A DNA stretch of 64,000 nucleotides from Bradyrhizobium sp. AZCC 1610 (GTDB taxonomy: Bacteria; Pseudomonadota; Alphaproteobacteria; Rhizobiales; Xanthobacteraceae), in contig NZ_JAZHRR010000001.1 in NCBI RefSeq assembly GCF_036924515.1, positions 6,295,001-6,359,000 of the forward strand, in the 5' to 3' direction. Positions 1-64,000 of the stretch are shown piece after piece (the stretch's first letter is position 1; every line of letters starts with the position of its first letter). Position numbers and translations under genes: made by a program. The notes beneath the pieces were generated by a model. It was not told the origin of the DNA. It made no database searches and saw only the letters and a program-made list of their open reading frames with translations.

Positions 1-5
1 CAGCC

Positions 6-128
6 ATGATCACACTCATCATCATCCACGTAGCAACCAGGCTCGCTCGATTTTGGAACGAGGTTCGTGAGACATGGCGCGAAACGCAGCGCCTTCGTCG
101 CACCCTTGCCGGCCCGATCGAGGAGTAG
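6..128 (+). CDS. Possible small hypothetical protein (40 aa)
   Basis: An open frame runs from ATG at 6 to TAG at 126-128 and encodes 40 residues: a short hydrophobic start followed by an Arg/Glu-rich helix (EVRETWRETQRLRR). The frame is also open to the left window edge, so this could be the tail of a longer gene. No family is recognised. Small proteins of this composition are common in Bradyrhizobium, but the call rests only on the open frame and its amphipathic look. Confidence 0.35.
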   Translation: MITLIIIHVATRLARFWNEVRETWRETQRLRRTLAGPIEE

Positions 129-144
129 CTAAAACCGCAGCATC

Positions 145-235
145 GTAGGGTGGGCAAAGCGAAGCGTGCCCACCAAACACGCTGGATATGCTGGAGCCAT
201 GGTGGGCACGGCAAGAGCGCCTTTGCCCACCCTAC
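145..235. repeat. Intergenic inverted repeat, 'GTAGGGTGGGCAAAG' family
   Basis: The left arm starts GTAGGGTGGGCAAAG and the right arm ends CTTTGCCCACCCTAC. Internal arms read GCGTGCCCACC and GGTGGGCACG, so the element can fold into a long hairpin. A second copy lies at 21520-21605. It sits just beyond the 3' end of the DedA gene and may help end transcription. It belongs to the REP-like repeats typical of Bradyrhizobium intergenic DNA. Confidence 0.8.
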
Positions 236-240
236 TCGAG

Positions 241-846
241 TCAGTATCGCTCCACGATCTGTTCGAGCTTCCTGCTGAGTAACCAGGACAAGCCGAGGAA
301 CGCGACCAGCATCACGATGCCCAGGCCCGAAGAGGCATTGTTGATGGACGTCTCCGAGAATTGACCGAAGGCATAGCCGGCAGAGACAACGGCGCCGGAC
401 CAAAGGCCCGCCGCGACGAAGTTGAGCGCAAGGAATGTGGACCAGGGCAGCCGCGATATCCCGTAAGCAAACCCCGCGAGCCCGCGGATGCCATGCGGGA
501 AACGATGAAACAGGATCATCCAGACATAGTGACGGTCCGTCAGGCGGACGACGGTCTGTACGGGACGCTCGAACCGCGGAAAGCGATCGAGCAAGCGGGC
601 GCCATAGCGCCGCCCGATCCAGAAGCGAATGACGTCGCCGGCGAAACTGCCGAACCAGCAGACCACGATGAGCGTGCCAAGACCCAGCGCGCCCGAATGC
701 GCCGCATAGCCCGCGAACAGCGCAAGCAGCAGGCTATGCGAGGCCGCATAGGCAAACATGAAGCTGTAGGCCGCATCGCCGTGCTGGCGTATGAGGTCGA
801 GGAACGAGGTCAGATCCGTCGGAAACAGCAATGTAAGCCCACCCAC
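241..846 (-). CDS. DedA/VTT-family membrane protein
   Basis: A 201-residue polytopic inner-membrane protein of the DedA (SNARE-associated/VTT) family, whose members act in membrane homeostasis and probably lipid flipping. The family signatures are visible: a Gly-Asp-x3-Phe-x-Ile-Gly-Arg stretch at about residues 66-82 and an Arg-x2-Pro-His-Gly-x-Arg loop at about 113-120. About four to five hydrophobic segments surround them. Length is normal for the family. The gene stands alone, followed by an inverted repeat. The exact substrate cannot be inferred. Confidence 0.85.
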   Translation of the reverse strand: MGGLTLLFPTDLTSFLDLIRQHGDAAYSFMFAYAASHSLLLALFAGYAAHSGALGLGTLIVVCWFGSFAGDVIRFWIGRRYGARLLDRFPRFERPVQTVVRLTDRHYVWMILFHRFPHGIRGLAGFAYGISRLPWSTFLALNFVAAGLWSGAVVSAGYAFGQFSETSINNASSGLGIVMLVAFLGLSWLLSRKLEQIVERY

Positions 847-1178
847 TCGCTCATGGAATGTTCCCCCAGACGAGTGGGTTCGGGATCGACGCTAGCACTC
901 CGCGGAAGGCCACGGAAGCCAATAGAAAGGCCTACGGCCGCCAGCTTTGCACGCCGAGCGTGTTGCGAGTGAGCTGGGCCGCACAACGGGTTAGGACGCT
1001 GACCCACTAATCGAGCCTGATCGGTGCGGCTTGATCGATGTCCGCCATACCCCGATAGCGACCAAATTCCGGAGCGCAGCGAAATGACGCGATGTGCCAG
1101 CAGCAGTCATTCAGTTTCTGGGCCGCAACTATCAGCAAGATCACTTCGACGCGCGGCCATTTCTCGGGATTGCGGCCA
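847..1178. other. Gap without a supported gene
   Basis: This 332-bp stretch lies upstream of the DedA gene and downstream of the OpgC-like gene. Short open frames occur on both strands but none has a ribosome site or recognisable protein. It probably carries the DedA promoter; no clear motif was found. It may be a decayed repeat, but no pairing arms were confirmed. Confidence 0.4.
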
Positions 1179-2330
1179 TCACAATAAGTCCGGCTGCCGC
1201 TTCGGTTTGATCCTGATCAAGTTCAGCAGCGTTGCGGCCGCGACCATCACCAGGGTACCAGCGACGCTGAGCGCGATCTGCATCGCAAGCCCATCCGAGA
1301 TGTTGACCAGCGCCATTTGGCTGGCGAGCGCCAGTAGAACACCGAGGCAATAGATTGCCAGCGAGTTCTCGCCACAGCGGATCGCGCCGCGCATCACCGG
1401 CGTCGTCAGCCCTCGCCAATCGCGAGGCACGAGCCATGTCGCCAAAATCGCAAGGGCAAGAAAATGCAACAGTCGCAAAGGATCGAGATTCGATTTGTCC
1501 AGCGGATAGATCAACCTTGCCAGCGTCTGCGGGACCAGCGCTTCCAGTGGTTTGACGCTGCAACTCAATGCGATGATCAGGCTGAAAACCAGATAGAGAA
1601 CGGCAAGCACAAGCGCCGGGCGCGAGGTCACCCACGGCCAGAATTTCCTGCCCTCCGTGATCCACCACGCGCCGAGCACAACCAGCAACTGCCAGGCCAG
1701 CGGATTGAAGAACCAGTGATTGTTCGGCCATGCCGGGACAGTCCAGCCGAAGACGTGCACCAGCGCATAAAGCAAGAACGAGGCGCCGAGCGCCAGGTTC
1801 GGCACTCGGAGCAGCAGCCACAGCAGCAGCGCGAACGAAAAGTGATAAACCACAAAGATCGGCAGGACGTCGGTGTTGACGGGACGGTATTGCAGGATCA
1901 CCGCATGTGCGAGCGTCGCGCCGGGATGTTCCAACAGAATGCGCGTATTGCTGTCGTCGGCAAACCTACCGCCGCCTGCGAGGTGAACCATAATGGCGCA
2001 AGCGAGAGTGAGCAGCAGAAATGCGACATAGATGTCCCAGCTCCGCCACAGCGTACGGCTGATTACGCCGCTCCAGCCCTCGCACCAGTGAGCCTTGCCG
2101 TAGGCCAGCGCGCAGGTCACACCCGAGACGAACATGAATACTTCCGCGGTATCGCAGAAGCCGTAGTTCCGCAGCGTCAGCCAGCTTCCGACGTTGTTGG
2201 GGACATGGTCAAGAAAGATGCACCATAGCGCGATGCCGCGGCAGGCATCGATGCGCAGGTCGCGGCCAACGCCTTTCAGCTCCGTGGGCTCGCCCACCGA
2301 TGGTTTTGGGGTGACAGTTCGATCATGCAT
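1179..2330 (-). CDS. OpgC-domain membrane protein (acyltransferase-like)
   Basis: A 383-residue polytopic membrane protein resembling OpgC, the family that succinylates osmoregulated periplasmic glucans. The N-terminal signature after about 25 residues (DLRIDACRGIALWCIFLDH, then FVSGVTCALAYG) matches the OpgC/acyltransferase-3-like pattern, with about ten hydrophobic segments following. An upstream in-frame start at 2462 would add 44 unconserved-looking residues, so ATG at 2330 is preferred. No opgG/opgH partner is nearby, so the acceptor is unknown. Confidence 0.8.
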   Translation of the reverse strand: MHDRTVTPKPSVGEPTELKGVGRDLRIDACRGIALWCIFLDHVPNNVGSWLTLRNYGFCDTAEVFMFVSGVTCALAYGKAHWCEGWSGVISRTLWRSWDIYVAFLLLTLACAIMVHLAGGGRFADDSNTRILLEHPGATLAHAVILQYRPVNTDVLPIFVVYHFSFALLLWLLLRVPNLALGASFLLYALVHVFGWTVPAWPNNHWFFNPLAWQLLVVLGAWWITEGRKFWPWVTSRPALVLAVLYLVFSLIIALSCSVKPLEALVPQTLARLIYPLDKSNLDPLRLLHFLALAILATWLVPRDWRGLTTPVMRGAIRCGENSLAIYCLGVLLALASQMALVNISDGLAMQIALSVAGTLVMVAAATLLNLIRIKPKRQPDLL

Positions 2331-3448
2331 CTGCTTGCCCCGTCCCGTGTGTAAGCACGCCTTAAGAGGGACTGCATATGACCAGGAAGCATCACCGCCG
2401 CGCGGCCGGATCGTGATAACGGGACGCCCATCCCCGATGGGTTGTGACAAAGTGCCTGTCACGGGAGCGAATGTGTTCGTGGCGCACTGAGCGTAAACGG
2501 CGATTACTCGGCAACCCTATTCCGGCTGCCGGACAGCTGATGTGATCTGTTTCGCATCAGCGCGATCAACTTCCTTTGAAAGCGCTTGCCTTCATTCACC
2601 GGTGGCATCCGCGCTCAATTTGATTTTGTGAACGTCGCCTACCCCGGCACCGTCCTAACCGTGCGAGCGCTCCGGCTGGGTAGCGCACAAGAGGGTGCAC
2701 AAGAGAACGAACGCCGGATCGCACCGCCACGCCACCAAATCGCCTAACGACTCAACGAAGCGTTGCAACGGGCCGCGGGCGATGCGCACGGGTGCAGCAA
2801 TGATGCGCTTTGGATCCAACCTATTCCTGACTCCGGAACGCTAATGTCGCCGGTCGAATTCTCGCCCCAATCCGCCAGTTCCGCTAATTTTGGACAGTCA
2901 GAAGCGGCCAACGCTAAAGACGCGGACATTGAGCCTGTAGCACCAACGCCAAGCGCCAAAGCGGCGACTTTGGATAACCGTATTGTGGACTTCCTCGTTC
3001 TCATGCCGCACCGCTGCCGAGCGATCCGATCCAGGAGCCGCGAGATCAAGGTGAAAAACCCGGCGCGCACCCGGCTTACAGCCACATCACAGAACAGTTC
3101 TGACAGCCGCTACCCACACCACCAAAATTGGCACATCCAGACTGCCGGCTTTCCGAACGCTTCAATTTTCATAGTATCGCAACCAAAGGAGGGCTCCAAG
3201 CACAGGTGTGCGCGCTCCGGCGAGAAACCCGCGCTGGCTCAATCCAGTCCCCTGCTCCAAGCCAGGGCATGTATCTCGTCGGGGTGCGCAAGCAGGAATT
3301 GCTGGCGCAACGCTGATTACAATGACGCATACTCTATGGCATCAGCAACGAGCCAGGAGTTTCGAGGGCCTGAGAAGGAATCTTGGGAATTGCCCGTCGT
3401 GCAATTACACATCCAGGTTTCATTTGCGACGCGCCGGAATGACGACCG
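2331..3448. other. Long gap with at most one doubtful small gene
   Basis: About 1.1 kb separates the OpgC-like gene from the Rieske operon. It contains a 9-bp direct repeat (GCACAAGAG at 2685-2693 and 2697-2705) and the doubtful exported peptide at 2744-3004. Other open frames are of mixed strand, lack ribosome sites and resemble no family. It may be decayed former coding DNA, but no parent gene was recognised. Confidence 0.4.
2744..3004 (-). CDS. Possible small exported protein or fragment
   Basis: Reading from ATG at 3004 gives 86 residues beginning MRTRKSTIRLSKVAALALGV and a hydrophobic run ending in LALA-AS, a plausible Sec signal peptide with a cleavage site near residue 33. The predicted mature part is short, contains Cys residues and matches nothing recognised. 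The ribosome site is weak. It could be the 5' remnant of a longer periplasmic protein. Confidence is low because it is supported only by the signal-peptide pattern. Confidence 0.25.
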   Translation of the reverse strand: MRTRKSTIRLSKVAALALGVGATGSMSASLALAASDCPKLAELADWGENSTGDISVPESGIGWIQSASLLHPCASPAARCNASLSR

Positions 3449-3862
3449 CTACAAATCCACCACCACGTAGTCGCTTTCGACCGACACGGCGATGGTCTCT
3501 GCCACATACGGCCCCTTCACCACCGCCGATCCCGGCTCGACATTGACCGGATAGGCGCGGGCGCGAAAGCGTTTGGGGTCGCAATAGGACTGCCCGGTGC
3601 GGATGTCGAATTCCCAGCCATGCCAGGGGCAGCGGATGATCTCGCCGAGCTTGGTGTATTCGATCTCGCCGGGATCGGAGGATTGCGCGAGCCCGATCAG
3701 CGGGCCCTCGCACAAGGCCGCGCCCTGATGCGGGCAGCGGTTCAACAGGCCGAAGAACTCGCCCTTGATGTTGAAGATCGCGATCGGCCGCCCGTCGATA
3801 TCGAGGAATTTTCGCGTACCCGGCGGCAATTCGTCCACCGGGGCAATCACATGTCGCGCCAT
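3449..3862 (-). CDS. Rieske [2Fe-2S] ferredoxin-like protein
   Basis: A 137-residue soluble Rieske protein. Both cluster-binding boxes are intact: Cys-Pro-His (CPHQGA, about residue 43) and Cys-Pro-Trp-His (CPWHGWEF, about residue 77). It is the size of a Rieske-type ferredoxin, not of an oxygenase alpha subunit. ATG at 3862 overlaps the amidohydrolase stop as TGATG, so the genes are translationally coupled. It may carry electrons for an oxygenase encoded elsewhere or form a redox partner for this operon's pathway; no oxygenase is adjacent. Confidence 0.88.
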   Translation of the reverse strand: MARHVIAPVDELPPGTRKFLDIDGRPIAIFNIKGEFFGLLNRCPHQGAALCEGPLIGLAQSSDPGEIEYTKLGEIIRCPWHGWEFDIRTGQSYCDPKRFRARAYPVNVEPGSAVVKGPYVAETIAVSVESDYVVVDL

Positions 3863-4971
3863 CAAGAGATTCCGTACAGCTTCTTCGCGTTGCCGAGATA
3901 GAAGGCTTCGCGGTTGGCGTCGCTGACACCGGCCGGCAACACGCGCGACGGCTCGTCGAAATCCCAATGCGGGTAATCGGTCGCGAACAACAGCTTGTCC
4001 CAGCCGATCCATTCGATCACCTGGAACAGATGGTCGCGGCGCTCCGGATCTTCCATCGGCTGCGTGGTCCACCAGATGTGGTCGCGGATGTATTCCGACG
4101 GCTTTCGTTTCAGATGCGGCACCTCGCTGTACAGCCGCTCGAAATTCTTATCTAACCGCCAGCCAAGCGACGGCGCCCAGCCGAAGCCGGCCTCGATCAT
4201 GACCATCTTCAGGTCAGGATAACGCTCAAACACGCCTTCGAGCACGAGGCTTGCGAGTGCGGTCTGCTGGCACTGCGCATGGCCGACCATTTCCTCGATA
4301 TAGAAGCTCGGCCAGCCGGACGGGGTGAGCGGATTGCCGCCGAAGCCGAAGGCATGGACGCCGACCGGCAGGCCGATCTCCTGCGCCGCCTCGTAGATCG
4401 GCCAGTAGCGGCGCTGGCCGAGCGGCTCGACGTTGCGCGAGAGCAGCAGCACCTGGACGAAATTCGGATCGCCCGCGCGCTTGCGGATCTCAGTGGCGGC
4501 GGTCGGGCCGTCCTCATTGGCGACGATGATCGAAGCTTTCAGCCGCTTGTCCTTGCTGGTCCATTTCTCGATCTGCCAGTCGTTGATCGCGGTGCAGATT
4601 GCGCCGGCCAGATCCTGGTTGCGCAGGCCCTGACCGCTGGCGAGCGGATTGAGCACGCCCAGCGCGACATTGTAGGGATCGAGAAGTTGCTTCTGCATGA
4701 AGGACAGCGAGGAGCCTTGCGGGCCGCCTTCCGGCGGCCAGGCGTCGCGGCGCGAGGCATTCGGCTGCGCCTTCGGATAGGGCGGGCCTTCCATCATGCC
4801 GTGATAGGCCTGCTTGCCGTAGGCCTCGATATGCGCGTGCCAACGCTTTGCGAGGTACGGGTAGAGTTCGTCCGCGGTCGCGCGGGCCGGATGGATGTCG
4901 CAATCGGCGATCGCGGTCTTGACGCCGACAGGCGCTGATGGATCCGGACGGTCGCGGAACTGGACGTTCAT
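3862..4971 (-). CDS. Amidohydrolase-2 family metal-dependent hydrolase
   Basis: A 369-residue TIM-barrel hydrolase of the amidohydrolase-2 (ACMSD-like) family. Likely metal ligands are visible: the N-terminal Asp-x-His (DCDIHPA, about residue 24), a His in VGVHAFG near 204, and the C-terminal Asp in ATDYPHWDFDEP near 335. Enzymes of this family hydrolyse or decarboxylate ring-cleavage and related acids. It lies between a paralogue (overlap of four bases) and the Rieske gene, so it likely acts in one pathway with both. The substrate is unknown. Confidence 0.85.
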   Translation of the reverse strand: MNVQFRDRPDPSAPVGVKTAIADCDIHPARATADELYPYLAKRWHAHIEAYGKQAYHGMMEGPPYPKAQPNASRRDAWPPEGGPQGSSLSFMQKQLLDPYNVALGVLNPLASGQGLRNQDLAGAICTAINDWQIEKWTSKDKRLKASIIVANEDGPTAATEIRKRAGDPNFVQVLLLSRNVEPLGQRRYWPIYEAAQEIGLPVGVHAFGFGGNPLTPSGWPSFYIEEMVGHAQCQQTALASLVLEGVFERYPDLKMVMIEAGFGWAPSLGWRLDKNFERLYSEVPHLKRKPSEYIRDHIWWTTQPMEDPERRDHLFQVIEWIGWDKLLFATDYPHWDFDEPSRVLPAGVSDANREAFYLGNAKKLYGIS

Positions 4972-6053
4972 GGCGTCGTCTCCTTCATCGCCGCCTGACC
5001 GAGGCGGCCGTAGGTCGCGAGCGGATTGTCGATCATGATCTTGCGAACAAGATCGGGCGACAACCCCGGCGGCAGCACCTCGTCGCCGTCGAACTGCCAG
5101 TGCGGATAGTCGGTCGAGAATAGGAGCAATTCGTCCGACTGCATATGGTCAAACAGGCGGTTCAGGGTTGCGGGATCCGGCGGCGCATCGACCGGCTGCA
5201 GCGAGAAACGGATGTTGCTGCGCACAATCTCCAGCGGCGCGCGATCGACCCACGGCGTTTCCATCCGTATGCCGCGCCAGAACTTGTGCAGCCGCCACAG
5301 ATAGGCCGGCAGCCAGGTGAAGCCACTTTCCAGCATCACCATCTTCAGATTCGGATGCCGGGCGAACACGCCCTCCACGATCAGGCTGGTGAGTTGCGTC
5401 TGGAACGCGGTCGCCTGCGCGACGTAATCCTCGATGTGGTAGGAGCCCCAGCCGATCGAGGTCGGCGGGTTGTGATAGGCGCTGCCGGCGTGGATGCCGA
5501 CAGCCAACCCCAGCCGTTCGGCGGCGGCGTAGATCGGCCAGTAGACGCGCTTGCCCAAGGGCATGTCGCCCATGACCAGCATCAGCACCTGGACGAAGCG
5601 CTTGTCCTTGGCGCAGCGCTCGATCTCGGCGACTGATTTTTCGACGCTTTGCACAGGGATCACGATCGAGCCGCGCAGCCGCTCGTCCCTGTCGAGCCAT
5701 TCCTTGGCCAGCCAGTCGTTCAGGGCGCAGCAGAACGCGTCCTGCATGTCTTCGGAGAACACCATCTGTACGCCGTAGAGCGGATTGCAGATGCCGTGGG
5801 CGACCCCGAACCGGTCGAGCGCCTGCTTCTGCATGTCGGCCAGATCCGCGCCCGGCTTGCCCTGCGCCGGCCGCCAGTCCGGCCGCGACGAGATCGGCGA
5901 ATTGGTCGGATAGGATTGCGAGACCAGGTCGGTCATGCCGCGCGTCGTCACCTGGTCGCGCCAGTAGTCGTTCATGTAGGGCAACAGGCTGGTCAGATGA
6001 GGAACGGCGGGATGCAGATCACAATCCACGCCGCCGGGAAGCGGCAACGTCAT
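4968..6053 (-). CDS. Amidohydrolase-2 family metal-dependent hydrolase (paralogue)
   Basis: A 361-residue paralogue of the downstream hydrolase, with DCDLHPA at about residue 9, VGIHAG near 186 and STDYPHWQFDGDE near 309, so the same metal-site layout is kept. It is the first gene of the operon; its stop overlaps the next start as ATGA at 4968-4971. The promoter should lie in the 130-bp gap shared with the divergent cinA-like gene. Two related hydrolases in tandem suggest consecutive steps or a heteromeric enzyme. Confidence 0.85.
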   Translation of the reverse strand: MTLPLPGGVDCDLHPAVPHLTSLLPYMNDYWRDQVTTRGMTDLVSQSYPTNSPISSRPDWRPAQGKPGADLADMQKQALDRFGVAHGICNPLYGVQMVFSEDMQDAFCCALNDWLAKEWLDRDERLRGSIVIPVQSVEKSVAEIERCAKDKRFVQVLMLVMGDMPLGKRVYWPIYAAAERLGLAVGIHAGSAYHNPPTSIGWGSYHIEDYVAQATAFQTQLTSLIVEGVFARHPNLKMVMLESGFTWLPAYLWRLHKFWRGIRMETPWVDRAPLEIVRSNIRFSLQPVDAPPDPATLNRLFDHMQSDELLLFSTDYPHWQFDGDEVLPPGLSPDLVRKIMIDNPLATYGRLGQAAMKETTP

Positions 6054-6184
6054 GGTGTTTCCTCGCGTGCCGCATCAGTGCGGTCGTTTGAGGTATTCAA
6101 TCAGGGCGGCCGCTACCCCGCAACTCGGCAAATGTGGACCTCCTGTGCTAGGAAGACATGACTGGCGGGATTTTGGGAGTTGAG

Positions 6185-6667
6185 ATGAAAGAACTCGTAA
6201 CGATAGCCGAAAAGATTGCCGCTCAACTGATCGCGCGGAAACAGACGATTGCGGTTGCGGAATCTTCAACCGGCGGCCTGATCTCGGCGGCGCTGCTGTC
6301 GGTGCCGGGCGCGTCCGGCTATTTCCTCGGCGGCGCGGTGGTTTATACGCGTGACGCGCGGCGGCTGCTGATGGATATTCCCGATGAGGCGATGAAGGGC
6401 ATTCGCTCGGCGTCGGAGCCCTACGCGAAACTGCTGGCGAGCCAGGTCCGCCAGCGATTTGCGACCGATTGGGGCTTGTCGGAAACCGGCGCGACGGGGC
6501 CTACCGGCAACCGTTACGGCGATGCCGCCGGGCATAGCTGCATGGCGGTGGCGGGGCCGGCGCAATCGGTGTTCACGCTCGAGACCGGCAGCGCAGACCG
6601 GCAAGCCAACATGCAGAAGTTTGCCAGCACGGCGCTGAATCTGCTGCTGGAGAATTTGTCGAAGTAA
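6185..6667 (+). CDS. CinA-family protein (nicotinamide-nucleotide amidase domain)
   Basis: A 160-residue stand-alone CinA C-terminal domain, the form that deamidates NMN in pyridine-nucleotide recycling. The active-site loop AVAESSTGG is near residue 23, followed by GYFLGGAVVYTRDAR and the ETGATGPTGNRYG loop. The start at 6185 is chosen because GGGAGTTGAG precedes it; an in-frame ATG at 6158 lacks such a site. The usual 'YSN-x2-K' segment reads YTRDAR here, so a Lys often regarded as catalytic appears replaced by Arg. Confidence 0.85.
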   Translation: MKELVTIAEKIAAQLIARKQTIAVAESSTGGLISAALLSVPGASGYFLGGAVVYTRDARRLLMDIPDEAMKGIRSASEPYAKLLASQVRQRFATDWGLSETGATGPTGNRYGDAAGHSCMAVAGPAQSVFTLETGSADRQANMQKFASTALNLLLENLSK

Positions 6668-6674
6668 GACGATT

Positions 6675-6761
6675 GTAGCCCGGATGAAGCGCAGCGAAAT
6701 CCGGGGCAAGTGCCCGCCGCGTGAAAGTTTCCCGGATTGCGCTGCGCTCCATCCAGGCTAC
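6675..6761. repeat. Intergenic inverted repeat, 'GTAGCCCGGATG' family
   Basis: The arms GTAGCCCGGATGAAGCGCAGC and its near-reverse complement (GCTGCGCTCCATCCAGGCTAC) enclose a second pair, ATCCGGGGC and TCCCGGAT. It fills the gap between cinA and the VOC gene. This is a REP-like element class common in Bradyrhizobium and may form a transcript-end hairpin. Confidence 0.75.
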
Positions 6762-6786
6762 GGCACCCTTATCGAGGATCGCATCC

Positions 6787-7677
6787 ATGCCACAACAGTT
6801 CGACCGCGCCGCAGAGGATCTCGGCAACTCGATCCATTTCGAGCATGTCAACGTCACCATCCCCGATCAGCGGCTGGCGACACTGTTCTACATCGCCGGC
6901 CTCGGGCTGACCCGCGATCCCTATCTGATGGTGTCGGACACCAACATGTGGGTCAATGTCGGCAGGAGCCAGTTTCATCTGCCTGATGGCGCGCCGCAGG
7001 TGCTTCGCGGCCATACCGGCATCGTCATCGCCGGCCGTGAGGCGTTGCTGAAACGGCTGGCGGCGGTCGCGAAGAAGCTGGAAGGAACGTCGTTCGCATT
7101 CACCGAGCATAACGACCATGTCGAGGCCGTCTGTCCCTGGGGCAATCGCGTGCGCTGCTATGAGCCGGACGCCGCGCGCTTCGGGCGCATCGCGCTCGGC
7201 ATTCCCCATGTCGAGTTCGACGTGCCGGCCGGGACCGCGAAAGCGATCTGCGCCTTCTATCCCGAGATCATGGGGATGCCGGCCGAACTCCTGAACGGCG
7301 ACGGCGCCGTGGCGCGGGTCAAGGCCGGCAAGGATCAGTACCTGCAATTCCGCGAGACTGAGCGCGCACCGCCGGCATACGACGGTCATCACGTGCAGAT
7401 CTACATCACGGATTTCTCCGGCCCGTACCGCCGCCTGCGGGAGCGCGGCCTGATCTCGCAGGAAGACAACCAGTACCAATACCGCTTTCGCGACATCGTC
7501 GATCTCGACGGCGGCAGGCACCTGTTCACCGTCGAGCACGAGGTGCGCAGCGCCACACACCCGATGTTCATGCGTCCGCTGGTCAACCGCAACCCGGCAG
7601 AGACCAACCGCACCTACGCGCCGGGCCATGAGCAATGGGCTTGGGCGATGGGGCCGGATGAATATGACAGGAGGTAG
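6787..7677 (+). CDS. VOC-family (glyoxalase/dioxygenase superfamily) protein
   Basis: A 296-residue protein with two vicinal-oxygen-chelate modules: the first begins at FEHVNVTIPD (residue 19), the second near GIPHVEFDVPAG (about 140). His in HVN, HVE, GHHVQIYI and Glu in FTVEHE could form a metal site. GAGG precedes ATG 6787; a longer reading from 6721 runs through the repeat and is rejected. The gene stands alone between two repeats. VOC proteins include ring-cleaving dioxygenases, lyases and resistance proteins; the reaction cannot be assigned. Confidence 0.8.
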   Translation: MPQQFDRAAEDLGNSIHFEHVNVTIPDQRLATLFYIAGLGLTRDPYLMVSDTNMWVNVGRSQFHLPDGAPQVLRGHTGIVIAGREALLKRLAAVAKKLEGTSFAFTEHNDHVEAVCPWGNRVRCYEPDAARFGRIALGIPHVEFDVPAGTAKAICAFYPEIMGMPAELLNGDGAVARVKAGKDQYLQFRETERAPPAYDGHHVQIYITDFSGPYRRLRERGLISQEDNQYQYRFRDIVDLDGGRHLFTVEHEVRSATHPMFMRPLVNRNPAETNRTYAPGHEQWAWAMGPDEYDRR

Positions 7678-7704
7678 CGGCCGCACGGCGCTGCGCACGC
7701 ACGC

Positions 7705-7823
7705 ATGGGCCCCGGCTCTGCAGCGCACCGCTGCGCGCTACGCTGCGTCCGGGGAACGAAGGCCGATTGCTCGTGTCCCGGACGCGGCGCGGCACACAGT
7801 GACGCGACGCAGAGCCGGGACCC
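7705..7823. repeat. Intergenic inverted repeat, 'GTGTCCCGGACGC' family
   Basis: Two opposed modules, GGGCCCCGGCTCTGCAGCG...GCTGCGTCCGGGG and GTGTCCCGGACGCGG...GCAGAGCCGGGACCC, form an inverted-repeat element between the convergent VOC and HlyD genes. A related copy lies at 12218-12317. Its place between converging genes fits a role in ending transcription. Confidence 0.75.
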
Positions 7824-7876
7824 ACCACCGCCCGACATGCTCCCGGTAATGCCGACAGCGGGGGCTGCACTACGCC

Positions 7877-9187
7877 TCACCGCTCCCTGAACGAGCGCAT
7901 CAACTGGTCGCTGAACGGCTTCATCAAATAGGAGAACATGGTGCGGTCGCCGGTCTGGACGAAGGCTTCCACCGGCATGCCCGGGATGATCTTGACGTTG
8001 TCGCCGAGGCGGGCGACTTCGGCCGGCGGCAATGAGACGCGGATGGTGTAGTAGCTCTGGCCGGTGCGCTGGTCGGTGGTGACGTCGGCGGAGACGCGGG
8101 CCACCACACCATTGAGTTCCGGCGTGGTGCGCTGGTTGAAGGCGGATAGCCTGAGCAGCGTCTTCTGGCCGATCTGCAGCTTGTCGATGTCCTGCGGATT
8201 GACCTTGGCCTCGACCGAGAGATCGTCGGCCCGCGGCACCACCATCATGATGGCGTCGCCGGCGGTGATGACGCCGCCCACGGTGTGCACCGTCGACTGC
8301 AGCACGACGCCGTCCTGCGGCGCGCGGATGTCGATGCGGCGCAATTGATCCTCGGCGGTGACCTTGCGCTCGACGAACTCGCCGAGCTTGTCGTTGGTCT
8401 CGCGCAGATCCTTGGAGACCTCGCTGACCACGTCCTTGTCGACCTGGATGATCTGCAGCTCGGTCTCGGTGATCTTGCCCCTCGCCTGCGCACGGGCGGC
8501 AATGTATTGCGCGCGCTCGCCCGACAGCCGGGCGAGGTCGCGCTCCAGCACCGTCAGGCGCGAGATCTGGATCAGGCGCTGCTCGTAGAGCTGGCGGACG
8601 CCGACCAGTTCCTTCTCGACCAGCGCGACTTCCTTTTCCTTGGCCTGTTCCTGCGCGGTCAGCCCTGCGATTTCCTCGTTGAGCTGCGCCACCCGCTCGC
8701 GCAACTGCGATTTCTGCCCCGCACGCCCGAACACGCGCACCTCGAACAGCTTGGTTTCGCTCGCCATGACGTCGCGGACATCAGGGTCGTCGGCGCGATC
8801 GGTCAGCTGTGGGGGAAACTTGATCTTGTCGAGGCCGCGCTGCTCGGCCTCCAGCCGCGCCGCGCGCGCCCACAATCCGTTCAGCGTCTTGACGACGATG
8901 GCGAGGCCAGCCTTGACCACGGTTTCGTCGAGCCGCACCACGATGTCGCCGGCCTTGACGATATCGCCGTCGCGCACCCTGACCTCGCCGACCACGCCGC
9001 CGGTCGGGTGCTGCACCTTCTTGACGTTGGAATCGACCACCACTGAACCCGGCGCGATCAGCGCGCCCGAAATCTGCACGGTCGACGCCCAGCCGCCGAA
9101 CCCGCCGGCCAGAACCAGCATCAGCGAGAGGCCGACGATCAGGTGCGCGCGTATCGAGCGGTGCGCGGCGTTCAGCTCCCCGGTCAT
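7877..9187 (-). CDS. HlyD-family type I secretion periplasmic adaptor
   Basis: A 436-residue membrane-fusion protein linking an inner-membrane ABC exporter to an outer-membrane channel. It has a cytoplasmic N-tail, one membrane segment at about residues 17-37, a lipoyl/biotinyl-like half (VQHPTGGVVGEVRVRDGDIV), a long coiled coil at about 130-300 and a C-terminal beta domain ending in a short basic tail. ATG 9187 overlaps the exporter stop as ATGA, so the two are coupled. No outer-membrane partner or secreted substrate is adjacent. A longer frame reading upstream to 9730 is antisense-like and rejected. Confidence 0.92.
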   Translation of the reverse strand: MTGELNAAHRSIRAHLIVGLSLMLVLAGGFGGWASTVQISGALIAPGSVVVDSNVKKVQHPTGGVVGEVRVRDGDIVKAGDIVVRLDETVVKAGLAIVVKTLNGLWARAARLEAEQRGLDKIKFPPQLTDRADDPDVRDVMASETKLFEVRVFGRAGQKSQLRERVAQLNEEIAGLTAQEQAKEKEVALVEKELVGVRQLYEQRLIQISRLTVLERDLARLSGERAQYIAARAQARGKITETELQIIQVDKDVVSEVSKDLRETNDKLGEFVERKVTAEDQLRRIDIRAPQDGVVLQSTVHTVGGVITAGDAIMMVVPRADDLSVEAKVNPQDIDKLQIGQKTLLRLSAFNQRTTPELNGVVARVSADVTTDQRTGQSYYTIRVSLPPAEVARLGDNVKIIPGMPVEAFVQTGDRTMFSYLMKPFSDQLMRSFRER

Positions 9188-10926
9188 GATTTCGCTACCC
9201 CTGCGTCGGAAACGATCTTGATCGGCGGCGGCGACGGCACCCGCTGCAGCACCTGGCCGAGCACGGTTTCCTTCGGACCGAACGCCTGCATGCGGCCGTC
9301 CTTCAGGACCAGCAATTGATCGACCGCCTCGATGCCGATCGGCCGGTGCGCCACCACGACCACGATCGCGCCGCGCTCGCGCGCGCTGCGCACCGCGCGG
9401 GTCAGCGCCTCGTCGCCCTCGCTGTCGAGATTGGAGTTCGGCTCGTCGAGCACGATCAGGAACGGATTGCCGTAGAGCGCGCGCGCCAGCGCCACGCGCT
9501 GGGCTTGCCCTGCCGAAAGTGCTGCGCCCTGCTCGCCGATCTGGGTATCGTAGCCCTCGCGCATCTTGATGATCATCTCGTGCACGCCGGCTTCCTTGGC
9601 GGCGGCGATGATCGTGTCCGACTTCGCTTCGGAATCGAACCGGCTGATGTTCTGCGCCACGGTGCCGGCGAACAATTCGACGTCCTGCGGCAGATAGCCA
9701 ATGTGGCGGCCGAGCACGTCCGACGACCACTGGTCGAGCGCCGCACCATCGAGCCGCACCTTGCCGCGGGCCGGCATCCAGACGCCGACCAGCGCGCGAA
9801 CCAGCGACGACTTGCCCGATCCGCTCGGACCGATGACGCCGACGCCGGTGCCGGCCTCGACGGCGAAATTGACGTCCTGCACGATGACGCGCTGATCGCC
9901 CGGCGGCACGATGCTGACGGCCTCGACCGACAGCCGCTTCGACGGCGCCTGCAAAAGCGTCTGTTCATTCGCCGCCGGCATTTGCTGCAGGAGCTTGGCC
10001 AGGCGATGCCAGCTCTGGCGCGCGGCGACAAAACCCTTCCAGTGGGCGATGGCGAGATCGACCGGCGCCAGCGCGCGCGCGCTGAGGATCGAACCCGCGA
10101 TGATGATGCCGGCGGTGGCCTCCTGGTGGATCACGAGGTAAGCGCCGACCGCGAGCACCGCCGATTGCAGCATCATGCGCAAGACTTTTGCGACCGCCCC
10201 TAGGCCGCCGGCGATATCGCTGGCGCGCTGATTGCCCGCCAGATAGGTCTCGTTGGCCTCGCTCCAGCGCTTCATCAGGCGTCCGGACATGCCCATCGCG
10301 ACCAGCACCTCGGCGTTGCGCCGGCTGGTGGCGGCCAGATCGTTACGGCGCGCCGCCAGCGTCATCGCCTCCTTCGCCGGCGTGCGAGACAGGAACTCGG
10401 TGATCAGCGTCAGCGTCACCAGAATGATGGCGCCGGCCAGAGCGGTGACGCCGAGCAGCCAGTGGAAGGCGAAGCAGATCAAGAGGTAGAACGGCAGCCA
10501 CGGCAGATCGAAGAACGCGCCCGGCCCCATGCTGCCGAGAAACGACCTGACATTGTCGAGATCGCGCAGCGGCTGCAGACCCTCGTTGCGGCTGCCTACC
10601 ATCAGCGGCAACCGCACCACGGTTTCGAACACGCGCGTGTTGAGGGCTTCGTCGAGCGCGGTCCCAATGCGGCCGAGAACGCGACCGCGGATCAGATCGA
10701 GGCCGCCTTGCGCGATGTAGAGGCCGCCGGCGAGAATCACCAGACCGACCAGGGTCGGCACGCTGCGGCTCGGCAGCACGCGGTCGTAGACCTCCAGCAT
10801 GAAAATCGAGCCGGTGAGGTACAAAAGATTGATCATGCAACTCATGACGCCAACGCCGATAAAGGCGTTGCGACAGGCGCGCAGCGCTTCACCGAGCTCG
10901 GAACGCCGGACGGGAGCGGCTGCCAT
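9184..10926 (-). CDS. Type I secretion ABC exporter (PrtD/HlyB-like, fused permease-ATPase)
   Basis: A 580-residue exporter half-transporter with about six membrane segments at residues 20-290 and a C-terminal ATPase. Walker A (GPSGSGKSS), the signature LSAGQAQRVALARAL and Walker B (FLIVLDEPNSNLD) are intact. There is no N-terminal C39 peptidase, as in PrtD-type exporters of repeat-in-toxin proteins. ATG 10926 has an AAGAGA ribosome site, whereas the upstream in-frame start at 11025 gives an unlikely basic extension. A plausible client in this window is the giant VCBS/RTX protein 13 kb away. Confidence 0.93.
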   Translation of the reverse strand: MAAAPVRRSELGEALRACRNAFIGVGVMSCMINLLYLTGSIFMLEVYDRVLPSRSVPTLVGLVILAGGLYIAQGGLDLIRGRVLGRIGTALDEALNTRVFETVVRLPLMVGSRNEGLQPLRDLDNVRSFLGSMGPGAFFDLPWLPFYLLICFAFHWLLGVTALAGAIILVTLTLITEFLSRTPAKEAMTLAARRNDLAATSRRNAEVLVAMGMSGRLMKRWSEANETYLAGNQRASDIAGGLGAVAKVLRMMLQSAVLAVGAYLVIHQEATAGIIIAGSILSARALAPVDLAIAHWKGFVAARQSWHRLAKLLQQMPAANEQTLLQAPSKRLSVEAVSIVPPGDQRVIVQDVNFAVEAGTGVGVIGPSGSGKSSLVRALVGVWMPARGKVRLDGAALDQWSSDVLGRHIGYLPQDVELFAGTVAQNISRFDSEAKSDTIIAAAKEAGVHEMIIKMREGYDTQIGEQGAALSAGQAQRVALARALYGNPFLIVLDEPNSNLDSEGDEALTRAVRSARERGAIVVVVAHRPIGIEAVDQLLVLKDGRMQAFGPKETVLGQVLQRVPSPPPIKIVSDAGVAKS

Positions 10927-11068
10927 TAATGCGTGTCTCTTCAAAAGGATCAGGTGACGTGCGGGTTTTAGCGATGTTTTGGGACACCGTCTATTTTTAG
11001 TCACGTTAACCTGCATCCAATTCACCCGCCACGAAACGGGCGGAGATGGAAGCCGCGCCTTTGGCCGG

Positions 11069-11470
11069 TTAATTTGACGCCGGCGCCGGCCCCTCGGCGG
11101 GTTCCGGCTTCGTTTGGTGCGGAAACGGCACCAGAATCACGGACATCGAGACCCGGCCGATCTTGCCGTTGATATCGAGCAGGACGCCGCTTCCGGCGCC
11201 CACCCCGCCCGCCGACCGCCACCTGGCTTGCGCGCGAATGCCGACCCATTCGCCGGCCGGCCGGTGGAACAACTGAACCGTCAGATTGGGGTTCGGATCC
11301 GCCACCATGTCCTGGAACGGCCGGGCGATGCCATGGGTCCAGTCCGCCGGTCCCAGGACCGAGGACAGCGGCACCTTCGACAAGGATCCTGTGCCGTCGA
11401 TGATCGCCTGGTTCATGCGAAACCAGGCGACGCCGTCACCCATTGGAGGCGGCGCCCTCGCCGCTGCGCG
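11069..11470 (-). pseudogene. 5'-truncated acyl-CoA thioesterase-like remnant
   Basis: The minus strand encodes the C-terminal part of a hot-dog thioesterase of the type that acts on acyl-CoAs: a WFRMNQAIIDG segment, a PNPNLTVQLFHRPAGEWVGI strand pair and GSGVLLDINGKIGRVSMSVI near the end. The family is usually about 260 residues, but only about 125 are recognisable. Upstream the frame runs on into sequence antisense-like to the GlsB region and shows no thioesterase N-terminus. It is best read as a truncated gene; the left boundary at 11470 is approximate. Confidence 0.6.
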
Positions 11471-11562
11471 CGATCCCGCCCTTGACAGCCTTGCTGGCGG
11501 CCGGATTGCCACGGTGCGGCGCTGGATTGTTGACGCAGTGGCGCAGACGAAATAGCGCGCGA

Positions 11563-11832
11563 CTACAACCGCCCACCGGTGCGGACCAGCCGCACGATCA
11601 GCAACAGAATGATGGCGCCGATCGTGGAGTAGACGATCTCGGACACCAGCCCGGTGCCGATACGGATGCCGAGCTTGGGAAACAGCAGGCTTGCGAGCAG
11701 CGCGCCGGCGATGCCGACCAGGATATCGCCGATGATGCCAAAGCCGGTGCCGCGCACGATCTTGCCGGCCAGCCAGCCGGCGACCAGGCCGACGAAAAGG
11801 ATAACGAGAATGCCTTCGTTGGAAATCTGCAT
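11563..11832 (-). CDS. GlsB/YeaQ/YmgE-family stress-associated membrane protein
   Basis: An 89-residue small inner-membrane protein with three hydrophobic segments and the Gly-rich family pattern GWLAGKIVRGTGFGIIGDIL-VGIAGALLASLL. These transglycosylase-associated (GlsB/YeaQ) proteins are induced in envelope stress; the biochemical role is unclear. A GGGGG-containing purine tract lies just upstream of ATG 11832. It is single-gene and divergent from the small hypothetical at 11866. Confidence 0.88.
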   Translation of the reverse strand: MQISNEGILVILFVGLVAGWLAGKIVRGTGFGIIGDILVGIAGALLASLLFPKLGIRIGTGLVSEIVYSTIGAIILLLIVRLVRTGGRL

Positions 11833-11865
11833 TTGAAGTCCCCCCGGGTTTGCAGCGCAGGCCGG

Positions 11866-12210
11866 ATGACAGCCTATCCACTATTGTCCGACGTGACGAC
11901 CCGCAATCCGCGCACCATTCAACTTCGCCTGCGAAGTGAAACTTTTTTGCGTCACCCGCGTTATGTCGGCATGAAGCAAGGCGACATTTGGTATGTGACT
12001 TTTGGTCCGGACAAGACGGACGAGACTGCGGAGAGCATGGCCCGCTCGACCCGCACCTTCAAATCGGAAATCGACGCCAAGCTTTTTGCGATGCAGATCC
12101 TGTCCAAGGGCTGGTCCGCCAGCGCGGGCACACTCAACCCCCATCAACCGAAGCAGGTCGTGGGACCGGCGCAGATCGAACGCTGGGCCGATCCGGGGCT
12201 GGGTGGATAA
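11866..12210 (+). CDS. Conserved-looking hypothetical protein (114 aa)
   Basis: The open frame from ATG 11866 encodes 114 residues, rich in Thr, Lys and Arg with no signal peptide or membrane segment. A KQGDIWYVTFGPDKTDETAE segment and a predicted helix (EIDAKLFAMQILSKGW) give it a compact look. It could instead start at ATG 11971 (79 residues). No family is recognised. Its position divergent to glsB and ahead of a repeat is compatible with an independent gene. Confidence 0.6.
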   Translation: MTAYPLLSDVTTRNPRTIQLRLRSETFLRHPRYVGMKQGDIWYVTFGPDKTDETAESMARSTRTFKSEIDAKLFAMQILSKGWSASAGTLNPHQPKQVVGPAQIERWADPGLGG

Positions 12211-12217
12211 CTGCTCT

Positions 12218-12317
12218 CTCGTGTCCCGGACGCGGTGCACCGCAGAGCCGGGACCTACGTCTGGACCCCGGATCAGCAGCGCACCACGCCGCGAAGCGCG
12301 GCGCGTTCCGGGGAGCG
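12218..12317. repeat. Intergenic inverted repeat, 'GTGTCCCGGACGC' family (second copy)
   Basis: The element reads GTGTCCCGGACGCGG...GCAGAGCCGGGACC on one side and CTGGACCCCGGATCAGCAGCG...GCGCGTTCCGGGG on the other, matching the class at 7705-7823. It lies between the ends of two converging genes. Confidence 0.75.
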
Positions 12318-12321
12318 CCCC

Positions 12322-13305
12322 TCAAGTAGCCGCAGAAATTTCGGCCCGCTCCGCCAGCACGCAGCGCGCGGTTCGATCCGGCGACACCTGCACATTCGGC
12401 GGCAAGCGCTCACTGCAGCGCGGCTCTGCCACCGTGCAGCGCGGCGCGAACGAGCAACTGGCAGGCGCCTTGTCGAGCGACGGCGGCGTGCCGGGGATGG
12501 TTTCCAGCCGCTGGCCGCGTTTGGCGCCATGGACGGTCGAAGCGAGCAAACCCTTGGCATAGGGATGGACCGGCGTGCGAACGATGTCGCGCAGTTTGCC
12601 CTGCTCCACGATCTGGCCGGCATACATGACGGCGACACGGTCGCAGATTTCGATGGCGACGCCGATATCGTGGGTCACGAAAATCACCGACATGCCGAAC
12701 TCGCGCTGCAATTCGCGTAACAGCAGCAGGATCTGGATCTGCACGGTGGCGTCCAGCGCCGTGGTGGGCTCGTCGGCCAGCAGGATTTTGGGCTTGCAGG
12801 CCAGCGCCAGCGCGATCATGGCACGCTGCCGCATGCCGCCACTCATTTCGTGCGGATAGGCATCGAGACGGCGCTTCGCGGAAGGTATACGCACCACCTC
12901 CAGCATTTCCAGCGCGCGCGCCATCGCCTCCTTCTGGCTCTTGCCTTCGTGGCGCATCACACTTTCCGCGATCTGATGGCCGATCGTGTAGACCGGATCG
13001 AGCGCCAGCGCGGGCTCCTGGAAGATCATGGAAACGGTCTGGCCGCGGAACGCCGAAAGCTGTTCGTCGTTCATCGCCAGCACGTCGCGGCCCAATACCT
13101 TCACAGTCCCTGAAATCTGCGTCCGCTTCTTCGGCAACAGCCGCATCAGCGCGCGCAAGGTCACGCTCTTGCCGGAGCCGGATTCGCCAAGCAGGCCGAG
13201 CACCTCGCCCTCGCCAAGCGAGAGCGAGATATCGTTGACGGCATGAACCGTGCGCTCGCCGGTGAAGCGGATGTTGAGGTCGTGGATTTCGACGAGATTG
13301 CTCAT
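12322..13305 (-). CDS. Oligopeptide/dipeptide ABC transporter ATP-binding protein (DppD/OppD-like)
   Basis: A 327-residue ATPase of a peptide-type importer. Walker A (GESGSGKSV) is near residue 38, the signature [14 protein letters not shown] near 155, Walker B ([12 protein letters not shown]) follows, and the peptide-importer C-terminal domain ([11 protein letters not shown], then [19 protein letters not shown] with paired Cys) is present. It is the last gene of the operon; its ATG overlaps the amidase stop as ATGA at 13302-13305. Confidence 0.92.
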
Positions 13306-14715
13306 GCCAACTTGGGTGCCCTTTGGTGATAGTCCGTCGCGCGCTGGAACGCGGCGCCGATCCGCACGAGCCCGGCCTCATCGAAGGCGCGGCCGATCAA
13401 CTGCATGCCGACCGGCAGACCCTTTCCGGTGAAGCCGGCGGGAATCGAAAGCGACGGCAGGCCGAGATAGTTGATCGGCCGGGTGAAGCGCGTGATCCGC
13501 TGGATCACGGCTTCCGCGTCGAGACTGTTGCCGACATCGCTCTCGGCGATCGTCACCGCCGGCATCGGCGCCACCGGTGCGATCACGGCATCGGTGCCTT
13601 CGACCGCCGCGAGGTACGCCGCAAGCGCTGGCCCGCGCCAACGCATGGCTTCGAGATAGGTGACAGCCGGAATCGCGAGCCCGTTCTGCAGCCGCATCAA
13701 AACCTGCGCGCCGTAATCCTGGGGACGCTCGATCATCCAGCGCTTGTGGAAGGCGGCGGCTTCGGTGGCGAGCACGATCTGGCAGGCGGCGGTGAGCTGG
13801 CGCTGATCCGGCAGCTCGACCTTGACGATCTCGGCGCCTTCATTCTTGAGCGTGGCAATGGTCTCGTCGAGCACCCGCGCCACTTCGGAATCGAGATCGT
13901 CGACATAAAACGCGGTCGGCACGCCGATCCTCATGCCTTTGAGCGAGCCCGTGGTCGCGGCCATATAGTTCGGCACTGGGAGCGTCGAGGCGGTGGGATC
14001 TTCGGGATCTGCGCCTGCCATCAGCCCGATCAGGAGCGCGCAGTCTTCGACGGTTTGTGCGAGCGGGCCGACCGTATCAAGCGATTGCGACAATGGCATT
14101 GCGCCGGCACGGCTGATCAGGCCAACCGTCGTCTTGAAACCGGTGACGCCGCAGAAATGCGCGGGCATCCGGATCGAGCCGCCGGTATCGGAGCCCAGCG
14201 CGGCGAAGGTCAGCCGGGCCGCGACCGCCGAACCGGAGCCGGACGACGAGCCGCCGGTGATGTGATCGACATTCCAGGGATTACGCACCGCGCCGTAATG
14301 CACGTTGTGGCCGGTCGGCCCATAGGCGAACTCGACCATCTGCAGCGAGCCGAGCCTGACCGAGCCTGCATCCTTCAGGCGCTGCAGCGCGGTCGAGGTC
14401 GTCGTAGCCACGAATTCGCGCCGGATTTTCGAGCCGCAGGTTACGACCTTGCCGGCCTCGTAATACATGTCCTTGTGCGCCATCGGCACGCCGTGCAGCA
14501 CGCCCAGATTTTGTGCCCTTGGCGAGCGCGGCGTCGGCAGCATCGGCGGCGGCGAGTGCCCCCTCCGCCTCGATCGCCATGAAGGCGTTGACGCGCGGCT
14601 GCCATTGCGCGATCCGGTCAAGACAGGATTGCGTCACTTCGCGCGAGGAGAGTTTCTTGCCGGCGATCGCTTTCGCGACCGACACCAGCGACATCAGGGC
14701 AGGTTCGCCGCTCAT
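13302..14715 (-). pseudogene. Amidase-signature enzyme with a one-base frameshift
   Basis: A GatA/AtzE-type amidase of about 470 residues split across two frames. The N-terminus (MSGEPALMSLVSVAKAIAGK) reads from ATG 14715 in one frame; the rest, from LGVLHGVPMAHKDMYYEAG onward, reads one frame over. The switch fits one extra base in the TTTT run at 14509-14512. The Ser-cisSer-Lys triad is all present: Lys in AHKDM, cis-Ser in GGSSSGSGSAVA and nucleophile Ser in GSDTGGSIRMPA. Sequencing error or a recent mutation are both possible. It overlaps a small GatC-like gene and an ATPase gene by four bases each. Confidence 0.85.
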
Positions 14716-14909
14716 TTCGACACCTTGGCGGTTTGCACCAGCAGAAAGCTCGCGGGCTCGAGATCCATCGGCAGCGTGCCGGCAATGGGCGCAAACCCGT
14801 CGAAGGCCGGACCGATGGAATTGGCGATGCGCGCGGAGACTTCAGAATCCTGCGGCACGCCGGCGACATCGGTCATTACCTTGACCTGCTTGGGATCGGG
14901 TCTTGTCAT
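14712..14909 (-). CDS. AtzG/GatC-like small amidase partner (DUF4089-like)
   Basis: A 65-residue protein whose pattern (GVPQDSEVSARIANSIGP, then ...LPMDLEPASFLLV) resembles the DUF4089/AtzG family. AtzG is a GatC-like small subunit that binds and stabilises the amidase AtzE. The gene lies exactly between a transporter ATPase and the amidase, with ATGA overlaps on both sides. This position strongly supports a small-subunit role. The family match is by eye and rests on few residues. Confidence 0.65.
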   Translation of the reverse strand: MTRPDPKQVKVMTDVAGVPQDSEVSARIANSIGPAFDGFAPIAGTLPMDLEPASFLLVQTAKVSK

Positions 14910-15994
14910 GCGGCAGTTGCTCCCTTTTCATCCTTGTTGTTTTCTTTGGCCGGTGCGCGGCTGTGCCCGGAACCGGCAATGGCCATGTAGCACGCCGCCT
15001 GATGGCCCATTGTATCGAGATCGCTGAGTTTTGGCGTCGCATTTGCGCAGAGCGGCTCCGCAAACGGACAACGGGTGTGAAACCGGCAGCCGGACGGCGG
15101 ATCGATCGGATTGGGCGGATCGCCCGAGATCGGCGGCGTCTCGGTGCGATTATCAGGATCGGACGACGGCATGGCCGCCAGCAGCGCCTGGGTATAGGGA
15201 TGCGCCGGCGCATCCCAGACCTTGTCGACCGGACCGAGCTCGACGACTTCGCCCAGATACATCACCAGCACGCGATCACTGATGTAGCGCACCACGTTTA
15301 GATCGTGGCTGATGAATAGGTACGTGAGGCCGAACTCGCGCTTGAGATCAGCGAGCAGGTTGAGCACCTGGGCCTCGACCGATTTGTCCAGCGCCGACAC
15401 TGCCTCGTCGAGGATCACGAGCCGCGGCGACAGCGCCAGCGCGCGTGCGATGTTCACGCGCTGGCGCTGGCCGCCGGAAATCTCGTGCGGGTAGCGGTTG
15501 GCGAAGGTTTCGGGCCTTAAGCCCACCTTGCCGAGCAGCTCGCGCGCCAGCATCCGCGCGGCGCCATCCGCCATGCCGTGAACCTTGGGGCCGAACGCGA
15601 TAGAGTCCTCGATGGTGAGGCGCGGGTTGAGCGAGGCATAGCTGTCCTGAAACACCATCTGCATGCCGCGGCGCAATTCGCGCAGCGACAGCGCACGGCC
15701 GACCTGCAGACCGTCATAGATGATATCTCCGGCATCGCGTTTCATCAGGTGCATCAACAACCGAGCGGTGGTCGACTTGCCGCAGCCGGACTCGCCGACG
15801 ATGCCGACGGTTTCGCCCTTGGCGATGGAGAAGGACACATCATCGACCGCGCGCACGGTTTTACGAGGGCTGAACAAGTCACCCCGCACCGGGAAATGTT
15901 TGGTCAAGCCCACGACCTGCAACAGCGGCTGCGCCGCGCCGCCGACGTCCTCGACCGGTTCCAATAATTCCACTGACGGGCTTGTCTTACTCAT
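14906..15994 (-). CDS. Oligopeptide/dipeptide ABC transporter ATP-binding protein (DppF/OppF-like)
   Basis: A 362-residue second ATPase of the importer: Walker A (GESGCGKST) near residue 68, [14 protein letters not shown] near 170, Walker B ([12 protein letters not shown]) and the peptide-importer tail with [12 protein letters not shown] and a Cys-containing [13 protein letters not shown] stretch. ATG 15994 is two bases beyond the permease stop and has an AGGAACTGACC site. An earlier reading to 16144 overlaps the permease and is rejected. Confidence 0.93.
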
Positions 15995-15996
15995 GG

Positions 15997-16884
15997 TCAG
16001 TTCCTGATGTCCATGGCGCTGCGCATGCCGTCGCTGAGCAGGTTGAAGCAGATCGACACCGCAAAGATCATGACGCCCGGCAGCGCCGCCACCCATGGGT
16101 TGACATAGATCGCGGTGCGCAGCGTGTTCAGCATCAAGCCCCATTCCGGCTCCGGCGGCTTGGTGCCGAGGCCAAGGAACGACAGGCCGGCGGCGAGGAT
16201 CATCGATACCGAGATCAATCCCGTAGCGTAGACGAAGATCGGCCCGAGCACGTTGCCGAGCATATGTACGCGCATGATGGTGAAGGGCCCGGCGCCGGAG
16301 GCGCGCGCGGCCTCGACGAAATCCATGTTACGTACACCGGTGGTGACGCTTTCCGCCACGCGGGTGATCTGCGGCACGAACACGATGGTCAGTGAGACGA
16401 TGGAGTTGACGATGCCCGCGCCGAGCGCGCCCGAGATCGCAATCGCCAGCAAGACCGACGGAAAGGCGTAGAACACGTCGATGGTGCGCATGATCGCGGT
16501 GTTGAGCCTGCCGCCGACGTAGCCAGCGACGAGTCCGAGCGACGTGCCGATCATGAAGGCAAGGATCACGGGCAGAATGCCTATTATCAGCGACAGCCGG
16601 CCGCCATAGATCAACCGCGCCAGCATATCGCGACCGAGTTCGTCGGTGCCAAGCGGATAATTCGGCGTGCCGATGTGGCGAAGCCTGCGGATCATCGACC
16701 CCTGGTAGGGATCGGCCAGCCCCAGCCACGGCGCGCACAGCGCGGAAAGAAAGATCAGCACCAGCACGAAAGCGCAGACCATGCTGACCTTGTCGCGCGC
16801 GATGCGGCGGCCGACGGTGGCCCAATAGCCGCGCGCCTTGGTGGCGGGCGCGGCTTGCAGCGCGGTATCCGACATCACAGTCAT
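15997..16884 (-). CDS. Peptide ABC transporter permease (DppC-like)
   Basis: A 295-residue inner-membrane permease with six hydrophobic segments. The N-terminal helix-loop typical of DppC/OppC precedes the BPD_transp_1 domain. The ATPase-contact loop is visible ([21 protein letters not shown], i.e. EAA-x3-G) near residue 190. [16 protein letters not shown] near residue 75 is also characteristic of this subfamily. The genes before and after are three and two bases away. Confidence 0.92.
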
Positions 16885-16887
16885 GAA

Positions 16888-17841
16888 TCAGCCCCGCTTG
16901 ATGCGCGGATCGATCGCGGCTTGCGCGATATCGACCAGCAGATTGAGGGCCACGAAGAACAGCGCCAGCACCAGGATCGTGCCCTGTAGCAGCGGCAGGT
17001 CGCGCTGGAAGATCGCCGAATTGAGCAACAATCCCGAGCCCGGCCATGAGAACACAGTCTCGATCAGGATCGAGCCGCCGAGCATGTAGCCGAGTTGCAG
17101 GCCCATCACCGCGAGCGCAGTCGGCGCGGCGTTCTTGATAACGTGTTTGAACACGTCGAGTTCGCGCAGACCCTTGGCGCGCAGCGCCTCGACGAAATCC
17201 TGCGAAAGGATGTCGCCGGTCAGCGCGCGCACGGTGCGGGTGACGATGCCCATCGGAATCACAGAGGTCGTGATTGCCGGCAGGATCAGATATTTCATGT
17301 GCTCCCAATCCCAGCCCCAGGCGCCGGAGCCGCCGGGACCGGCGCCGACCGCGGGCAACCAGTTGAGCTGCACCGAGAAGATGATGACCATCACCATGCC
17401 GAGCCAGTAATGCGGCACCGAGACGCCGGCAATCGCGATCGAGGTTGCGACCTTGTCGACCCAGGTGTCGCGGAAATAGCCGGCGATCAGGCCGAACAGC
17501 AGCCCGAGCGTGAAGCCGATCAGGGCTGCAGCAATCGCAAGCGTGACCGTGTTGCCGACCGCGCGCAAAACTTCCGTCAGCACCGGGCGGCCGGTGGCAA
17601 TCGAACTGCCGAGATCGCCATGGAGCGCCCGCCACAGCCAGAGGCCGAACTGCACCGGCAGCGGCCGGTCGAAACCGTAGGCGGTGCGCAGTTGCGCCGC
17701 GAGTTCCTGCGACGCATCCGCCGGCAGCACCGCGACCAGGGGATCCCCGGGCGTGATGTGCACCAGCAGGAAGCACACCAGCGCCACGCTGATCACGATC
17801 GGGATGACATAGACGATACGTCGGGCGATGTAGACGAGCAC
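16888..17841 (-). CDS. Peptide ABC transporter permease (DppB-like)
   Basis: A 317-residue permease of the DppB/OppB subfamily: a first membrane segment at residues 8-30, the periplasmic TPGDPLVAVLP stretch and a C-terminal domain with the EALRAKGLRELDVFKHVIKNA coupling loop. It is the first of the tightly packed permease-ATPase genes. A REP-like element lies between it and the binding-protein gene upstream, which may lower expression relative to that gene. Confidence 0.92.
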   Translation of the reverse strand: MLVYIARRIVYVIPIVISVALVCFLLVHITPGDPLVAVLPADASQELAAQLRTAYGFDRPLPVQFGLWLWRALHGDLGSSIATGRPVLTEVLRAVGNTVTLAIAAALIGFTLGLLFGLIAGYFRDTWVDKVATSIAIAGVSVPHYWLGMVMVIIFSVQLNWLPAVGAGPGGSGAWGWDWEHMKYLILPAITTSVIPMGIVTRTVRALTGDILSQDFVEALRAKGLRELDVFKHVIKNAAPTALAVMGLQLGYMLGGSILIETVFSWPGSGLLLNSAIFQRDLPLLQGTILVLALFFVALNLLVDIAQAAIDPRIKRG

Positions 17842-17880
17842 AGATCACCTAGTAATGGTAGCTACAACCAACTCTCATCC

Positions 17881-17995
17881 GTCATGGCCGGGCTTGACCC
17901 GGCCATCCACGTCTTGGCCGCGAGCAAAAAGTAAGACGTGGATACCCGGGTCATCTAGCGCGAAGACGCGCTTCGCGCTTCTGCCCGGGCATGAC
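17881..17995. repeat. Intergenic inverted repeat, 'GTCATGGCCGGGC' family
   Basis: The outer arms GTCATGGCCGGGC and GCCCGGGCATGAC enclose ATCCACGTCTT/AAGACGTGGAT and GCGAAGACGCGCTTCGCGC. Copies lie at 33563-33675 and, shortened, at 59889-59957 and 43171-43194. It is placed between the binding-protein gene and the permease genes of one operon, where a hairpin could set the ratio of binding protein to membrane complex. Confidence 0.8.
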
Positions 17996-18009
17996 GACTG
18001 AGATAGATG

Positions 18010-19668
18010 CTACGGCGCCATCGACACCGGCGAGAAGTCGACGAACCAGCTCTTCGGCTGCACAAAACCCTTGACCTTCGGGCTCATCGCGCGCGGCGAG
18101 ACGTCATGGGCGACGTAGAGAAACGCCGCATCGTCCACCGAGGCCGCGTGCAGATCGGCGAGCGCCGCGTCACGCGCTGCGGGATCGAAGGTCTGGCGCG
18201 CTTTCGTCACCAGTTCGTCGAACTTGGGATTGTTGATATAGCCCCAATTGTTCGAGACCGGCGGCGCCATCGACGACTGCAGGAAGCGCACCAGCGCGAA
18301 GAACGGATCCATCGCCGCGTAAGTGACGTTGGTGGCGTTGGCGCCGTTGGCGGTCGGATCCTTGGCGCCGCGGCGCCAGTTGGTGAACAGCGTGTTCCAC
18401 TCGATGACGTCGAGCTGGACGTCGAAGTAGCATTCCGCCAGCGCCTGCTGCAGATATTCGTTCATCGGCAAAGGCTGCATCTGGCCCGATCCCGACGCCG
18501 AGGTCTGGGTCTTCACCGTCAGCTTCTTGTTCGGGCCGTAGCCTGCTTCCTGCATCAGCTTTTGGGCTGCCTTCAGGTCATACTTGATCTCGAAGGTCGG
18601 TTTTCCCCGCCAGGGATGGCCGGGCTCGAAGGTGCCGGTCGCCGGCACCATCAGGCCGGCAAGCAGGCCCTCCTTGAGGCCTTCACGATCGACGCAGAGA
18701 TTGGCGGCCTTGCGGACGCGGATATCGTTCCACGGCGAGCCTTCGACGCGCGAGAACTGCCACGGCCAGACATGCGGGGATTCGTTGGCCTTGAGCTGGA
18801 AGCCGCGCTGCTTGATTTCCTTGACCGCATCGGGTGCCGGTGCTTCCACCCAGTCGACCTGGCCGGAGAGCAATGCTGCAGTGCGGGCATTGGCCTCCGG
18901 CATCGGCAGCAGCACCATCCGGTCGACCTTGGGCACGCGGGCCTTGTCCCAATAGCCCTCGTTCTTCACGAGTTCGAGCCGTTCGCGCGGCGTGAATTTC
19001 GACATCTTCCAGGGGCCGGTGCCCGAGGCGTCCCGGGCGAACGCAGCCCACGCGGCCTGCGATTTTGCCTTGGCGTCGGCGCCTTCAGCCTTGTCATAAA
19101 ACGCCTGCCACTTGGTCGGGCTCGCCATGAACAGATTGGTCAGGTTGATCGGCAGGAAACTGTCCGGCTCCTTGGTGGTCAATTCCACCGTCATGTCGTC
19201 GATCTTGCGGGCGGAGGCCAGCGTTGGCATGCGCGAGGCGGTGACGCCGACCTGGCTGGCGTCGAACTGCGGCGCATCCTGCTTCAGCACCTTTTCGACG
19301 TTCCAGACCACGGCGTCGGCGTTGAACGGCGAGCCGTCGTGGAAGGTGACGCCGGGACGAAGCTTGAACGTCCATTTCTTCTTGTCGGCCTCGTCGACCT
19401 TCCATTCGGTTGCGAGCCCGGGGATCATGACGCTCGCCTTGTCGGCCGAGGAAAGGTCCCACAGCGTCAGGGCGTCGTACATGGTGAGGCCGGTGAAGCG
19501 GTTGCCCTCGAACCCCTGATCGGGCTGGCCGAGGGTGCGCGGAATATCCGCAGCCGTCATGCCGATCCGCAGCACCGTTTCGGCGCTTGCGAGTTGCGGC
19601 AATCCGACCACCAGCGCCGTCGCCAGCAGCCACGCGGTGGCCGTCTTCTTGGATTTCTCGTTACGCAT
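18010..19668 (-). CDS. Peptide-type ABC transporter substrate-binding protein (family 5)
   Basis: A 552-residue periplasmic SBP_bac_5 protein. A signal peptide (hydrophobic run then LASA-ET) ends near residue 29 from ATG 19668. Typical landmarks follow: KKKWTFKLRPGVTFHDG, GTGPWKMSKF and a VRKAANLCVDREG loop. ATG 19668 has AAAGGGA upstream; the first in-frame TTG at 19689 overlaps that site. It is paralogous to the divergent protein at 19873 (both begin ETV-x-R-x-G and share ADIP-x-T-x-GQPD). A perfect sigma-54 promoter sits at 19719-19735. Confidence 0.93.
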   Translation of the reverse strand: MRNEKSKKTATAWLLATALVVGLPQLASAETVLRIGMTAADIPRTLGQPDQGFEGNRFTGLTMYDALTLWDLSSADKASVMIPGLATEWKVDEADKKKWTFKLRPGVTFHDGSPFNADAVVWNVEKVLKQDAPQFDASQVGVTASRMPTLASARKIDDMTVELTTKEPDSFLPINLTNLFMASPTKWQAFYDKAEGADAKAKSQAAWAAFARDASGTGPWKMSKFTPRERLELVKNEGYWDKARVPKVDRMVLLPMPEANARTAALLSGQVDWVEAPAPDAVKEIKQRGFQLKANESPHVWPWQFSRVEGSPWNDIRVRKAANLCVDREGLKEGLLAGLMVPATGTFEPGHPWRGKPTFEIKYDLKAAQKLMQEAGYGPNKKLTVKTQTSASGSGQMQPLPMNEYLQQALAECYFDVQLDVIEWNTLFTNWRRGAKDPTANGANATNVTYAAMDPFFALVRFLQSSMAPPVSNNWGYINNPKFDELVTKARQTFDPAARDAALADLHAASVDDAAFLYVAHDVSPRAMSPKVKGFVQPKSWFVDFSPVSMAP

Positions 19669-19718
19669 ATGCAGCAATCCCTTTTTCAACTTGGGGTGAC
19701 TAATTCTTATGCAAACTT

Positions 19719-19735
19719 ATGCAACGCCTGTGCCA
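19719..19735 (-). promoter_or_regulatory. Sigma-54 (RpoN) promoter for the minus-strand binding protein
   Basis: On the minus strand the sequence reads TGGCAC-AGGCG-TTGCAT, an exact match to the -24/-12 consensus (TGGCAC, five bases, TTGC). Transcription would begin near 19709, about 40 bases before ATG 19668. The correct strand and position upstream of the gene support it. Confidence 0.8.
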
Positions 19736-19759
19736 AAGGACGCGCTTCCTTCGAGGCTA

Positions 19760-19776
19760 TGCGTTTGCGCGCGCAA
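19760..19776. promoter_or_regulatory. Palindrome between the two sigma-54 promoters (candidate activator site)
   Basis: A perfect 12-bp palindrome, TTGCGCGCGCAA, spans 19765-19776 within an imperfect TGCG/CGCA inverted repeat from 19760. It is nearly central between the two -24 elements (19735 and 19821). Sigma-54 promoters need an upstream enhancer-binding activator, so this is a candidate shared site. It does not match the NtrC consensus closely. Confidence 0.35.
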
Positions 19777-19820
19777 CTCCTTGTGAGCGCGCATACAGGA
19801 GCATGTCAGATGCCTGGTCT

Positions 19821-19837
19821 GGCACCAAGCTTGCATT
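19821..19837 (+). promoter_or_regulatory. Sigma-54 (RpoN) promoter for the plus-strand binding protein
   Basis: The sequence reads TGGCAC-CAAGC-TTGCAT, an exact -24/-12 match. The predicted start of transcription is near 19847, about 26 bases before ATG 19873. With the promoter at 19719-19735 it forms a divergent pair. Confidence 0.8.
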
Positions 19838-19872
19838 TTCCAGCTCCAACCTGCCCCGATGGAGCTTAATTC

Positions 19873-21486
19873 ATGCGCACCCGAAATTCGATGCTTCTTC
19901 CTGCCGCAACTCTGGCAGTCGGCCTGGCTCTTGGCCTGTCCGCGATTTCGGCGCAGGCGGAAACCGTTGTGCGCTACGGCATTTCGATGGCGGACATCCC
20001 GCTGACCACCGGCCAGCCGGACCGCGGCGCCGGGGCCTACCAGTTCTCGGCTTACACGATCTACGATCCCCTGGTCGCCTGGGAGATGGACGTATCAGAC
20101 CGGCCCGGCAAACTGGTGCCGGGCTTGGCCACCGAGTGGAAGATCGACGAGGCGGACAAGAAGAAATGGCGCTTTGCCTTGCGCAAGGGCGTCAAGTTCC
20201 ATGACGGCAGCAGCTTCAATGCCGACGCGGTGATCTGGAATCTCGACAAGGTGCTCAATGACAAGGCACCGCAGTTCGACAAGCGCCAGAGCGCGCAGGT
20301 GAAAACCCGCCTGCCTTCAGTGGCGAGCTACGCCAAGATCGACGATGCGACCATCGAGATCACGACCAAGGCTGTCGATTCCTTCTTCCCATACCAGATG
20401 CTGTGGTTTCTGGTGTCCAGCCCGGCGCAGTATGAAAAGCTCGGCAGGGACTGGGACAAGTTCGCCAGCCAGCCCTCCGGCACCGGGCCGTTCAGGCTGA
20501 CCAAACTGGTCCCGCGCGAACTGGCCGAGCTGACCAAGAACGCCGACTATTGGGACAAGAAGCGGATAGCGAAGGCCGACAAGATCGTACTGATTCCGAT
20601 GCCGGAAGCGCTGACGCGGACCAATGCGCTGTTGGCGGGCCAGGTCGATCTGATCGAGACGCCGGCGCCGGATGCGGTGCCGCAGCTCAAATCCGCCGGC
20701 ATGAAGATCGTCGACAACGTCACGCCGCATGTCTGGAACTATCATCTGAGCGTGCTGCCCGGCTCGCCCTGGACCGACATCCGCCTGCGCAAGGCGCTGA
20801 ACCTTGCGATCGACCGCGAGGCCGTGGTCGGCCTGATGAACGGCCTCGCAAAACCCGCCAAGGGCCAGGTCGACCCGTCGAGCCCGTGGTTCGGCAAGCC
20901 CTCCTTCGAACTCAAGTACGATGTCGCGGCCGCGAAGAAGCTGGTGCAGGAAGCCGGCTACTCGAAGGAAAAGCCGCTGAAGACGACCTTCATCATCGCG
21001 CAAGGCGGCACCGGGCAGATGTTGTCGCTGCCGATGAACGAATTTTTGCAGCAGAGCTTTAAGGAAATCGGCATCGAGATCGACTTCAAGGTGGTCGAGC
21101 TTGAGACGTTGTACACGGCATGGCGCAAGGGCGCAGCCGACGAGATGAATGCCGGCATCACCTCGAACAACATCGCCTATGTCACGTCAGACCCGCTCTA
21201 CGCGATCGTCCGCTTCTTCCACTCCGGCCAGATCGCGCCGGTCGGCGTCAACTGGGGCGGCTACAAGAACCCGAAGGTCGATGCACTGATCGACGAGGCC
21301 AAGCAAACGTTCGATGTCGCCAAGCAGGACGAGCTGTTGGCGCAGGCACACGCAGAGATCGTCGACGACGCCACGCTGGTGTGGGTGGTGCACGACACCA
21401 ACCCACACGCGCTGTCGCCGAAGGTGAAGAAGTTCGTGCAGGCGCAGCACTGGTTTCAGGACCTGACGACGATCGGGCTGGAGTAG
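19873..21486 (+). CDS. Peptide-type ABC transporter substrate-binding protein (family 5, paralogue)
   Basis: A 537-residue periplasmic SBP_bac_5 protein with a signal peptide ending at ISAQA-ET near residue 30. It keeps KKKWRFALRKGVKFHDGSS, GTGPFRLTKL and RLRKALNLAIDREAVV. It has no permease or ATPase genes of its own, so it probably feeds the transporter encoded by the divergent operon and extends its substrate range. It is driven by its own sigma-54 promoter. It is clearly a duplicate of the 18010-19668 gene, with diverged binding residues. Confidence 0.92.
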   Translation: MRTRNSMLLPAATLAVGLALGLSAISAQAETVVRYGISMADIPLTTGQPDRGAGAYQFSAYTIYDPLVAWEMDVSDRPGKLVPGLATEWKIDEADKKKWRFALRKGVKFHDGSSFNADAVIWNLDKVLNDKAPQFDKRQSAQVKTRLPSVASYAKIDDATIEITTKAVDSFFPYQMLWFLVSSPAQYEKLGRDWDKFASQPSGTGPFRLTKLVPRELAELTKNADYWDKKRIAKADKIVLIPMPEALTRTNALLAGQVDLIETPAPDAVPQLKSAGMKIVDNVTPHVWNYHLSVLPGSPWTDIRLRKALNLAIDREAVVGLMNGLAKPAKGQVDPSSPWFGKPSFELKYDVAAAKKLVQEAGYSKEKPLKTTFIIAQGGTGQMLSLPMNEFLQQSFKEIGIEIDFKVVELETLYTAWRKGAADEMNAGITSNNIAYVTSDPLYAIVRFFHSGQIAPVGVNWGGYKNPKVDALIDEAKQTFDVAKQDELLAQAHAEIVDDATLVWVVHDTNPHALSPKVKKFVQAQHWFQDLTTIGLE

Positions 21487-21519
21487 GACACAACTCGCCG
21501 TCGTCCCTGCGAAAGTCCC

Positions 21520-21605
21520 GTAGGGTGGGCAAAGGCGCGCAGCGCCGTGCCCACCATTTAACGCCCTGCTCGTGATGGTGGGCACGCTGTGCTTTGCCCA
21601 CCCTC
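21520..21605. repeat. Intergenic inverted repeat, 'GTAGGGTGGGCAAAG' family (second copy)
   Basis: The left arm GTAGGGTGGGCAAAGGCG and right arm GCTTTGCCCACCCT, with inner GTGCCCACCAT/ATGGTGGGCAC, match the element at 145-235. It lies between the converging binding-protein and cyclase genes. Confidence 0.8.
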
Positions 21606-21623
21606 CAAATCCCGCATTTGACG

Positions 21624-23852
21624 CTACTTCGTCAGCAGCGCGAAGGCGCCGTTCCAATCTTCCGGCGGCGGGTTTTCGAGGTAGCCGCGGATTCGCGCCT
21701 CGTACAAATTGTAGAGCAGCTCCAGCGAATTTGCGTCGTCGGTCTTGCGGCCGCGCGCGATTGCCGCGAGCGCGCCTTCCCAGTCGCGGTTGCGATAACA
21801 GGCGAGCATCTCGATCGTTAGATTCCGCAGGCGCTGGAAGCGGCCGGACTGCGCGGTGTCCTCGCGGCCGGCGATGGCATAGATCACCTCGGGCTCCTTC
21901 TTGCCCTTCACCATGATGAAGTCGAGTTCGAGGATCGCGAACTTTTCCTTGACCGCCAGCGCGGTCCTGGAGCCGACGATGATCGGGAATCCGTATTCCT
22001 TGGACTGCCCTTCGAGGCGCGAGGCCAGATTAACGCTATCGCCGAACACCGAATAGTTGAACTTGAGATCGGATCCCATGTTGCCGACCACGCAGATGCC
22101 GGTATTGAGCCCGATGCCGGCATTGAGCGGAATGAACGGGCGCCCCTCTTCCTTTGCCTCCTGCTCCCGCACCTGATTGAGTTGGTCGACGTGCTCCAGC
22201 ATGTCGAGCGCCGCCTCGCAGGCGTTGAGCTCGTGATCCTTGTCATCGAGCGGCGCGTTCCAGAACGCCATGATGGCGTCGCCCATATATTTGTCGATAT
22301 AGCCCTTACGCGCGAGGATCGCGTTGGTGAGCGGTGTCAGGAAGCGATTCATCAGCGCGGTGAGGCCCTGTGGATCGTTCTTGTAGGTCTCCGAGATCGA
22401 GGTGAAGCCGCGCATGTCGGAGAACATGATGGTCATCTCGCGCTCCTCGCCGCCGAGCACCAGCTTTTCAGGCGACTGCGCGAGCTGTTCGACCAGCACT
22501 GGCGACATGTATTGCGAGAAGGCGCCACGGATCTGCTTGCGCTGCGCCTGCTCGCGCACGAAGCTCGCAAAGATCAGCGTGAGATAGATCGCCGTCGTCG
22601 ACATCAGGGGGTAGGTGAAGTCGATCAAGAGCCGGTGCTGTGTGTAGAAATACACCGACGTTCCGATCAGGGCGGTCGCAAACGCTGCACCGAGGGCAAC
22701 CAGCGTGACCGGTCCGAACAGCGGCGCAAACGCGATCACGAGAAGCCCGAACAGAAGCGCGGTCGCGAACTCGATGGCGATGCCGTAGATCGGCGTCGAG
22801 ATCACCTCGCCGGTCAAGGTGGTCTCGAGCACCTGGGCGTGGATCTCCACACCAGGCATGGCGCGCGATACCGGCGTGGTCTTGATGTCATTGAGGCCGA
22901 CCGCCGAGGTGCCGATCAGCACCAGCTTGCCGGCGATCATGTCGGGCGCGACATTTTTCTCCAGCACATTGATCGCGGGGACATAGATGGAGGCGTCGTT
23001 GCGGGCATAATGAACCCAGATCTGGCCATTGTGGTCGGTTGGAATCTGAAACCCCTTGACGCCGATGCTCTTGATGCCGGCCTTTTCGGCCTTGATCAGG
23101 ATCGTGCCCGAGCCGCTGGCGACCCGCAGCATCTCGAACGTGAGCGACGGCATGGTCTGGCCCTGCGCCTGCATCATCATCGGCACCCGCCGGACGATGC
23201 CGTCGCGCTCGGGCTTGATCGTGAACAGGCCCCGCCCGGCGGCGGCGTGCTCCAGCACCGGCACATTGCGCAACAGGCCGGGGAAATCGAACATGAAGCG
23301 CTGCGGCTCCTCGCCCAGCATCGCAAGCCCGGTGACCGGCAGCGTCTTGTCGAGCGCCGTGATTTCCGCCGGCAGCCCGGATTCGCCGAGCACGACGCGG
23401 GAAGCCTTTATGGCGTCAGCAAAGACCTGGTCGTTGCTCGGAAGCGCGCGCAGCTTGGCGCGGGTTTCCGGGTCGAGATTGCGGAAGGTGTCGGCAGCAA
23501 AGGCAGGGTTGAGACGGTCGGGCTCCGAAAACACCGCGTCGAACGCGATCACCACCGCGCCGAGCCGCGTCAGTTCGGTGATGAGATCGGCGATGCGGGT
23601 GCGCGGCCATGGCCACTGCCCGAGCTTCTCCAGGCTCTTGTCGTCGATATCGACGATGGTGACCGGCCGCGCGGTCTTCTTGCGCGGGTCGATGCGCTGG
23701 AAAGCGTCAAAAGTCCTGACACGAATTTCCTCGACCGGGGCCGGATCGGCGACGCGAAGGGCGGCGAACCCGATCAGCAGCGCAAGGCACAGCAGCCGGG
23801 CATAGCCGATGCGCCGCTTGAACCACCTTCGCAATACCCGCAGTCGTTTCAT
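21624..23852 (-). CDS. CHASE2-domain adenylate/guanylate cyclase
   Basis: A 742-residue membrane sensor. After an N-terminal membrane segment (about residues 15-33) comes an extracytoplasmic CHASE2 domain (about 35-340), three membrane segments (about 350-445), then a class III cyclase domain from about 470 to 650. The metal Asp is in MTIMFSDMRGFTSISE, and the second metal/transition-state region is FGDSVNLASRLEG near 604. It should convert ATP or GTP to a cyclic nucleotide in response to a periplasmic cue. It lies 77 bases downstream of the giant FecR/VCBS gene on the same strand, so co-transcription is plausible. Confidence 0.92.
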   Translation of the reverse strand: MKRLRVLRRWFKRRIGYARLLCLALLIGFAALRVADPAPVEEIRVRTFDAFQRIDPRKKTARPVTIVDIDDKSLEKLGQWPWPRTRIADLITELTRLGAVVIAFDAVFSEPDRLNPAFAADTFRNLDPETRAKLRALPSNDQVFADAIKASRVVLGESGLPAEITALDKTLPVTGLAMLGEEPQRFMFDFPGLLRNVPVLEHAAAGRGLFTIKPERDGIVRRVPMMMQAQGQTMPSLTFEMLRVASGSGTILIKAEKAGIKSIGVKGFQIPTDHNGQIWVHYARNDASIYVPAINVLEKNVAPDMIAGKLVLIGTSAVGLNDIKTTPVSRAMPGVEIHAQVLETTLTGEVISTPIYGIAIEFATALLFGLLVIAFAPLFGPVTLVALGAAFATALIGTSVYFYTQHRLLIDFTYPLMSTTAIYLTLIFASFVREQAQRKQIRGAFSQYMSPVLVEQLAQSPEKLVLGGEEREMTIMFSDMRGFTSISETYKNDPQGLTALMNRFLTPLTNAILARKGYIDKYMGDAIMAFWNAPLDDKDHELNACEAALDMLEHVDQLNQVREQEAKEEGRPFIPLNAGIGLNTGICVVGNMGSDLKFNYSVFGDSVNLASRLEGQSKEYGFPIIVGSRTALAVKEKFAILELDFIMVKGKKEPEVIYAIAGREDTAQSGRFQRLRNLTIEMLACYRNRDWEGALAAIARGRKTDDANSLELLYNLYEARIRGYLENPPPEDWNGAFALLTK

Positions 23853-23929
23853 GCTGTCTGGATATCACGCATCGACGGATCAGGCATGCTAGATTCGCGC
23901 GCAAGGCTGCTCTACCCGACTGCCGCGGA

Positions 23930-26900
23930 TCAGATATTACCGCTGCCGCCCGGGTGAAGAATGAAGTCACTCATATGCAGGTTCGCCTTGGCGACGTTCG
24001 ACAGCAGGCCATCGAACTGTATCAACGTGTCCACGCCGGTCTGCGCGACCGCGCTGCTGGTGAGCCAGGATTGGAAGGAAGCCGCATTGTCGGGAGTGAA
24101 CGGGAGATTCGTTAGAAGATCGATCTTGTCCTGCCCGGGCAGGAAATCAGCGATCGTGTCGTTGCCCATGTGCTCGGCGAACACGAATTGGTCGGCGCCA
24201 ACCCCGCCCTTCAGGATATCGTCGTGCGCGGTCGAGAAGATCACGTCGTTGCCCGAGGTCGCAAACGACGAAAGGTTCATCGTCCCGTTGAACTGGTCTT
24301 CGACCACGGTGAACTGGATGGTGTTGATAATCGGCGCGTCGTTCTTGGCGCCTACGCTGTACACCCCACTACTGAATGCCGTCGTACCGCCTGTCGTCGA
24401 CGGCATTGCAATGATCGAGCGGGAGGTCGAGCCATCGGTGCCATCCCAGGCAACGAAGGTCAGGTGCTCGGTATCGCCGCTTCCGGAGCCGCTGAAGCGC
24501 ACGTTGTCGCCTGCGGATAGCAACAATGCCTCGCCGGGGGCCAGTTCGATCGCGATCCACTCGCCGGCCGAGATCTCATATTGCCAACTTCCCCCTGCGC
24601 TACCGTTGTCGACTCCGGTGATAGCGATGCCAGGCGGGTCGCCGTCGGGATCGCTAACCGTGAGCTTGACGTTGCCGAAGAAGAACTGACCGTCGAAGAC
24701 GGCGATCCCATTGGTGTTCGCCAACTGTGCCTGTTTTGCGGATACACCCGATTGCACGACCGGCGCGTGGTTGGCGCCCAGTACCGTCAGACTTGCGGTA
24801 TCCGAGGTCGAGGAAAAAGCCGTGGAGCCGCCCGATGACGATACATCAGCCGTCGTCCCGCTGGTTCCCGTCGTCTGATCCCACGCCACGTAAGTGAGCG
24901 TGGCCGCTCCCCCGTCCGTTCCGTCCGGGACGAACTTGACCACGTCGGTTGCAGCCAACAGCAAGGCCGATGTCGTCGATACCGCAGGGAAAGCAAAAAA
25001 GGTGTTTCCGTCCGCCGAATATTCCCAGTGACCGTTGGTGCCGGTCGTGGAAGTGATCGCGATGCCTTGCACCGCGCCTTTATCAACATCGGCAATGCTC
25101 GTTCCGACGAACGAAGCAACGGTCTGGCCGGCATTCGTAGCGTCGTCCTCCATAACCGTCGCCAGCGTCGGGTTCGATACGGTCACCACCGGCGCGTCGT
25201 TGGTGCCGGTGATGGTGACGGCGAAGGTCTTCGACGTCGCGCCGCCGTCGCCATCGTCGATCGAAATCGTGTAGGTCAGCGTTAGCGTTTCGCTCACGGC
25301 CAGATAATCGAACGCTGTCGAGGCTGCGGCGAATGACAGTTCGACCGAGCCGGACGACGAACCGGAGTTCTTGGTCACCCCGCCCGGCGTGACCAGCGCC
25401 ATCAGCGCCGCCTGGCCGAGTGCAAGGCCCGTAGTGGCACCGGTCACCACCACGCCGGTGATGTCAGCGCTGTGGCCGACATCGGCCAGGTCGACGTCTG
25501 TAAACGTCACCGGGATGGTCGCGGTCAGCGCTGAGCTATTGGTCTGCTCGGTCAGATTCTTTTGCGCGATATTGGCGATAACAGGTGCGTCCTCGGTGCC
25601 GGTAATGGTGACCTCGATCGTGCGATCGACGGTGCCTCCATTGCCGTCCTCGAGCGTAATCGTGAACTGCTCGACCTTGGTCTGGCCCTTTGCGAGATAC
25701 TCGACGGCGGAAGCCGCTACGCTGTAATTCCAGTTAATGGTGTCGCCCACGCCATCGACGGTGTCCGGGGTCACCAGGGCGGTCAGCGCCCCGAGCGCAC
25801 CCGCGGAAGCCGTGACGGTCGGACCGACATTGTGGGTATCCGTGAGATCGACGTCCGCCAGCGCAATGGTGCCGCTGTCGGTGAGATCGCCCACCGGCAC
25901 AACCAGCTCGGTCACCGCGCTGGTTACGTCCGCCGTTGCAACCACAGGGTTATCATTGGTGCCCGTGATGGTGACGACGAAGGTCTGCGTCGTCACGCCG
26001 CCGTCGCCATCGTCGATCGCAACGGTGTAGGTGAGCGTCAGGACCTCGTCCTTTGCGAGATAGTCGAACACCGTCGAACCAGCGGAGAACGCCAGCTCGA
26101 CAGAACCGGACGACGAGCCGGAATTCTTGGTCACCGCACCCGGCGTCACCAGGGCTTTCAGCGCCGCTTCGTCGAGTGCAAGGCCCGTGGTGGTGCCGGT
26201 CGCGACCGCTAGGGTGACCGTAGCACTGTGGCCGACGTCGGTCAGGTCGACGTCGGCGAACGTCACGGGGATCGTCGCAGTCAGCGCCGCGGTGTCGGCC
26301 TGCTCGGTCAGGTTCTTTTGCGCGATATCGGCCATAACAGGCGCGTCGTCGCTGCCAGTGACGGTGACGACGAAGGTCTGCGGCGTCACGCCACCATCGC
26401 CGTCGTCGATCGCGACCGTGTAGGTCAGCGTCAGGACCTCGCCCTTCGCCAGATAGTCGAACGCCGTCGAAGTGGCGGAGAACGACAGCGCGACCGAGCC
26501 GGAGGATGAGCCGGAATTCTTCGTCACCGCGCCTGGCGTCACCAGCGCGATCAGCGCGGCCTGGTCGAGCGCAAGGCCCGTGGTGGTCCCGGACGCCACC
26601 GCGCCGGTGATATCAGCGCTGTGGCCGACATCAGAAAGGTCGAGATCGGTGAAAGTGACAGATATTGTCGTTGTCAACGGCGCGGTATCGGTTTGCTCGG
26701 AGAGGCCCTGCTGCCCGATAGCCGCGATCAGTGGCGCGTCGTTGCTGCCGTCGATGGTAACGACAACGTCCTGCGACGTGACGCCGCCATGATCGTCGTC
26801 GACCTCTACGGTGTAGGTCAGCGTGACCGTCTCGCCATCGGCGAGGTAGTCGAAATAACTGTCCGGCGCCGAGAACGACCAGCTCTTCGAGCCCGGCACG

Positions 26901-29854
26901 CCATCGGTGGAATCGGTAAGCGCCCCCAGCGACAGCCAACTGAGCTGGACCGTGCCGTTGGCGAGGCCCGTCATCATCACGCCGGAGGCATTGACGCTGG
27001 CGACCTTGACGTCATGCGTATCGGTCAGATCGGCATCGCTGAACGTGATCGCACCGCTTGCGGTATCCGGCGTCGCCGAATCGTGGGTGTCGGCACGTTC
27101 GGTGATGGCTGCGGTCTGTGGGTCGCTGGTAATTTCAGCCGTATCATTGCTGCCGGTGACGGTGACGGTGATCGGCTTGGCCACCACGCCGCCATGCCCG
27201 TCATCGACGGTTGCGGTGTAGGTCAGCGTCAGGATTTCGCCATCGGCAAGGAAATCGAACGCACCGTCGGCGACGCTGTAGCTCCAGCTCGCCGAACCGT
27301 TATTGGTATTGCCGGGAGCCTGCACCACGGCCAGCGGCTCATCAACCGCGGCGATCGCAGCAAGTTGCGTGGCGGTGAGCTGTGAGGTGACGTCGACGTC
27401 GTAGGGGTTCAGGTAGGTGAACGCAGTGAAGGCGGCGCTCGCCACCGGCCGGTCGGTCAGGTCGACGTCGATGAAGCTGATCGTGCCGGACGCCGTATCG
27501 AGCGCGGTGGACCCCGTCGGGTTCGGCTGGTTGACGTTCGAAAGTTCGGCGAAGGCATCGCTGGTGGTGTCGATGCTCGGCACGTCGTTGGTGCCGATGA
27601 CGACGACGTCGGCGCCCTTGATCGAGACGGTGATCGGCGTGGAGATGACGCCGCCGTGGCCATCGTCAACCTGGGCGACGTAATTGAGGGTCAGCGTCTC
27701 GCCCTTGGCGATGAAGTCGAATGCGCTGTCCTCGATGCTGTAGGTCCAGGTCGCCGAGCCGTTGTGAGTGTTTCCGGCCGCCTGCACCACGCTCAGCGGC
27801 ACCTCGACGGCCAGGATCGCTGCCAGCTGGGCCGGCGTCAGCGTCGCGGTGACGTCATTGCCCTCCGCATCGTAGTACCGGAACGGATCGGTCGTGGAGA
27901 TCGCCGCGCTGACGACGGGACGGTCGGTCAGGTCAACGTCGGCGAAGGTGACGGTGCCGGTCACGGTATCGACCGCCGCATTGCCGGTGCCGATCCGCTC
28001 CGTGATCGTGCCACCTGTCGCGGACAGCGTCGGCTTGTCGTTGGTGCCGGTAACGACGATCGAAAACGGCACGAACGTCGTCTCGTTGCTGGGCGCGTAA
28101 TTGTTGTCGACCCGCGCCATGTAGGTCAGCGTCAGCGTCTCGCCGGAGGCAAGAAAGTCGAACGCGCCATCGGCAATGGAGTAGGTCCAGGTCGCCTTGC
28201 CGGTGTTCTTGCCGTTGGGGTCCTGCACCACGGCCAGCGGCACTTCGACCGCCTTGATCGCGGCCAGTTGCGCCGCTGTCAGCGTCGCGGTGACGTCGAC
28301 CTTCTGCGAATTCGCGTAGACAAAGGAGGAAAACGCGGCCTGGACGCTCGGAACGTCGTCGGGGTTGATGTCGGCATAGCTGACGGTGCCGGAGATACTG
28401 GCGAGCGTCGGGCTCGCGGTCACATCGATCCGCTCCGCAACGGCGCCGCCGTTCGCGTCAGCCTTCGGCGGCCCGGCAATGTGAATAGCCGAGGGACCGG
28501 GATCTCTGCTCGGAAGAGCCGCAGGCTTGTCCGGGACGTTGACGAACTGAAGCGTGACCGGGACGAAGTCGTTGCTGGCCAGCTTGAGGAACGACGTTTG
28601 CGGATCGATCGAGCCGTTCGAGTTGTTCGTGAGCTTGGTATTCGGGTTGTTCAGGTCGGTGAACTTCAGCGAGAACACATCGCTGATGATCTTCTGCGCG
28701 TCGGGCGACAGTTGCACTGATGACTGGAAGCTGACCGTGCCCTGGCCATTGATGATCGTCTGGGTGCCGGCCCGGTTGACGGTTGCGATCGGCGTCAGCG
28801 TGGTCTTGTCGAACAGGATGTAGGAACCGGTGGTGCCGTCGGGCTCGACCAGCACCTGGAATTTCGCCGGCGGCGCACCGCCCTGCGACGGCACCTCGAA
28901 ATCGATCTCGACCAGCACCGCGGTGCCGCGGATGCCCATGGTCGCGACTGGCGTGTCGACCTTCATGTCGCCCTTCTTGGCGGTGGCGCCGGCGACGAAC
29001 GAGATGGTGCCCTGCACCAGGCTGAGCAGCGATTTGTTGTCCGACCCGTTGGGGTCGTAGACCATTTCGTTCAGCACCATCTTGGCGTTCGAGGCGAGGC
29101 CGAACACGGTGCCGTCGATGAAGGTGATGCCGAGCGTCGAATCGGAGCCGGACTGGACCACGTCGCCTTTATGGACGGTGTCGCCCTGGTTCAGGATGAT
29201 CGAGACGCCGTTGCGGATCGCGGTCGCGTTACCCGCGAGCTTGGTGACATGGCCGATGACCGCAGGCGCGACGCTGGCGCTGCCGTCGGCCTGCGCGAAC
29301 TGGATGTGCCCGGCCAGCGCGTTGACGATGTCACCGGTGAGGTGGGCGCCGTCGGGCGAAGCCAGCGCGGCGCGCTTCTCGCCCCTGAAGTAATCATTCA
29401 GGACGAGTTCGCGATCGCCATCGGCGAGGATCAGGTCGACGCCCGACCGCTTGAAGTTCCCGTGGAACAGCAGATGGGCATCAGAAATAATGATCGCGTC
29501 TGTCGGCGCGTGTGTCGAAACCTGGTCGACATGGAACTTGCCGGGAGACGAAAGATGGCCGTGCGGCGACAGCAGAGGCCCGAGGCCAATATCCGCGCCG
29601 GAAAAAGGGTCGAGGTCACCCGATCCGAATTTGCCGGCGTAATTCAATGGGCACCAATCTAAATGGTTAAGAAGTATGAAATTTCCCTGCAGGGTTTCAT
29701 ACCACGCAGGTAGGGAACAAAAAAGTACGCGCGCCGCACACACCCTTAATATGGGTAAGTCTGCAACAGGACCGAAAAGGTCCGGAAAAGTGTCGGGCGA
29801 AAGTGTGGCAGGGAAAAGGCCGGCCTTAACTCGGACTGATCGAAAAATGGGCAC
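23930..29854 (-). CDS. Giant FecR/VCBS-repeat surface protein, probable type I secreted adhesin
   Basis: About 1,974 residues if started at GTG 29854. Residues ~70-200 are acidic; ~205-330 form a FecR domain (GDTVHKGDVVQSGSDSTLGI, then MKVDTPVATMGIRGTAVLV). About eight cadherin-like VCBS repeats follow (~478-1550, each closing near 'Y-x-V-x-DD-x-GG' and 'T-GTND-x-P'), then two diverged repeats and an RTX-like C-terminus (DDILKGGVGADQFVFAEH, residues ~1870-1890) of the kind read by type I secretion. The true start is uncertain: the first ~69 residues look non-conserved, and TTG 29647 (NYAGKFGSG) is an alternative. There is no Sec signal. The neighbours are a CHASE2 cyclase and a LapG-like protease. 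Confidence 0.88.
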   Translation of the reverse strand: MPIFRSVRVKAGLFPATLSPDTFPDLFGPVADLPILRVCAARVLFCSLPAWYETLQGNFILLNHLDWCPLNYAGKFGSGDLDPFSGADIGLGPLLSPHGHLSSPGKFHVDQVSTHAPTDAIIISDAHLLFHGNFKRSGVDLILADGDRELVLNDYFRGEKRAALASPDGAHLTGDIVNALAGHIQFAQADGSASVAPAVIGHVTKLAGNATAIRNGVSIILNQGDTVHKGDVVQSGSDSTLGITFIDGTVFGLASNAKMVLNEMVYDPNGSDNKSLLSLVQGTISFVAGATAKKGDMKVDTPVATMGIRGTAVLVEIDFEVPSQGGAPPAKFQVLVEPDGTTGSYILFDKTTLTPIATVNRAGTQTIINGQGTVSFQSSVQLSPDAQKIISDVFSLKFTDLNNPNTKLTNNSNGSIDPQTSFLKLASNDFVPVTLQFVNVPDKPAALPSRDPGPSAIHIAGPPKADANGGAVAERIDVTASPTLASISGTVSYADINPDDVPSVQAAFSSFVYANSQKVDVTATLTAAQLAAIKAVEVPLAVVQDPNGKNTGKATWTYSIADGAFDFLASGETLTLTYMARVDNNYAPSNETTFVPFSIVVTGTNDKPTLSATGGTITERIGTGNAAVDTVTGTVTFADVDLTDRPVVSAAISTTDPFRYYDAEGNDVTATLTPAQLAAILAVEVPLSVVQAAGNTHNGSATWTYSIEDSAFDFIAKGETLTLNYVAQVDDGHGGVISTPITVSIKGADVVVIGTNDVPSIDTTSDAFAELSNVNQPNPTGSTALDTASGTISFIDVDLTDRPVASAAFTAFTYLNPYDVDVTSQLTATQLAAIAAVDEPLAVVQAPGNTNNGSASWSYSVADGAFDFLADGEILTLTYTATVDDGHGGVVAKPITVTVTGSNDTAEITSDPQTAAITERADTHDSATPDTASGAITFSDADLTDTHDVKVASVNASGVMMTGLANGTVQLSWLSLGALTDSTDGVPGSKSWSFSAPDSYFDYLADGETVTLTYTVEVDDDHGGVTSQDVVVTIDGSNDAPLIAAIGQQGLSEQTDTAPLTTTISVTFTDLDLSDVGHSADITGAVASGTTTGLALDQAALIALVTPGAVTKNSGSSSGSVALSFSATSTAFDYLAKGEVLTLTYTVAIDDGDGGVTPQTFVVTVTGSDDAPVMADIAQKNLTEQADTAALTATIPVTFADVDLTDVGHSATVTLAVATGTTTGLALDEAALKALVTPGAVTKNSGSSSGSVELAFSAGSTVFDYLAKDEVLTLTYTVAIDDGDGGVTTQTFVVTITGTNDNPVVATADVTSAVTELVVPVGDLTDSGTIALADVDLTDTHNVGPTVTASAGALGALTALVTPDTVDGVGDTINWNYSVAASAVEYLAKGQTKVEQFTITLEDGNGGTVDRTIEVTITGTEDAPVIANIAQKNLTEQTNSSALTATIPVTFTDVDLADVGHSADITGVVVTGATTGLALGQAALMALVTPGGVTKNSGSSSGSVELSFAAASTAFDYLAVSETLTLTYTISIDDGDGGATSKTFAVTITGTNDAPVVTVSNPTLATVMEDDATNAGQTVASFVGTSIADVDKGAVQGIAITSTTGTNGHWEYSADGNTFFAFPAVSTTSALLLAATDVVKFVPDGTDGGAATLTYVAWDQTTGTSGTTADVSSSGGSTAFSSTSDTASLTVLGANHAPVVQSGVSAKQAQLANTNGIAVFDGQFFFGNVKLTVSDPDGDPPGIAITGVDNGSAGGSWQYEISAGEWIAIELAPGEALLLSAGDNVRFSGSGSGDTEHLTFVAWDGTDGSTSRSIIAMPSTTGGTTAFSSGVYSVGAKNDAPIINTIQFTVVEDQFNGTMNLSSFATSGNDVIFSTAHDDILKGGVGADQFVFAEHMGNDTIADFLPGQDKIDLLTNLPFTPDNAASFQSWLTSSAVAQTGVDTLIQFDGLLSNVAKANLHMSDFILHPGGSGNI
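25200..26740 (-). repeat. Near-identical VCBS repeat units inside the giant gene
   Basis: Three coding units of roughly 390 bp, at about 25200-25590, 25960-26350 and 26350-26740, are much more alike than the other units. Each carries an ALTATI/PLTTTI-PVTF-DVDL-DVGHS start and KNSGSSSGSVELSF core at the protein level, with long shared DNA runs. Such similarity suggests recent duplication or gene conversion. Boundaries are approximate. Confidence 0.7.
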
Positions 29855-30325
29855 GGCCTTCCCGCGGCATAAAGATGAGCAGTCATAATACTTTACCTTT
29901 GCCGCAGCGCAGCGTGTGACGCTTCCTGAGGGACGCGACAGCCGCCTGAAGGCTGATCACTTCCCGTCCACTGGAAGCCGTCATCCCTTCGAAGCATCCA
30001 GGACAGGGCGCAATCGCGCCACCGGAGCGATCCTGCGAGCAAGGTTAATTCGGTGACACTGTGACCCTTTCGCAACCGTAAGCTCTGCGCGGTGTCCCCA
30101 GCCCTTCCGGGATATCCGAGCGGCTTTGATGAGCGCCGATCTGAGTGGATCGATAAAATTAGCTGCAACTGGCAAGGCCGCGTTCACGCTGCCTCGCAAA
30201 CTTCCGATAGGCCTCCCCTCGTTTTAAACGGATCAAAAGTGCCGTTGCCCATCCTGCCCATTCTGAAATGATCTGGGCGCGAGCAGGCAGAGCAAGCCCG
30301 CCGATACCCGGACAAGGGGTGTCAG
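29855..30325. other. Divergent control region between adhesin and LapG-like genes
   Basis: A 471-bp gap separates two divergent genes and should hold both promoters. No perfect sigma-54 site or clear operator was found. An imperfect inverted repeat ACCC-TTAATAT-GGGT lies at about 29742-29756, inside the first codons of the longest adhesin reading, and would be leader DNA if translation starts at 29647. Small open frames here lack support. Confidence 0.4.
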
Positions 30326-31126
30326 ATGGGATTGTTAGTCTATGCACGCGCATGGCGTGCGGGCATTGTCGCGTGTGGCCTGGCATGGTTCGGGCCAGCC
30401 GACCTGCGGGCCGAGACAGCGAAGCCGTCCACGCCGGCGGAGCTGATTCAGCAATCGGCCGAACCGTTCGGGCTTGCCGCATCCTCTCTCTCCAGCGGCG
30501 GCCTGCGCGACAAATGGCTCGGCGTGCAACGCCGGCTCGACGACGAAATGGTGCAGCTTGCGCTCTGCGAAGGCGACCGTGACGGCTGCGTGTCTCCGGC
30601 CGCGCTGAAATTCCTCGACATCGTCGACGACGCCCGGTTGCGCGAAGGCCGCGCCCGCCTCGGCGAAATCAACCGCGCCATCAATCTCACCATCCGGCCA
30701 ATGAGCGACCTCGCCCAACACGGCCAGATCGACGCCTGGACGCCGCCGCTCGCAACGCTCGCGCGTGGCGGCGGCGACTGCGAGGATTATGCGATTGCGA
30801 AATTCATCGCCTTGCGCCGCGCCGGCCTAGCGCCCGACGATCTCAGGATCGTGGTGCTGCACGATACCATCCATGGCGAGGACCATGCGGTGGCTGCCGC
30901 GCGGCTGGACGGGCGCTGGCTGACGCTCGACAACCGCCACATGGCGATGATCGAGGATACCGACGTCAGAAATTTCCGGCCGACATTCGTGATCGGCCAG
31001 CACGGCGTGATGCGATACGCCGATGGCCCTCTGCTCGCCGACACCTCGGACAATAATTCTGTGGCTTCGCTCGTCGTGAGTTCTCTGGCCGGCTCCGCGA
31101 CCCGGCCATTCGAACGCGTCGACTGA
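30326..31126 (+). CDS. LapG-like periplasmic cysteine protease (BTLCP family)
   Basis: A 266-residue bacterial transglutaminase-like cysteine proteinase. A signal peptide (residues 1-31) exports it to the periplasm. The Cys-His-Asp triad is visible: Cys in GGGDCEDYAIAKFIALR (about residue 152), His in IHGEDHAV (about 188) and Asp in LTLDNRHM (about 203). In Pseudomonas, LapG cuts the adhesin LapA to free it from the cell. The gene is divergent to a giant type-I-like surface protein, its probable target. ATG 30326 has an AAGGGG site. Confidence 0.88.
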   Translation: MGLLVYARAWRAGIVACGLAWFGPADLRAETAKPSTPAELIQQSAEPFGLAASSLSSGGLRDKWLGVQRRLDDEMVQLALCEGDRDGCVSPAALKFLDIVDDARLREGRARLGEINRAINLTIRPMSDLAQHGQIDAWTPPLATLARGGGDCEDYAIAKFIALRRAGLAPDDLRIVVLHDTIHGEDHAVAAARLDGRWLTLDNRHMAMIEDTDVRNFRPTFVIGQHGVMRYADGPLLADTSDNNSVASLVVSSLAGSATRPFERVD

Positions 31127-31136
31127 CGAATGACGG

Positions 31137-31153
31137 CGCGCAAATATTGCGCG
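31137..31153. terminator. Short perfect hairpin after the LapG-like gene
   Basis: CGCGCAA-ATA-TTGCGCG forms a perfect 7-bp stem with a three-base loop, starting 11 bases after the stop at 31126. No T-run follows, so it may be a weak terminator or an operator for the next gene. Confidence 0.3.
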
Positions 31154-31371
31154 GCGACGACTGACAACAATCTGCTTTCCTTGCCTGATCTTCCTTGTCC
31201 TCGCGGCCGATGGTGCGCCGCAGCCGCTATGCCAGCTTGCATTCGTTCGGTGAAAACATGACGAGACAAATTTTCTCTTTTTCATTTCGCGCCCCGCATT
31301 GATTGACGCGATCCTTCTCACCGGCATAGCATTCCGGCAGATCCGCTAGAGATCACTGGGAGGTGAATGAG

Positions 31372-33552
31372 ATGACACGTTTGCCGCGCGTTGATTCTGC
31401 TTGCCGTTTGTTTCCTGAAATTGCCGTTACTTCCCGTCGATCGGCGCGCCTTGCACAGACCGCGATCGCAATCGGGCTGGGCCTGACGCTATCCTGCAGC
31501 GCTGCACTGGCGCAGAGCCCTGCCAAGGGATCGCCCGAGCACATCAAGGCCGTCACCTCGGCGGTCGACGGCGCATCGATCAAGGCCAATACCGCGACCT
31601 CGAACGACTGGCCGACCATCGGCCTCGACTATGCCGAGACGCGCTTTTCCAAGCTCAACCAGATCAACGCCGACAACGTCAAGAAACTTGGGCTGGTGTG
31701 GAGCTATCCGCTCGAATCCTCCCGCGGCGTCGAGGCGACGCCGGTCGTGGTCGACGGCATCATGTACCAGACCGCATCATGGAGCGTGGTGCACGCCATC
31801 GACGCCCGCACCGGCAAGCGGCTCTGGACCTTCGATCCCAAGGTCGACCGCGAGAAGGGCTACAAGGGCTGCTGCGACGTGGTCAACCGCGGCGTCGCGC
31901 TCTGGAAGGGCAAGGTTTATTTCGGCGCCTATGACGGGCGGCTGTTCGCGCTCGACGCCGCCACCGGCAAGGTGGTCTGGGAAAAGGACACCATCGCCAG
32001 CAAGGAGCACTCCTACACCATCACCGGTGCGCCGCGCGTGTTCAACGGCAAGGTGGTGATCGGCAATGGCGGCGCCGAATTCGGCGCGCGCGGCTACGTC
32101 ACCGCCTATGACGCCAAGACCGGCAACCAGGCATGGCGCTGGTTCACCGTGCCCGGCGATCCGTCCAAGCCATTCGAGGATGAATCGATGGCGGCCGCAG
32201 CCAAGACCTGGGATCCGGCCGGCAAATACTGGATCAATGGCGGCGGTGGCACGGCCTGGGATACCATCACCTTCGATCCCGACCTGAACCTCGTCTATAT
32301 CGGCACCGGCAACGGTGCGCCGTGGAATCAGAAAGTCCGCAGTCCGTCCGGCGGCGACAACCTGTATCTGTCCTCGATCGTCGCGCTCAATGCCGATACC
32401 GGAAAGTATGCCTGGCACTATCAGGAAACGCCCGGCGACCATTGGGACTACACGGCTACCCAGCCGATGATCCTGGCGGACATCAACATCGACGGCGCGC
32501 CGCGCAAGGTGATCCTGCATGCGCCGAAGAACGGCTTCTTCTTCGTCATCGACCGCACCAACGGCAAGTTCATCTCGGCAAAGAACTTCGTCGACGTGAA
32601 CTGGGCGACCGGCTACGACGCCAACGGCCGGCCCATTGAGATAAAGGAGGCGCGCAGCGACGAAGCCTATGACAGCATTCCGGGTCCGGCCGGTGCCCAC
32701 AACTGGCATCCGATGTCGTTCAATCCGCAAACAGGTCTTGTCTACATTCCGGCGCAGGGCATCCCCACCAACCTCACGCCGGAAAAGGCCTTCAAACACA
32801 ATGCCGTTGAACCCGGCAAATTCGCCAGTGCGACGGGCTGGAATATCGGCTTCCTGCTGAACGCTACGCCTCCCAAGAACCCGGCCTTCGGACGTCTGGT
32901 AGCCTGGGATCCGGTCAAGCAGAAGGAAGCCTGGCGCGTCGAGCACGTGGCGCCGTGGAATGGCGGCACCCTTACCACCGCGGGCAACCTGGTGTTCCAG
33001 GGTACGGCCGACGGCCGCTTCGTCGCCTACAACGCCACATCGGGCGAGAAGCTCTGGGAAAGCCCGACCGGCACCGGCGTGGTCGCGGCGGCTTCGACCT
33101 ACATGCTCGACGGCAAGCAGTATGTCTCGATCGCGGTCGGCTGGGGCGGCGTGATCGGCCAGTGGATTCGCGCCACCGAACTGCAGAGCCCCGGCACGGT
33201 CTACACCTTCGCGATCGACGGCAAGGCGCCGCTGCCGGCCTTCGTGAAGTACCAGACCGAGGGGCTGTTGAAAGGCGTGAAGTATGACCCGAAGGATATC
33301 CCTGAAGGCACCGCCATCTATGTCGCCGCCTGCGCCGCCTGCCACAGCGTGCCCGGCGTCGACAACGGCGGCAACATCCGGAACCTCGGCTATGTCGCGC
33401 CCGAAACCATCACCAACCTGAAGGACATCGTGTTCAAGGGCCCGTTCCGCGACCGCGGCATGCCCGACTTCACCGGCAAGCTGAAGGAAGCGGATATCCC
33501 GAAGCTGCAGGCCTTCATCCAGGGCACCGCCGACGCGATCCGGCCGAAGTGA
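31372..33552 (+). CDS. PQQ-dependent quinohaemoprotein alcohol dehydrogenase
   Basis: A 726-residue periplasmic enzyme oxidising alcohols with PQQ and passing electrons to a fused cytochrome c. A long signal peptide ends near ALAQ (about residue 45). The eight-bladed propeller has the adjacent-Cys pair GCCD near 166 and the catalytic Asp in DHWDYTATQPM near 356. The haem motif CAACH is at about 654-658 with a later GMPDF Met ligand. Thr at the second position after the catalytic Asp suggests Ca2+, not lanthanide, use. ATG 31372 has GGAGGT eight bases upstream; GTG 31363 overlaps it. Confidence 0.93.
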   Translation: MTRLPRVDSACRLFPEIAVTSRRSARLAQTAIAIGLGLTLSCSAALAQSPAKGSPEHIKAVTSAVDGASIKANTATSNDWPTIGLDYAETRFSKLNQINADNVKKLGLVWSYPLESSRGVEATPVVVDGIMYQTASWSVVHAIDARTGKRLWTFDPKVDREKGYKGCCDVVNRGVALWKGKVYFGAYDGRLFALDAATGKVVWEKDTIASKEHSYTITGAPRVFNGKVVIGNGGAEFGARGYVTAYDAKTGNQAWRWFTVPGDPSKPFEDESMAAAAKTWDPAGKYWINGGGGTAWDTITFDPDLNLVYIGTGNGAPWNQKVRSPSGGDNLYLSSIVALNADTGKYAWHYQETPGDHWDYTATQPMILADINIDGAPRKVILHAPKNGFFFVIDRTNGKFISAKNFVDVNWATGYDANGRPIEIKEARSDEAYDSIPGPAGAHNWHPMSFNPQTGLVYIPAQGIPTNLTPEKAFKHNAVEPGKFASATGWNIGFLLNATPPKNPAFGRLVAWDPVKQKEAWRVEHVAPWNGGTLTTAGNLVFQGTADGRFVAYNATSGEKLWESPTGTGVVAAASTYMLDGKQYVSIAVGWGGVIGQWIRATELQSPGTVYTFAIDGKAPLPAFVKYQTEGLLKGVKYDPKDIPEGTAIYVAACAACHSVPGVDNGGNIRNLGYVAPETITNLKDIVFKGPFRDRGMPDFTGKLKEADIPKLQAFIQGTADAIRPK

Positions 33553-33562
33553 CGGGGCTGCC

Positions 33563-33675
33563 GTCATGCCCGGGCAGAAGCGCGAAGCGCGTCTTCGCGC
33601 TAGACGTCCCGGGCATCCACGTTCTTGGGCTTGGCGAAGGAAGACGTGGATGGCCGGGACAAGCCCGGCCATGAC
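33563..33675. repeat. Intergenic inverted repeat, 'GTCATGCCCGGGC' family (second copy)
   Basis: The arms GTCATGCCCGGGCAGAAGCGC and ...CCCGGCCATGAC, with inner GTCTTCGCGC and ATCCACGTTCTT/AAGACGTGGAT, match the element at 17881-17995 in reverse orientation. It follows the PQQ dehydrogenase stop by ten bases. Confidence 0.8.
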
Positions 33676-33682
33676 GGAGAAC

Positions 33683-33741
33683 AGGCCTCAAAGCAAACGG
33701 GCTGCGCGAGTATCTCGCGCAGCCCGTTGTCGTTGAGGCCT
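33683..33741. terminator. Nested perfect hairpin between converging genes
   Basis: The inner stem AACGGGCTGCGCGAG-TAT-CTCGCGCAGCCCGTT (15 bp, three-base loop) at 33696-33728 is wrapped by a second pair, AGGCCTCAA (33683-33691) and TTGAGGCCT (33733-33741). It lies between the 3' ends of the PQQ dehydrogenase and the LivK-like gene and would act as a bidirectional terminator. Confidence 0.75.
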
Positions 33742-33766
33742 TTGAACGCTGGAGAAGACGTCTCCG

Positions 33767-34966
33767 TCAGAACATCAAATTATCCTTCACCAGCACCCAG
33801 CGGCCGTTCTTGATCTGCTGGACCTGGGTAATCGTGCTGGCGAGATGATTGGTCTTCGAGAACACGGTGGGCGGCGAGTTGAAGATGTCCATGAACTTGT
33901 CGCCCGACTCCAATGCCTCGAGCATTTTCTGTCCTGTCAGGTCCTTGCCGGCCTTTTTGGCGTAGTGGGCGAAAGTCATAACGGAGTTGTAGCCGATGAT
34001 GGCCTGGGTGTTGGCGTCGGAGCCGAACATCTTCTTGTAGTTGGCCAGCCACTCCTTGACCTTGCCTTTGGCCGTATCCTCGTACGGGATCTCGAAAGCG
34101 GCCGCGGCGTAAAGCCCTTCCACGGCTTCCTTGCCGAGCGCCGGCACTTCAAGCACGTTGGTCGGCGTAGCGCCGAGGAAGGTGACGTCCCATCCGAGCT
34201 TCTTGGCTTCGCCCATCGCACCGATGGTCTCGCGGATCACGGTGCCGAGCACGACCACATCGCAGCCGTCGGATTTCATCTTGGCCACCTGCGCGCTGAA
34301 GTCGGAGGCACCGCGCTTGTAGCTGGTGACGGAAGCGGGCTCCAGCTTCATCGCCTTGACCTGCTGGGTGAAACCATCGAGCACGTTCTTTCCGTACTCG
34401 TCGTCCTGATGCAGGATGCAGGGCTTCTTGAAGTTCTTCGCTTCGATCATGTACTTGACCACGGCGCGCGTGCTCTCGACATAGGGCAGCAGGTTGCTGA
34501 ATTTCAGCCGCTCCTGCGGCTTCGCCGGATCGAACTTGAAGGTAAATTCAGCCGCCGTCAGCGGAAACAGCTGCAGCACCCCAGCGTCAAACAGAATATC
34601 TTGCGAGGCGAGCACCGTCGGCGAGCCCATCGGCCCGACCATGGCGAAGACCTTGTCGCGCTCGACCATCTTCTGCGACGCCAGCACGGCGCGCTTCGGA
34701 TCGTAGCCGCTGTCCTCCAGGATCAGCTTGATCTTGCGGCCGTTGATGCCGCCGGCCGCGTTGACCTCTTCCACCGCCATCTTCATGCCGTTGGAAACCG
34801 GAACGCCCCAGACCTTGATCGGGCCGGACAGGTCCTGATGGGTGCCGATGACGATCTCGGCTGCCGAGATGCCATCATTGGTGACCTTGGTTTGGGCTGC
34901 GGCCGGCAGTTGGGTCAGCGCAAGGGCGCTCACCGCAAGGCCCAACGCCCTAAACGATTTCGACAT
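33767..34966 (-). CDS. Branched-chain-amino-acid-type ABC substrate-binding protein (LivK-like)
   Basis: A 399-residue periplasmic binding protein of the Leu/Ile/Val (Peripla_BP_6) family. The signal peptide ends at PAAAQ-TK near residue 25; the mature start (VIGTHQDLSGPIKVWGVPV) and VNAAGGINGRKIKLILEDSG are typical. In Bradyrhizobium and Rhodopseudomonas such proteins often bind aromatic acids. ATG 34966 has an AAGGAGG site. It is the last gene of a transporter-ligase cluster. Confidence 0.92.
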   Translation of the reverse strand: MSKSFRALGLAVSALALTQLPAAAQTKVTNDGISAAEIVIGTHQDLSGPIKVWGVPVSNGMKMAVEEVNAAGGINGRKIKLILEDSGYDPKRAVLASQKMVERDKVFAMVGPMGSPTVLASQDILFDAGVLQLFPLTAAEFTFKFDPAKPQERLKFSNLLPYVESTRAVVKYMIEAKNFKKPCILHQDDEYGKNVLDGFTQQVKAMKLEPASVTSYKRGASDFSAQVAKMKSDGCDVVVLGTVIRETIGAMGEAKKLGWDVTFLGATPTNVLEVPALGKEAVEGLYAAAAFEIPYEDTAKGKVKEWLANYKKMFGSDANTQAIIGYNSVMTFAHYAKKAGKDLTGQKMLEALESGDKFMDIFNSPPTVFSKTNHLASTITQVQQIKNGRWVLVKDNLMF

Positions 34967-35059
34967 TGCAATATCCTCCTTGTTGGCCCGTGTTGAGCGA
35001 AGGGTAGGGCCTTCTTGTCCTTCGCCGCTTCGTTAATTTCGCTTCAGGTATCCGTCCGG

Positions 35060-36898
35060 CTACGCCACCGCCCGCTCGCCATACATGGCGTTGATTTCGG
35101 CAGCATAGCGCTTGTTCACGAAACTGCGCTTCAGCTTCATGGTCGGCGTCAGTTCCTCGTCCTCAGGCGTGAGCTGACGTTCGATCAGGTAGAACTTCTT
35201 GATGGTTTCGACGCGCGCAAAGTTGACGTTGACGGCCTCGATCTCGCGCTGGATCAGGTCCTGGATCTCGGGCGCGCGGCACAGGCTGGCGTAGTTGGTG
35301 AAGGGAATGTCGTGGTCCTGCGCGAACTTCTCGACATTCTCCTGGTCGATCATGAGCAGACACGTCAGATAAGGCCGCTTATCGCCGATCACCACGGCGT
35401 CGGAGACGTAAGGCGAGAACTTCAGCTGGTTCTCGATCTCCGACGGCGTGATGTTCTTGCCGCCGGAGGTGATGATGATGTCCTTCATCCGGTCGGTGAT
35501 CTTGACGAAACCTTCGTTGTCGATCGAGCCGACGTCGCCGGTATGCAGCCATCCCTTGGCATCGATGGTCTCGGCCGTTTTCTCCGGCTGGTTCAGATAG
35601 CCCATGAACAGGAAGTCACCCCGGATCAGGATTTCGCCCTGCGGTGAAATCGCTACCTCGCCCCAGGGCGCGGCCTTTCCGACCGAACCGAGCTTGATGC
35701 GATCGGGCGGCATCACGGTGGCGACGCCGCAATTTTCGGTCTGGCCGTAGACCTCGCGCATATCGATGCCAAGCGCGAGATACCAGCGGATCAGGTCCGG
35801 CGCGATCGGCGCCGCACCGGTAAAGGCCAGCCGGCAACGGTCGAGACCAAGCATGCGGCGGATGTTGCGGAACACCAGATAGTAGGCGGCGCTATTGGCG
35901 AGCCGCAGCGACAATGGCGGTGTATCGCCCTGCAGCTTGTACTCCGTCACGCGATTGCCGACGGCGAGCGTGTTGCGGTACATCCATTTCTGGAAATTGG
36001 TCGCGTCCTTTAGTGCGATCGTGATTCCGGAATAGAATTTTTCCCAGACCCTGGGCACCGCGAGGAAGGCCGTCGGCTGCACCTCGCGCAGATTGTCCGG
36101 CACCGTTTCCGGACTTTCGGCGAAATTCATCACCGATCCCAGCGCCAGCGAGATGTAATAACCGCCGATCCGCTCGGCGACGTGGCAGAGCGGAAGGAAC
36201 ACCAGCCGCTCTTCATTATCGGTGGACGGAAACAGGTCGTTGGCATGACGCATCTGATGCGTCACGCTGCGATTGGAATGCATCGCGCCCTTTGGCGGGC
36301 CCGTGGTGCCGGACGTGTAAACGAGGATGGCGAGATCGGAGGCCGCTCGGCTTCCGATCATTTCGTCCCACAGTGCCTCGTTGCCCTGCTCGTGGTTGCG
36401 CCCGAGCGCCATGAATTCGGCCAGCGACAACACCATCGGGTCGTTGAAGCCGCTCAGGCCTTCCATGTCGAACACGATGATCTTCTGCAGCGTCGGGCAA
36501 CGCGAACGGCACGACAGGATCTTGTCGAGCTGCTCTTCGTCCTCGGCGAAGATCACCCTGGTCGAGGAATCGTTGATCAGATATTCGACCTGCACGGATG
36601 AGTCGGTCGGATAGATCCCCGATGAAACGCCGCCGGCGCACAGGATGCCCATGTCGGCGAACACCCATTCCGGCACCGCATTCGCGATGATCGAGGCGAC
36701 GTCGCCGGGACGAAAACCCGTGGCATGCAGGCCGTAGGCGATATCCCTGGATATCTGCAGCCACTCGCGCCAACTGGTCGGCTGCCAGATGCCGAATTTC
36801 TTTTCGCGGATCGCCGGCCGGTCGCCGCGGGTTTCCACGGACTTCAGAAAACTCTTCGCGATCGTGTCGGCGACCGTCAGCACTGCCGGTCTGGCCAT
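35060..36898 (-). CDS. AMP-forming long-chain/aromatic acyl-CoA ligase
   Basis: A 612-residue AMP-binding ligase that activates a carboxylic acid to its CoA thioester. Motifs: LVYTSGTTGPPKGAMHSN near 193 (P-loop), YGQTENCG near 382 and TGDVGS near 454. The closing KLKRSFVNKRYA carries the C-terminal Lys region. It lies between livF and livK-like genes, so it probably traps the imported acid inside the cell as CoA ester. A long-chain fatty acid or an aromatic acid are both possible substrates. Confidence 0.9.
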   Translation of the reverse strand: MARPAVLTVADTIAKSFLKSVETRGDRPAIREKKFGIWQPTSWREWLQISRDIAYGLHATGFRPGDVASIIANAVPEWVFADMGILCAGGVSSGIYPTDSSVQVEYLINDSSTRVIFAEDEEQLDKILSCRSRCPTLQKIIVFDMEGLSGFNDPMVLSLAEFMALGRNHEQGNEALWDEMIGSRAASDLAILVYTSGTTGPPKGAMHSNRSVTHQMRHANDLFPSTDNEERLVFLPLCHVAERIGGYYISLALGSVMNFAESPETVPDNLREVQPTAFLAVPRVWEKFYSGITIALKDATNFQKWMYRNTLAVGNRVTEYKLQGDTPPLSLRLANSAAYYLVFRNIRRMLGLDRCRLAFTGAAPIAPDLIRWYLALGIDMREVYGQTENCGVATVMPPDRIKLGSVGKAAPWGEVAISPQGEILIRGDFLFMGYLNQPEKTAETIDAKGWLHTGDVGSIDNEGFVKITDRMKDIIITSGGKNITPSEIENQLKFSPYVSDAVVIGDKRPYLTCLLMIDQENVEKFAQDHDIPFTNYASLCRAPEIQDLIQREIEAVNVNFARVETIKKFYLIERQLTPEDEELTPTMKLKRSFVNKRYAAEINAMYGERAVA

Positions 36899-37017
36899 GC
36901 TCTCTTCCTCCCTCTCGTCGCCTGCTTCGCCGGTCTTGTCAGCCGGTCTTGCTTCTTGAAGCAGGGCCTGAATCTAGCTCTAACTCGTTCTGAACGCCAT
37001 GCTTTTGACTGCGAAGG

Positions 37018-37797
37018 TTAACGCCATGTCTTCTTCTTTTTCCAGCGCCGCTCGCCGCGGGCGCCTTCTTCCTTGGCGCCGAGATAGAATTCCTGGATGT
37101 CCTTTGAGTTCATCAGCCGCTCGCAGGTGTCGTTCATCACGACCCGGCCGATTTCCAGCACATAGCCGTAATGGGCGGTCTCCAGCGCGACTTTCGCGTT
37201 CTGCTCGACCAGCAGGATCGACATGCCCTGCTCTTCGTTAACGCGCTTGATGATGGTAAATATCTCCTTCACCAGGATCGGCGACAGCCCGAGCGATGGC
37301 TCATCCAAAAGTAGCAGGGTCGGCCGGTTCATCAGCGCCCGCCCGATCGCCAGCATCTGCTGCTCGCCGCCGGAAAGCTGCCCGGCCGGCTGGTTGATCC
37401 GTTCTCTCAGGCGCGGGAAATAGCCGTAGACGCGCTCCAGATCCTCGGCGACGCCGTCGCGATCTTTGCGCGGATAGGCGCCCATCATCAGGTTTTCGCG
37501 CACCGAGAGGAACGGAAACACCTCGCGCCCCTCCGGCACGTGGCTTAAGCCCAGCCGCACGATCTTGTCGGCCTCCATGCGCTGGATCGGCTTGCCCAGA
37601 AATTCGATCGAGCCCTTCTGGGGATCGAGAATGCCGGAGATGGTCTTGAGCACGGTGGTCTTGCCGGCGCCGTTGGCGCCGAGCAACGTGACGATACGGC
37701 CGCGCGGCACCTCGATGCTGATGCCCCGGATGGCCATGATCGGCCCGTAATAGCTCTCGATATTGCTGAGCTTGAGGATGATGTCGGAAGCGCTCAT
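37018..37797 (-). CDS. Branched-chain-type ABC transporter ATP-binding protein (LivF-like)
   Basis: A 259-residue ATPase with Walker A GANGAGKTT near residue 37, signature LSGGEQQMLAIGRAL near 140 and Walker B LLLLDEPSLGLS. The unusual C-terminal tail is strongly basic (ERRWKKKKTWR). ATG 37797 has a GAGGATGATG site; an upstream frame to 37899 overlaps livG and is rejected. Ten bases separate it from livG. Confidence 0.92.
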   Translation of the reverse strand: MSASDIILKLSNIESYYGPIMAIRGISIEVPRGRIVTLLGANGAGKTTVLKTISGILDPQKGSIEFLGKPIQRMEADKIVRLGLSHVPEGREVFPFLSVRENLMMGAYPRKDRDGVAEDLERVYGYFPRLRERINQPAGQLSGGEQQMLAIGRALMNRPTLLLLDEPSLGLSPILVKEIFTIIKRVNEEQGMSILLVEQNAKVALETAHYGYVLEIGRVVMNDTCERLMNSKDIQEFYLGAKEEGARGERRWKKKKTWR

Positions 37798-37807
37798 GGC
37801 ATCATCC

Positions 37808-38566
37808 TCATGCGCCGAGATAGGCAGCGACGACGTCGGGATGGCGCTGCACCTCGGACGGCGACCCCATCGCGAGCACGCGGCCGTAGTTGAGCGCAAT
37901 CACGCGGTCGGAGACGCGATTGACCAGCGTCATGTCGTGTTCGACCATCAGCACGGTGATACCGAGCTCGGTCTTCATGTCGCGGATCCAGAACGACATG
38001 TCGTCGGTCTCCTCGACGTTCAGCCCGGACGACGGCTCGTCGAGCAGGATCAGTTTCGGCTCCGAGCACAGCGCACGCGCCAGCTCGATCACCTTGCGGA
38101 CGCCGTAGGGCAGCCCCGAGATCAGCTTGTCGCGATAGGCTTCGAGATCGAGGAATTCGATCACCTGCTCGACACGGCGGCGATGCAGCTTTTCGCCCGC
38201 GCGCACGCTCGGCAGGAACAGCAGTTCCTGCCACAGTTGCGTGGTGGAGTGCCTGTGACGGCCGACCAATAGATTGCTCAGCATGGTCGCATTCTCGAAC
38301 AGTTCGATGTTCTGGAAGGTGCGCGCAATGCCGTGCCCGGCGATCTCGTAGGCCGGCTGATCGGTGATGTCCTGATCCTCGAAAAAGATCCTGCCTGACG
38401 TGGGCGGGTAGATCCGCGAGATCAGGTTGAAGATCGAGCTTTTGCCTGCGCCGTTGGGGCCGATGATCGAGAGGATCTCGCCCTTCTCAACAGCGAAGCT
38501 GACGGAATCGACCGCTTTCAGGCCGCCGAAATGCAGGGACAGGTTTTCCGCGCGGAAATAGCTCAT
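37808..38566 (-). CDS. Branched-chain-type ABC transporter ATP-binding protein (LivG-like)
   Basis: A 252-residue ATPase with Walker A GPNGAGKSS near residue 36, the LivG-type ARTFQNIELF loop near 85, a signature-helix region (SGLPYGVRKVIELARAL) where the usual LSGG reads LPYG, as in the family, and Walker B LILLDEPSSGLN. The start overlaps the livM stop by four bases. Confidence 0.92.
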   Translation of the reverse strand: MSYFRAENLSLHFGGLKAVDSVSFAVEKGEILSIIGPNGAGKSSIFNLISRIYPPTSGRIFFEDQDITDQPAYEIAGHGIARTFQNIELFENATMLSNLLVGRHRHSTTQLWQELLFLPSVRAGEKLHRRRVEQVIEFLDLEAYRDKLISGLPYGVRKVIELARALCSEPKLILLDEPSSGLNVEETDDMSFWIRDMKTELGITVLMVEHDMTLVNRVSDRVIALNYGRVLAMGSPSEVQRHPDVVAAYLGA

Positions 38567-39714
38567 CGGTTCCGCTCCGATTTCACGTAGATCTTCTGGC
38601 GCTTGAAGGTGGCGCGCTTGTAGAGCGGGAACAGCTGGAAGAAGAGTTTTATCTTCAGCCAGCGCCCGTACAGACCGAGCGGCTCGAACAGCACGAACAG
38701 CACGATGATCACCCCGTAGATCGCGCCCTTGAGGCCGTTGGCGGAGGCAATGGCGGCGACGTTGCTGTAAATCTTCGACGCGGTCACGCTGTCCGCGCCG
38801 AACGTTGCGAAGATGCCCGCGATGATGCCCGGCAGGTCGTCCTTCAGGTAGGTCAGGAACGGATCGATCATGACGATGAAGATCGCGCCCAGCACGGCGC
38901 CGTGCGGGCTGAACGCGCCGCCGATCAGGATCACGATGATGAACTCGATCGAGAGCTGCAGCGTGAACATTTCCGGGCTGATGAACGACAGCTTGTGGGC
39001 GAACAGGACACCGGCGAATCCGGTGATGGCGGCGCTGATCGCAAACGACTTGACCTTGTAGAGCGATACGTTGACGCCCATGCTGCGGGCCGCGGTCTCG
39101 CTGTCCCGAATCGCGACGAAGGCGCGGCCGGTCGGCGAGCGCAACAGGTTGAGCGTGCCTAGGATGGTCAGGAACAGCACTGCAAGACAGAGGAAGTAGA
39201 ACGAGGGGCTGTCGCGCGACACCGTGGTGCCGAGCAGTTGCAGGGCCTTGACACGCATGCCCTCGTTGCCGTGGGTCACGCTCTCCCAGCGCGCCAGGAT
39301 TTCCTCGACGATGAAGGCGAAGGAAATCGTCGCGATCACGAGATAGATGCCCTGCAGCCGCAGCGCCGGGAATCCGACCATCGCGCCGACGACGCCTGTC
39401 AACAATCCGCCGACGAGAAAATATACCGGGAAAGGTACGTTGAACTGCTGCAAGTACGCCGCGGAATAGGCGCCGATGGCGAGAAAGGCGGCATGGCCGA
39501 GCGACGCCTGCCCGGTGAAGCCGGTCAGGATCATCAGCCCGACACCGACGGTGGCGTAGATGAAGACGAAAACCAGCTGGCTGACGATATAACTGGACAG
39601 CACGAACGGCGCGATCAGCAGAAACGCAAGCAGAACGCCGTAGGTGACGATGTAGCCGCTGTGCGGAAACAGCTTGATGTCGTCTTCATAATCCGTCTTG
39701 AACATAAAGCGCAT
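38563..39714 (-). CDS. Branched-chain-type ABC transporter permease (LivM-like)
   Basis: A 383-residue inner-membrane permease with about ten hydrophobic segments, the GLMILTGFTGQASLGHAAFLAIGAY motif region split around residues 60-85 and the coupling-loop segment AIRDSETAARSMGVN near 220. ATG 39714 lies nine bases after the livH stop; a longer frame to 40821 runs antisense-like through livH and is rejected. Confidence 0.92.
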   Translation of the reverse strand: MRFMFKTDYEDDIKLFPHSGYIVTYGVLLAFLLIAPFVLSSYIVSQLVFVFIYATVGVGLMILTGFTGQASLGHAAFLAIGAYSAAYLQQFNVPFPVYFLVGGLLTGVVGAMVGFPALRLQGIYLVIATISFAFIVEEILARWESVTHGNEGMRVKALQLLGTTVSRDSPSFYFLCLAVLFLTILGTLNLLRSPTGRAFVAIRDSETAARSMGVNVSLYKVKSFAISAAITGFAGVLFAHKLSFISPEMFTLQLSIEFIIVILIGGAFSPHGAVLGAIFIVMIDPFLTYLKDDLPGIIAGIFATFGADSVTASKIYSNVAAIASANGLKGAIYGVIIVLFVLFEPLGLYGRWLKIKLFFQLFPLYKRATFKRQKIYVKSERNR

Positions 39715-39722
39715 GACTGCCC

Positions 39723-40601
39723 CTAGACCTTCTTGCGCATGTGAACGCCGAACAGGCCTTCGGGCTTGAGCAGCAATACCGCCAGCAGAACGATGTAGGG
39801 CGCGACGTCCTTCCAGCCTTGCGGCAGATAGAAGCCGGCCATGCTCTCGATCACGCCGATCAGCACGCCGCCCACCACGGCGCCGGGTATGGAGCCGAAG
39901 CCACCGAGCACGGCAGCGGGAAACGCCTTCAGGCCCAGCACAAGACCGACATTGGAGTGAATGAAGGTGATCGGCGCCAGCAGCACGCCGGCAGCGGTCG
40001 CGACCGCCGCACTGATCGCCCACACGATCGACACCACGCGCTTGACCGGAATGCCCATGTAGTAGGCGGCCAGCATGTTCTCCGAACTGGCGCGCATCGC
40101 GGTGCCGAGCGTGGTGCGGTTGAAGAACAGATACAGCAGCGCGCAAAGGATGATCGTCGCTGCGATCACCGACAGCTTGTCGTATGCCAAGACCAGCGAG
40201 CCGATCCGCAGCACGCCGTCGCTGAACGGCGTCTCGATCTTGAAATCGTCGGTGCCCCAGATCATGCCGACCACAGAGCGTAGGAAGTATCCAAGCCCGA
40301 TCGTCGCCATGATGATGGAAAACTGCGGATAGCCGAGAATCGGACGCACCACGACGCGTTCCGCCAGCATGCCGAACAGCGCCATCGCCGCGACCGCGCC
40401 GGCGAATCCGAGCCAGTAATTGAGACCGAGCATGCCGATGAACGTGAAGGCGAAGAACCCGCCCAGCATCATCAAATCGCCCTGGGCGAAATTGACGACC
40501 TCGGTTGCCTTGTAAACGAGCACAAAGCCGAGCGCGATCAAGCCATAGACGCAGCCGAGCGCGATGCCACTCACCAGCTGCTGAACGAAGTCCAGCATCA
40601 T
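39723..40601 (-). CDS. Branched-chain-type ABC transporter permease (LivH-like)
   Basis: A 292-residue permease, first gene of the cluster, with eight or so membrane segments and the LivH landmarks GIALGCVYGLIALGFVLVY near residue 12 and MRASSENMLAAYYMGI near 178. GGGAGG directly upstream of ATGATG at 40601 fixes the start; an earlier frame at 40676 has no such site. Confidence 0.92.
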   Translation of the reverse strand: MMLDFVQQLVSGIALGCVYGLIALGFVLVYKATEVVNFAQGDLMMLGGFFAFTFIGMLGLNYWLGFAGAVAAMALFGMLAERVVVRPILGYPQFSIIMATIGLGYFLRSVVGMIWGTDDFKIETPFSDGVLRIGSLVLAYDKLSVIAATIILCALLYLFFNRTTLGTAMRASSENMLAAYYMGIPVKRVVSIVWAISAAVATAAGVLLAPITFIHSNVGLVLGLKAFPAAVLGGFGSIPGAVVGGVLIGVIESMAGFYLPQGWKDVAPYIVLLAVLLLKPEGLFGVHMRKKV

Positions 40602-40886
40602 TTCCCTCCCCGATGCCAGGCGATTCTGTCGATCGCCTTTTCCGCATCTTGTGTCTACACGCTGCCTGGCATCCACGATGCCTGCAGCCGCACATGTCCC
40701 GCTGCATTGAGCCCAAAGCGCCGACCCCTGTCAACAAAGCGCTGCGTGCCACGCCGTTAACAATTGCGGAGAAATGCCGCAGCCCGGGAAGTTGCGGGGT
40801 TTGCTGCGATTTGGCGTGCAAGATTCACCGCGCCGAAAGTTCTTCGGTCCATGGTCCGCAATGAACAACGGGACCGCCCTGAAGTC

Positions 40887-41635
<749 letters not shown>

Positions 41636-41639
<4 letters not shown>

Positions 41640-43159
41640 GTTCGGCCGCGGCGCTCAGCTGGTTTGCCCGGCACGAGATCCGTCTGGCCTGGCGCGAATG
41701 GCTGGCGATGATGACCGGCAGCCGCGGAAAGCGAAAGCGCGCCATCATCGCCCTGATCGTGTTTGCCGCCATCCTGCACCTGCCGGCCTATGCGGTGATC
41801 GGCCGCTTCGCCGATTTGCAATCTCCGCTCGGCAAGCCCGAGCTGATCGTCATCACGGCGACCATCTTCCTCGCCTGGGCCCTGATGCTGTCGCAAGCCA
41901 TCGAATCCGTGACGCGGGTGTTTTACGCCCGCGCCGATCTCGACCTTATCATGTCGTCGCCGGCGAACCTCGCCAACGTATTCTCGGTGCGGATCGCGGC
42001 AATTGCGCTCTCCGTCACCGGGATGGCGCTGTTGCTGTCGACGCCCTTTGTCGACGTTCTCGTGATCGGCGGCGGCGTTAGATGGCTCTCAGCGTTCGGC
42101 GTCGTTGTCGCCATTGGCCTCACGGCTGCCGCCGTGGCGATCGCGATCACGGTCGCGCTGTTCAGGTGGATCGGCCCGAGCCGCACCCGCCTCGTCGCGC
42201 AGGTCGTGGCCGCCGTTATCGGCGCCGGCTTCGTCATCGCGCTCCAGGTCGTAGCCATCCTTTCCTACGGTACATTGTCTCGCTTTACGGTGCTGACATC
42301 CGATGCCGCTTCAGCCTATGCGCCTGATCTCGACAGTCCGCTGTGGTGGCCGGCGCGCGCGGCGATCGGCGATGGCATGGTGCTGTCGTGGCTCCTCTCC
42401 GGCGGGCTCGTGCTGCTCGGCGTCGTGATGGCAGTCTTCTCGCCGAGATTTGCCGATACCGTCGTCAGTGTCGCCGCAACCGCCCGACCTGTCCGTTGCG
42501 GACCGCGCACGACGGCATTTCGCGGCGGTACGCGACAAAAGGCGCTGCGCACCAAGGAGTTTTTGCTGCTGCGGCGCGACCCATGGCTGTTATCGCAAAG
42601 CCTGATGCAACTGCTGTACCTGGTGCCGCCGGCCTTGCTGCTGTGGCGAAGTTTTTCCGAAAGCTCGACCGCGATCGTTTTGATCACGCCCGTGATCGTG
42701 ATGGCGGCGGGCCAGCTTGCCGGCGGCCTCGCCTGGCTGACAATATCGGGCGAGGACGCCGCCGACCTGGTCGCGACCGCGCCGCTGCCGCCGTCGCGCG
42801 TGATCCGCGCCAAGATCGAGGTGATGCTGATCGCAATCGGCGTCATCTTCGCGCCGCTGATTACAGCACTCGCCTTTGCCTCCGTGACGCAGGCGATCGT
42901 CACCGCGCTCGGCGTCATCGTCGCAACCGTCTCGGCGGCTGCGATCCAGCTCTGGTTCCGCGTGCAGGCCAAGCGCAGCCAGTTCCGCCGCCGCCAGACC
43001 TCGTCGCGGCTGGCGACATTCGCAGAAGCCTTCTGCTCGATCGGCTGGGCCGCTACCGCAGCCCTCGCCGTCACGATCCCGATCGCCGCCGTGATCAGCG
43101 GCGCGTTCACTGTGGCGATCCTGGTTACGACATGGAAGATCAGCCCGCGGCGGGACTGA
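41636..43159 (+). CDS. ABC exporter membrane protein (ABC-2-like)
   Basis: A 507-residue hydrophobic protein with ten or more membrane segments, basic at the N-terminus (GSRGKRKRA) and between halves. The start overlaps the ATPase stop (ATGA), so both form one transporter. It resembles large putative ABC exporter permeases rather than a standard ABC-2 protein (about 250 residues); the length suggests a fused pair of six-helix units. The cargo is unknown. Confidence 0.8.
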
Positions 43160-43170
43160 GCGCCCTCTCC

Positions 43171-43194
43171 TTCGTCATGGCCGGGCATGACGAA
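43171..43194. terminator. Hairpin, minimal form of the GTCATG repeat
   Basis: TTCGTCATG-GCCGGG-CATGACGAA is a perfect 9-bp stem with a six-base loop, 12 bases after the permease stop. It is the stripped-down core of the 17881-17995 repeat family and a likely terminator. Confidence 0.55.
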
Positions 43195-43285
43195 CCAGAT
43201 GGCAATCCTCGCGAGAAATCCGGTTGAATCAGCCGCGTAGTGTCGACCGAGTCATTACAGGCGAGGTAGTGCGCTGATCTCGCTT

Positions 43286-43678
43286 TTATTGAACCATGCC
43301 CGCCACTGCTTCGATCTCGACACGAAAGCCGTAGTGCAACGTCGGGACGGGAACGACCGCACGGGCCGGTCGGACGGCGCCGATCCATTCGGAATAGAGT
43401 TTGTCGAAGACCGGCCAGTCATTGATGTCCGTGACGTAGACGCGAACATGAATGAGCTTGTCGACAGCGCTGTTTGCCGCCTCCAAGGCCGCCGCGAGGT
43501 TGGCCAATGCCTGACGCACCTGGGTCTGAAAGTCCTCGTCAGCAAGCCTCGCGCCATTGGCAGAGATCGGCAATTGTCCAGACACAAAAACAAAAGCACC
43601 GGCTCTCACAGCATGACTGTAGTGCCCACCAGGAGCCGCCATTCCCTGAGGTTCCAAGTAGTCAATGTCACCAGCCAT
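43286..43678 (-). CDS. RidA-family (enamine/imine deaminase) protein
   Basis: A 130-residue RidA/YjgF protein, which hydrolyses reactive enamines and imines such as 2-aminoacrylate to keto acids. The fold signature runs through GAFVFVSGQLPI and the C-terminal RPARAVVPVPTLHYGFRVEIEA, with the substrate-binding Arg near residue 107. ATG 43678 has GGAGG upstream and lies inside the 3' end of the PLP-enzyme gene (11-base overlap). That coupling fits removal of an enamine released by that enzyme. Confidence 0.9.
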   Translation of the reverse strand: MAGDIDYLEPQGMAAPGGHYSHAVRAGAFVFVSGQLPISANGARLADEDFQTQVRQALANLAAALEAANSAVDKLIHVRVYVTDINDWPVFDKLYSEWIGAVRPARAVVPVPTLHYGFRVEIEAVAGMVQ

Positions 43679-44798
43679 TAAACCTCCGCCATGTTTCGAT
43701 GCCGTTGTCCGTGGCTGCCTGATATTCGGAGAATTGCGCTCCGGTTGCACAGGCATGATTCGGGAGTATTCGAAGTCGTGTGCCGATCGGAAAGCGATTT
43801 TCAGGAGAGACGAGACGTCCGTTCGTCGCGGCGAGGATCCCGTGCTCCTGATTTGCCGCGATCATGACCAGGTCTTCCTCGAGCGGGTGCCCTCCTGAGT
43901 CGCATGCGATTCCGTATCCATAATCATGGTGCTGACGAGCAGTGCCGCGGTCTCGGCTCATCGCCATCCAACCGGCGTCGACGATGATCCAGCCTTTTTC
44001 CGACTGATGGCCGACCACGGTCGTCAGCACGGAAAGGGCAATATCGTCGATCGTGCAGACGCCGACATTCGTCATGAAAAGATCGAAGAACACGTACACG
44101 CCGCAGCGCACTTCCGTGACGCCGTCCAGGGCACGGGCGGACAGCGCTGTCGGGGTCGATCCGACGCTCACTACCGGACAGGGAAGGCCGACAGCGCGAA
44201 GCCGTTCGCCCGCGCGCACGCTCAAGGCACACTCCTGCTCCGCCAAACGCTCCAGGGCATCGGGATCGTCGAGTTCATAGGAGTTTCCGGCATGAGTCAG
44301 CACGCCGCAAAGTGTGGCGCCACCGGTGTGAAGAATGCGACCGATATCGATGAGACGCTCATCCTCGGGGCCTACACCCGAGCGGTGCCCATCAGTGTCG
44401 ACTTCGATCAGGACTTCGAAAGGATCGCGATGCGACTGCGCCTCGACGACGGCTTGCGCGGCCTCGACCGAGTCGACCAGAATTCTGAGACGGCAACCCT
44501 GATCACGCAGTCCCTGGGCCCGGCTGAGCCTGTGCGGAGCGATGCAGACCGCGTAGAGAATATCGTCGTAGCCCGCGGCAAAAAACTCCTCAGCCTCGCG
44601 GAGAGTCGAGACTGTGATGCCGTTCGCGCCTGCGGCGCGCTGCCTGTCGGCAACTGCGACGCATTTGGTCGTCTTGACGTGGGGACGGAAACTGACGCCC
44701 AAGGCGTTCATCCGGTCCTGCATGCGGGCGATATTACGCTGCGTGCGCGCGACGTCGACGACGGCAGCGGGTGTTTCGATATCCGAAAGAGATGTCAT
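43668..44798 (-). CDS. PLP-dependent D-serine dehydratase/D-threonine aldolase-like enzyme (DSD1 family)
   Basis: A 376-residue fold-type III PLP enzyme. The N-terminal alanine-racemase-like domain carries the PLP Lys at residue 42 (FRPHVKTTK); the C-terminal domain has the His-x-Cys metal site (His348, Cys350 in PNHACAT) seen in eukaryote-type D-serine dehydratases. The family dehydrates D-serine or D-threo-3-hydroxyaspartate, or cleaves D-threonine. The downstream RidA gene favours a dehydratase, which releases enamines. Confidence 0.9.
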   Translation of the reverse strand: MTSLSDIETPAAVVDVARTQRNIARMQDRMNALGVSFRPHVKTTKCVAVADRQRAAGANGITVSTLREAEEFFAAGYDDILYAVCIAPHRLSRAQGLRDQGCRLRILVDSVEAAQAVVEAQSHRDPFEVLIEVDTDGHRSGVGPEDERLIDIGRILHTGGATLCGVLTHAGNSYELDDPDALERLAEQECALSVRAGERLRAVGLPCPVVSVGSTPTALSARALDGVTEVRCGVYVFFDLFMTNVGVCTIDDIALSVLTTVVGHQSEKGWIIVDAGWMAMSRDRGTARQHHDYGYGIACDSGGHPLEEDLVMIAANQEHGILAATNGRLVSPENRFPIGTRLRILPNHACATGAQFSEYQAATDNGIETWRRFNGW

Positions 44799-44800
44799 GC

Positions 44801-45775
44801 TTAATCCAGATATTCGCCCTTGGTGCGCAGCACTGGTACGTCGTGCTCCAGCCCTTGAGCGATCAGCGCACTGACGGCGCCGGGCTCGAGATCCGTTCCC
44901 CGTGGCAGTTCGACACCAACCGCCGTCATTTGCCGCATGACGTCCGGGTCGGCGAGTGCTGCACGCAAGGCGTCATTCAATTTCTGACGCACCGGCGCGG
45001 GCGTTCCCTTCCGCACGAAGATTGCGTTCCAGGAGCGGAGGTTCACGCCCGGATAGCCGGCCGCTGCCGCAGTGGATACTTGAGGCGCCTGCGGCGGGGG
45101 CTGATCACTCAGCGCTGCGATTGCCTTGATCGTTCCGCCGAGCACTTGGGGTAGCGCGGTGGTGGTCTGGTCGCACATGAAGTCGACGTGACCACCCATG
45201 AGATCGTTCATCGCTGGGGCAACGCCCCGATATGGCACATGGGTGATGTTCAGTTTCAGGTTCGACAGCAGCAGAACGCAGGCATAATGCGAAATCGATC
45301 CGACGCCGGCGCTGCCATAGGTGAGTTTCTCGCGGTTGGCACGGGCATAGGTGACGAAGTCTTGTAGATTGGACGCCGGCAAGTCCAACTTCGCGACAAG
45401 AAGCGTGGAGGCCATCCCAGCGAGGCCCACAGGCTCGAAGTCGGCGACGGGATCGTAAGGCAGCCGCTTGAAGAGCGCGACATTCGCGACATGTGTGCCG
45501 ATAGTGCCAAAGCCGAGCGAGTATCCATCCGCAGGCGCCTTTAGCAACTTGGTCAGGCCGATGGTGCCGCTGGCGCCGCCGATATTTTCCACGACGATGG
45601 ATTGCTTCAAGTGGGCCGCCATGGCCTGAGCCACTGCCCGGCCAAGCGCATCGCTCGGGCCACCGGCGGGAAACGGAACGATCAGCGTCAATTGCTTCTC
45701 GGGAAACCCCTGAGCCGTTGCCGCAGAGATGTTCAATCCGACCGCGAGCAAGGTCGCCAACATGCGAGATATCAC
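44801..45775 (-). CDS. Bug-family tripartite tricarboxylate-type substrate-binding protein
   Basis: A 324-residue periplasmic binding protein of the Bug (TctC) family. The start is GTG 45775, because GGAGG lies six to ten bases upstream and the codon overlaps the HAD stop as GTGA. The signal peptide ends near TAQG (about residue 21). The family motif LIVPFPAGGPSDALGRAVA follows. No TctA/TctB membrane genes are here, as is common for orphan Bug proteins. It may bind a hydroxy-amino or halo acid for this operon. Confidence 0.88.
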   Translation of the reverse strand: MISRMLATLLAVGLNISAATAQGFPEKQLTLIVPFPAGGPSDALGRAVAQAMAAHLKQSIVVENIGGASGTIGLTKLLKAPADGYSLGFGTIGTHVANVALFKRLPYDPVADFEPVGLAGMASTLLVAKLDLPASNLQDFVTYARANREKLTYGSAGVGSISHYACVLLLSNLKLNITHVPYRGVAPAMNDLMGGHVDFMCDQTTTALPQVLGGTIKAIAALSDQPPPQAPQVSTAAAAGYPGVNLRSWNAIFVRKGTPAPVRQKLNDALRAALADPDVMRQMTAVGVELPRGTDLEPGAVSALIAQGLEHDVPVLRTKGEYLD

Positions 45776-46401
45776 GAAAAGTCCTCCAGCCATGGAATGA
45801 GGTCATCGAGGTTCGCAGACTCTTTCTCGGCTACCGGTGCGCCATCGGGACGCGCCAGGCCCACGCGGTTGTGCCAGTAGGTGCGCAGTCCGACGGCTGA
45901 GGTGCCGATGAGGTCGTAGCCGGAGCCCGCGACAAACGCTGCGTCCGCGGCCGACACGCCCAGCATGTCCAGGGCCAGACGATAGGGGCGGGGATCGGGC
46001 TTATAGAAGCCGGCCTCCTCCGCGGTGATCACGACATCCCATTGCGTGCGCAGGCGGGCGGCGGCCATTCGTCCAAGGCGCGTCGAGCAATTGGTGACGA
46101 CTGCCAGGCGCGTTCGTCCGGCCAACCGGTCGAGCGCAGCCTGCGCGCCGCTCCAGACCGGGAGGGACTGCCAATTTGCTTCGAGGGCGTCTGCCACCGA
46201 CGGAGCGAGACCGGTGGTGCGCGCAGCCTGGCGGACCAGATCCTCATACGGGACATAACTCCCGCAACCATATGTCAAGCGGAGATACTCGGCCCTCCAG
46301 GTTCGGCCCGATGCTTCGGATCCGGCGGAGGCATTCCAGACGCTCCAGGAATCGAGGAGCGCGGTGAGAAGGTCGAAAAGAACGGCGCGTGGCATGGTCA
46401 T
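45772..46401 (-). CDS. HAD-family hydrolase, haloacid dehalogenase-like
   Basis: A 209-residue HAD protein. Motif I is FDLLTALLDSW: nucleophile Asp at residue 10 but no Asp two residues on, the pattern of (S)-2-haloacid dehalogenases rather than phosphatases. Motif II Ser is in VTNCSTR, motif III Lys in FYKPDPRPY, and the closing GSGYDLIGTSAVGL matches motif IV. It is the first gene of a four-gene operon divergent from a LysR regulator. An AGAGG site precedes ATG 46401. Confidence 0.85.
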   Translation of the reverse strand: MTMPRAVLFDLLTALLDSWSVWNASAGSEASGRTWRAEYLRLTYGCGSYVPYEDLVRQAARTTGLAPSVADALEANWQSLPVWSGAQAALDRLAGRTRLAVVTNCSTRLGRMAAARLRTQWDVVITAEEAGFYKPDPRPYRLALDMLGVSAADAAFVAGSGYDLIGTSAVGLRTYWHNRVGLARPDGAPVAEKESANLDDLIPWLEDFS

Positions 46402-46412
46402 GCCAAACCTCT

Positions 46413-46426
46413 ATCATCCCGGTGAT
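46413..46426. promoter_or_regulatory. Possible LysR operator in the divergent gap
   Basis: ATCA-TCCCGG-TGAT forms a small dyad in the 70-bp gap between the HAD operon and the lysR gene and fits a loose T-N11-A box. The position is right for a LysR site, but the dyad is short. Confidence 0.35.
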
Positions 46427-46471
46427 CAGTTGTGTTTAAGTAGGATTATCTCTCCCCTTCAGGAAAATTGA

Positions 46472-47383
46472 ATGATCGCGCTTGAGGATTTGCGGTTTGT
46501 GGTGGCCCTGAGCCGAACCGGCTCGCTAAGCGCGGCGGCTAGGGCGCTCGATGTCACGCCGCCGGCTCTTTCCATGCGATTGAAGAAGCTGGAGGCTGTT
46601 CTCGGGGTCAACCTTGTCGTTCGCAACTCCCGAGGGCTGCGCTTCACGCCGGAAGGCGAACAACTTGTCCATGAAGCCCAGTCGCTGTTGGCGCGTGTCG
46701 ATGGGCTGGCGGACAGTCTCAGCGGTGGCGTATTTGCCGGCCCCCTGCGGGTTGTCGCGCCGTTTGGTTTCGGCAGGATCCATGTCGCGCCCGTCATGGC
46801 GGCATTCATTCGCGACCACCCGCAAGTGCGTGCGACGTTGGATCTTTCCGAAGCGCCCTGGAACAGCAATGTCGACGCTGACGTCGTCATCCATATTGGA
46901 ACTGTCCGGGATTCCTCGTGGGTTGCTCATCTTCTTGCCCGCAACGCGCGCTGGGTATGCGCCAGTCCCAGCTATCTTCGACGATGCGGAACGCCGTCAC
47001 ACCCTCGAGAGCTGGCGCAGCATGCCTGTCTCTCCGTTCGCGAAAACGAAGAGGACGTGACGCTGTGGCGCTACAAAAACGGCCACACATCATCCCGGCG
47101 ATCAGAGGCGCTTCGAATAAGTCCGGCACTCACGAGCAACAATGGCGAGGTTGTTCGCGAGTGGGCCGTCGCGGGGTTGGGTATAGTTCTCAGGTCCGAA
47201 TGGGACGTGGCACCATCCGTCAAACGGGGCGAACTGCGTCGGCTGTTTGCTGAATATGAGTTCGAAGGCGCCGACATTCTGGCCTTGGTGCCAACGCGTC
47301 GCGGGGTCTCAGCTCGTCTTTCGCATTTTGTCGAAAGCCTGAAGACCCGCTTTCAACCGAAGCCGCCTTGGCGAAGTACTTGA
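46472..47383 (+). CDS. LysR-family transcriptional regulator
   Basis: A 303-residue LysR regulator. The winged helix-turn-helix covers residues 1-60 (LEDLRFVVALSRTGSLSAAA, then TPPALSMRLKKLE), followed by a two-lobed effector domain from about 90. It is divergent from the HAD/Bug/DSD1/RidA operon with only 70 bp between, so it almost certainly controls that operon and itself. The effector is probably the operon's substrate. Confidence 0.92.
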   Translation: MIALEDLRFVVALSRTGSLSAAARALDVTPPALSMRLKKLEAVLGVNLVVRNSRGLRFTPEGEQLVHEAQSLLARVDGLADSLSGGVFAGPLRVVAPFGFGRIHVAPVMAAFIRDHPQVRATLDLSEAPWNSNVDADVVIHIGTVRDSSWVAHLLARNARWVCASPSYLRRCGTPSHPRELAQHACLSVRENEEDVTLWRYKNGHTSSRRSEALRISPALTSNNGEVVREWAVAGLGIVLRSEWDVAPSVKRGELRRLFAEYEFEGADILALVPTRRGVSARLSHFVESLKTRFQPKPPWRST

Positions 47384-47418
47384 CAGTGTGACCAACCGCT
47401 ACTCGGACCGCACGGAAG

Positions 47419-48390
47419 CTACTGCTTCTCCAGCCCTGCCCGCTCGATCACGTCGCCCCAGCGCTTGATCTCCTTCTCGATGAACGGGATTATCTCGGCT
47501 TTCTGCAGCAGCATCGGGCGGGTGCCGAATTTTTCGAAATGCGTGCGCACGCGCTCGGACGTCAGCGCCGCATGCGCGGCTTCCGCCAGCCGGTCGACGA
47601 TGGGCGCGGGCGTTCCTGCCGGCACCATGAGGCCCGACCAGCTCTGGGTCGTCATCTCCTTCATGCCAAGCTCGGCCATCGTTGGTACGTTCGGGAATGC
47701 ACGCAGGCGTTCCGGCGCGGTCGTCACCAGCACCTTCAACTTGCCGGCCTCAACATGCGGGCCGACGGAAACCGGGTAATCGAACATCACATCGACGCGC
47801 CCTGCGATCAGGTCGTTCAATGCCGGCGCGCTGCCCTTGTAGGGCACATGCAGCATCTCGATGCCGGCGACCGTCTTGAACAGTTCGGCGACCAGATGCG
47901 TCGCAGTGCCGACGCCCGAGGAGGAGAACGTCACCTTGCCCGGATGCTGCTTGGCGTAGGCGATGAACTCGGACACCGAATTATATGGCGCGCCGTGATA
48001 GGCCACGAACAGATTCGGGCTTTCGCCGACCAGATGCACCGGCAGGAAACTCGTCAGCGGATCGTAGGACAGGTTCTTGCGCAACGTGACATTGGCTGCC
48101 ATCGTGCCCTGCGTGCCGTAGATCATCGTGTAGCCATCGGGCTTGGCGCGCGCGACCTGTTCGGTGCCGACGGTCCCGCCACCGCCACCACGGTTGTCGA
48201 TCACGACCGACTGGCCAAGCGTTCTCGACATTTCCTCGGCGACGATGCGCGATGTCGTGTCGGTGATGCCGCCCGGCGCGAACGGTACGACCCAGGTGAT
48301 CGGGCGGTTGGGGAATTCCTCGGCCGAGGCCGACGTGATGATAGCGATGGACGCGATCAGGATCGCGGACAAGACGTGACGCTTCGCCAT
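47419..48390 (-). CDS. Bug-family tripartite tricarboxylate-type substrate-binding protein
   Basis: A 323-residue Bug/TctC-type periplasmic protein with a signal peptide to about residue 23 (SASA-EE), then WVVPFAPGGITDTTSRIVAE and a Gly run (GGGGGTVG). ATG 48390 follows a purine-rich tract; the frame extends upstream but codes an unlikely basic stretch. It lies 94 bases after the alpha/beta hydrolase stop on the same strand, so both may form a small operon. It converges with lysR. Confidence 0.9.
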   Translation of the reverse strand: MAKRHVLSAILIASIAIITSASAEEFPNRPITWVVPFAPGGITDTTSRIVAEEMSRTLGQSVVIDNRGGGGGTVGTEQVARAKPDGYTMIYGTQGTMAANVTLRKNLSYDPLTSFLPVHLVGESPNLFVAYHGAPYNSVSEFIAYAKQHPGKVTFSSSGVGTATHLVAELFKTVAGIEMLHVPYKGSAPALNDLIAGRVDVMFDYPVSVGPHVEAGKLKVLVTTAPERLRAFPNVPTMAELGMKEMTTQSWSGLMVPAGTPAPIVDRLAEAAHAALTSERVRTHFEKFGTRPMLLQKAEIIPFIEKEIKRWGDVIERAGLEKQ

Positions 48391-48484
48391 GGAATTCCGC
48401 CCCGCAAAATTCTGTCCTTCTGAAGAGGACTTGCGCGGCGAGGATGACGGCTTTCGGCACGGCTTGCCATGCGGCAAAGTCGAC

Positions 48485-49429
48485 CTACGCTTTGATCAGC
48501 TCCATCACCGCCGCGGCGAACGCTTCGGGCGCTTCCTGCGGCAGATTGTGCCCGGCGCCCGGCACGACACGGTGGACGCGGCGCCCGGTGAATTTCGACG
48601 CGCTGGCAGCACCATCGGTCGCGGGGGCAACGCCATCGTCTGCGCCGTCCAGCGTCATTGACGGCACGATGATGGGAGGCAGCGCCGCCAGCCTGCGCTG
48701 GATCTCCGCATATTGCGGATCGCCGTCAGCGAGGCCGAAGCGATGGCGATAGCTGTGGATCACCACATCGACGTAATCGGGATTGTCGTGGGCGATTGCA
48801 GTTCGTTCGAAACAGGCATCGTCGAACGGCCAGTTCGGCGACCATTGCGTCCACAATATCCTGGCGATCTCGCGCCGGTTGGCGGCAAGGCCCGCGCGGC
48901 CGCGCTCGAGCTGGAAGTAGTGCTGATACCACAGCGCCAGCTCGCGTTCGGGGCGCATTGGCGCCATGGCGTTGGCGATATCCTGGATCAGGTAGGAATT
49001 GACGCAGACGAGGCCGATGCAGCGTTCCGGCCACAACGCGGCGCCGACACAGGCCGCGCGGCCACCCCAGTCATAGCCCGCGAACACCGCACCGCGGATG
49101 CCAAGCGCATCCATCAGCGCCATCATGTCCGCGCCAACCGCCGCCTGCTCGCCCGAGCGCAGCGTGTTCGCATCACGAAACCGGGTCGGGCCGTAGCCGC
49201 GCAAATAGGGAACGATGACGCGGCAACCCTGGGCAGCCAGTTGCGGCGCGACGTCGACATAGGAGTGAATGTCGTAAGGGAAACCGTGCATGAGCATCAC
49301 CGCCGGTCCGTCGGCGGGACCGGCCTCGTAATAGGCGATGCTGAGGACGCCGGCATCGACCTGGCGCAGCGGCTCCAGCCGCTTCGATGACGGGGCACGC
49401 GGGGCCGGGGCGGCGGTCTTTTCAGTCAC
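48485..49429 (-). CDS. Alpha/beta hydrolase with Asp nucleophile (epoxide hydrolase/dehalogenase-like)
   Basis: A 314-residue hydrolase. The oxyanion loop HGFP is at 48-51, the nucleophile elbow is GYD(120)WGG, so an Asp nucleophile, and the His is in GAGHNLPQEAP near the end with DGADDGV as probable acid. Asp nucleophiles mark epoxide hydrolases and haloalkane or haloacetate dehalogenases. No signal peptide is seen. It may supply a substrate for the downstream Bug gene's pathway, but that is inference. Confidence 0.87.
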   Translation of the reverse strand: MTEKTAAPAPRAPSSKRLEPLRQVDAGVLSIAYYEAGPADGPAVMLMHGFPYDIHSYVDVAPQLAAQGCRVIVPYLRGYGPTRFRDANTLRSGEQAAVGADMMALMDALGIRGAVFAGYDWGGRAACVGAALWPERCIGLVCVNSYLIQDIANAMAPMRPERELALWYQHYFQLERGRAGLAANRREIARILWTQWSPNWPFDDACFERTAIAHDNPDYVDVVIHSYRHRFGLADGDPQYAEIQRRLAALPPIIVPSMTLDGADDGVAPATDGAASASKFTGRRVHRVVPGAGHNLPQEAPEAFAAAVMELIKA

Positions 49430-49580
49430 GGCGAACTCCTTAGGTCTGTTCTAACAATATGGCATGGCCCGCTCCTGATGAAGCAAATCCGGCGCGCTGC
49501 CGTGCGCGAATGTCATCATGACGTCCCCGAATTCGGCGATACAGTGTCGCTAGTGGTCTTTGCCGCAGACGGGTCATGCC

Positions 49581-50411
49581 ATGTTGCGATCGCTTACCGT
49601 ATCCCTTGCCACAGCCCTTACTTTCCTCGGTTCGCTGATCATCCCGGCAACCGCTCAGCAGCAGCCGTTGCGCAGCGAGTGCCTGGCGATGGCGAACGCC
49701 ACGCCCCGCGCCGTGCCGGTCAGCCTTCGCCTTACGGCTGCCAAGGCCGAAGAGGTCGCGATCACCTATGTCGGGCATTCCACCTATTACATCGACACAC
49801 CCGGCGGCGTGCGGATCGCGACCGATTTCAACGGCGCCTACCGGACCGGTAGGCTGCCCGATGTCGTCACCATGAACCGGGCGCACTCGACGCACTACAC
49901 GCTGTTTCCCGATCCAAAAATTCCACACGTCCTGCATGGCTGGGGTGAGAACGGACAGGCCGCGCAGGTCTCAACGCGCGTCGGCGACGTCTATATCCGC
50001 AACGTGCCCACCGACATCCGCCGCTACTATGGCGAGGGCTCCGGCGGGGCGATGCTCAAGGACGGCAACTCGATCTTCATCTTCGAGGTCGCCGGCCTCT
50101 GCATCGGCCATCTCGGCCATCTGCACCACGAGCTCGACGATACGCATTTCGCGGCGATCGGCCGGCTCGACATCCTGATGGTGCCGATCGACGGCACCTA
50201 TACGATGTCGCTCGACGGCGTCTCCGAGATCACGCGGCGCCTGCGCTCCTCCGTGGTGCTGCCGATGCATCGCTTCGCCACCCCGCTCGACGAATTCATG
50301 CGCCTGATCGGCCAGCAATTCGTCATTGATCAGCGGAGCGAGCGCACCCTGAAGATTTCGCGGGAGACGCTGCCGGGCACACCCACGGTAATCATTCTGG
50401 AGGGGGTGTGA
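49581..50411 (+). CDS. MBL-fold (UlaG-like) exported hydrolase-like protein
   Basis: A 276-residue protein with a signal peptide to about residue 27 (PATAQ-QQ) and metallo-beta-lactamase-fold features: TYVGHSTYYIDTPGGVRIATD, VCIGHLGHLHHELDD and a VLPMHRF strand. The canonical His-x-His-x-Asp-His metal loop is not seen; the equivalent reads RAHSTHYT. It may use an altered metal site or act differently. ATG 49581 is preferred over an in-frame TTG at 49560. Confidence 0.75.
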   Translation: MLRSLTVSLATALTFLGSLIIPATAQQQPLRSECLAMANATPRAVPVSLRLTAAKAEEVAITYVGHSTYYIDTPGGVRIATDFNGAYRTGRLPDVVTMNRAHSTHYTLFPDPKIPHVLHGWGENGQAAQVSTRVGDVYIRNVPTDIRRYYGEGSGGAMLKDGNSIFIFEVAGLCIGHLGHLHHELDDTHFAAIGRLDILMVPIDGTYTMSLDGVSEITRRLRSSVVLPMHRFATPLDEFMRLIGQQFVIDQRSERTLKISRETLPGTPTVIILEGV

Positions 50412-50457
50412 CCGCGCCGGAATTTCGCAGCGCGGACAAGTGCAGAGGGAGGGAAGT

Positions 50458-51459
50458 TTGAGCGGACCTATGCAGCGAATCATTGAGAGCAATGGCATAC
50501 GCCTCAACGTCGCCGAGCAAGGCAACGGGCCCCCGGTGATCCTGTGTCACGGATTCCCGGAGTCCTGGTATTCCTGGCGTCATCAGATCTCAGCACTCGC
50601 CGCGGCGGGCTTCCGCGCGGTGGCTCCCGATATGCGCGGCTACGGCAAAAGCGACCGGCCGGAGGCAATCGATCAATACACGATCTTCCATCTGATCGGT
50701 GACCTGGTGGAGCTGCTCGATGCCCTCGAAGCGCCAACCGCTGTTATCGTCGGCCACGACTGGGGCGCGGCTATCGCTTGGCAAGCGGCACGCCTGCGCC
50801 CTGACCGTTTCCGCGCCGTTGCAAGCCTCAGCGTACCACTTCGGCCGCGTGGCCCGGCGCGCCCGACCAGCATGATGCCGCAGACCGCGGACGCGCAATT
50901 CTACCAGCTGTACTTCCAGGAACCCGGCGTGGCCGAGGCGGAGCTGGAGCGAGATCCGCGGATCACCGTGCTCAGCATGCTCTACGGCGCGTCGGGCGAA
51001 GGCGCTGCTGCATTCCGTGCCGCCACAGCGCGCGGCGACATCACGCGAACGCCCGGCATGGTTCCGCGCGACGGAGGCATGTTGCAGGGCTCGGGGACGC
51101 CACCGACGTTGCCTGCGTGGCTCACCGACGCGGACATCGATTTCTATGCCGGCGAATTCAAACGCACCGGCTTCCGCGGTCCGCTCAACTATTATCGCAA
51201 CCTCGACCGCAATTGGGAGCTGATGGCGGCGTTTGCAGACGTCACAGTGAAGGTCCCTGCACTCTTTATCGCCGGCGACCATGACATGGTGATGGCTGCT
51301 CCCCCTGGCATCGACCAGCATCTCGCCAACCTCAGGCAATTCGTTACCACGCTGCGTGACGTGCGAATTCTGCCCGGCTGCGGCCACTGGACCCAGCAGG
51401 AGCGCCCGAGCGAGGTCAGCGCGGCGATCATCGATTTCATCCGTGGCCTGCCGGACTGA
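50458..51459 (+). CDS. Epoxide hydrolase-type alpha/beta hydrolase
   Basis: A 333-residue hydrolase with a near-complete soluble epoxide hydrolase signature: oxyanion HGFPESWYSWRHQ from residue 31, nucleophile Asp101 in GHDWG, lid Tyr in the FKRTGFRGPLNYYRNLDRN stretch, acid Asp in AGDHDMV and base His in GCGHWTQQERP. The start is likely TTG 50458, with AGGGAGGGA ending five bases before it; ATG 50470 is the alternative. It opens epoxides to diols. The PLL-type hydrolase follows 51 bases later. Confidence 0.9.
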   Translation: MSGPMQRIIESNGIRLNVAEQGNGPPVILCHGFPESWYSWRHQISALAAAGFRAVAPDMRGYGKSDRPEAIDQYTIFHLIGDLVELLDALEAPTAVIVGHDWGAAIAWQAARLRPDRFRAVASLSVPLRPRGPARPTSMMPQTADAQFYQLYFQEPGVAEAELERDPRITVLSMLYGASGEGAAAFRAATARGDITRTPGMVPRDGGMLQGSGTPPTLPAWLTDADIDFYAGEFKRTGFRGPLNYYRNLDRNWELMAAFADVTVKVPALFIAGDHDMVMAAPPGIDQHLANLRQFVTTLRDVRILPGCGHWTQQERPSEVSAAIIDFIRGLPD

Positions 51460-51510
51460 AGTGTTCACGGCAGCGGCCGCCAAGAAACAAAGATCAAAGG
51501 AGCGAAACTC

Positions 51511-52563
51511 ATGGCCGCCAGCACTGCACTCGCCTCCAGAAGCGGGCTCTACGCCGATCCGCGCGAGGACTGGCTGGCGCAGTACACCGAGGAGATCATC
51601 GACCCTGCCCGCCCCGTCGTCGATCCGCATCACCATCTCTGGGACCGCGGCGGCTTGCGCTACATGATCGAGGAGATGGCGGCCGACATCGCTTCCGGCC
51701 ACAATATTATTGCAACCGTCTATGTCGACTGCCGCTCGATGTACCGTGCGCGCGGCCCTGAGGCGTTCCGGCCCGTCGGCGAGGTCGAGTTTGCCAATGG
51801 CGTGGCGGCGATGGCGGCGAGCGGTGGCTATGGCAAGGCCGCGATCTGCGCCGGCATCGTCAGCCACGTCAATCTGCTGCTCGGCGATGGCGCGAAGCCG
51901 GTGCTGGAGGCAGAGATCGTTGCCGGCAACGGCCGCTTCCGCGGCATCCGGCATTCCTCGGCCTGGGATGCCGATCCCGACGTGGCGGGCATGTATGCGA
52001 CGCGGCCGAAAGGGTTGCTGCTCGACAGCAGCTTCCGCAAGGGCTTCGCCTGCCTCGCACCACTGGACTTGAGCTTCGACGCCTGGCTGTTTCATCCGCA
52101 GATCGGCGAACTCACCGATCTCGCCCGCGCCTTCCCCGACACCAAAATCGTGCTCGATCATTGCGGCGGCCCTGTCGGCATCGGCCGCTACGCCGGCCGG
52201 CGCGAGGAGATCTTTCCGGTGTGGAAAGCCTCGATCCAGGAAATCGCCAAATGTGAAAACGTCGTCGTCAAGCTCGGCGGACTCGCGATGCGCCTGCTCG
52301 GCTACGATTTTCATCTGCGCCCGAAGCCGCCGTCTTCCGAGGAAGCCGCCGCCGCGTGGCGGCCCTATGTCGAAACCTGCATCGAGGCGTTTGGACCCGA
52401 TCGATGCATGTTCGAAAGCAACTTTCCGCCGGATAAAGGCCAGTGCAGCTATCAGGTGATCTTCAACGCCTTCAAGCGGTTGGCCGCGCAATATAGCGAG
52501 GCGGAGAAGGCGGCGCTGCTCTCCGGGACGGCGACGGAATTCTACAAGCTCAAGCTGGACTGA
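51511..52563 (+). CDS. Amidohydrolase-2 / PLL-type metal-dependent hydrolase
   Basis: A 350-residue TIM-barrel hydrolase related to 2-pyrone-4,6-dicarboxylate lactonase. The metal motif VVDPHHHLWD is at about residue 36, with ILDHCGG and a C-terminal CMFESNFPPD, an Asn-containing form seen in the family. An AAAGGAG site precedes ATG 51511. It is probably co-transcribed with the epoxide hydrolase. Its stop abuts the converging aminopeptidase stop with no gap. Confidence 0.87.
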   Translation: MAASTALASRSGLYADPREDWLAQYTEEIIDPARPVVDPHHHLWDRGGLRYMIEEMAADIASGHNIIATVYVDCRSMYRARGPEAFRPVGEVEFANGVAAMAASGGYGKAAICAGIVSHVNLLLGDGAKPVLEAEIVAGNGRFRGIRHSSAWDADPDVAGMYATRPKGLLLDSSFRKGFACLAPLDLSFDAWLFHPQIGELTDLARAFPDTKIVLDHCGGPVGIGRYAGRREEIFPVWKASIQEIAKCENVVVKLGGLAMRLLGYDFHLRPKPPSSEEAAAAWRPYVETCIEAFGPDRCMFESNFPPDKGQCSYQVIFNAFKRLAAQYSEAEKAALLSGTATEFYKLKLD

Positions 52564-53820
52564 TTACGCCCACTCGCCCTTGCGGAACACCGGCACGCGG
52601 CTTCCGTCGGCGTGAATGCCATCGATATCGGTTTCGGCCGATCCGATCATCCAGTCGATGTGTATCAGGCTCTTGTTGCCGCCCTGCGCCGCGATCTGCT
52701 CCGGGTTCAGCTTGTCGCCGCCGACGAAGCATTTCGAGTAGCACTGGCCGAGCGCGATATGGGAAGCGGCGTTCTCGTCGAACAGGGTGTTGAAGAACAA
52801 CAGCCCGCTCTTGGAAATCGGCGAGGAATGCGGCACCAGCGCCACTTCGCCGAGACGGGCCGCGCCCTCATCAGTGTCGAGCACCTTCTTCAACACCTCC
52901 TCGCCGCGCGAGGCTTTTGCCTCGACGATGCGCCCCTCCTCGAACCTGACAGCGATGTTGTCGATCAGCGTGCCCTGATAGGACAGCGGCTTGGAGGAAA
53001 CGACATGGCCGCTCACCCGCCGGCAATGCGGCGTGGTGAAGACTTCCTCGGTCGGGATGTTGGCGTTGCAGGTGATGCCGTTCCTGGCGGTCGATGCGCC
53101 GCCTTCCCATTCATGGCCATCGGCAAGACCGATCGTCAGATCCGTGCCCGGGCCGGAATATTTCAGCGCGTGGAAGCGCTGGCCGTTCAGCCAGTCGGTC
53201 CGCTCGCGCAGCACGGCGTTGTGCTTTTCCCATGCCGCGACGGCGCCGTCCTGATCGACGCGGGACGCTGCGAAGATCGCATCCGCCAGCTTCGCCACCG
53301 CGACATCCTCCGGGACGTCGGGGAAAACCTGCTTGGCCCAGGACGGACTCGGATAGGCGATGATGTTCCAGTTGGTTTCGAAATTGACGATCTTCTCCAG
53401 CGCCGGCTGATAGGCGACCGAATTGGCCTTGCTGGCGCGCGCCACCTTCACCGGATCCTCGCCCGACAGCAGCATCGGATTGTCGCCGACGATGGCCAGC
53501 CGCGCGGTGTTGGCGGTGAACGCCTTCGCCATGCCCTCATAGAGCCAGCCGGCGGCGCGATCAAAACTCTCGTTATGGCCGTAGCGATAGCGCGCCAGCG
53601 TGATCGCCTCATCCGACAGGAACGGGGTCACGATTCCAGCGCCGGCCTTGTAGGCATGTTCGGCAATCCGGCGCACCAGCGGCAGCGCGACCGAGGGCGC
53701 GGTCAGCAGCAGGTCCTGTCCCGGCTGCAGCCGCAAGCCGACCTTGACCGCGACTTCGGCGAGGCGGTCGAGTTTCACGGGATCGATCGAGACGGAAACG
53801 TTGCGCTGATGTGCAGTCAT
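52564..53820 (-). CDS. M29-family metallo-aminopeptidase
   Basis: A 418-residue thermophilic-type (family M29) aminopeptidase. Recognisable segments are VGLRLQPGQDLLLTAPSVAL, LTIGLADGHEWEGG, NIPTEEVFTTPHCRRVSG (Glu and His metal ligands) and the C-terminal HIDWMIGSAETDIDGI. M29 enzymes are cytosolic, metal-dependent exopeptidases. ATG 53820 gives the usual length; the frame runs on upstream to 54021 with no family character. Confidence 0.9.
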   Translation of the reverse strand: MTAHQRNVSVSIDPVKLDRLAEVAVKVGLRLQPGQDLLLTAPSVALPLVRRIAEHAYKAGAGIVTPFLSDEAITLARYRYGHNESFDRAAGWLYEGMAKAFTANTARLAIVGDNPMLLSGEDPVKVARASKANSVAYQPALEKIVNFETNWNIIAYPSPSWAKQVFPDVPEDVAVAKLADAIFAASRVDQDGAVAAWEKHNAVLRERTDWLNGQRFHALKYSGPGTDLTIGLADGHEWEGGASTARNGITCNANIPTEEVFTTPHCRRVSGHVVSSKPLSYQGTLIDNIAVRFEEGRIVEAKASRGEEVLKKVLDTDEGAARLGEVALVPHSSPISKSGLLFFNTLFDENAASHIALGQCYSKCFVGGDKLNPEQIAAQGGNKSLIHIDWMIGSAETDIDGIHADGSRVPVFRKGEWA

Positions 53821-54183
53821 GATTCTTTGGGCCGATGCTCTTGGATTTTCCAGCTTCGCAGCCTTCGGCGTGATCACACCATCAAGCCAAGGCGAGCGAA
53901 GCGCCTGATAACAGCAATAGCACAAGATTAGTCCGGCGAAACCCGACCTCGTTGATGTTCCGGAATGCAACAAATGCTTAGCAGGGAACCCGCAAACAGG
54001 GCTGACGGCGAGGTCGATCACGAGCTTGGAAAACAGGCTCTGGCGCCCGAGCAGCAGCGAGCGCGGTGAGGCTGAGTGGCGTCACCTCAGGCGAATCGAG
54101 CCCCGGCGTCGTGGCCCGGCTTCCGGTCGGCGCGGATGGGTGTGTTATTTCCGTGGGTATTTCGGCTGCTCTTTCTGAGCCGG
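53821..54183. other. Gap without a supported gene
   Basis: A 363-bp gap upstream of the aminopeptidase gene. Open frames exist on both strands but none has a convincing start or family. A minus-strand reading with hydrophobic segments near 54021 is likely noncoding. The aminopeptidase promoter is presumably here. Confidence 0.4.
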
Positions 54184-54474
54184 TCAGCGCAAGCCCCTCA
54201 CCGTCAGCACAATGGCGTCGGCGCCCGCCTTGCGATCGACTGATATCTCCTGATACTCCGGCGAATTCTGAAATTCTTTCGCCGCGGCATCATCAGGAAA
54301 TTCCATGATCACGATCTTGTCGCGCGGCCACTCGCCTTCCAGCACGACCGGATGCGCGTCCGCCACCAGGAGCTTGCCCTTGAATTTGCTGAACACGCTC
54401 ATGAAGCGGGACTGATAGCGATCATAAAGCTCGCGGCGGGTGAATTTCAACTGGGCGATAATGTAGACGCTCAT
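54184..54474 (-). CDS. DUF1330 domain protein
   Basis: A 96-residue ferredoxin-like-fold (dimeric alpha/beta barrel) protein: VYIIAQLKFTRRELYDRYQ at the N-terminus and IVIMEFPDDAAAKEFQNSPEY in the second half are DUF1330 hallmarks. Function is unknown. GAGGAG precedes ATG 54474. The RNA-helicase stop lies 54 bases upstream on the same strand. Confidence 0.88.
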   Translation of the reverse strand: MSVYIIAQLKFTRRELYDRYQSRFMSVFSKFKGKLLVADAHPVVLEGEWPRDKIVIMEFPDDAAAKEFQNSPEYQEISVDRKAGADAIVLTVRGLR

Positions 54475-54528
54475 GACGGCTCCTCACCTCGCGTGTCAGG
54501 CAGCGCCTTCAGGTCACGGCCCCGCTGG

Positions 54529-56421
54529 TCAAGCGCGAAACTTCTTCTTTTTCTTCTTTCCGAAGGCAGCCTTCGCAGGCGCTGCAGTTTCGTGCCGCGG
54601 CTTTCCGGCGTGAGCCGGCTTGTCCCGATGCGGCTTCTTCGCATCGTAACGCGCCTTCTTGTCAAACCCTGCTCGGTCAGAACTCCCAGTCTTTTTGCCG
54701 TGCGGCTTCGGTGTCCACTCCTGCTTGCGAACCTCCTCACGCGGCGGCGCATCTTTCATCGCCTCGATGCGGATGTTGTCTTCCTTGTCGGGACGTCGGA
54801 TCTTGACGGCAAAGGATTCCGCGGCGCGGGCGGAAATCTCGAATTCGCTGGTGGTGTCCATGATGCGGATGGCGCCGATGTCGGATTTGTCGATGCCGCC
54901 GCGGCGGCAGATCATCGGCAACAGCCAGCGCGCTTCCGCATTCTTACGGCTGCCGATGGAGGCGCTGAACCAGACGCTGCCTTCGCCCATGCCGTGACGC
55001 GGCGATGATTTCCCCTTCTTCGATCGCGGCCCAGCGCTGCGATCGTCGCCGCGCGGCGGACGGCCTTCCCTTTCCCGGCCGCGATCCTCGCGGGACCGGC
55101 CACTGCCCTGGCCGGGATCGAGAATATCCTCGGGCGACGGCAGCCGTGCGCGATAGAGCCGCGCCAGCGCCGCGGCAATGTCCTCCGCCGACCGCTCGGC
55201 GAGCAAGGCCTGCGCCAGCGTCAGATCCTCGGCGGTCGTCTCCTCCGAAAACAGCGCATCTTTCAGCATGCGCTCCTGATCGAGCTTGCGAATTTCATCC
55301 GGCTGGGGCGCCGTGCCCCAGACCGTATCGATGCCGGCCAGGTTCAGCAGCACCTCGGCGCGTCGCCTGCGCGCCGGCGGCACCAGCAGCACGCTGACAC
55401 CCTTGCGGCCCGCGCGGCCGGTACGGCCGGAGCGATGCTGCATGACTTCCGGATCGTTCGGAATGTCGGCGTGGATGACGAGATCGAGGTTCGGCAAGTC
55501 GATGCCGCGCGCCGCCACGTCGGTGGCGACGCAGACACGGGCGCGCCCATCCCGCAACGCCTGCAGCGCCATCGTTCGCTCGTTCTGCGTCAATTCGCCT
55601 GACAGCGCGACCACGGAGAAGCCGCGCTCCAGCAGCGTCGCCTGCAGATGCCGAACGGCTTCCCGCGTGTTGCAAAATACCAGCGCACTCGGCGATTCGT
55701 AGAATCGCAAAGTGTTGACGACGGCGTGCTCGACATCGCCGGCGGCGATCCGGATCGCGCGGTACTCGATGTCGGCGTGTCCGCCCTCGTCGCCAGCGAC
55801 TTCGACGCGAAAGGCCTGCTGCTGGTACTCTTTCGCCAGCGCGACGATGCCGCGCGGCAATGTCGCCGAAAACAACAGCGTGCGCCGATCCTCCGGCGTC
55901 GCCTCAAGGATGAATTCCATGTCCTCGCGGAAGCCGAGATCGAGCATCTCGTCGGCCTCGTCGAGTACGATCGCCTTCAACTCCGAAACGTCGAGCCGGC
56001 CTCGCCGCAGATGATCGCAGAGCCGTCCGGGCGTGCCGACCACGATATGCGCACCCGCGGCCAGCTCACGCTGCTCGCGGCGCGGGTCCATGCCGCCGAC
56101 GCAGGATACCACGCGCGCATCGGCATATTGATAGAGCCAGGCCAGTTCGCGATGCACCTGAAGCGCCAATTCGCGGGTCGGCGCAACGATCAAGGCCAAG
56201 GGGGCAGCGGCCCGTTCGAACCGCTCGGCGCCATCAAGCAGATTCTTGGCGATCGCCAGACCATAGGCGACCGTTTTGCCGGAACCGGTCTGCGCCGAAA
56301 CCAGGAGATCGCGGCCGGCGGCGGCGTCGGCCAGCACCGCGGTCTGGACCTGCGTAAGCCGATCGAAGTTGCGTTCCGCCAAAGCTCGGGCGAGCGGCGG
56401 ACTTGTGGTCAAGAATGTCAC
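54529..56421 (-). CDS. DEAD-box ATP-dependent RNA helicase (DbpA-domain)
   Basis: A 630-residue helicase: Q-motif region (NFDRLTQVQ), AQTGSGKT near residue 42, DEAD in VLDEADEM near 150, SAT in FSATLP near 185 and HRSGRTGRAGRKG near 328. A DbpA-type RNA-binding domain follows at about 480-560, and the tail is basic and disordered, ending KKKKKKFRA. It uses GTG 56421. Likely roles are ribosome assembly or cold-related RNA remodelling. Confidence 0.93.
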   Translation of the reverse strand: MTFLTTSPPLARALAERNFDRLTQVQTAVLADAAAGRDLLVSAQTGSGKTVAYGLAIAKNLLDGAERFERAAAPLALIVAPTRELALQVHRELAWLYQYADARVVSCVGGMDPRREQRELAAGAHIVVGTPGRLCDHLRRGRLDVSELKAIVLDEADEMLDLGFREDMEFILEATPEDRRTLLFSATLPRGIVALAKEYQQQAFRVEVAGDEGGHADIEYRAIRIAAGDVEHAVVNTLRFYESPSALVFCNTREAVRHLQATLLERGFSVVALSGELTQNERTMALQALRDGRARVCVATDVAARGIDLPNLDLVIHADIPNDPEVMQHRSGRTGRAGRKGVSVLLVPPARRRRAEVLLNLAGIDTVWGTAPQPDEIRKLDQERMLKDALFSEETTAEDLTLAQALLAERSAEDIAAALARLYRARLPSPEDILDPGQGSGRSREDRGREREGRPPRGDDRSAGPRSKKGKSSPRHGMGEGSVWFSASIGSRKNAEARWLLPMICRRGGIDKSDIGAIRIMDTTSEFEISARAAESFAVKIRRPDKEDNIRIEAMKDAPPREEVRKQEWTPKPHGKKTGSSDRAGFDKKARYDAKKPHRDKPAHAGKPRHETAAPAKAAFGKKKKKKFRA

Positions 56422-56742
56422 GAGATGTCAGACCTTAGGTTGGCTCTATCAGCCGGAAAATGTTGAATACTGCCCCGAACCGAAAATGGCTCGAAGCTTG
56501 CGCGGTTCACGAAGCGCAGCCGTACGGCCTGACCGATTTCACTGAGGTGGGGATGCTTTAGGCGAAAACCAGCCAATACGCCATCCATTCTTTGCAGATC
56601 AGCCGATCACTTCTGCGGCGGTTAACCTTCACGCGGCATGCACCGCGACGCTGGGAATCCCGGAACGATCGGCTACACTGCGGTTTTGAGGCGTTTCGCG
56701 CCTGTTTTTCACATCAGCCGTCGCTCAAGGGGGCCGTGTACC
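56422..56742. other. Divergent gap between helicase and DNA glycosylase
   Basis: A 321-bp gap with promoters for both genes expected. Small open frames do not resemble proteins. No repeat or operator was recognised. Confidence 0.4.
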
Positions 56743-57462
56743 GTGACCGCGTTCAAGACCATTCGCGCCCGGGCCGAGAAGCGCAAGGGCGGCCCCAAGG
56801 CACTCGCCAAGTTGCTGCCGGCGAAGCCCGACCCAAAGGCGCTCGCCAGGCTCAGCGACGATCGGATTCTCGCCGAAATGACCAGGCGAGTGTTTTGCGC
56901 GGGGTTTGCCTGGAGCGTGATCGAGAGCAAATGGCCGGGCTTTGAGAAGGCGTTTCTCGGCTTCAAGCCGGGCCCACTGTCGCTGAAGCCGGACGAGTTC
57001 TGGGACGATCTGATGAAGGACACGCGCATCGTCCGCAACGGCGCCAAGATCATGTCGGTGCGCGCCAATGCAAGCTTCGTGAGAGACATCGCCAGGGAGC
57101 ATGGCAGCTTCGGCAAGTTCCTCGCGAACTGGCCCTCATCCGACGAGGCCGGCTTGCTGGAACTGCTGGCCAAGCGCGGCAGCCGGCTCGGCGGCAATAC
57201 GGGACAGATGATGCTGCGCTTCCTCGGCTGGGACGGCTTCGTCACCTCAAGGGACGTCGTGCTGTGCCTGCGCGATGCCGGGCTCGACATCGCGGAGGCG
57301 GTGACTTCGAAGCGCGACCTCGCCAAGGTGCAGGCGCAGTTCAACGCATGGGCCGAGGAGACAGGGCTTGCTTACGTGCAGCTCTCGCGGATTTGTGCGT
57401 TGTCGATTGGCGAGAATTACGCCGCCGAGAAGCTTGAGAGCATGCTCGGCGGGGATGAATGA
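56743..57462 (+). CDS. DNA-3-methyladenine glycosylase I-like protein
   Basis: A 239-residue Tag-type HhH-GPD base-excision glycosylase. The core is RVFCAGFAWSVIESKWPGFE near residue 46, KDTRIVRNGAKIMSVRANA near 95 and LGGNTGQMMLRFLGWDGFV near 150. The start is GTG 56743, chosen because AAGGGGG lies about ten bases upstream and the frame to 56638 codes Arg-rich noise. It removes alkylated adenine from DNA. Confidence 0.87.
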   Translation: MTAFKTIRARAEKRKGGPKALAKLLPAKPDPKALARLSDDRILAEMTRRVFCAGFAWSVIESKWPGFEKAFLGFKPGPLSLKPDEFWDDLMKDTRIVRNGAKIMSVRANASFVRDIAREHGSFGKFLANWPSSDEAGLLELLAKRGSRLGGNTGQMMLRFLGWDGFVTSRDVVLCLRDAGLDIAEAVTSKRDLAKVQAQFNAWAEETGLAYVQLSRICALSIGENYAAEKLESMLGGDE

Positions 57463-57534
57463 TCCGCCTTCGCTCTTTGAGCTTCGGCGAGACAAGCCTG
57501 CCCACCCCATCCGGTTGGATTCGTCGGTTTGGAA

Positions 57535-58767
57535 CTATATGACGAAAAATCCATGCGTGGCGTCGCGTCGGAGTTGTTCGACGAGGCCGTACTCCCAGTC
57601 GAGATAGGCCTGCATCGCGCTTTCCTTGATATCGGTGCCCTCATAGGGACGGCGGTAGCGATGCGACGGGTCGGGCTTTGGGATCACAAGCGGCGGGCCG
57701 ATCTCGAGCGTGCCGTCATAGCCGCCTTCGAGCACATAAGTTTCCCATCCCATCTGCGCGAGCCAGGATGCGGTCATGTCGGCGCGGACGCTTCTATTGT
57801 CCGTCAGCACGATGCGCGCGCCGCGCACCGGCGCTGCCATGTCGATCTCCTGCACCAGTTGCCCACCGGCATAATGGCGGAAGCCCGCGAGATGGCCGGC
57901 CGTGTATTCCTCTTCCGAGCGCACATCGAAGCGATAGAGCGTACGATCGGTCTGCTCCTGCAGCGCCGCCATCTCCGCAAGCCCGACGTGCCGGACGCCG
58001 GCGCGATAGGCGACGTCGCGCGCATTGGCCTCACCGCCCGCGATGGCGCCGATCCCGCCGCGCCGGTTGGAGCCATGTTCGAGATTCTGTTTGGCCAAGG
58101 TCCAGCCGATCGTCCCGTTGCGAAGTGCCCGCACCTTGTTGGTGATGCCGGCGTTGATCAGCGACTGGGTGCCGATGATCGAGCGGGTGCGGCCGGCGCA
58201 ATTGACGATGATGGTGGTTTCGGAATCCGGCGCAGCGCGGCCCGCGCGCAGCACCAGCTCCGCGCCCGGCACGCTGATCGAGCCCGGGATATTCATGGTC
58301 GCGTATTCGTCGAACCGGCGGACATCGAGGATTTGAATGTCGGCGCCGCTTGCAATCAGGGCGCTGACTTCCTCGGCGGCCAGCGAAGGCGTGTGCCGCC
58401 GCGCCTCGACCAGCTCGCCGAACGCCTTGGCGTAAGAATTGACATCCTGGAATAGCTCAAAGCCGGCCTGTTTCCAGCCCTGCAGCCCACCATCGAGCTG
58501 GCGGACATCGGTGTAGCCCACGGCTTTCAAGCGATCCGCCGCTGCGACGACGAGGCCTTCGCCGTCATCATAGATAACGACCGGCACATCCTTGCGCGGC
58601 AGCCGCACCTCCGCTTCGAGTTCGATCCGGTTGGCCGCCATGTTGGCGGCAAACAGGGGATGGCCGGTGGCGAAGACGGCCTCGTGCCTGACATCGAGCA
58701 GCGCGATTTCGTCCCGCAGCAGCAGCGCGGTGCGGACTTGCGAAGGGGTGACGGAGGGTATGGTCAT
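57535..58767 (-). CDS. Multi-domain rhodanese-like protein (sulfurtransferase)
   Basis: A 410-residue protein with three rhodanese-type domains at about 1-115, 125-235 and 265-375. Only the middle has a catalytic Cys (NCAGRTRS, about residue 190). The first (DDGEGLV) and third (DNRSVRAD) loops lack it, so they may be structural or regulatory. The C-terminus (DWEYGLVEQLRRDATHGFFV) is conserved-looking. It diverges from a LysR gene and may move sulfur in an organosulfur pathway. Confidence 0.88.
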   Translation of the reverse strand: MTIPSVTPSQVRTALLLRDEIALLDVRHEAVFATGHPLFAANMAANRIELEAEVRLPRKDVPVVIYDDGEGLVVAAADRLKAVGYTDVRQLDGGLQGWKQAGFELFQDVNSYAKAFGELVEARRHTPSLAAEEVSALIASGADIQILDVRRFDEYATMNIPGSISVPGAELVLRAGRAAPDSETTIIVNCAGRTRSIIGTQSLINAGITNKVRALRNGTIGWTLAKQNLEHGSNRRGGIGAIAGGEANARDVAYRAGVRHVGLAEMAALQEQTDRTLYRFDVRSEEEYTAGHLAGFRHYAGGQLVQEIDMAAPVRGARIVLTDNRSVRADMTASWLAQMGWETYVLEGGYDGTLEIGPPLVIPKPDPSHRYRRPYEGTDIKESAMQAYLDWEYGLVEQLRRDATHGFFVI

Positions 58768-58918
58768 GGATCGTGAATTCCGGATAGGGATCGTTCCCCC
58801 ATTAACAGCATCGAGCGACGTGCGTCACGCCAGACAGGCCAATAGCTCTGCGAGGCCATTAACTCTCATGTCATCGAACATTGAACTGATTGCACCGACT
58901 TCGCTGAAAACGGCATAT

Positions 58919-58947
58919 GATGCCTGACAATTAAGCACCTAGGCATC
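58919..58947. promoter_or_regulatory. Inverted repeat before the second lysR gene
   Basis: GATGCCT (58919-58925) and AGGCATC (58941-58947) form a perfect 7-bp dyad with a 15-base spacer, ending two bases before ATG 58950 in the gap shared with the rhodanese gene. It is a plausible autoregulatory operator. Confidence 0.45.
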
Positions 58948-58949
58948 CG

Positions 58950-59873
58950 ATGGACCTCAAACAATTGCGCACCTTCCGCGCCGTGGCCGAGCTGGGCAGC
59001 CTCAGCAAGGCGGCGGACCGGCTGCGCGCCGCCCAGCCCGCGCTCAGCCGGCACATCAAGCTGCTCGAACATGAATTGCGCGTCGAACTGTTCGTCCGCA
59101 ACGGCCGCGGCATGCTCCTGACCAGCGCCGGCCGGTTGCTGCTCGACCGCACCACCGGGCTGATCCGCCAGATCGAGCAGGTCAGCGACGACCTCAAATC
59201 GGCAAACGGCAATCCGTCGGGCCGCGTCATCCTCGGGCTGGTGCCGACGGTGAGCGCGGTGCTGTCCGGACGGTTCGCCCGCCGCGTCATTACCGAATTT
59301 CCCGACGTCTCGCTGCGCATCGTGGAAAGCTATGGCGGGCATCTGGTGGAATGGCTGCACCGCGGCGAAATGGATCTCGCGATCATCTACGGCCCCGCGG
59401 TCGATCTGCATCTTCAGGTCCAGTCCATTGGCCGCGAGGATATCGTCGCGGTCGGGCCGCCGGGATCGGGCCTCAGCAAGCGGAAGCAGGTCGACCTCAA
59501 GTGGCTGGTGAAGCAGAGGCTGATCCTGCCCAGCATCTCGCATGGCTTGCGGGCGCTGCTGGAGAAGGCGCTGGCGCGCGAGAAGTTGAAGCTCGACGCC
59601 ATGATCGAGGTCGATTCCTACCGCGCGCAGATCAGCCTGATGGAGGAAGGGCTCGGCTACACGCTGTTGCCGCCCTCCGCCATCCGCACCGAGGTGGCAG
59701 CGAAGCGCCTGGAGATGGCGGCCGTCAGCCCCTCGGTGTCGCGCGAACTGATTCTCGCATCGCCGATCGCCCATCCGCCGTCGATTGCAACGACGACGAT
59801 TGCGACGCTGATCGTGTCGGAGATTCAGCAGCTCTCCCGGGAAGGAGTGTGGAAGATCAACATGACGGCGTAG
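58950..59873 (+). CDS. LysR-family transcriptional regulator (CynR/CbbR-like)
   Basis: A 307-residue LysR regulator: helix-turn-helix at residues 1-60 (MDLKQLRTFRAVAELGSLSK, AQPALSRHIKLLE) and an effector domain from about 90 (VILGLVPTVSAVLSGRFARR). It diverges from the rhodanese gene and converges with the ThDP decarboxylase pair, so either set may be its target. The close dyad at 58919-58947 suggests autoregulation. Confidence 0.92.
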   Translation: MDLKQLRTFRAVAELGSLSKAADRLRAAQPALSRHIKLLEHELRVELFVRNGRGMLLTSAGRLLLDRTTGLIRQIEQVSDDLKSANGNPSGRVILGLVPTVSAVLSGRFARRVITEFPDVSLRIVESYGGHLVEWLHRGEMDLAIIYGPAVDLHLQVQSIGREDIVAVGPPGSGLSKRKQVDLKWLVKQRLILPSISHGLRALLEKALAREKLKLDAMIEVDSYRAQISLMEEGLGYTLLPPSAIRTEVAAKRLEMAAVSPSVSRELILASPIAHPPSIATTTIATLIVSEIQQLSREGVWKINMTA

Positions 59874-59888
59874 CGCGGCCGAGCCTTC

Positions 59889-59957
59889 TCTCTCCGTCAT
59901 GGCCGGGCCAAAGCGCGAAGCGCGTCTTCGCGCTTTGGCCCGGGCATGACGGAGAGA
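59889..59957. repeat. Inverted repeat, short form of the GTCATGGCCGGGC family
   Basis: TCTCTCCGTCATGGCCGGGC and GCCCGGGCATGACGGAGAGA, around GCGAAGCGCGTCTTCGCGC, form a nearly uninterrupted hairpin between converging genes. It is a probable bidirectional terminator. Confidence 0.75.
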
Positions 59958-59980
59958 CAAGCTACCAGTTTTCCAAGCCC

Positions 59981-60580
59981 TCAATTAAACAGCGCCTCGT
60001 CTCCCAACACCGATTGTCGGAAGCGCGTCGTCAGGATGACACCGTCGGCCGGCGGCATCACGAACACCAGCGCCTCGGGATTGATCTTGATCTGCGCAAA
60101 CGCCGTTCCCCTTCCCGAATGCGCGAGGTCGCGGAGCTCGGTGACTTCGGCCATCGTGCGGACGATCCGCGAGGTGCGAATGCCGCAGGCAGTTGCGATG
60201 GCGGCAAGGTCGACGCCGGAGGCGGTCGGGGTTTTCTGCATGCCGGTTTCGCCAAAACGCTCATTGTCGAGGACGGCGATCGTCAGATTCTTCGGCGCTT
60301 CCACCGCGATTGACGCGAGCGAGCCGACATTCATCAGCATTTCGCCGTCGCCGGTGACGACGAGCACTTTTCGCTTCGGCTGCGCCAGCGCCAGCCCAAG
60401 CCCGATCATGGCGGCGGCGCCCATCGCGCCCCAGAGCGGGAAGTTGTTGGGATGATCGCCGGCGGCCGAGACATCCCAGTTCGGCGCACCGAGGCCGGCG
60501 ATGACGAGGAGATCGGCGCGGTCGCGTAACAATTCGTTGACGACGTCGCGGCGATGCAGGAGCGCGTTCGGGTTGGTCAT
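59981..60580 (-). CDS. ThDP-dependent decarboxylase, beta (ThDP-binding) subunit
   Basis: A 199-residue C-terminal ThDP domain with the GDG-x(n)-N Mg/diphosphate motif: GDGEMLMNVGSLAS near residue 76, ending LDNERFGETG. It is the beta half of a split enzyme of the sulfopyruvate (ComE)/phosphonopyruvate decarboxylase type. Its start overlaps the alpha stop as ATGA. The substrate should be a 3-substituted pyruvate. Confidence 0.85.
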   Translation of the reverse strand: MTNPNALLHRRDVVNELLRDRADLLVIAGLGAPNWDVSAAGDHPNNFPLWGAMGAAAMIGLGLALAQPKRKVLVVTGDGEMLMNVGSLASIAVEAPKNLTIAVLDNERFGETGMQKTPTASGVDLAAIATACGIRTSRIVRTMAEVTELRDLAHSGRGTAFAQIKINPEALVFVMPPADGVILTTRFRQSVLGDEALFN

Positions 60581-61143
60581 CTGCGGGCAAGCTCCTTGAA
60601 ATTCTTGGCGCCGAGCACGCGCTGGCCGATCAGGACCGCCACCGGCTTCCAGGTGTTGAAGGCGAGGTGCGCCGCGCCCTGCACCGTGGAAGCGACGAGA
60701 TCAGGCTCGTCCACCTTGTTCACGATCACGCCCATGGCCTCCAGCGAGGGGCGCGTCCCCTGCCCCATCGGGATCTGCCACGGATTGAACTCGCCCCAAT
60801 CGCCGCGCATGGTGACGATCATCAACAGCGGCATATGGCAGATGACGGGCAGCGACAGCATGTTGATGCAGTTGCCGACGCCGCTCGATTGCAACAGCAG
60901 AACGCCGCGCTCGCCGCCGAGCCATGCGCCCGCCAGCATCGCCACGCCTTCCTCTTCCGTCGTCAGCGTCACGACGCGGGTTTCGGGATCGGCCTCGAAG
61001 GAACGGATCAGGCGGCTGTGGCCGGCGTCCGGCACCATCGCGACCTGGCGAATGCCGGCGTCCTTGAGCACGCGATAGATCTCGTCCGGCCACGTCGGCA
61101 GCGCCACTGGCGCCTCGCTCCGTGATTTTGCTGCTTCCGCCAT
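60577..61143 (-). CDS. ThDP-dependent decarboxylase, alpha (PYR) subunit
   Basis: A 188-residue N-terminal ThDP-enzyme domain with the cofactor-activating Glu in LTTEEEGVAMLAGAWLGGE near residue 62 and LQSSGVGNCINML near 85. It pairs with the downstream beta subunit to form a ComDE-like decarboxylase. It is the first gene of the pair, and the repeat-rich gap lies upstream. Confidence 0.85.
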   Translation of the reverse strand: MAEAAKSRSEAPVALPTWPDEIYRVLKDAGIRQVAMVPDAGHSRLIRSFEADPETRVVTLTTEEEGVAMLAGAWLGGERGVLLLQSSGVGNCINMLSLPVICHMPLLMIVTMRGDWGEFNPWQIPMGQGTRPSLEAMGVIVNKVDEPDLVASTVQGAAHLAFNTWKPVAVLIGQRVLGAKNFKELARR

Positions 61144-61292
61144 CGGGCTCAGTTTCCTCTGCGATTCCTAAGGTAATTGGGGCGGACAATAGAGCGCGGC
61201 CGCAGCCTAAGGAATTTGAATGTGGACATGGCTTCTATCGCAAAATTGAAAGGCTGGGGTGGGAGGCGTGGAATTTGGGCGACGGCGGTACC

Positions 61293-61373
61293 GTAGGATG
61301 GGTGGAGCGCAGCGATACCCATCAACGCCGGTGCGTGTGGCGATGGGTATCGCTTCGCTCCACCCATCCTACG
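61293..61373. repeat. Intergenic inverted repeat, 'GTAGGATGGGTGGAGCG' family
   Basis: GTAGGATGGGTGGAGCGCAGC and GCTTCGCTCCACCCATCCTAC are near-exact arms, with inner GATACCCATC/GATGGGTATC. It is a fifth repeat class in the window and lies upstream of the ThDP genes. Confidence 0.75.
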
Positions 61374-61429
61374 AAAAAACGATTTCGCGATCTCGCGGCG
61401 CTGATCGCCCGAGGTTTGCATCTTCGTTT

Positions 61430-61980
61430 GCCCTCCTCGAAAACAGAGGGCGCAGGAAAGACCGGGTGCTTGCTGCACCCGCGGTCTCGCGTGCGATTTG
61501 CGCAAACAAAAGTGCACACGAGCATACAGGGCAGCGGGAGCATTCCGGCCTTCCCTGCGCAATGGCCTTACGGCTTACTTCGTGCTCTCCCTGGTGAACG
61601 GCTTTCTTGCCACCATCGCTGCGCGGAAACTTCACGCAGCTTAGCGCCAGCACCGCGGCGTCAGGACCACACGACTTCGCCGTACGCTTAAGGCGCGTAC
61701 GTCTAGCGCGCCATTTGCGTCCATCGCATCTCACCGCACGTTCGTGACGATCGCGAGCCGCCCCTCAATTGGGTGAGACGGGCGGAGTTATGCCGCTGAT
61801 TTGCCCGACAAGTTAAGCGGAATATTTTTGCAAAGGGGGCTGGACAGACTTTTGGTGATTTGCCCGACAAGTGGTTTTGTCGCAGTGAGCCGCTGTCATT
61901 CCGGGCGATACGCAGCATCAAGCCCTCAGGTGCGCAATTGCGCACCTGAGAATGATGACGGGAGCGGATTGCTGCGGCTT
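61430..61980. repeat. Repeat-remnant region between ThDP and Tat-VOC genes
   Basis: This noncoding stretch resembles long intergenic repeats scattered in Bradyrhizobium genomes (recalled, not searched). It includes two copies of GATTTGCCCGACAAGT (61798-61813, 61857-61872) and the palindrome at 61925-61950 beside GTCATTCCGGGCGATACGCA. Open frames crossing it have atypical composition and are not accepted. It probably accumulates mobile repeat copies. Confidence 0.55.
61925..61950. repeat. Perfect 26-bp palindrome
   Basis: The two halves mirror each other exactly about a central CAATTG, with outer CTCAGGTGCG and CGCACCTGAG. It resembles the core of a Bradyrhizobium intergenic repeat. It lies 82 bases upstream of the Tat-VOC gene, so a regulatory role is possible. 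Confidence 0.7.
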
Positions 61981-62031
61981 GGAATCCGGCGCAAGATTTG
62001 CTTCGCTGTAGCGATCGTTGGAGGAGCTTTC

Positions 62032-62991
62032 ATGACCATCGACCTCACCCGCCGCACGCTGCTGCATCTCGCCGGCGCTTCCTCGCTGTCGGCGGCGGCC
62101 GTCGCGGCGGCGCGGGCGGAGGGGACCGGCGGCGGCCCGACCTTTGCCAACCGGACGCCGATGCGGATCGGCATGGTGACGCTGCGCGTGCGCGATCTCG
62201 ACAAGGTCACCGACTATTATCGTGACGCGATCGGCCTGACTGTGATGCAGCGCTCGGCCACAAACGCGCGTCTCGGCTCGGGCGGCGTCGCGCTGCTCGA
62301 CCTCGAACGGCGCGAAAGCGCGGCGCGCGCGGCGCGCAACGCGGCGGGGCTCTATCACACCGCGTTCCTGATGCCGACGCGCAAGGATCTCGCGCGCTGG
62401 CTGGTGCACGCGGCGAAGAACAAGGTCCCGCTCTCCGGCTTCGCCGATCACCTCGTCAGCGAGTCCGTCTATCTCGACGACCCCGAAGGCAACGGCATCG
62501 AGGTCTATGCCGATCGCGCGCCGGAAACCTGGAAATGGGATGGCGGCTCGGTCGCGATGGCAACCGACCAGCTCGACATCGACGGCCTCCTGGCGCTGAC
62601 GGATACGCGCACGACCAACTATGCCAAGGCCCCCGACGACTTGCGGATCGGCCACATGCACCTGCGCGTCGGCGACCTCGAACAGGCCGACCGCTTCTAT
62701 GGCGGTGCCATCGGCTTCGATCCGACCCGCAAACGAAGCGGCGCCGCGTTCCTTTCCTCGGGGCGCTATCACCATCATCTCGGCATCAACGTCTGGCAGA
62801 GCGCCGGCGCCGGCCCGCGCGACGACACAGCCACGGGGCTTGCGTGGTTTTCGCTGGAGGTCGCGGCGCAGGAAGTCCTGCAGGCCCAAACGCTGCGCCT
62901 GCGGCAGGCGGGTGCGCCGGCTGCGGCGATCGCTGATGGCATCGAGACCACCGATCCCTGGGGCACCAAGGTGCGGCTGATCAAAGTCTGA
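62032..62991 (+). CDS. Tat-exported VOC (extradiol dioxygenase-like) protein
   Basis: A 319-residue protein with two VOC modules (RIGMVTLRVRDLDKVTDYY at about 44, RIGHMHLRVGDLEQADRFY at about 207), resembling CatE-type catechol dioxygenases. Possible metal ligands include His in GLYHTAF, GHMH and HHHLGIN and Glu in GIEVYADRAPE. The N-terminus (DLTRRTLLHLAGASS... ARAEG) is a twin-arginine signal, so it is probably folded with its metal and exported. GGAGGAG precedes ATG 62032; a frame to 61801 is rejected. Confidence 0.82.
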   Translation: MTIDLTRRTLLHLAGASSLSAAAVAAARAEGTGGGPTFANRTPMRIGMVTLRVRDLDKVTDYYRDAIGLTVMQRSATNARLGSGGVALLDLERRESAARAARNAAGLYHTAFLMPTRKDLARWLVHAAKNKVPLSGFADHLVSESVYLDDPEGNGIEVYADRAPETWKWDGGSVAMATDQLDIDGLLALTDTRTTNYAKAPDDLRIGHMHLRVGDLEQADRFYGGAIGFDPTRKRSGAAFLSSGRYHHHLGINVWQSAGAGPRDDTATGLAWFSLEVAAQEVLQAQTLRLRQAGAPAAAIADGIETTDPWGTKVRLIKV

Positions 62992-63095
62992 TGCTGGGCA
63001 GCGATCGTCGATTGCCCCCGCCCAGCATGGCCCGATAGGCCATGCGACCGCGGGGCGGAAATGAGGGCCCGCCCCGACCAAGGGGCATCCCGTCA

Positions 63096-63230
63096 TTATT
63101 TCTTTTTGCCGGAACCCAAGGTCGGCTGCCAGCCCGCACCCTTCTGGCTTGGCGCCGCGGCGATCACCTTGATCTTCTCTTTCTTGGGTTTCTTGGTTTC
63201 CCGATTGCCTCTTTGCTCGCCTTTGGCCAT
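63096..63230 (-). CDS. Small basic protein (44 aa)
   Basis: ATG 63230 with an AGGGAG site opens a 44-residue frame that ends at TAA 63096. It is strongly basic at both ends (ETKKPKKEKIKVI and GSGKKK). Similar small Lys-rich proteins recur in Bradyrhizobium. It could bind RNA or ribosomes, but function is unknown. Confidence 0.6.
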   Translation of the reverse strand: MAKGEQRGNRETKKPKKEKIKVIAAAPSQKGAGWQPTLGSGKKK

Positions 63231-63290
63231 GTCGATCTCCCTGGGTTGATGGTGACGTCGGAACTTAATGCTGCCGGCTGATATCGTCGA

Positions 63291-63530
63291 CTAGATGTGA
63301 GGCGCGTCCAGATCATATCTGACTTTCAACGTCCCGATCAGATCGAGCGTGCAGGTGCGATAGAAATTGTCGGCCTCCGACATCGGCCGGCTGATGCTCG
63401 CGCTCCACCCGTAAGCATCGTCGAACACAAACATCGTCATCCCCGGAGGCCAGGGACCATGGAGAATACTTGCCTGCTCGACAATCATATCCTGGAGCTC
63501 ATCGGCGGTCTTGAAGGCTCTCGCGCTCAT
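63291..63530 (-). CDS. Hypothetical protein (79 aa)
   Basis: The frame from ATG 63530 gives 79 residues with a helical start (TADELQDMIVEQASILHGP) and a mixed C-terminal half with aromatic residues. No signal or membrane segment is seen. Protein-like composition and a compact size support it; no family is recognised. The 92-residue gene upstream is 33 bases away on the same strand, so they may be co-transcribed. Confidence 0.6.
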   Translation of the reverse strand: MSARAFKTADELQDMIVEQASILHGPWPPGMTMFVFDDAYGWSASISRPMSEADNFYRTCTLDLIGTLKVRYDLDAPHI

Positions 63531-63563
63531 GGCTTGCCTGCCGGACCTCTTGTGGGTGCTCCG

Positions 63564-63842
63564 CTATCCTTCAAGCTGATCGAACTCATCAGACAGCAGG
63601 ATCCGGCCCCGGGGCGTCGATATTCTCACGTCCAAATAGCCTTCCTGCAAAAGCTCCTTTGCCTTCCTGACGGCCGCCCCCGCCGCCGCACGGCTAAGAT
63701 TGACCCGGCCAAATTGATTGTTGCCGCTGATCAGGTAATGCAGTTCGGTCGTTCCTATCCATGCAGGAATGCCACGGCCACCACCGACAAAGGAAGAAAC
63801 CGTGGGACGATTAGCGGCGGGACGATCCGGCCGGCTAAGCAA
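63564..63842 (-). CDS. Hypothetical protein (92 aa)
   Basis: The frame from ATG 63842 encodes 92 residues. The latter two-thirds (PAWIGTTELHYLISG, NLSRAAAGAAVRKAKELLQE, VRISTPRGRILLSDEFDQL) looks folded and helix-containing; the first 25 residues are low complexity, so the true start may be later. No family is assigned. It may be coupled with the next small gene. Confidence 0.55.
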   Translation of the reverse strand: MLSRPDRPAANRPTVSSFVGGGRGIPAWIGTTELHYLISGNNQFGRVNLSRAAAGAAVRKAKELLQEGYLDVRISTPRGRILLSDEFDQLEG

Positions 63843-64000
63843 AACTGGGACAACAGAAGCTCCGTCCGTCGCGGCGGGAGCGTTCCTAACCCTCAGTCAC
63901 CGATCGACGCCGTGGGAAACGCGGTGATGACCAACCTAGGCTCGCGTCGCGGGAATAGCGAGCGCTAAAACGCCGCGGCGACAATCGCTAGCGCCCCTCC

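Follow-up and report, generated by a model that had tools for sequence, protein, structure and literature searches.

A conserved putative adhesin module of Bradyrhizobium in which a CHASE2 cyclase may read a FecR-type anchor

In the known Pseudomonas system, LapD controls LapG through c-di-GMP, and in the known adhesin-release systems it is a cytoplasmic messenger that decides whether the protease cuts. Several further systems touch on parts of the locus presented here, and what is said of them refers to the available parts of the papers cited. The DvhA/DvhG/DvhD system of Desulfovibrio vulgaris places a LapG-type protease under a receptor unrelated to LapD, DvhD being a dCache/HD-GYP c-di-GMP receptor (PMC13090378). 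In the Burkholderia BiofilmReg operon, FecR adjoins a histidine kinase with CHASE2, for which no signal is said to be known (PMC5192318). The FecR protein SMc02177 of S. meliloti is coded near the cyclase gene cyaD1; CyaD1 without CHASE2 produces cAMP constitutively, and smc02177 is dispensable for the perception of the shoot signal (PMC5498481). The DDxP genes of Bradyrhizobium have been placed in type I secretion system (T1SS) clusters with BTLCP- and LapD-like genes (PMC7730722). Among the papers searched, none has CHASE2 together with type I secretion, or a FecR domain, an adhesin and type I secretion together, and the matches for FecR with LapA and retention appeared off-topic.

The locus lies in a window of 64,000 nucleotides, part of a 7.75-Mb single contig of Bradyrhizobium sp. 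AZCC 1610; compared genomes are labelled G### and compared loci L###. A preliminary description had recognised a giant FecR/VCBS/RTX protein, a BTLCP protease and a CHASE2 cyclase as neighbours in a LapA/LapG-like arrangement. The open reading frames are where it placed them, with Pfam and NCBIfam matches (Table 1), and the likeness is borne out by the RTX/VCBS giant, the C93 protease, whose catalytic and calcium residues are conserved, and the T1SS in the window, whose ABC transporter and adaptor had been overlooked. With LapA/LapG/LapD of Pseudomonas fluorescens the module shares the T1SS-linked giant and the C93 protease with its triad and calcium motif, and with LapA-type adhesins a FecR domain related in fold to a large-adhesin anchoring domain. 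Unlike LapA/LapG/LapD, it has no LapD that could be found, no canonical LapG site [TAP]AAG anywhere in the giant, and no match to the LapA retention model (the N-terminal module NF033682) among the NCBIfam matches of the giant up to E 1; moreover, its transporter is of PrtD type and not of LssB type, and a CHASE2 cyclase is linked to it. A FecR-domain protein beside or near a CHASE2 receptor is shared with Burkholderia (PMC5192318) and S. meliloti (PMC5498481), but the FecR proteins there are small (LysM-FecR or a single protein), the available parts of both papers describe no giant adhesin or C93 protease, and the Burkholderia output is a histidine kinase, not a cyclase. The difference from DvhD (PMC13090378) is that the neighbour is a cyclase and that no c-di-GMP receptor is linked.

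Table 1. Features of the module, with positions in the window
Feature	Position	Strand	Basis
HlyD-type T1SS periplasmic adaptor, 436 aa	7877..9187	-	TIGR01843 2.2e-114; start set by relatives
PrtD-type T1SS ABC transporter, ORF 613 aa	9184..11025	-	TIGR01842 1.6e-220, above cut-off
CHASE2 class III nucleotide cyclase, 742 aa	21624..23852	-	Pfam CHASE2 1.5e-58, Guanylate_cyc 1.2e-21
Cyclase CHASE2 region, aa 30-368	22749..23765	-	Pfam match; predicted periplasmic
Class III cyclase catalytic domain, aa 471-659	21876..22442	-	Pfam match and residues D479, K521, D525, N608, R612
Giant FecR/VCBS/RTX protein ORF	23930..29854	-	Pfam, NCBIfam; likely start TTG 29647
Conserved front domain of giant, ORF aa 115-184	29303..29512	-	Alignment; model residues 1-70; no known family
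FecR-type/anchoring domain of giant, ORF aa 197-391	28682..29266	-	Pfam and structure matches 6ovk, 5ix9
Anchor-closing helix of giant, ORF aa 384-401	28652..28705	-	Model helix 270-287
RTX-like calcium repeat near C-terminus of giant, aa 1865-1889	24188..24262	-	HemolysinCabind 0.001, below cut-off
Divergent intergenic region, giant/protease	29648..30325	.	Divergence kept in relatives
C93/BTLCP LapG-like protease, 266 aa	30326..31126	+	Pfam Peptidase_C93 6.2e-16
Protease catalytic C152, H187, D202 and DCED calcium motif (151-154)	30779..30931	+	Alignment

The TTG, rather than the far GTG, is probably the start of the giant, giving 1905 aa, the length of entry P0004. It carries seven VCBS stretches (NCBIfam), and its RTX repeat scores 19.4 bits in Pfam, under the cut-off of 23. 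The FecR domain that had been reported near its N-terminus (Pfam 7.2e-9, aa 231-316) is recognised by profile and by fold: the predicted structure matches 6ovk and 5ix9, the latter also in sequence (3e-5). We take 5ix9 to be the anchoring domain of a Marinomonas adhesin, and the structure comparison of the model places an anchor fold of this type in the giant. As modelled (pLDDT 71; the other four models 53.5-56.9), the FecR domain is akin in fold to both a signalling domain and a large-adhesin anchor. Small FecR proteins of about 230-300 aa (G000:C1:7705305-7705601 and relatives) are 50-60% identical to this domain, and in several relatives proteins of the same type are encoded divergently to other FecR ORFs, 1000-1800 aa long; one small FecR paralogue of another genome matches NF033682 at 1.9e-6, below the cut-off. 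In G196 (C1:1567899-1568801 and 6872310-6873059) the N-terminal module of the giant occurs also on a second large ORF, about 21 kb from another C93 gene, and the N-terminus of the giant at its usual place is more diverged.

The protease has a C93 domain with the Cys-His-Asp triad and the calcium-site acids; C152-H187-D202 and D151/E153/D154 are invariant in 66/66 rows of subfamily A (close relatives), a count in which L074 and L116 are one locus. A signal-like segment, judged by eye, is a candidate at its N-terminus. Against the LapG model NF045674 the protease reaches 4.2e-16 and 58.8 bits, below the equivalog cut-off of 320 bits, and the protease of a second, classical Lap-type system of related genomes is also under it (73.4 bits). 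This second system (L084, part of L082-L100; G003, G004, G006, G010, G023, G027, G163, G180) has the order TolC, LssB, HlyD, protease, plus a giant, as annotated in L084, with transporter and adaptor matches in 16 loci. It shares with the window module (e.g. in L084; G004, G027) a C93 protease, 42-51% identical to protease P0003, a T1SS and a giant adhesin, but its giant has LPAA[G/D] and no FecR match (NCBIfam scan of L084), and the window module is the opposite on both points. In the protease tree the 16 second-system proteases form a clade with support 1.0, and the window protease belongs to a clade of 67 tips with support 0.84. The genome of the window holds two C93 genes, that of the window protease and one for a 209-aa protein, and the gene type of the second system is absent from it. 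No LapD-like gene was seen by motif beside the second system in the loci scanned.

LPAA[G/D] follows a helix in 8/8 aligned second-system giants, and a ninth, G124, outside the alignment, shows LPAAG. The giant of the window has no site of this type; a possible place for its cut is the variable linker after the anchor-closing helix. Among 16 chosen sequences, no motif separates the giants with a protease neighbour from those without. As a cut motif, TD-x-[VIT] after the FecR helix was rejected: it occurs in 42/57 giants but not in that of the window, and the pattern also catches other stretches. Homology of the front domain or the FecR domain to the N-terminal region of the second Lap system was likewise discarded (hhalign probability 4.7 and 0.2). 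A giant without a canonical site, set against 8/8 in the second system, could mean that the protease acts on another substrate or that release does not proceed by cleavage. However, the protease adjoins the giant in 55/59 loci (L021-L079; three of the remaining four end at a contig edge), and in G006, where the giant has been relocated, it again lies beside a C93 gene; we consider this explanation very unlikely.

Protease, giant and cyclase lie on one contig, with less than 12 kb from protease to cyclase, in 31/36 same-genus genomes, and a grouping kept to this extent is not due to chance. All 31 complete loci have the protease divergent from the giant, with 681-843 bp between the two matches, and the giant and the cyclase on a shared strand. 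In G012, G016, G030 and G035 the genes are on different contigs or there is no giant match at the site. G006 (L101, L102) is rearranged: 237 bp separate protease and cyclase, and the relocated giant, beside a different C93 gene, also adjoins two additional FecR genes, of which one contains an internal stop. The N-terminal region of the giant is also encoded in 56 of 80 protease loci listed, from a set of at least 80 that includes some of the 36 same-genus genomes.

The T1SS genes belong to the same neighbourhood. Orthologues of the window transporter (at least 82% identity) are present in 34/36 same-genus genomes, in 30/34 of them on the contig of the cyclase at a distance of 0.6 to 15.5 kb. 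The order giant, ABC, HlyD, cyclase is found in the Tardiphaga, Rhodopseudomonas and Afipia loci L058, L059, L074-L076, L078 and L079 and in twelve stretches from family members (L103-L106, L109-L116), picked from match coordinates; L074 and L116 are the same contig, which leaves 18 distinct loci. The transporter of L116, situated between giant and cyclase, is 77% identical to that of the window, and in L118 transporter and cyclase occur but the giant does not. In the window, an oligopeptide ABC transporter/amidase cluster (12322-21486, about 12.3-21.5 kb) lies between the T1SS genes and the cyclase and splits the former from the cyclase-giant-protease half. We infer that the giant is exported by the T1SS of the window. 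Downstream of the protease lies a gene (31363-33552, plus strand) for a PQQ-dependent alcohol dehydrogenase with a fused cytochrome c domain.

In a survey of 149 family genomes, cyclase matches were kept at E <= 1e-250 (48 of about 79 rows) and giant matches at E <= about 1e-45, and weaker rows, such as the partial contig-end cyclase in G122, were dropped. The cyclase was found in 48 genomes, the giant in 44 and both in 42. Within 25 kb of the 48 cyclases there were giant and C93 in 25 cases, only the giant in 5, only C93 in 4 and neither in 14, and in 9 of these 14 the giant is elsewhere in the genome. As the genomes share ancestry, a Fisher test on these counts does not yield a true probability. 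Where the giant but no C93 gene is near the cyclase, G098, G101, G149 and G198 have no C93 match at E <= 1e-14 in the genome, and in G201 the C93 match is on a different contig. Among 24 genomes from other families of the order, 14 have the cyclase match (E <= 1e-60). By distances taken by hand from match coordinates, a FecR match lies within 11 kb of it in 8/14, at most 1.6 kb away in six (G036, G037, G039, G047, G049, G052) and at most 11 kb away in G041 and G050, and in all 8 the FecR-cyclase contig lacks a C93 match. The other 6/14 have no FecR near the cyclase; one of them, G058, has a C93 match about 5 kb from a partial cyclase match. The FecR domain is the most widespread partner of CHASE2, and the FecR-CHASE2 pairing looks older than the arrival of the protease.

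The preliminary description had noted that no LapD-like gene is in the window, which stands, and had called for a search of the genome. There, PF16448 (LapD periplasmic domain) matches only a MoxY-like histidine kinase, and the strongest of 27 matches to NF045673 (LapD) has 160 bits where the cut-off is 1020; in no match is the periplasmic part united with GGDEF-EAL. Matches to PF16448 occur in 34/60 genomes of relatives, and the three examined (L003, L129, L130) are MoxY-like kinases. With two profiles, no LapD was thus found in the genome, and by analogy with DvhD (PMC13090378) a receptor of another build is conceivable. This result, together with the precedent for a non-LapD receptor and the cases where protease and cyclase adjoin without a giant (G006, L039, four family genomes), would suit the model of the preliminary description, in which the CHASE2 cyclase stands in for LapD and exerts direct control over the protease via the periplasm. 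Nevertheless, FecR-CHASE2 pairs occur without C93 in 8/14 other-family genomes, 5/48 family cyclases have a giant without C93 nearby, and the Pfam matches of the cyclase include no c-di-GMP-binding domain, the enzyme being an output and not a receptor. Of the proposed sense-and-release partnership, the conserved pairing of FecR domain and CHASE2 cyclase finds support and the cyclase as a substitute c-di-GMP receptor does not; direct control of the protease by it seems quite unlikely.

The cyclase itself is well defined, its CHASE2 profile scoring 198.8 bits against a cut-off of 26.3. All class III residues are present, namely what we take to be the metal Asp pair D479/D525, the purine Lys K521 and the Asn/Arg N608/R612. 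Its nearest solved relatives are adenylate cyclases, and its product is presumably cAMP. In the model (pLDDT 65), the CHASE2 region is predicted to be periplasmic, with one membrane helix ahead of it at the N-terminus and three following it; a fold search with CHASE2 gave no match at E <= 0.001, which is uninformative at this pLDDT. The cyclase could sense another signal, e.g. from the plant or the envelope, via CHASE2 and act only through cAMP-dependent transcription on a co-regulated secretion-and-release cluster, with no physical link to adhesin or protease. The repeats and length of the giant vary greatly and the cyclase is conserved, CyaD1 of S. meliloti responds to a plant signal for which its FecR neighbour is dispensable (PMC5498481), and contact is not demonstrable from neighbourhood alone. 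On the other hand, the recurrence of FecR-CHASE2 pairs with different outputs in several families, including the Burkholderia pair (PMC5192318), suggests a more direct relation, and no Clr box was found in the window or in the giant/protease intergenic regions. The looser pattern TGT-N10-ACA occurs in 36/56 intergenic regions (that of the window, 29648-30325, and 55 homologues), where single-base shuffles would give 7, in sequences that are related. Co-regulation as the only connection is rather unlikely in our judgement.

The list of parts is solid, the wiring hypothetical: the identities of the genes, their conserved linkage, the catalytic residues, the fold kinship of FecR and the failure to find LapD rest on sequence or model. 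With a probability of roughly 45%, we propose that CHASE2 reads the FecR anchor and that the protease releases the adhesin. The five genes would form a cell-surface adhesin module, in which the PrtD/HlyD system, joined by a TolC-type outer membrane protein encoded at another site of the genome, would export the RTX/VCBS giant. The N-terminal FecR-type domain would stay folded in the periplasm and plug the channel, holding the adhesin on the cell surface; the CHASE2 part, facing the periplasm, would read the state of this anchor and set cAMP accordingly; and the C93 protease would sever the anchor, so that the adhesin is set free and the signal stops or changes. The periplasmic anchoring of the giant, its cleavage by the protease and the contact between CHASE2 and the FecR domain are steps that we infer. 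Several observations weigh against this proposal: the giant lacks [TAP]AAG and no motif separates giants with and without the protease, 4/48 family cyclases have C93 but no giant near and 14/48 have neither, 6/14 other-family cyclase genomes have no FecR near, the pLDDT of the FecR model is 71 (53.5-56.9 for the other four), and no Clr box was found. The dispensability of smc02177 for the shoot signal in S. meliloti also speaks against FecR as a general or simple ligand of CHASE2 (PMC5498481).

The fuller version, in which a CHASE2 adenylate cyclase reads the FecR anchor, cAMP indicates retention or release of the adhesin, a LapG-type protease resets the system, and the whole is LapD-independent and conserved across the family, is put forward tentatively. 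With an anchor that shares its fold with a signalling domain and a linked enzyme that would produce a messenger, information could flow from outside to inside, and the module, if the proposal is true, would be an outside-in adhesin-to-cAMP circuit. The FecR anchor would then be a testable partner for CHASE2, FecR domains would be tied by fold to adhesin anchors, and a cAMP route to surface attachment in rhizobia is suggested.
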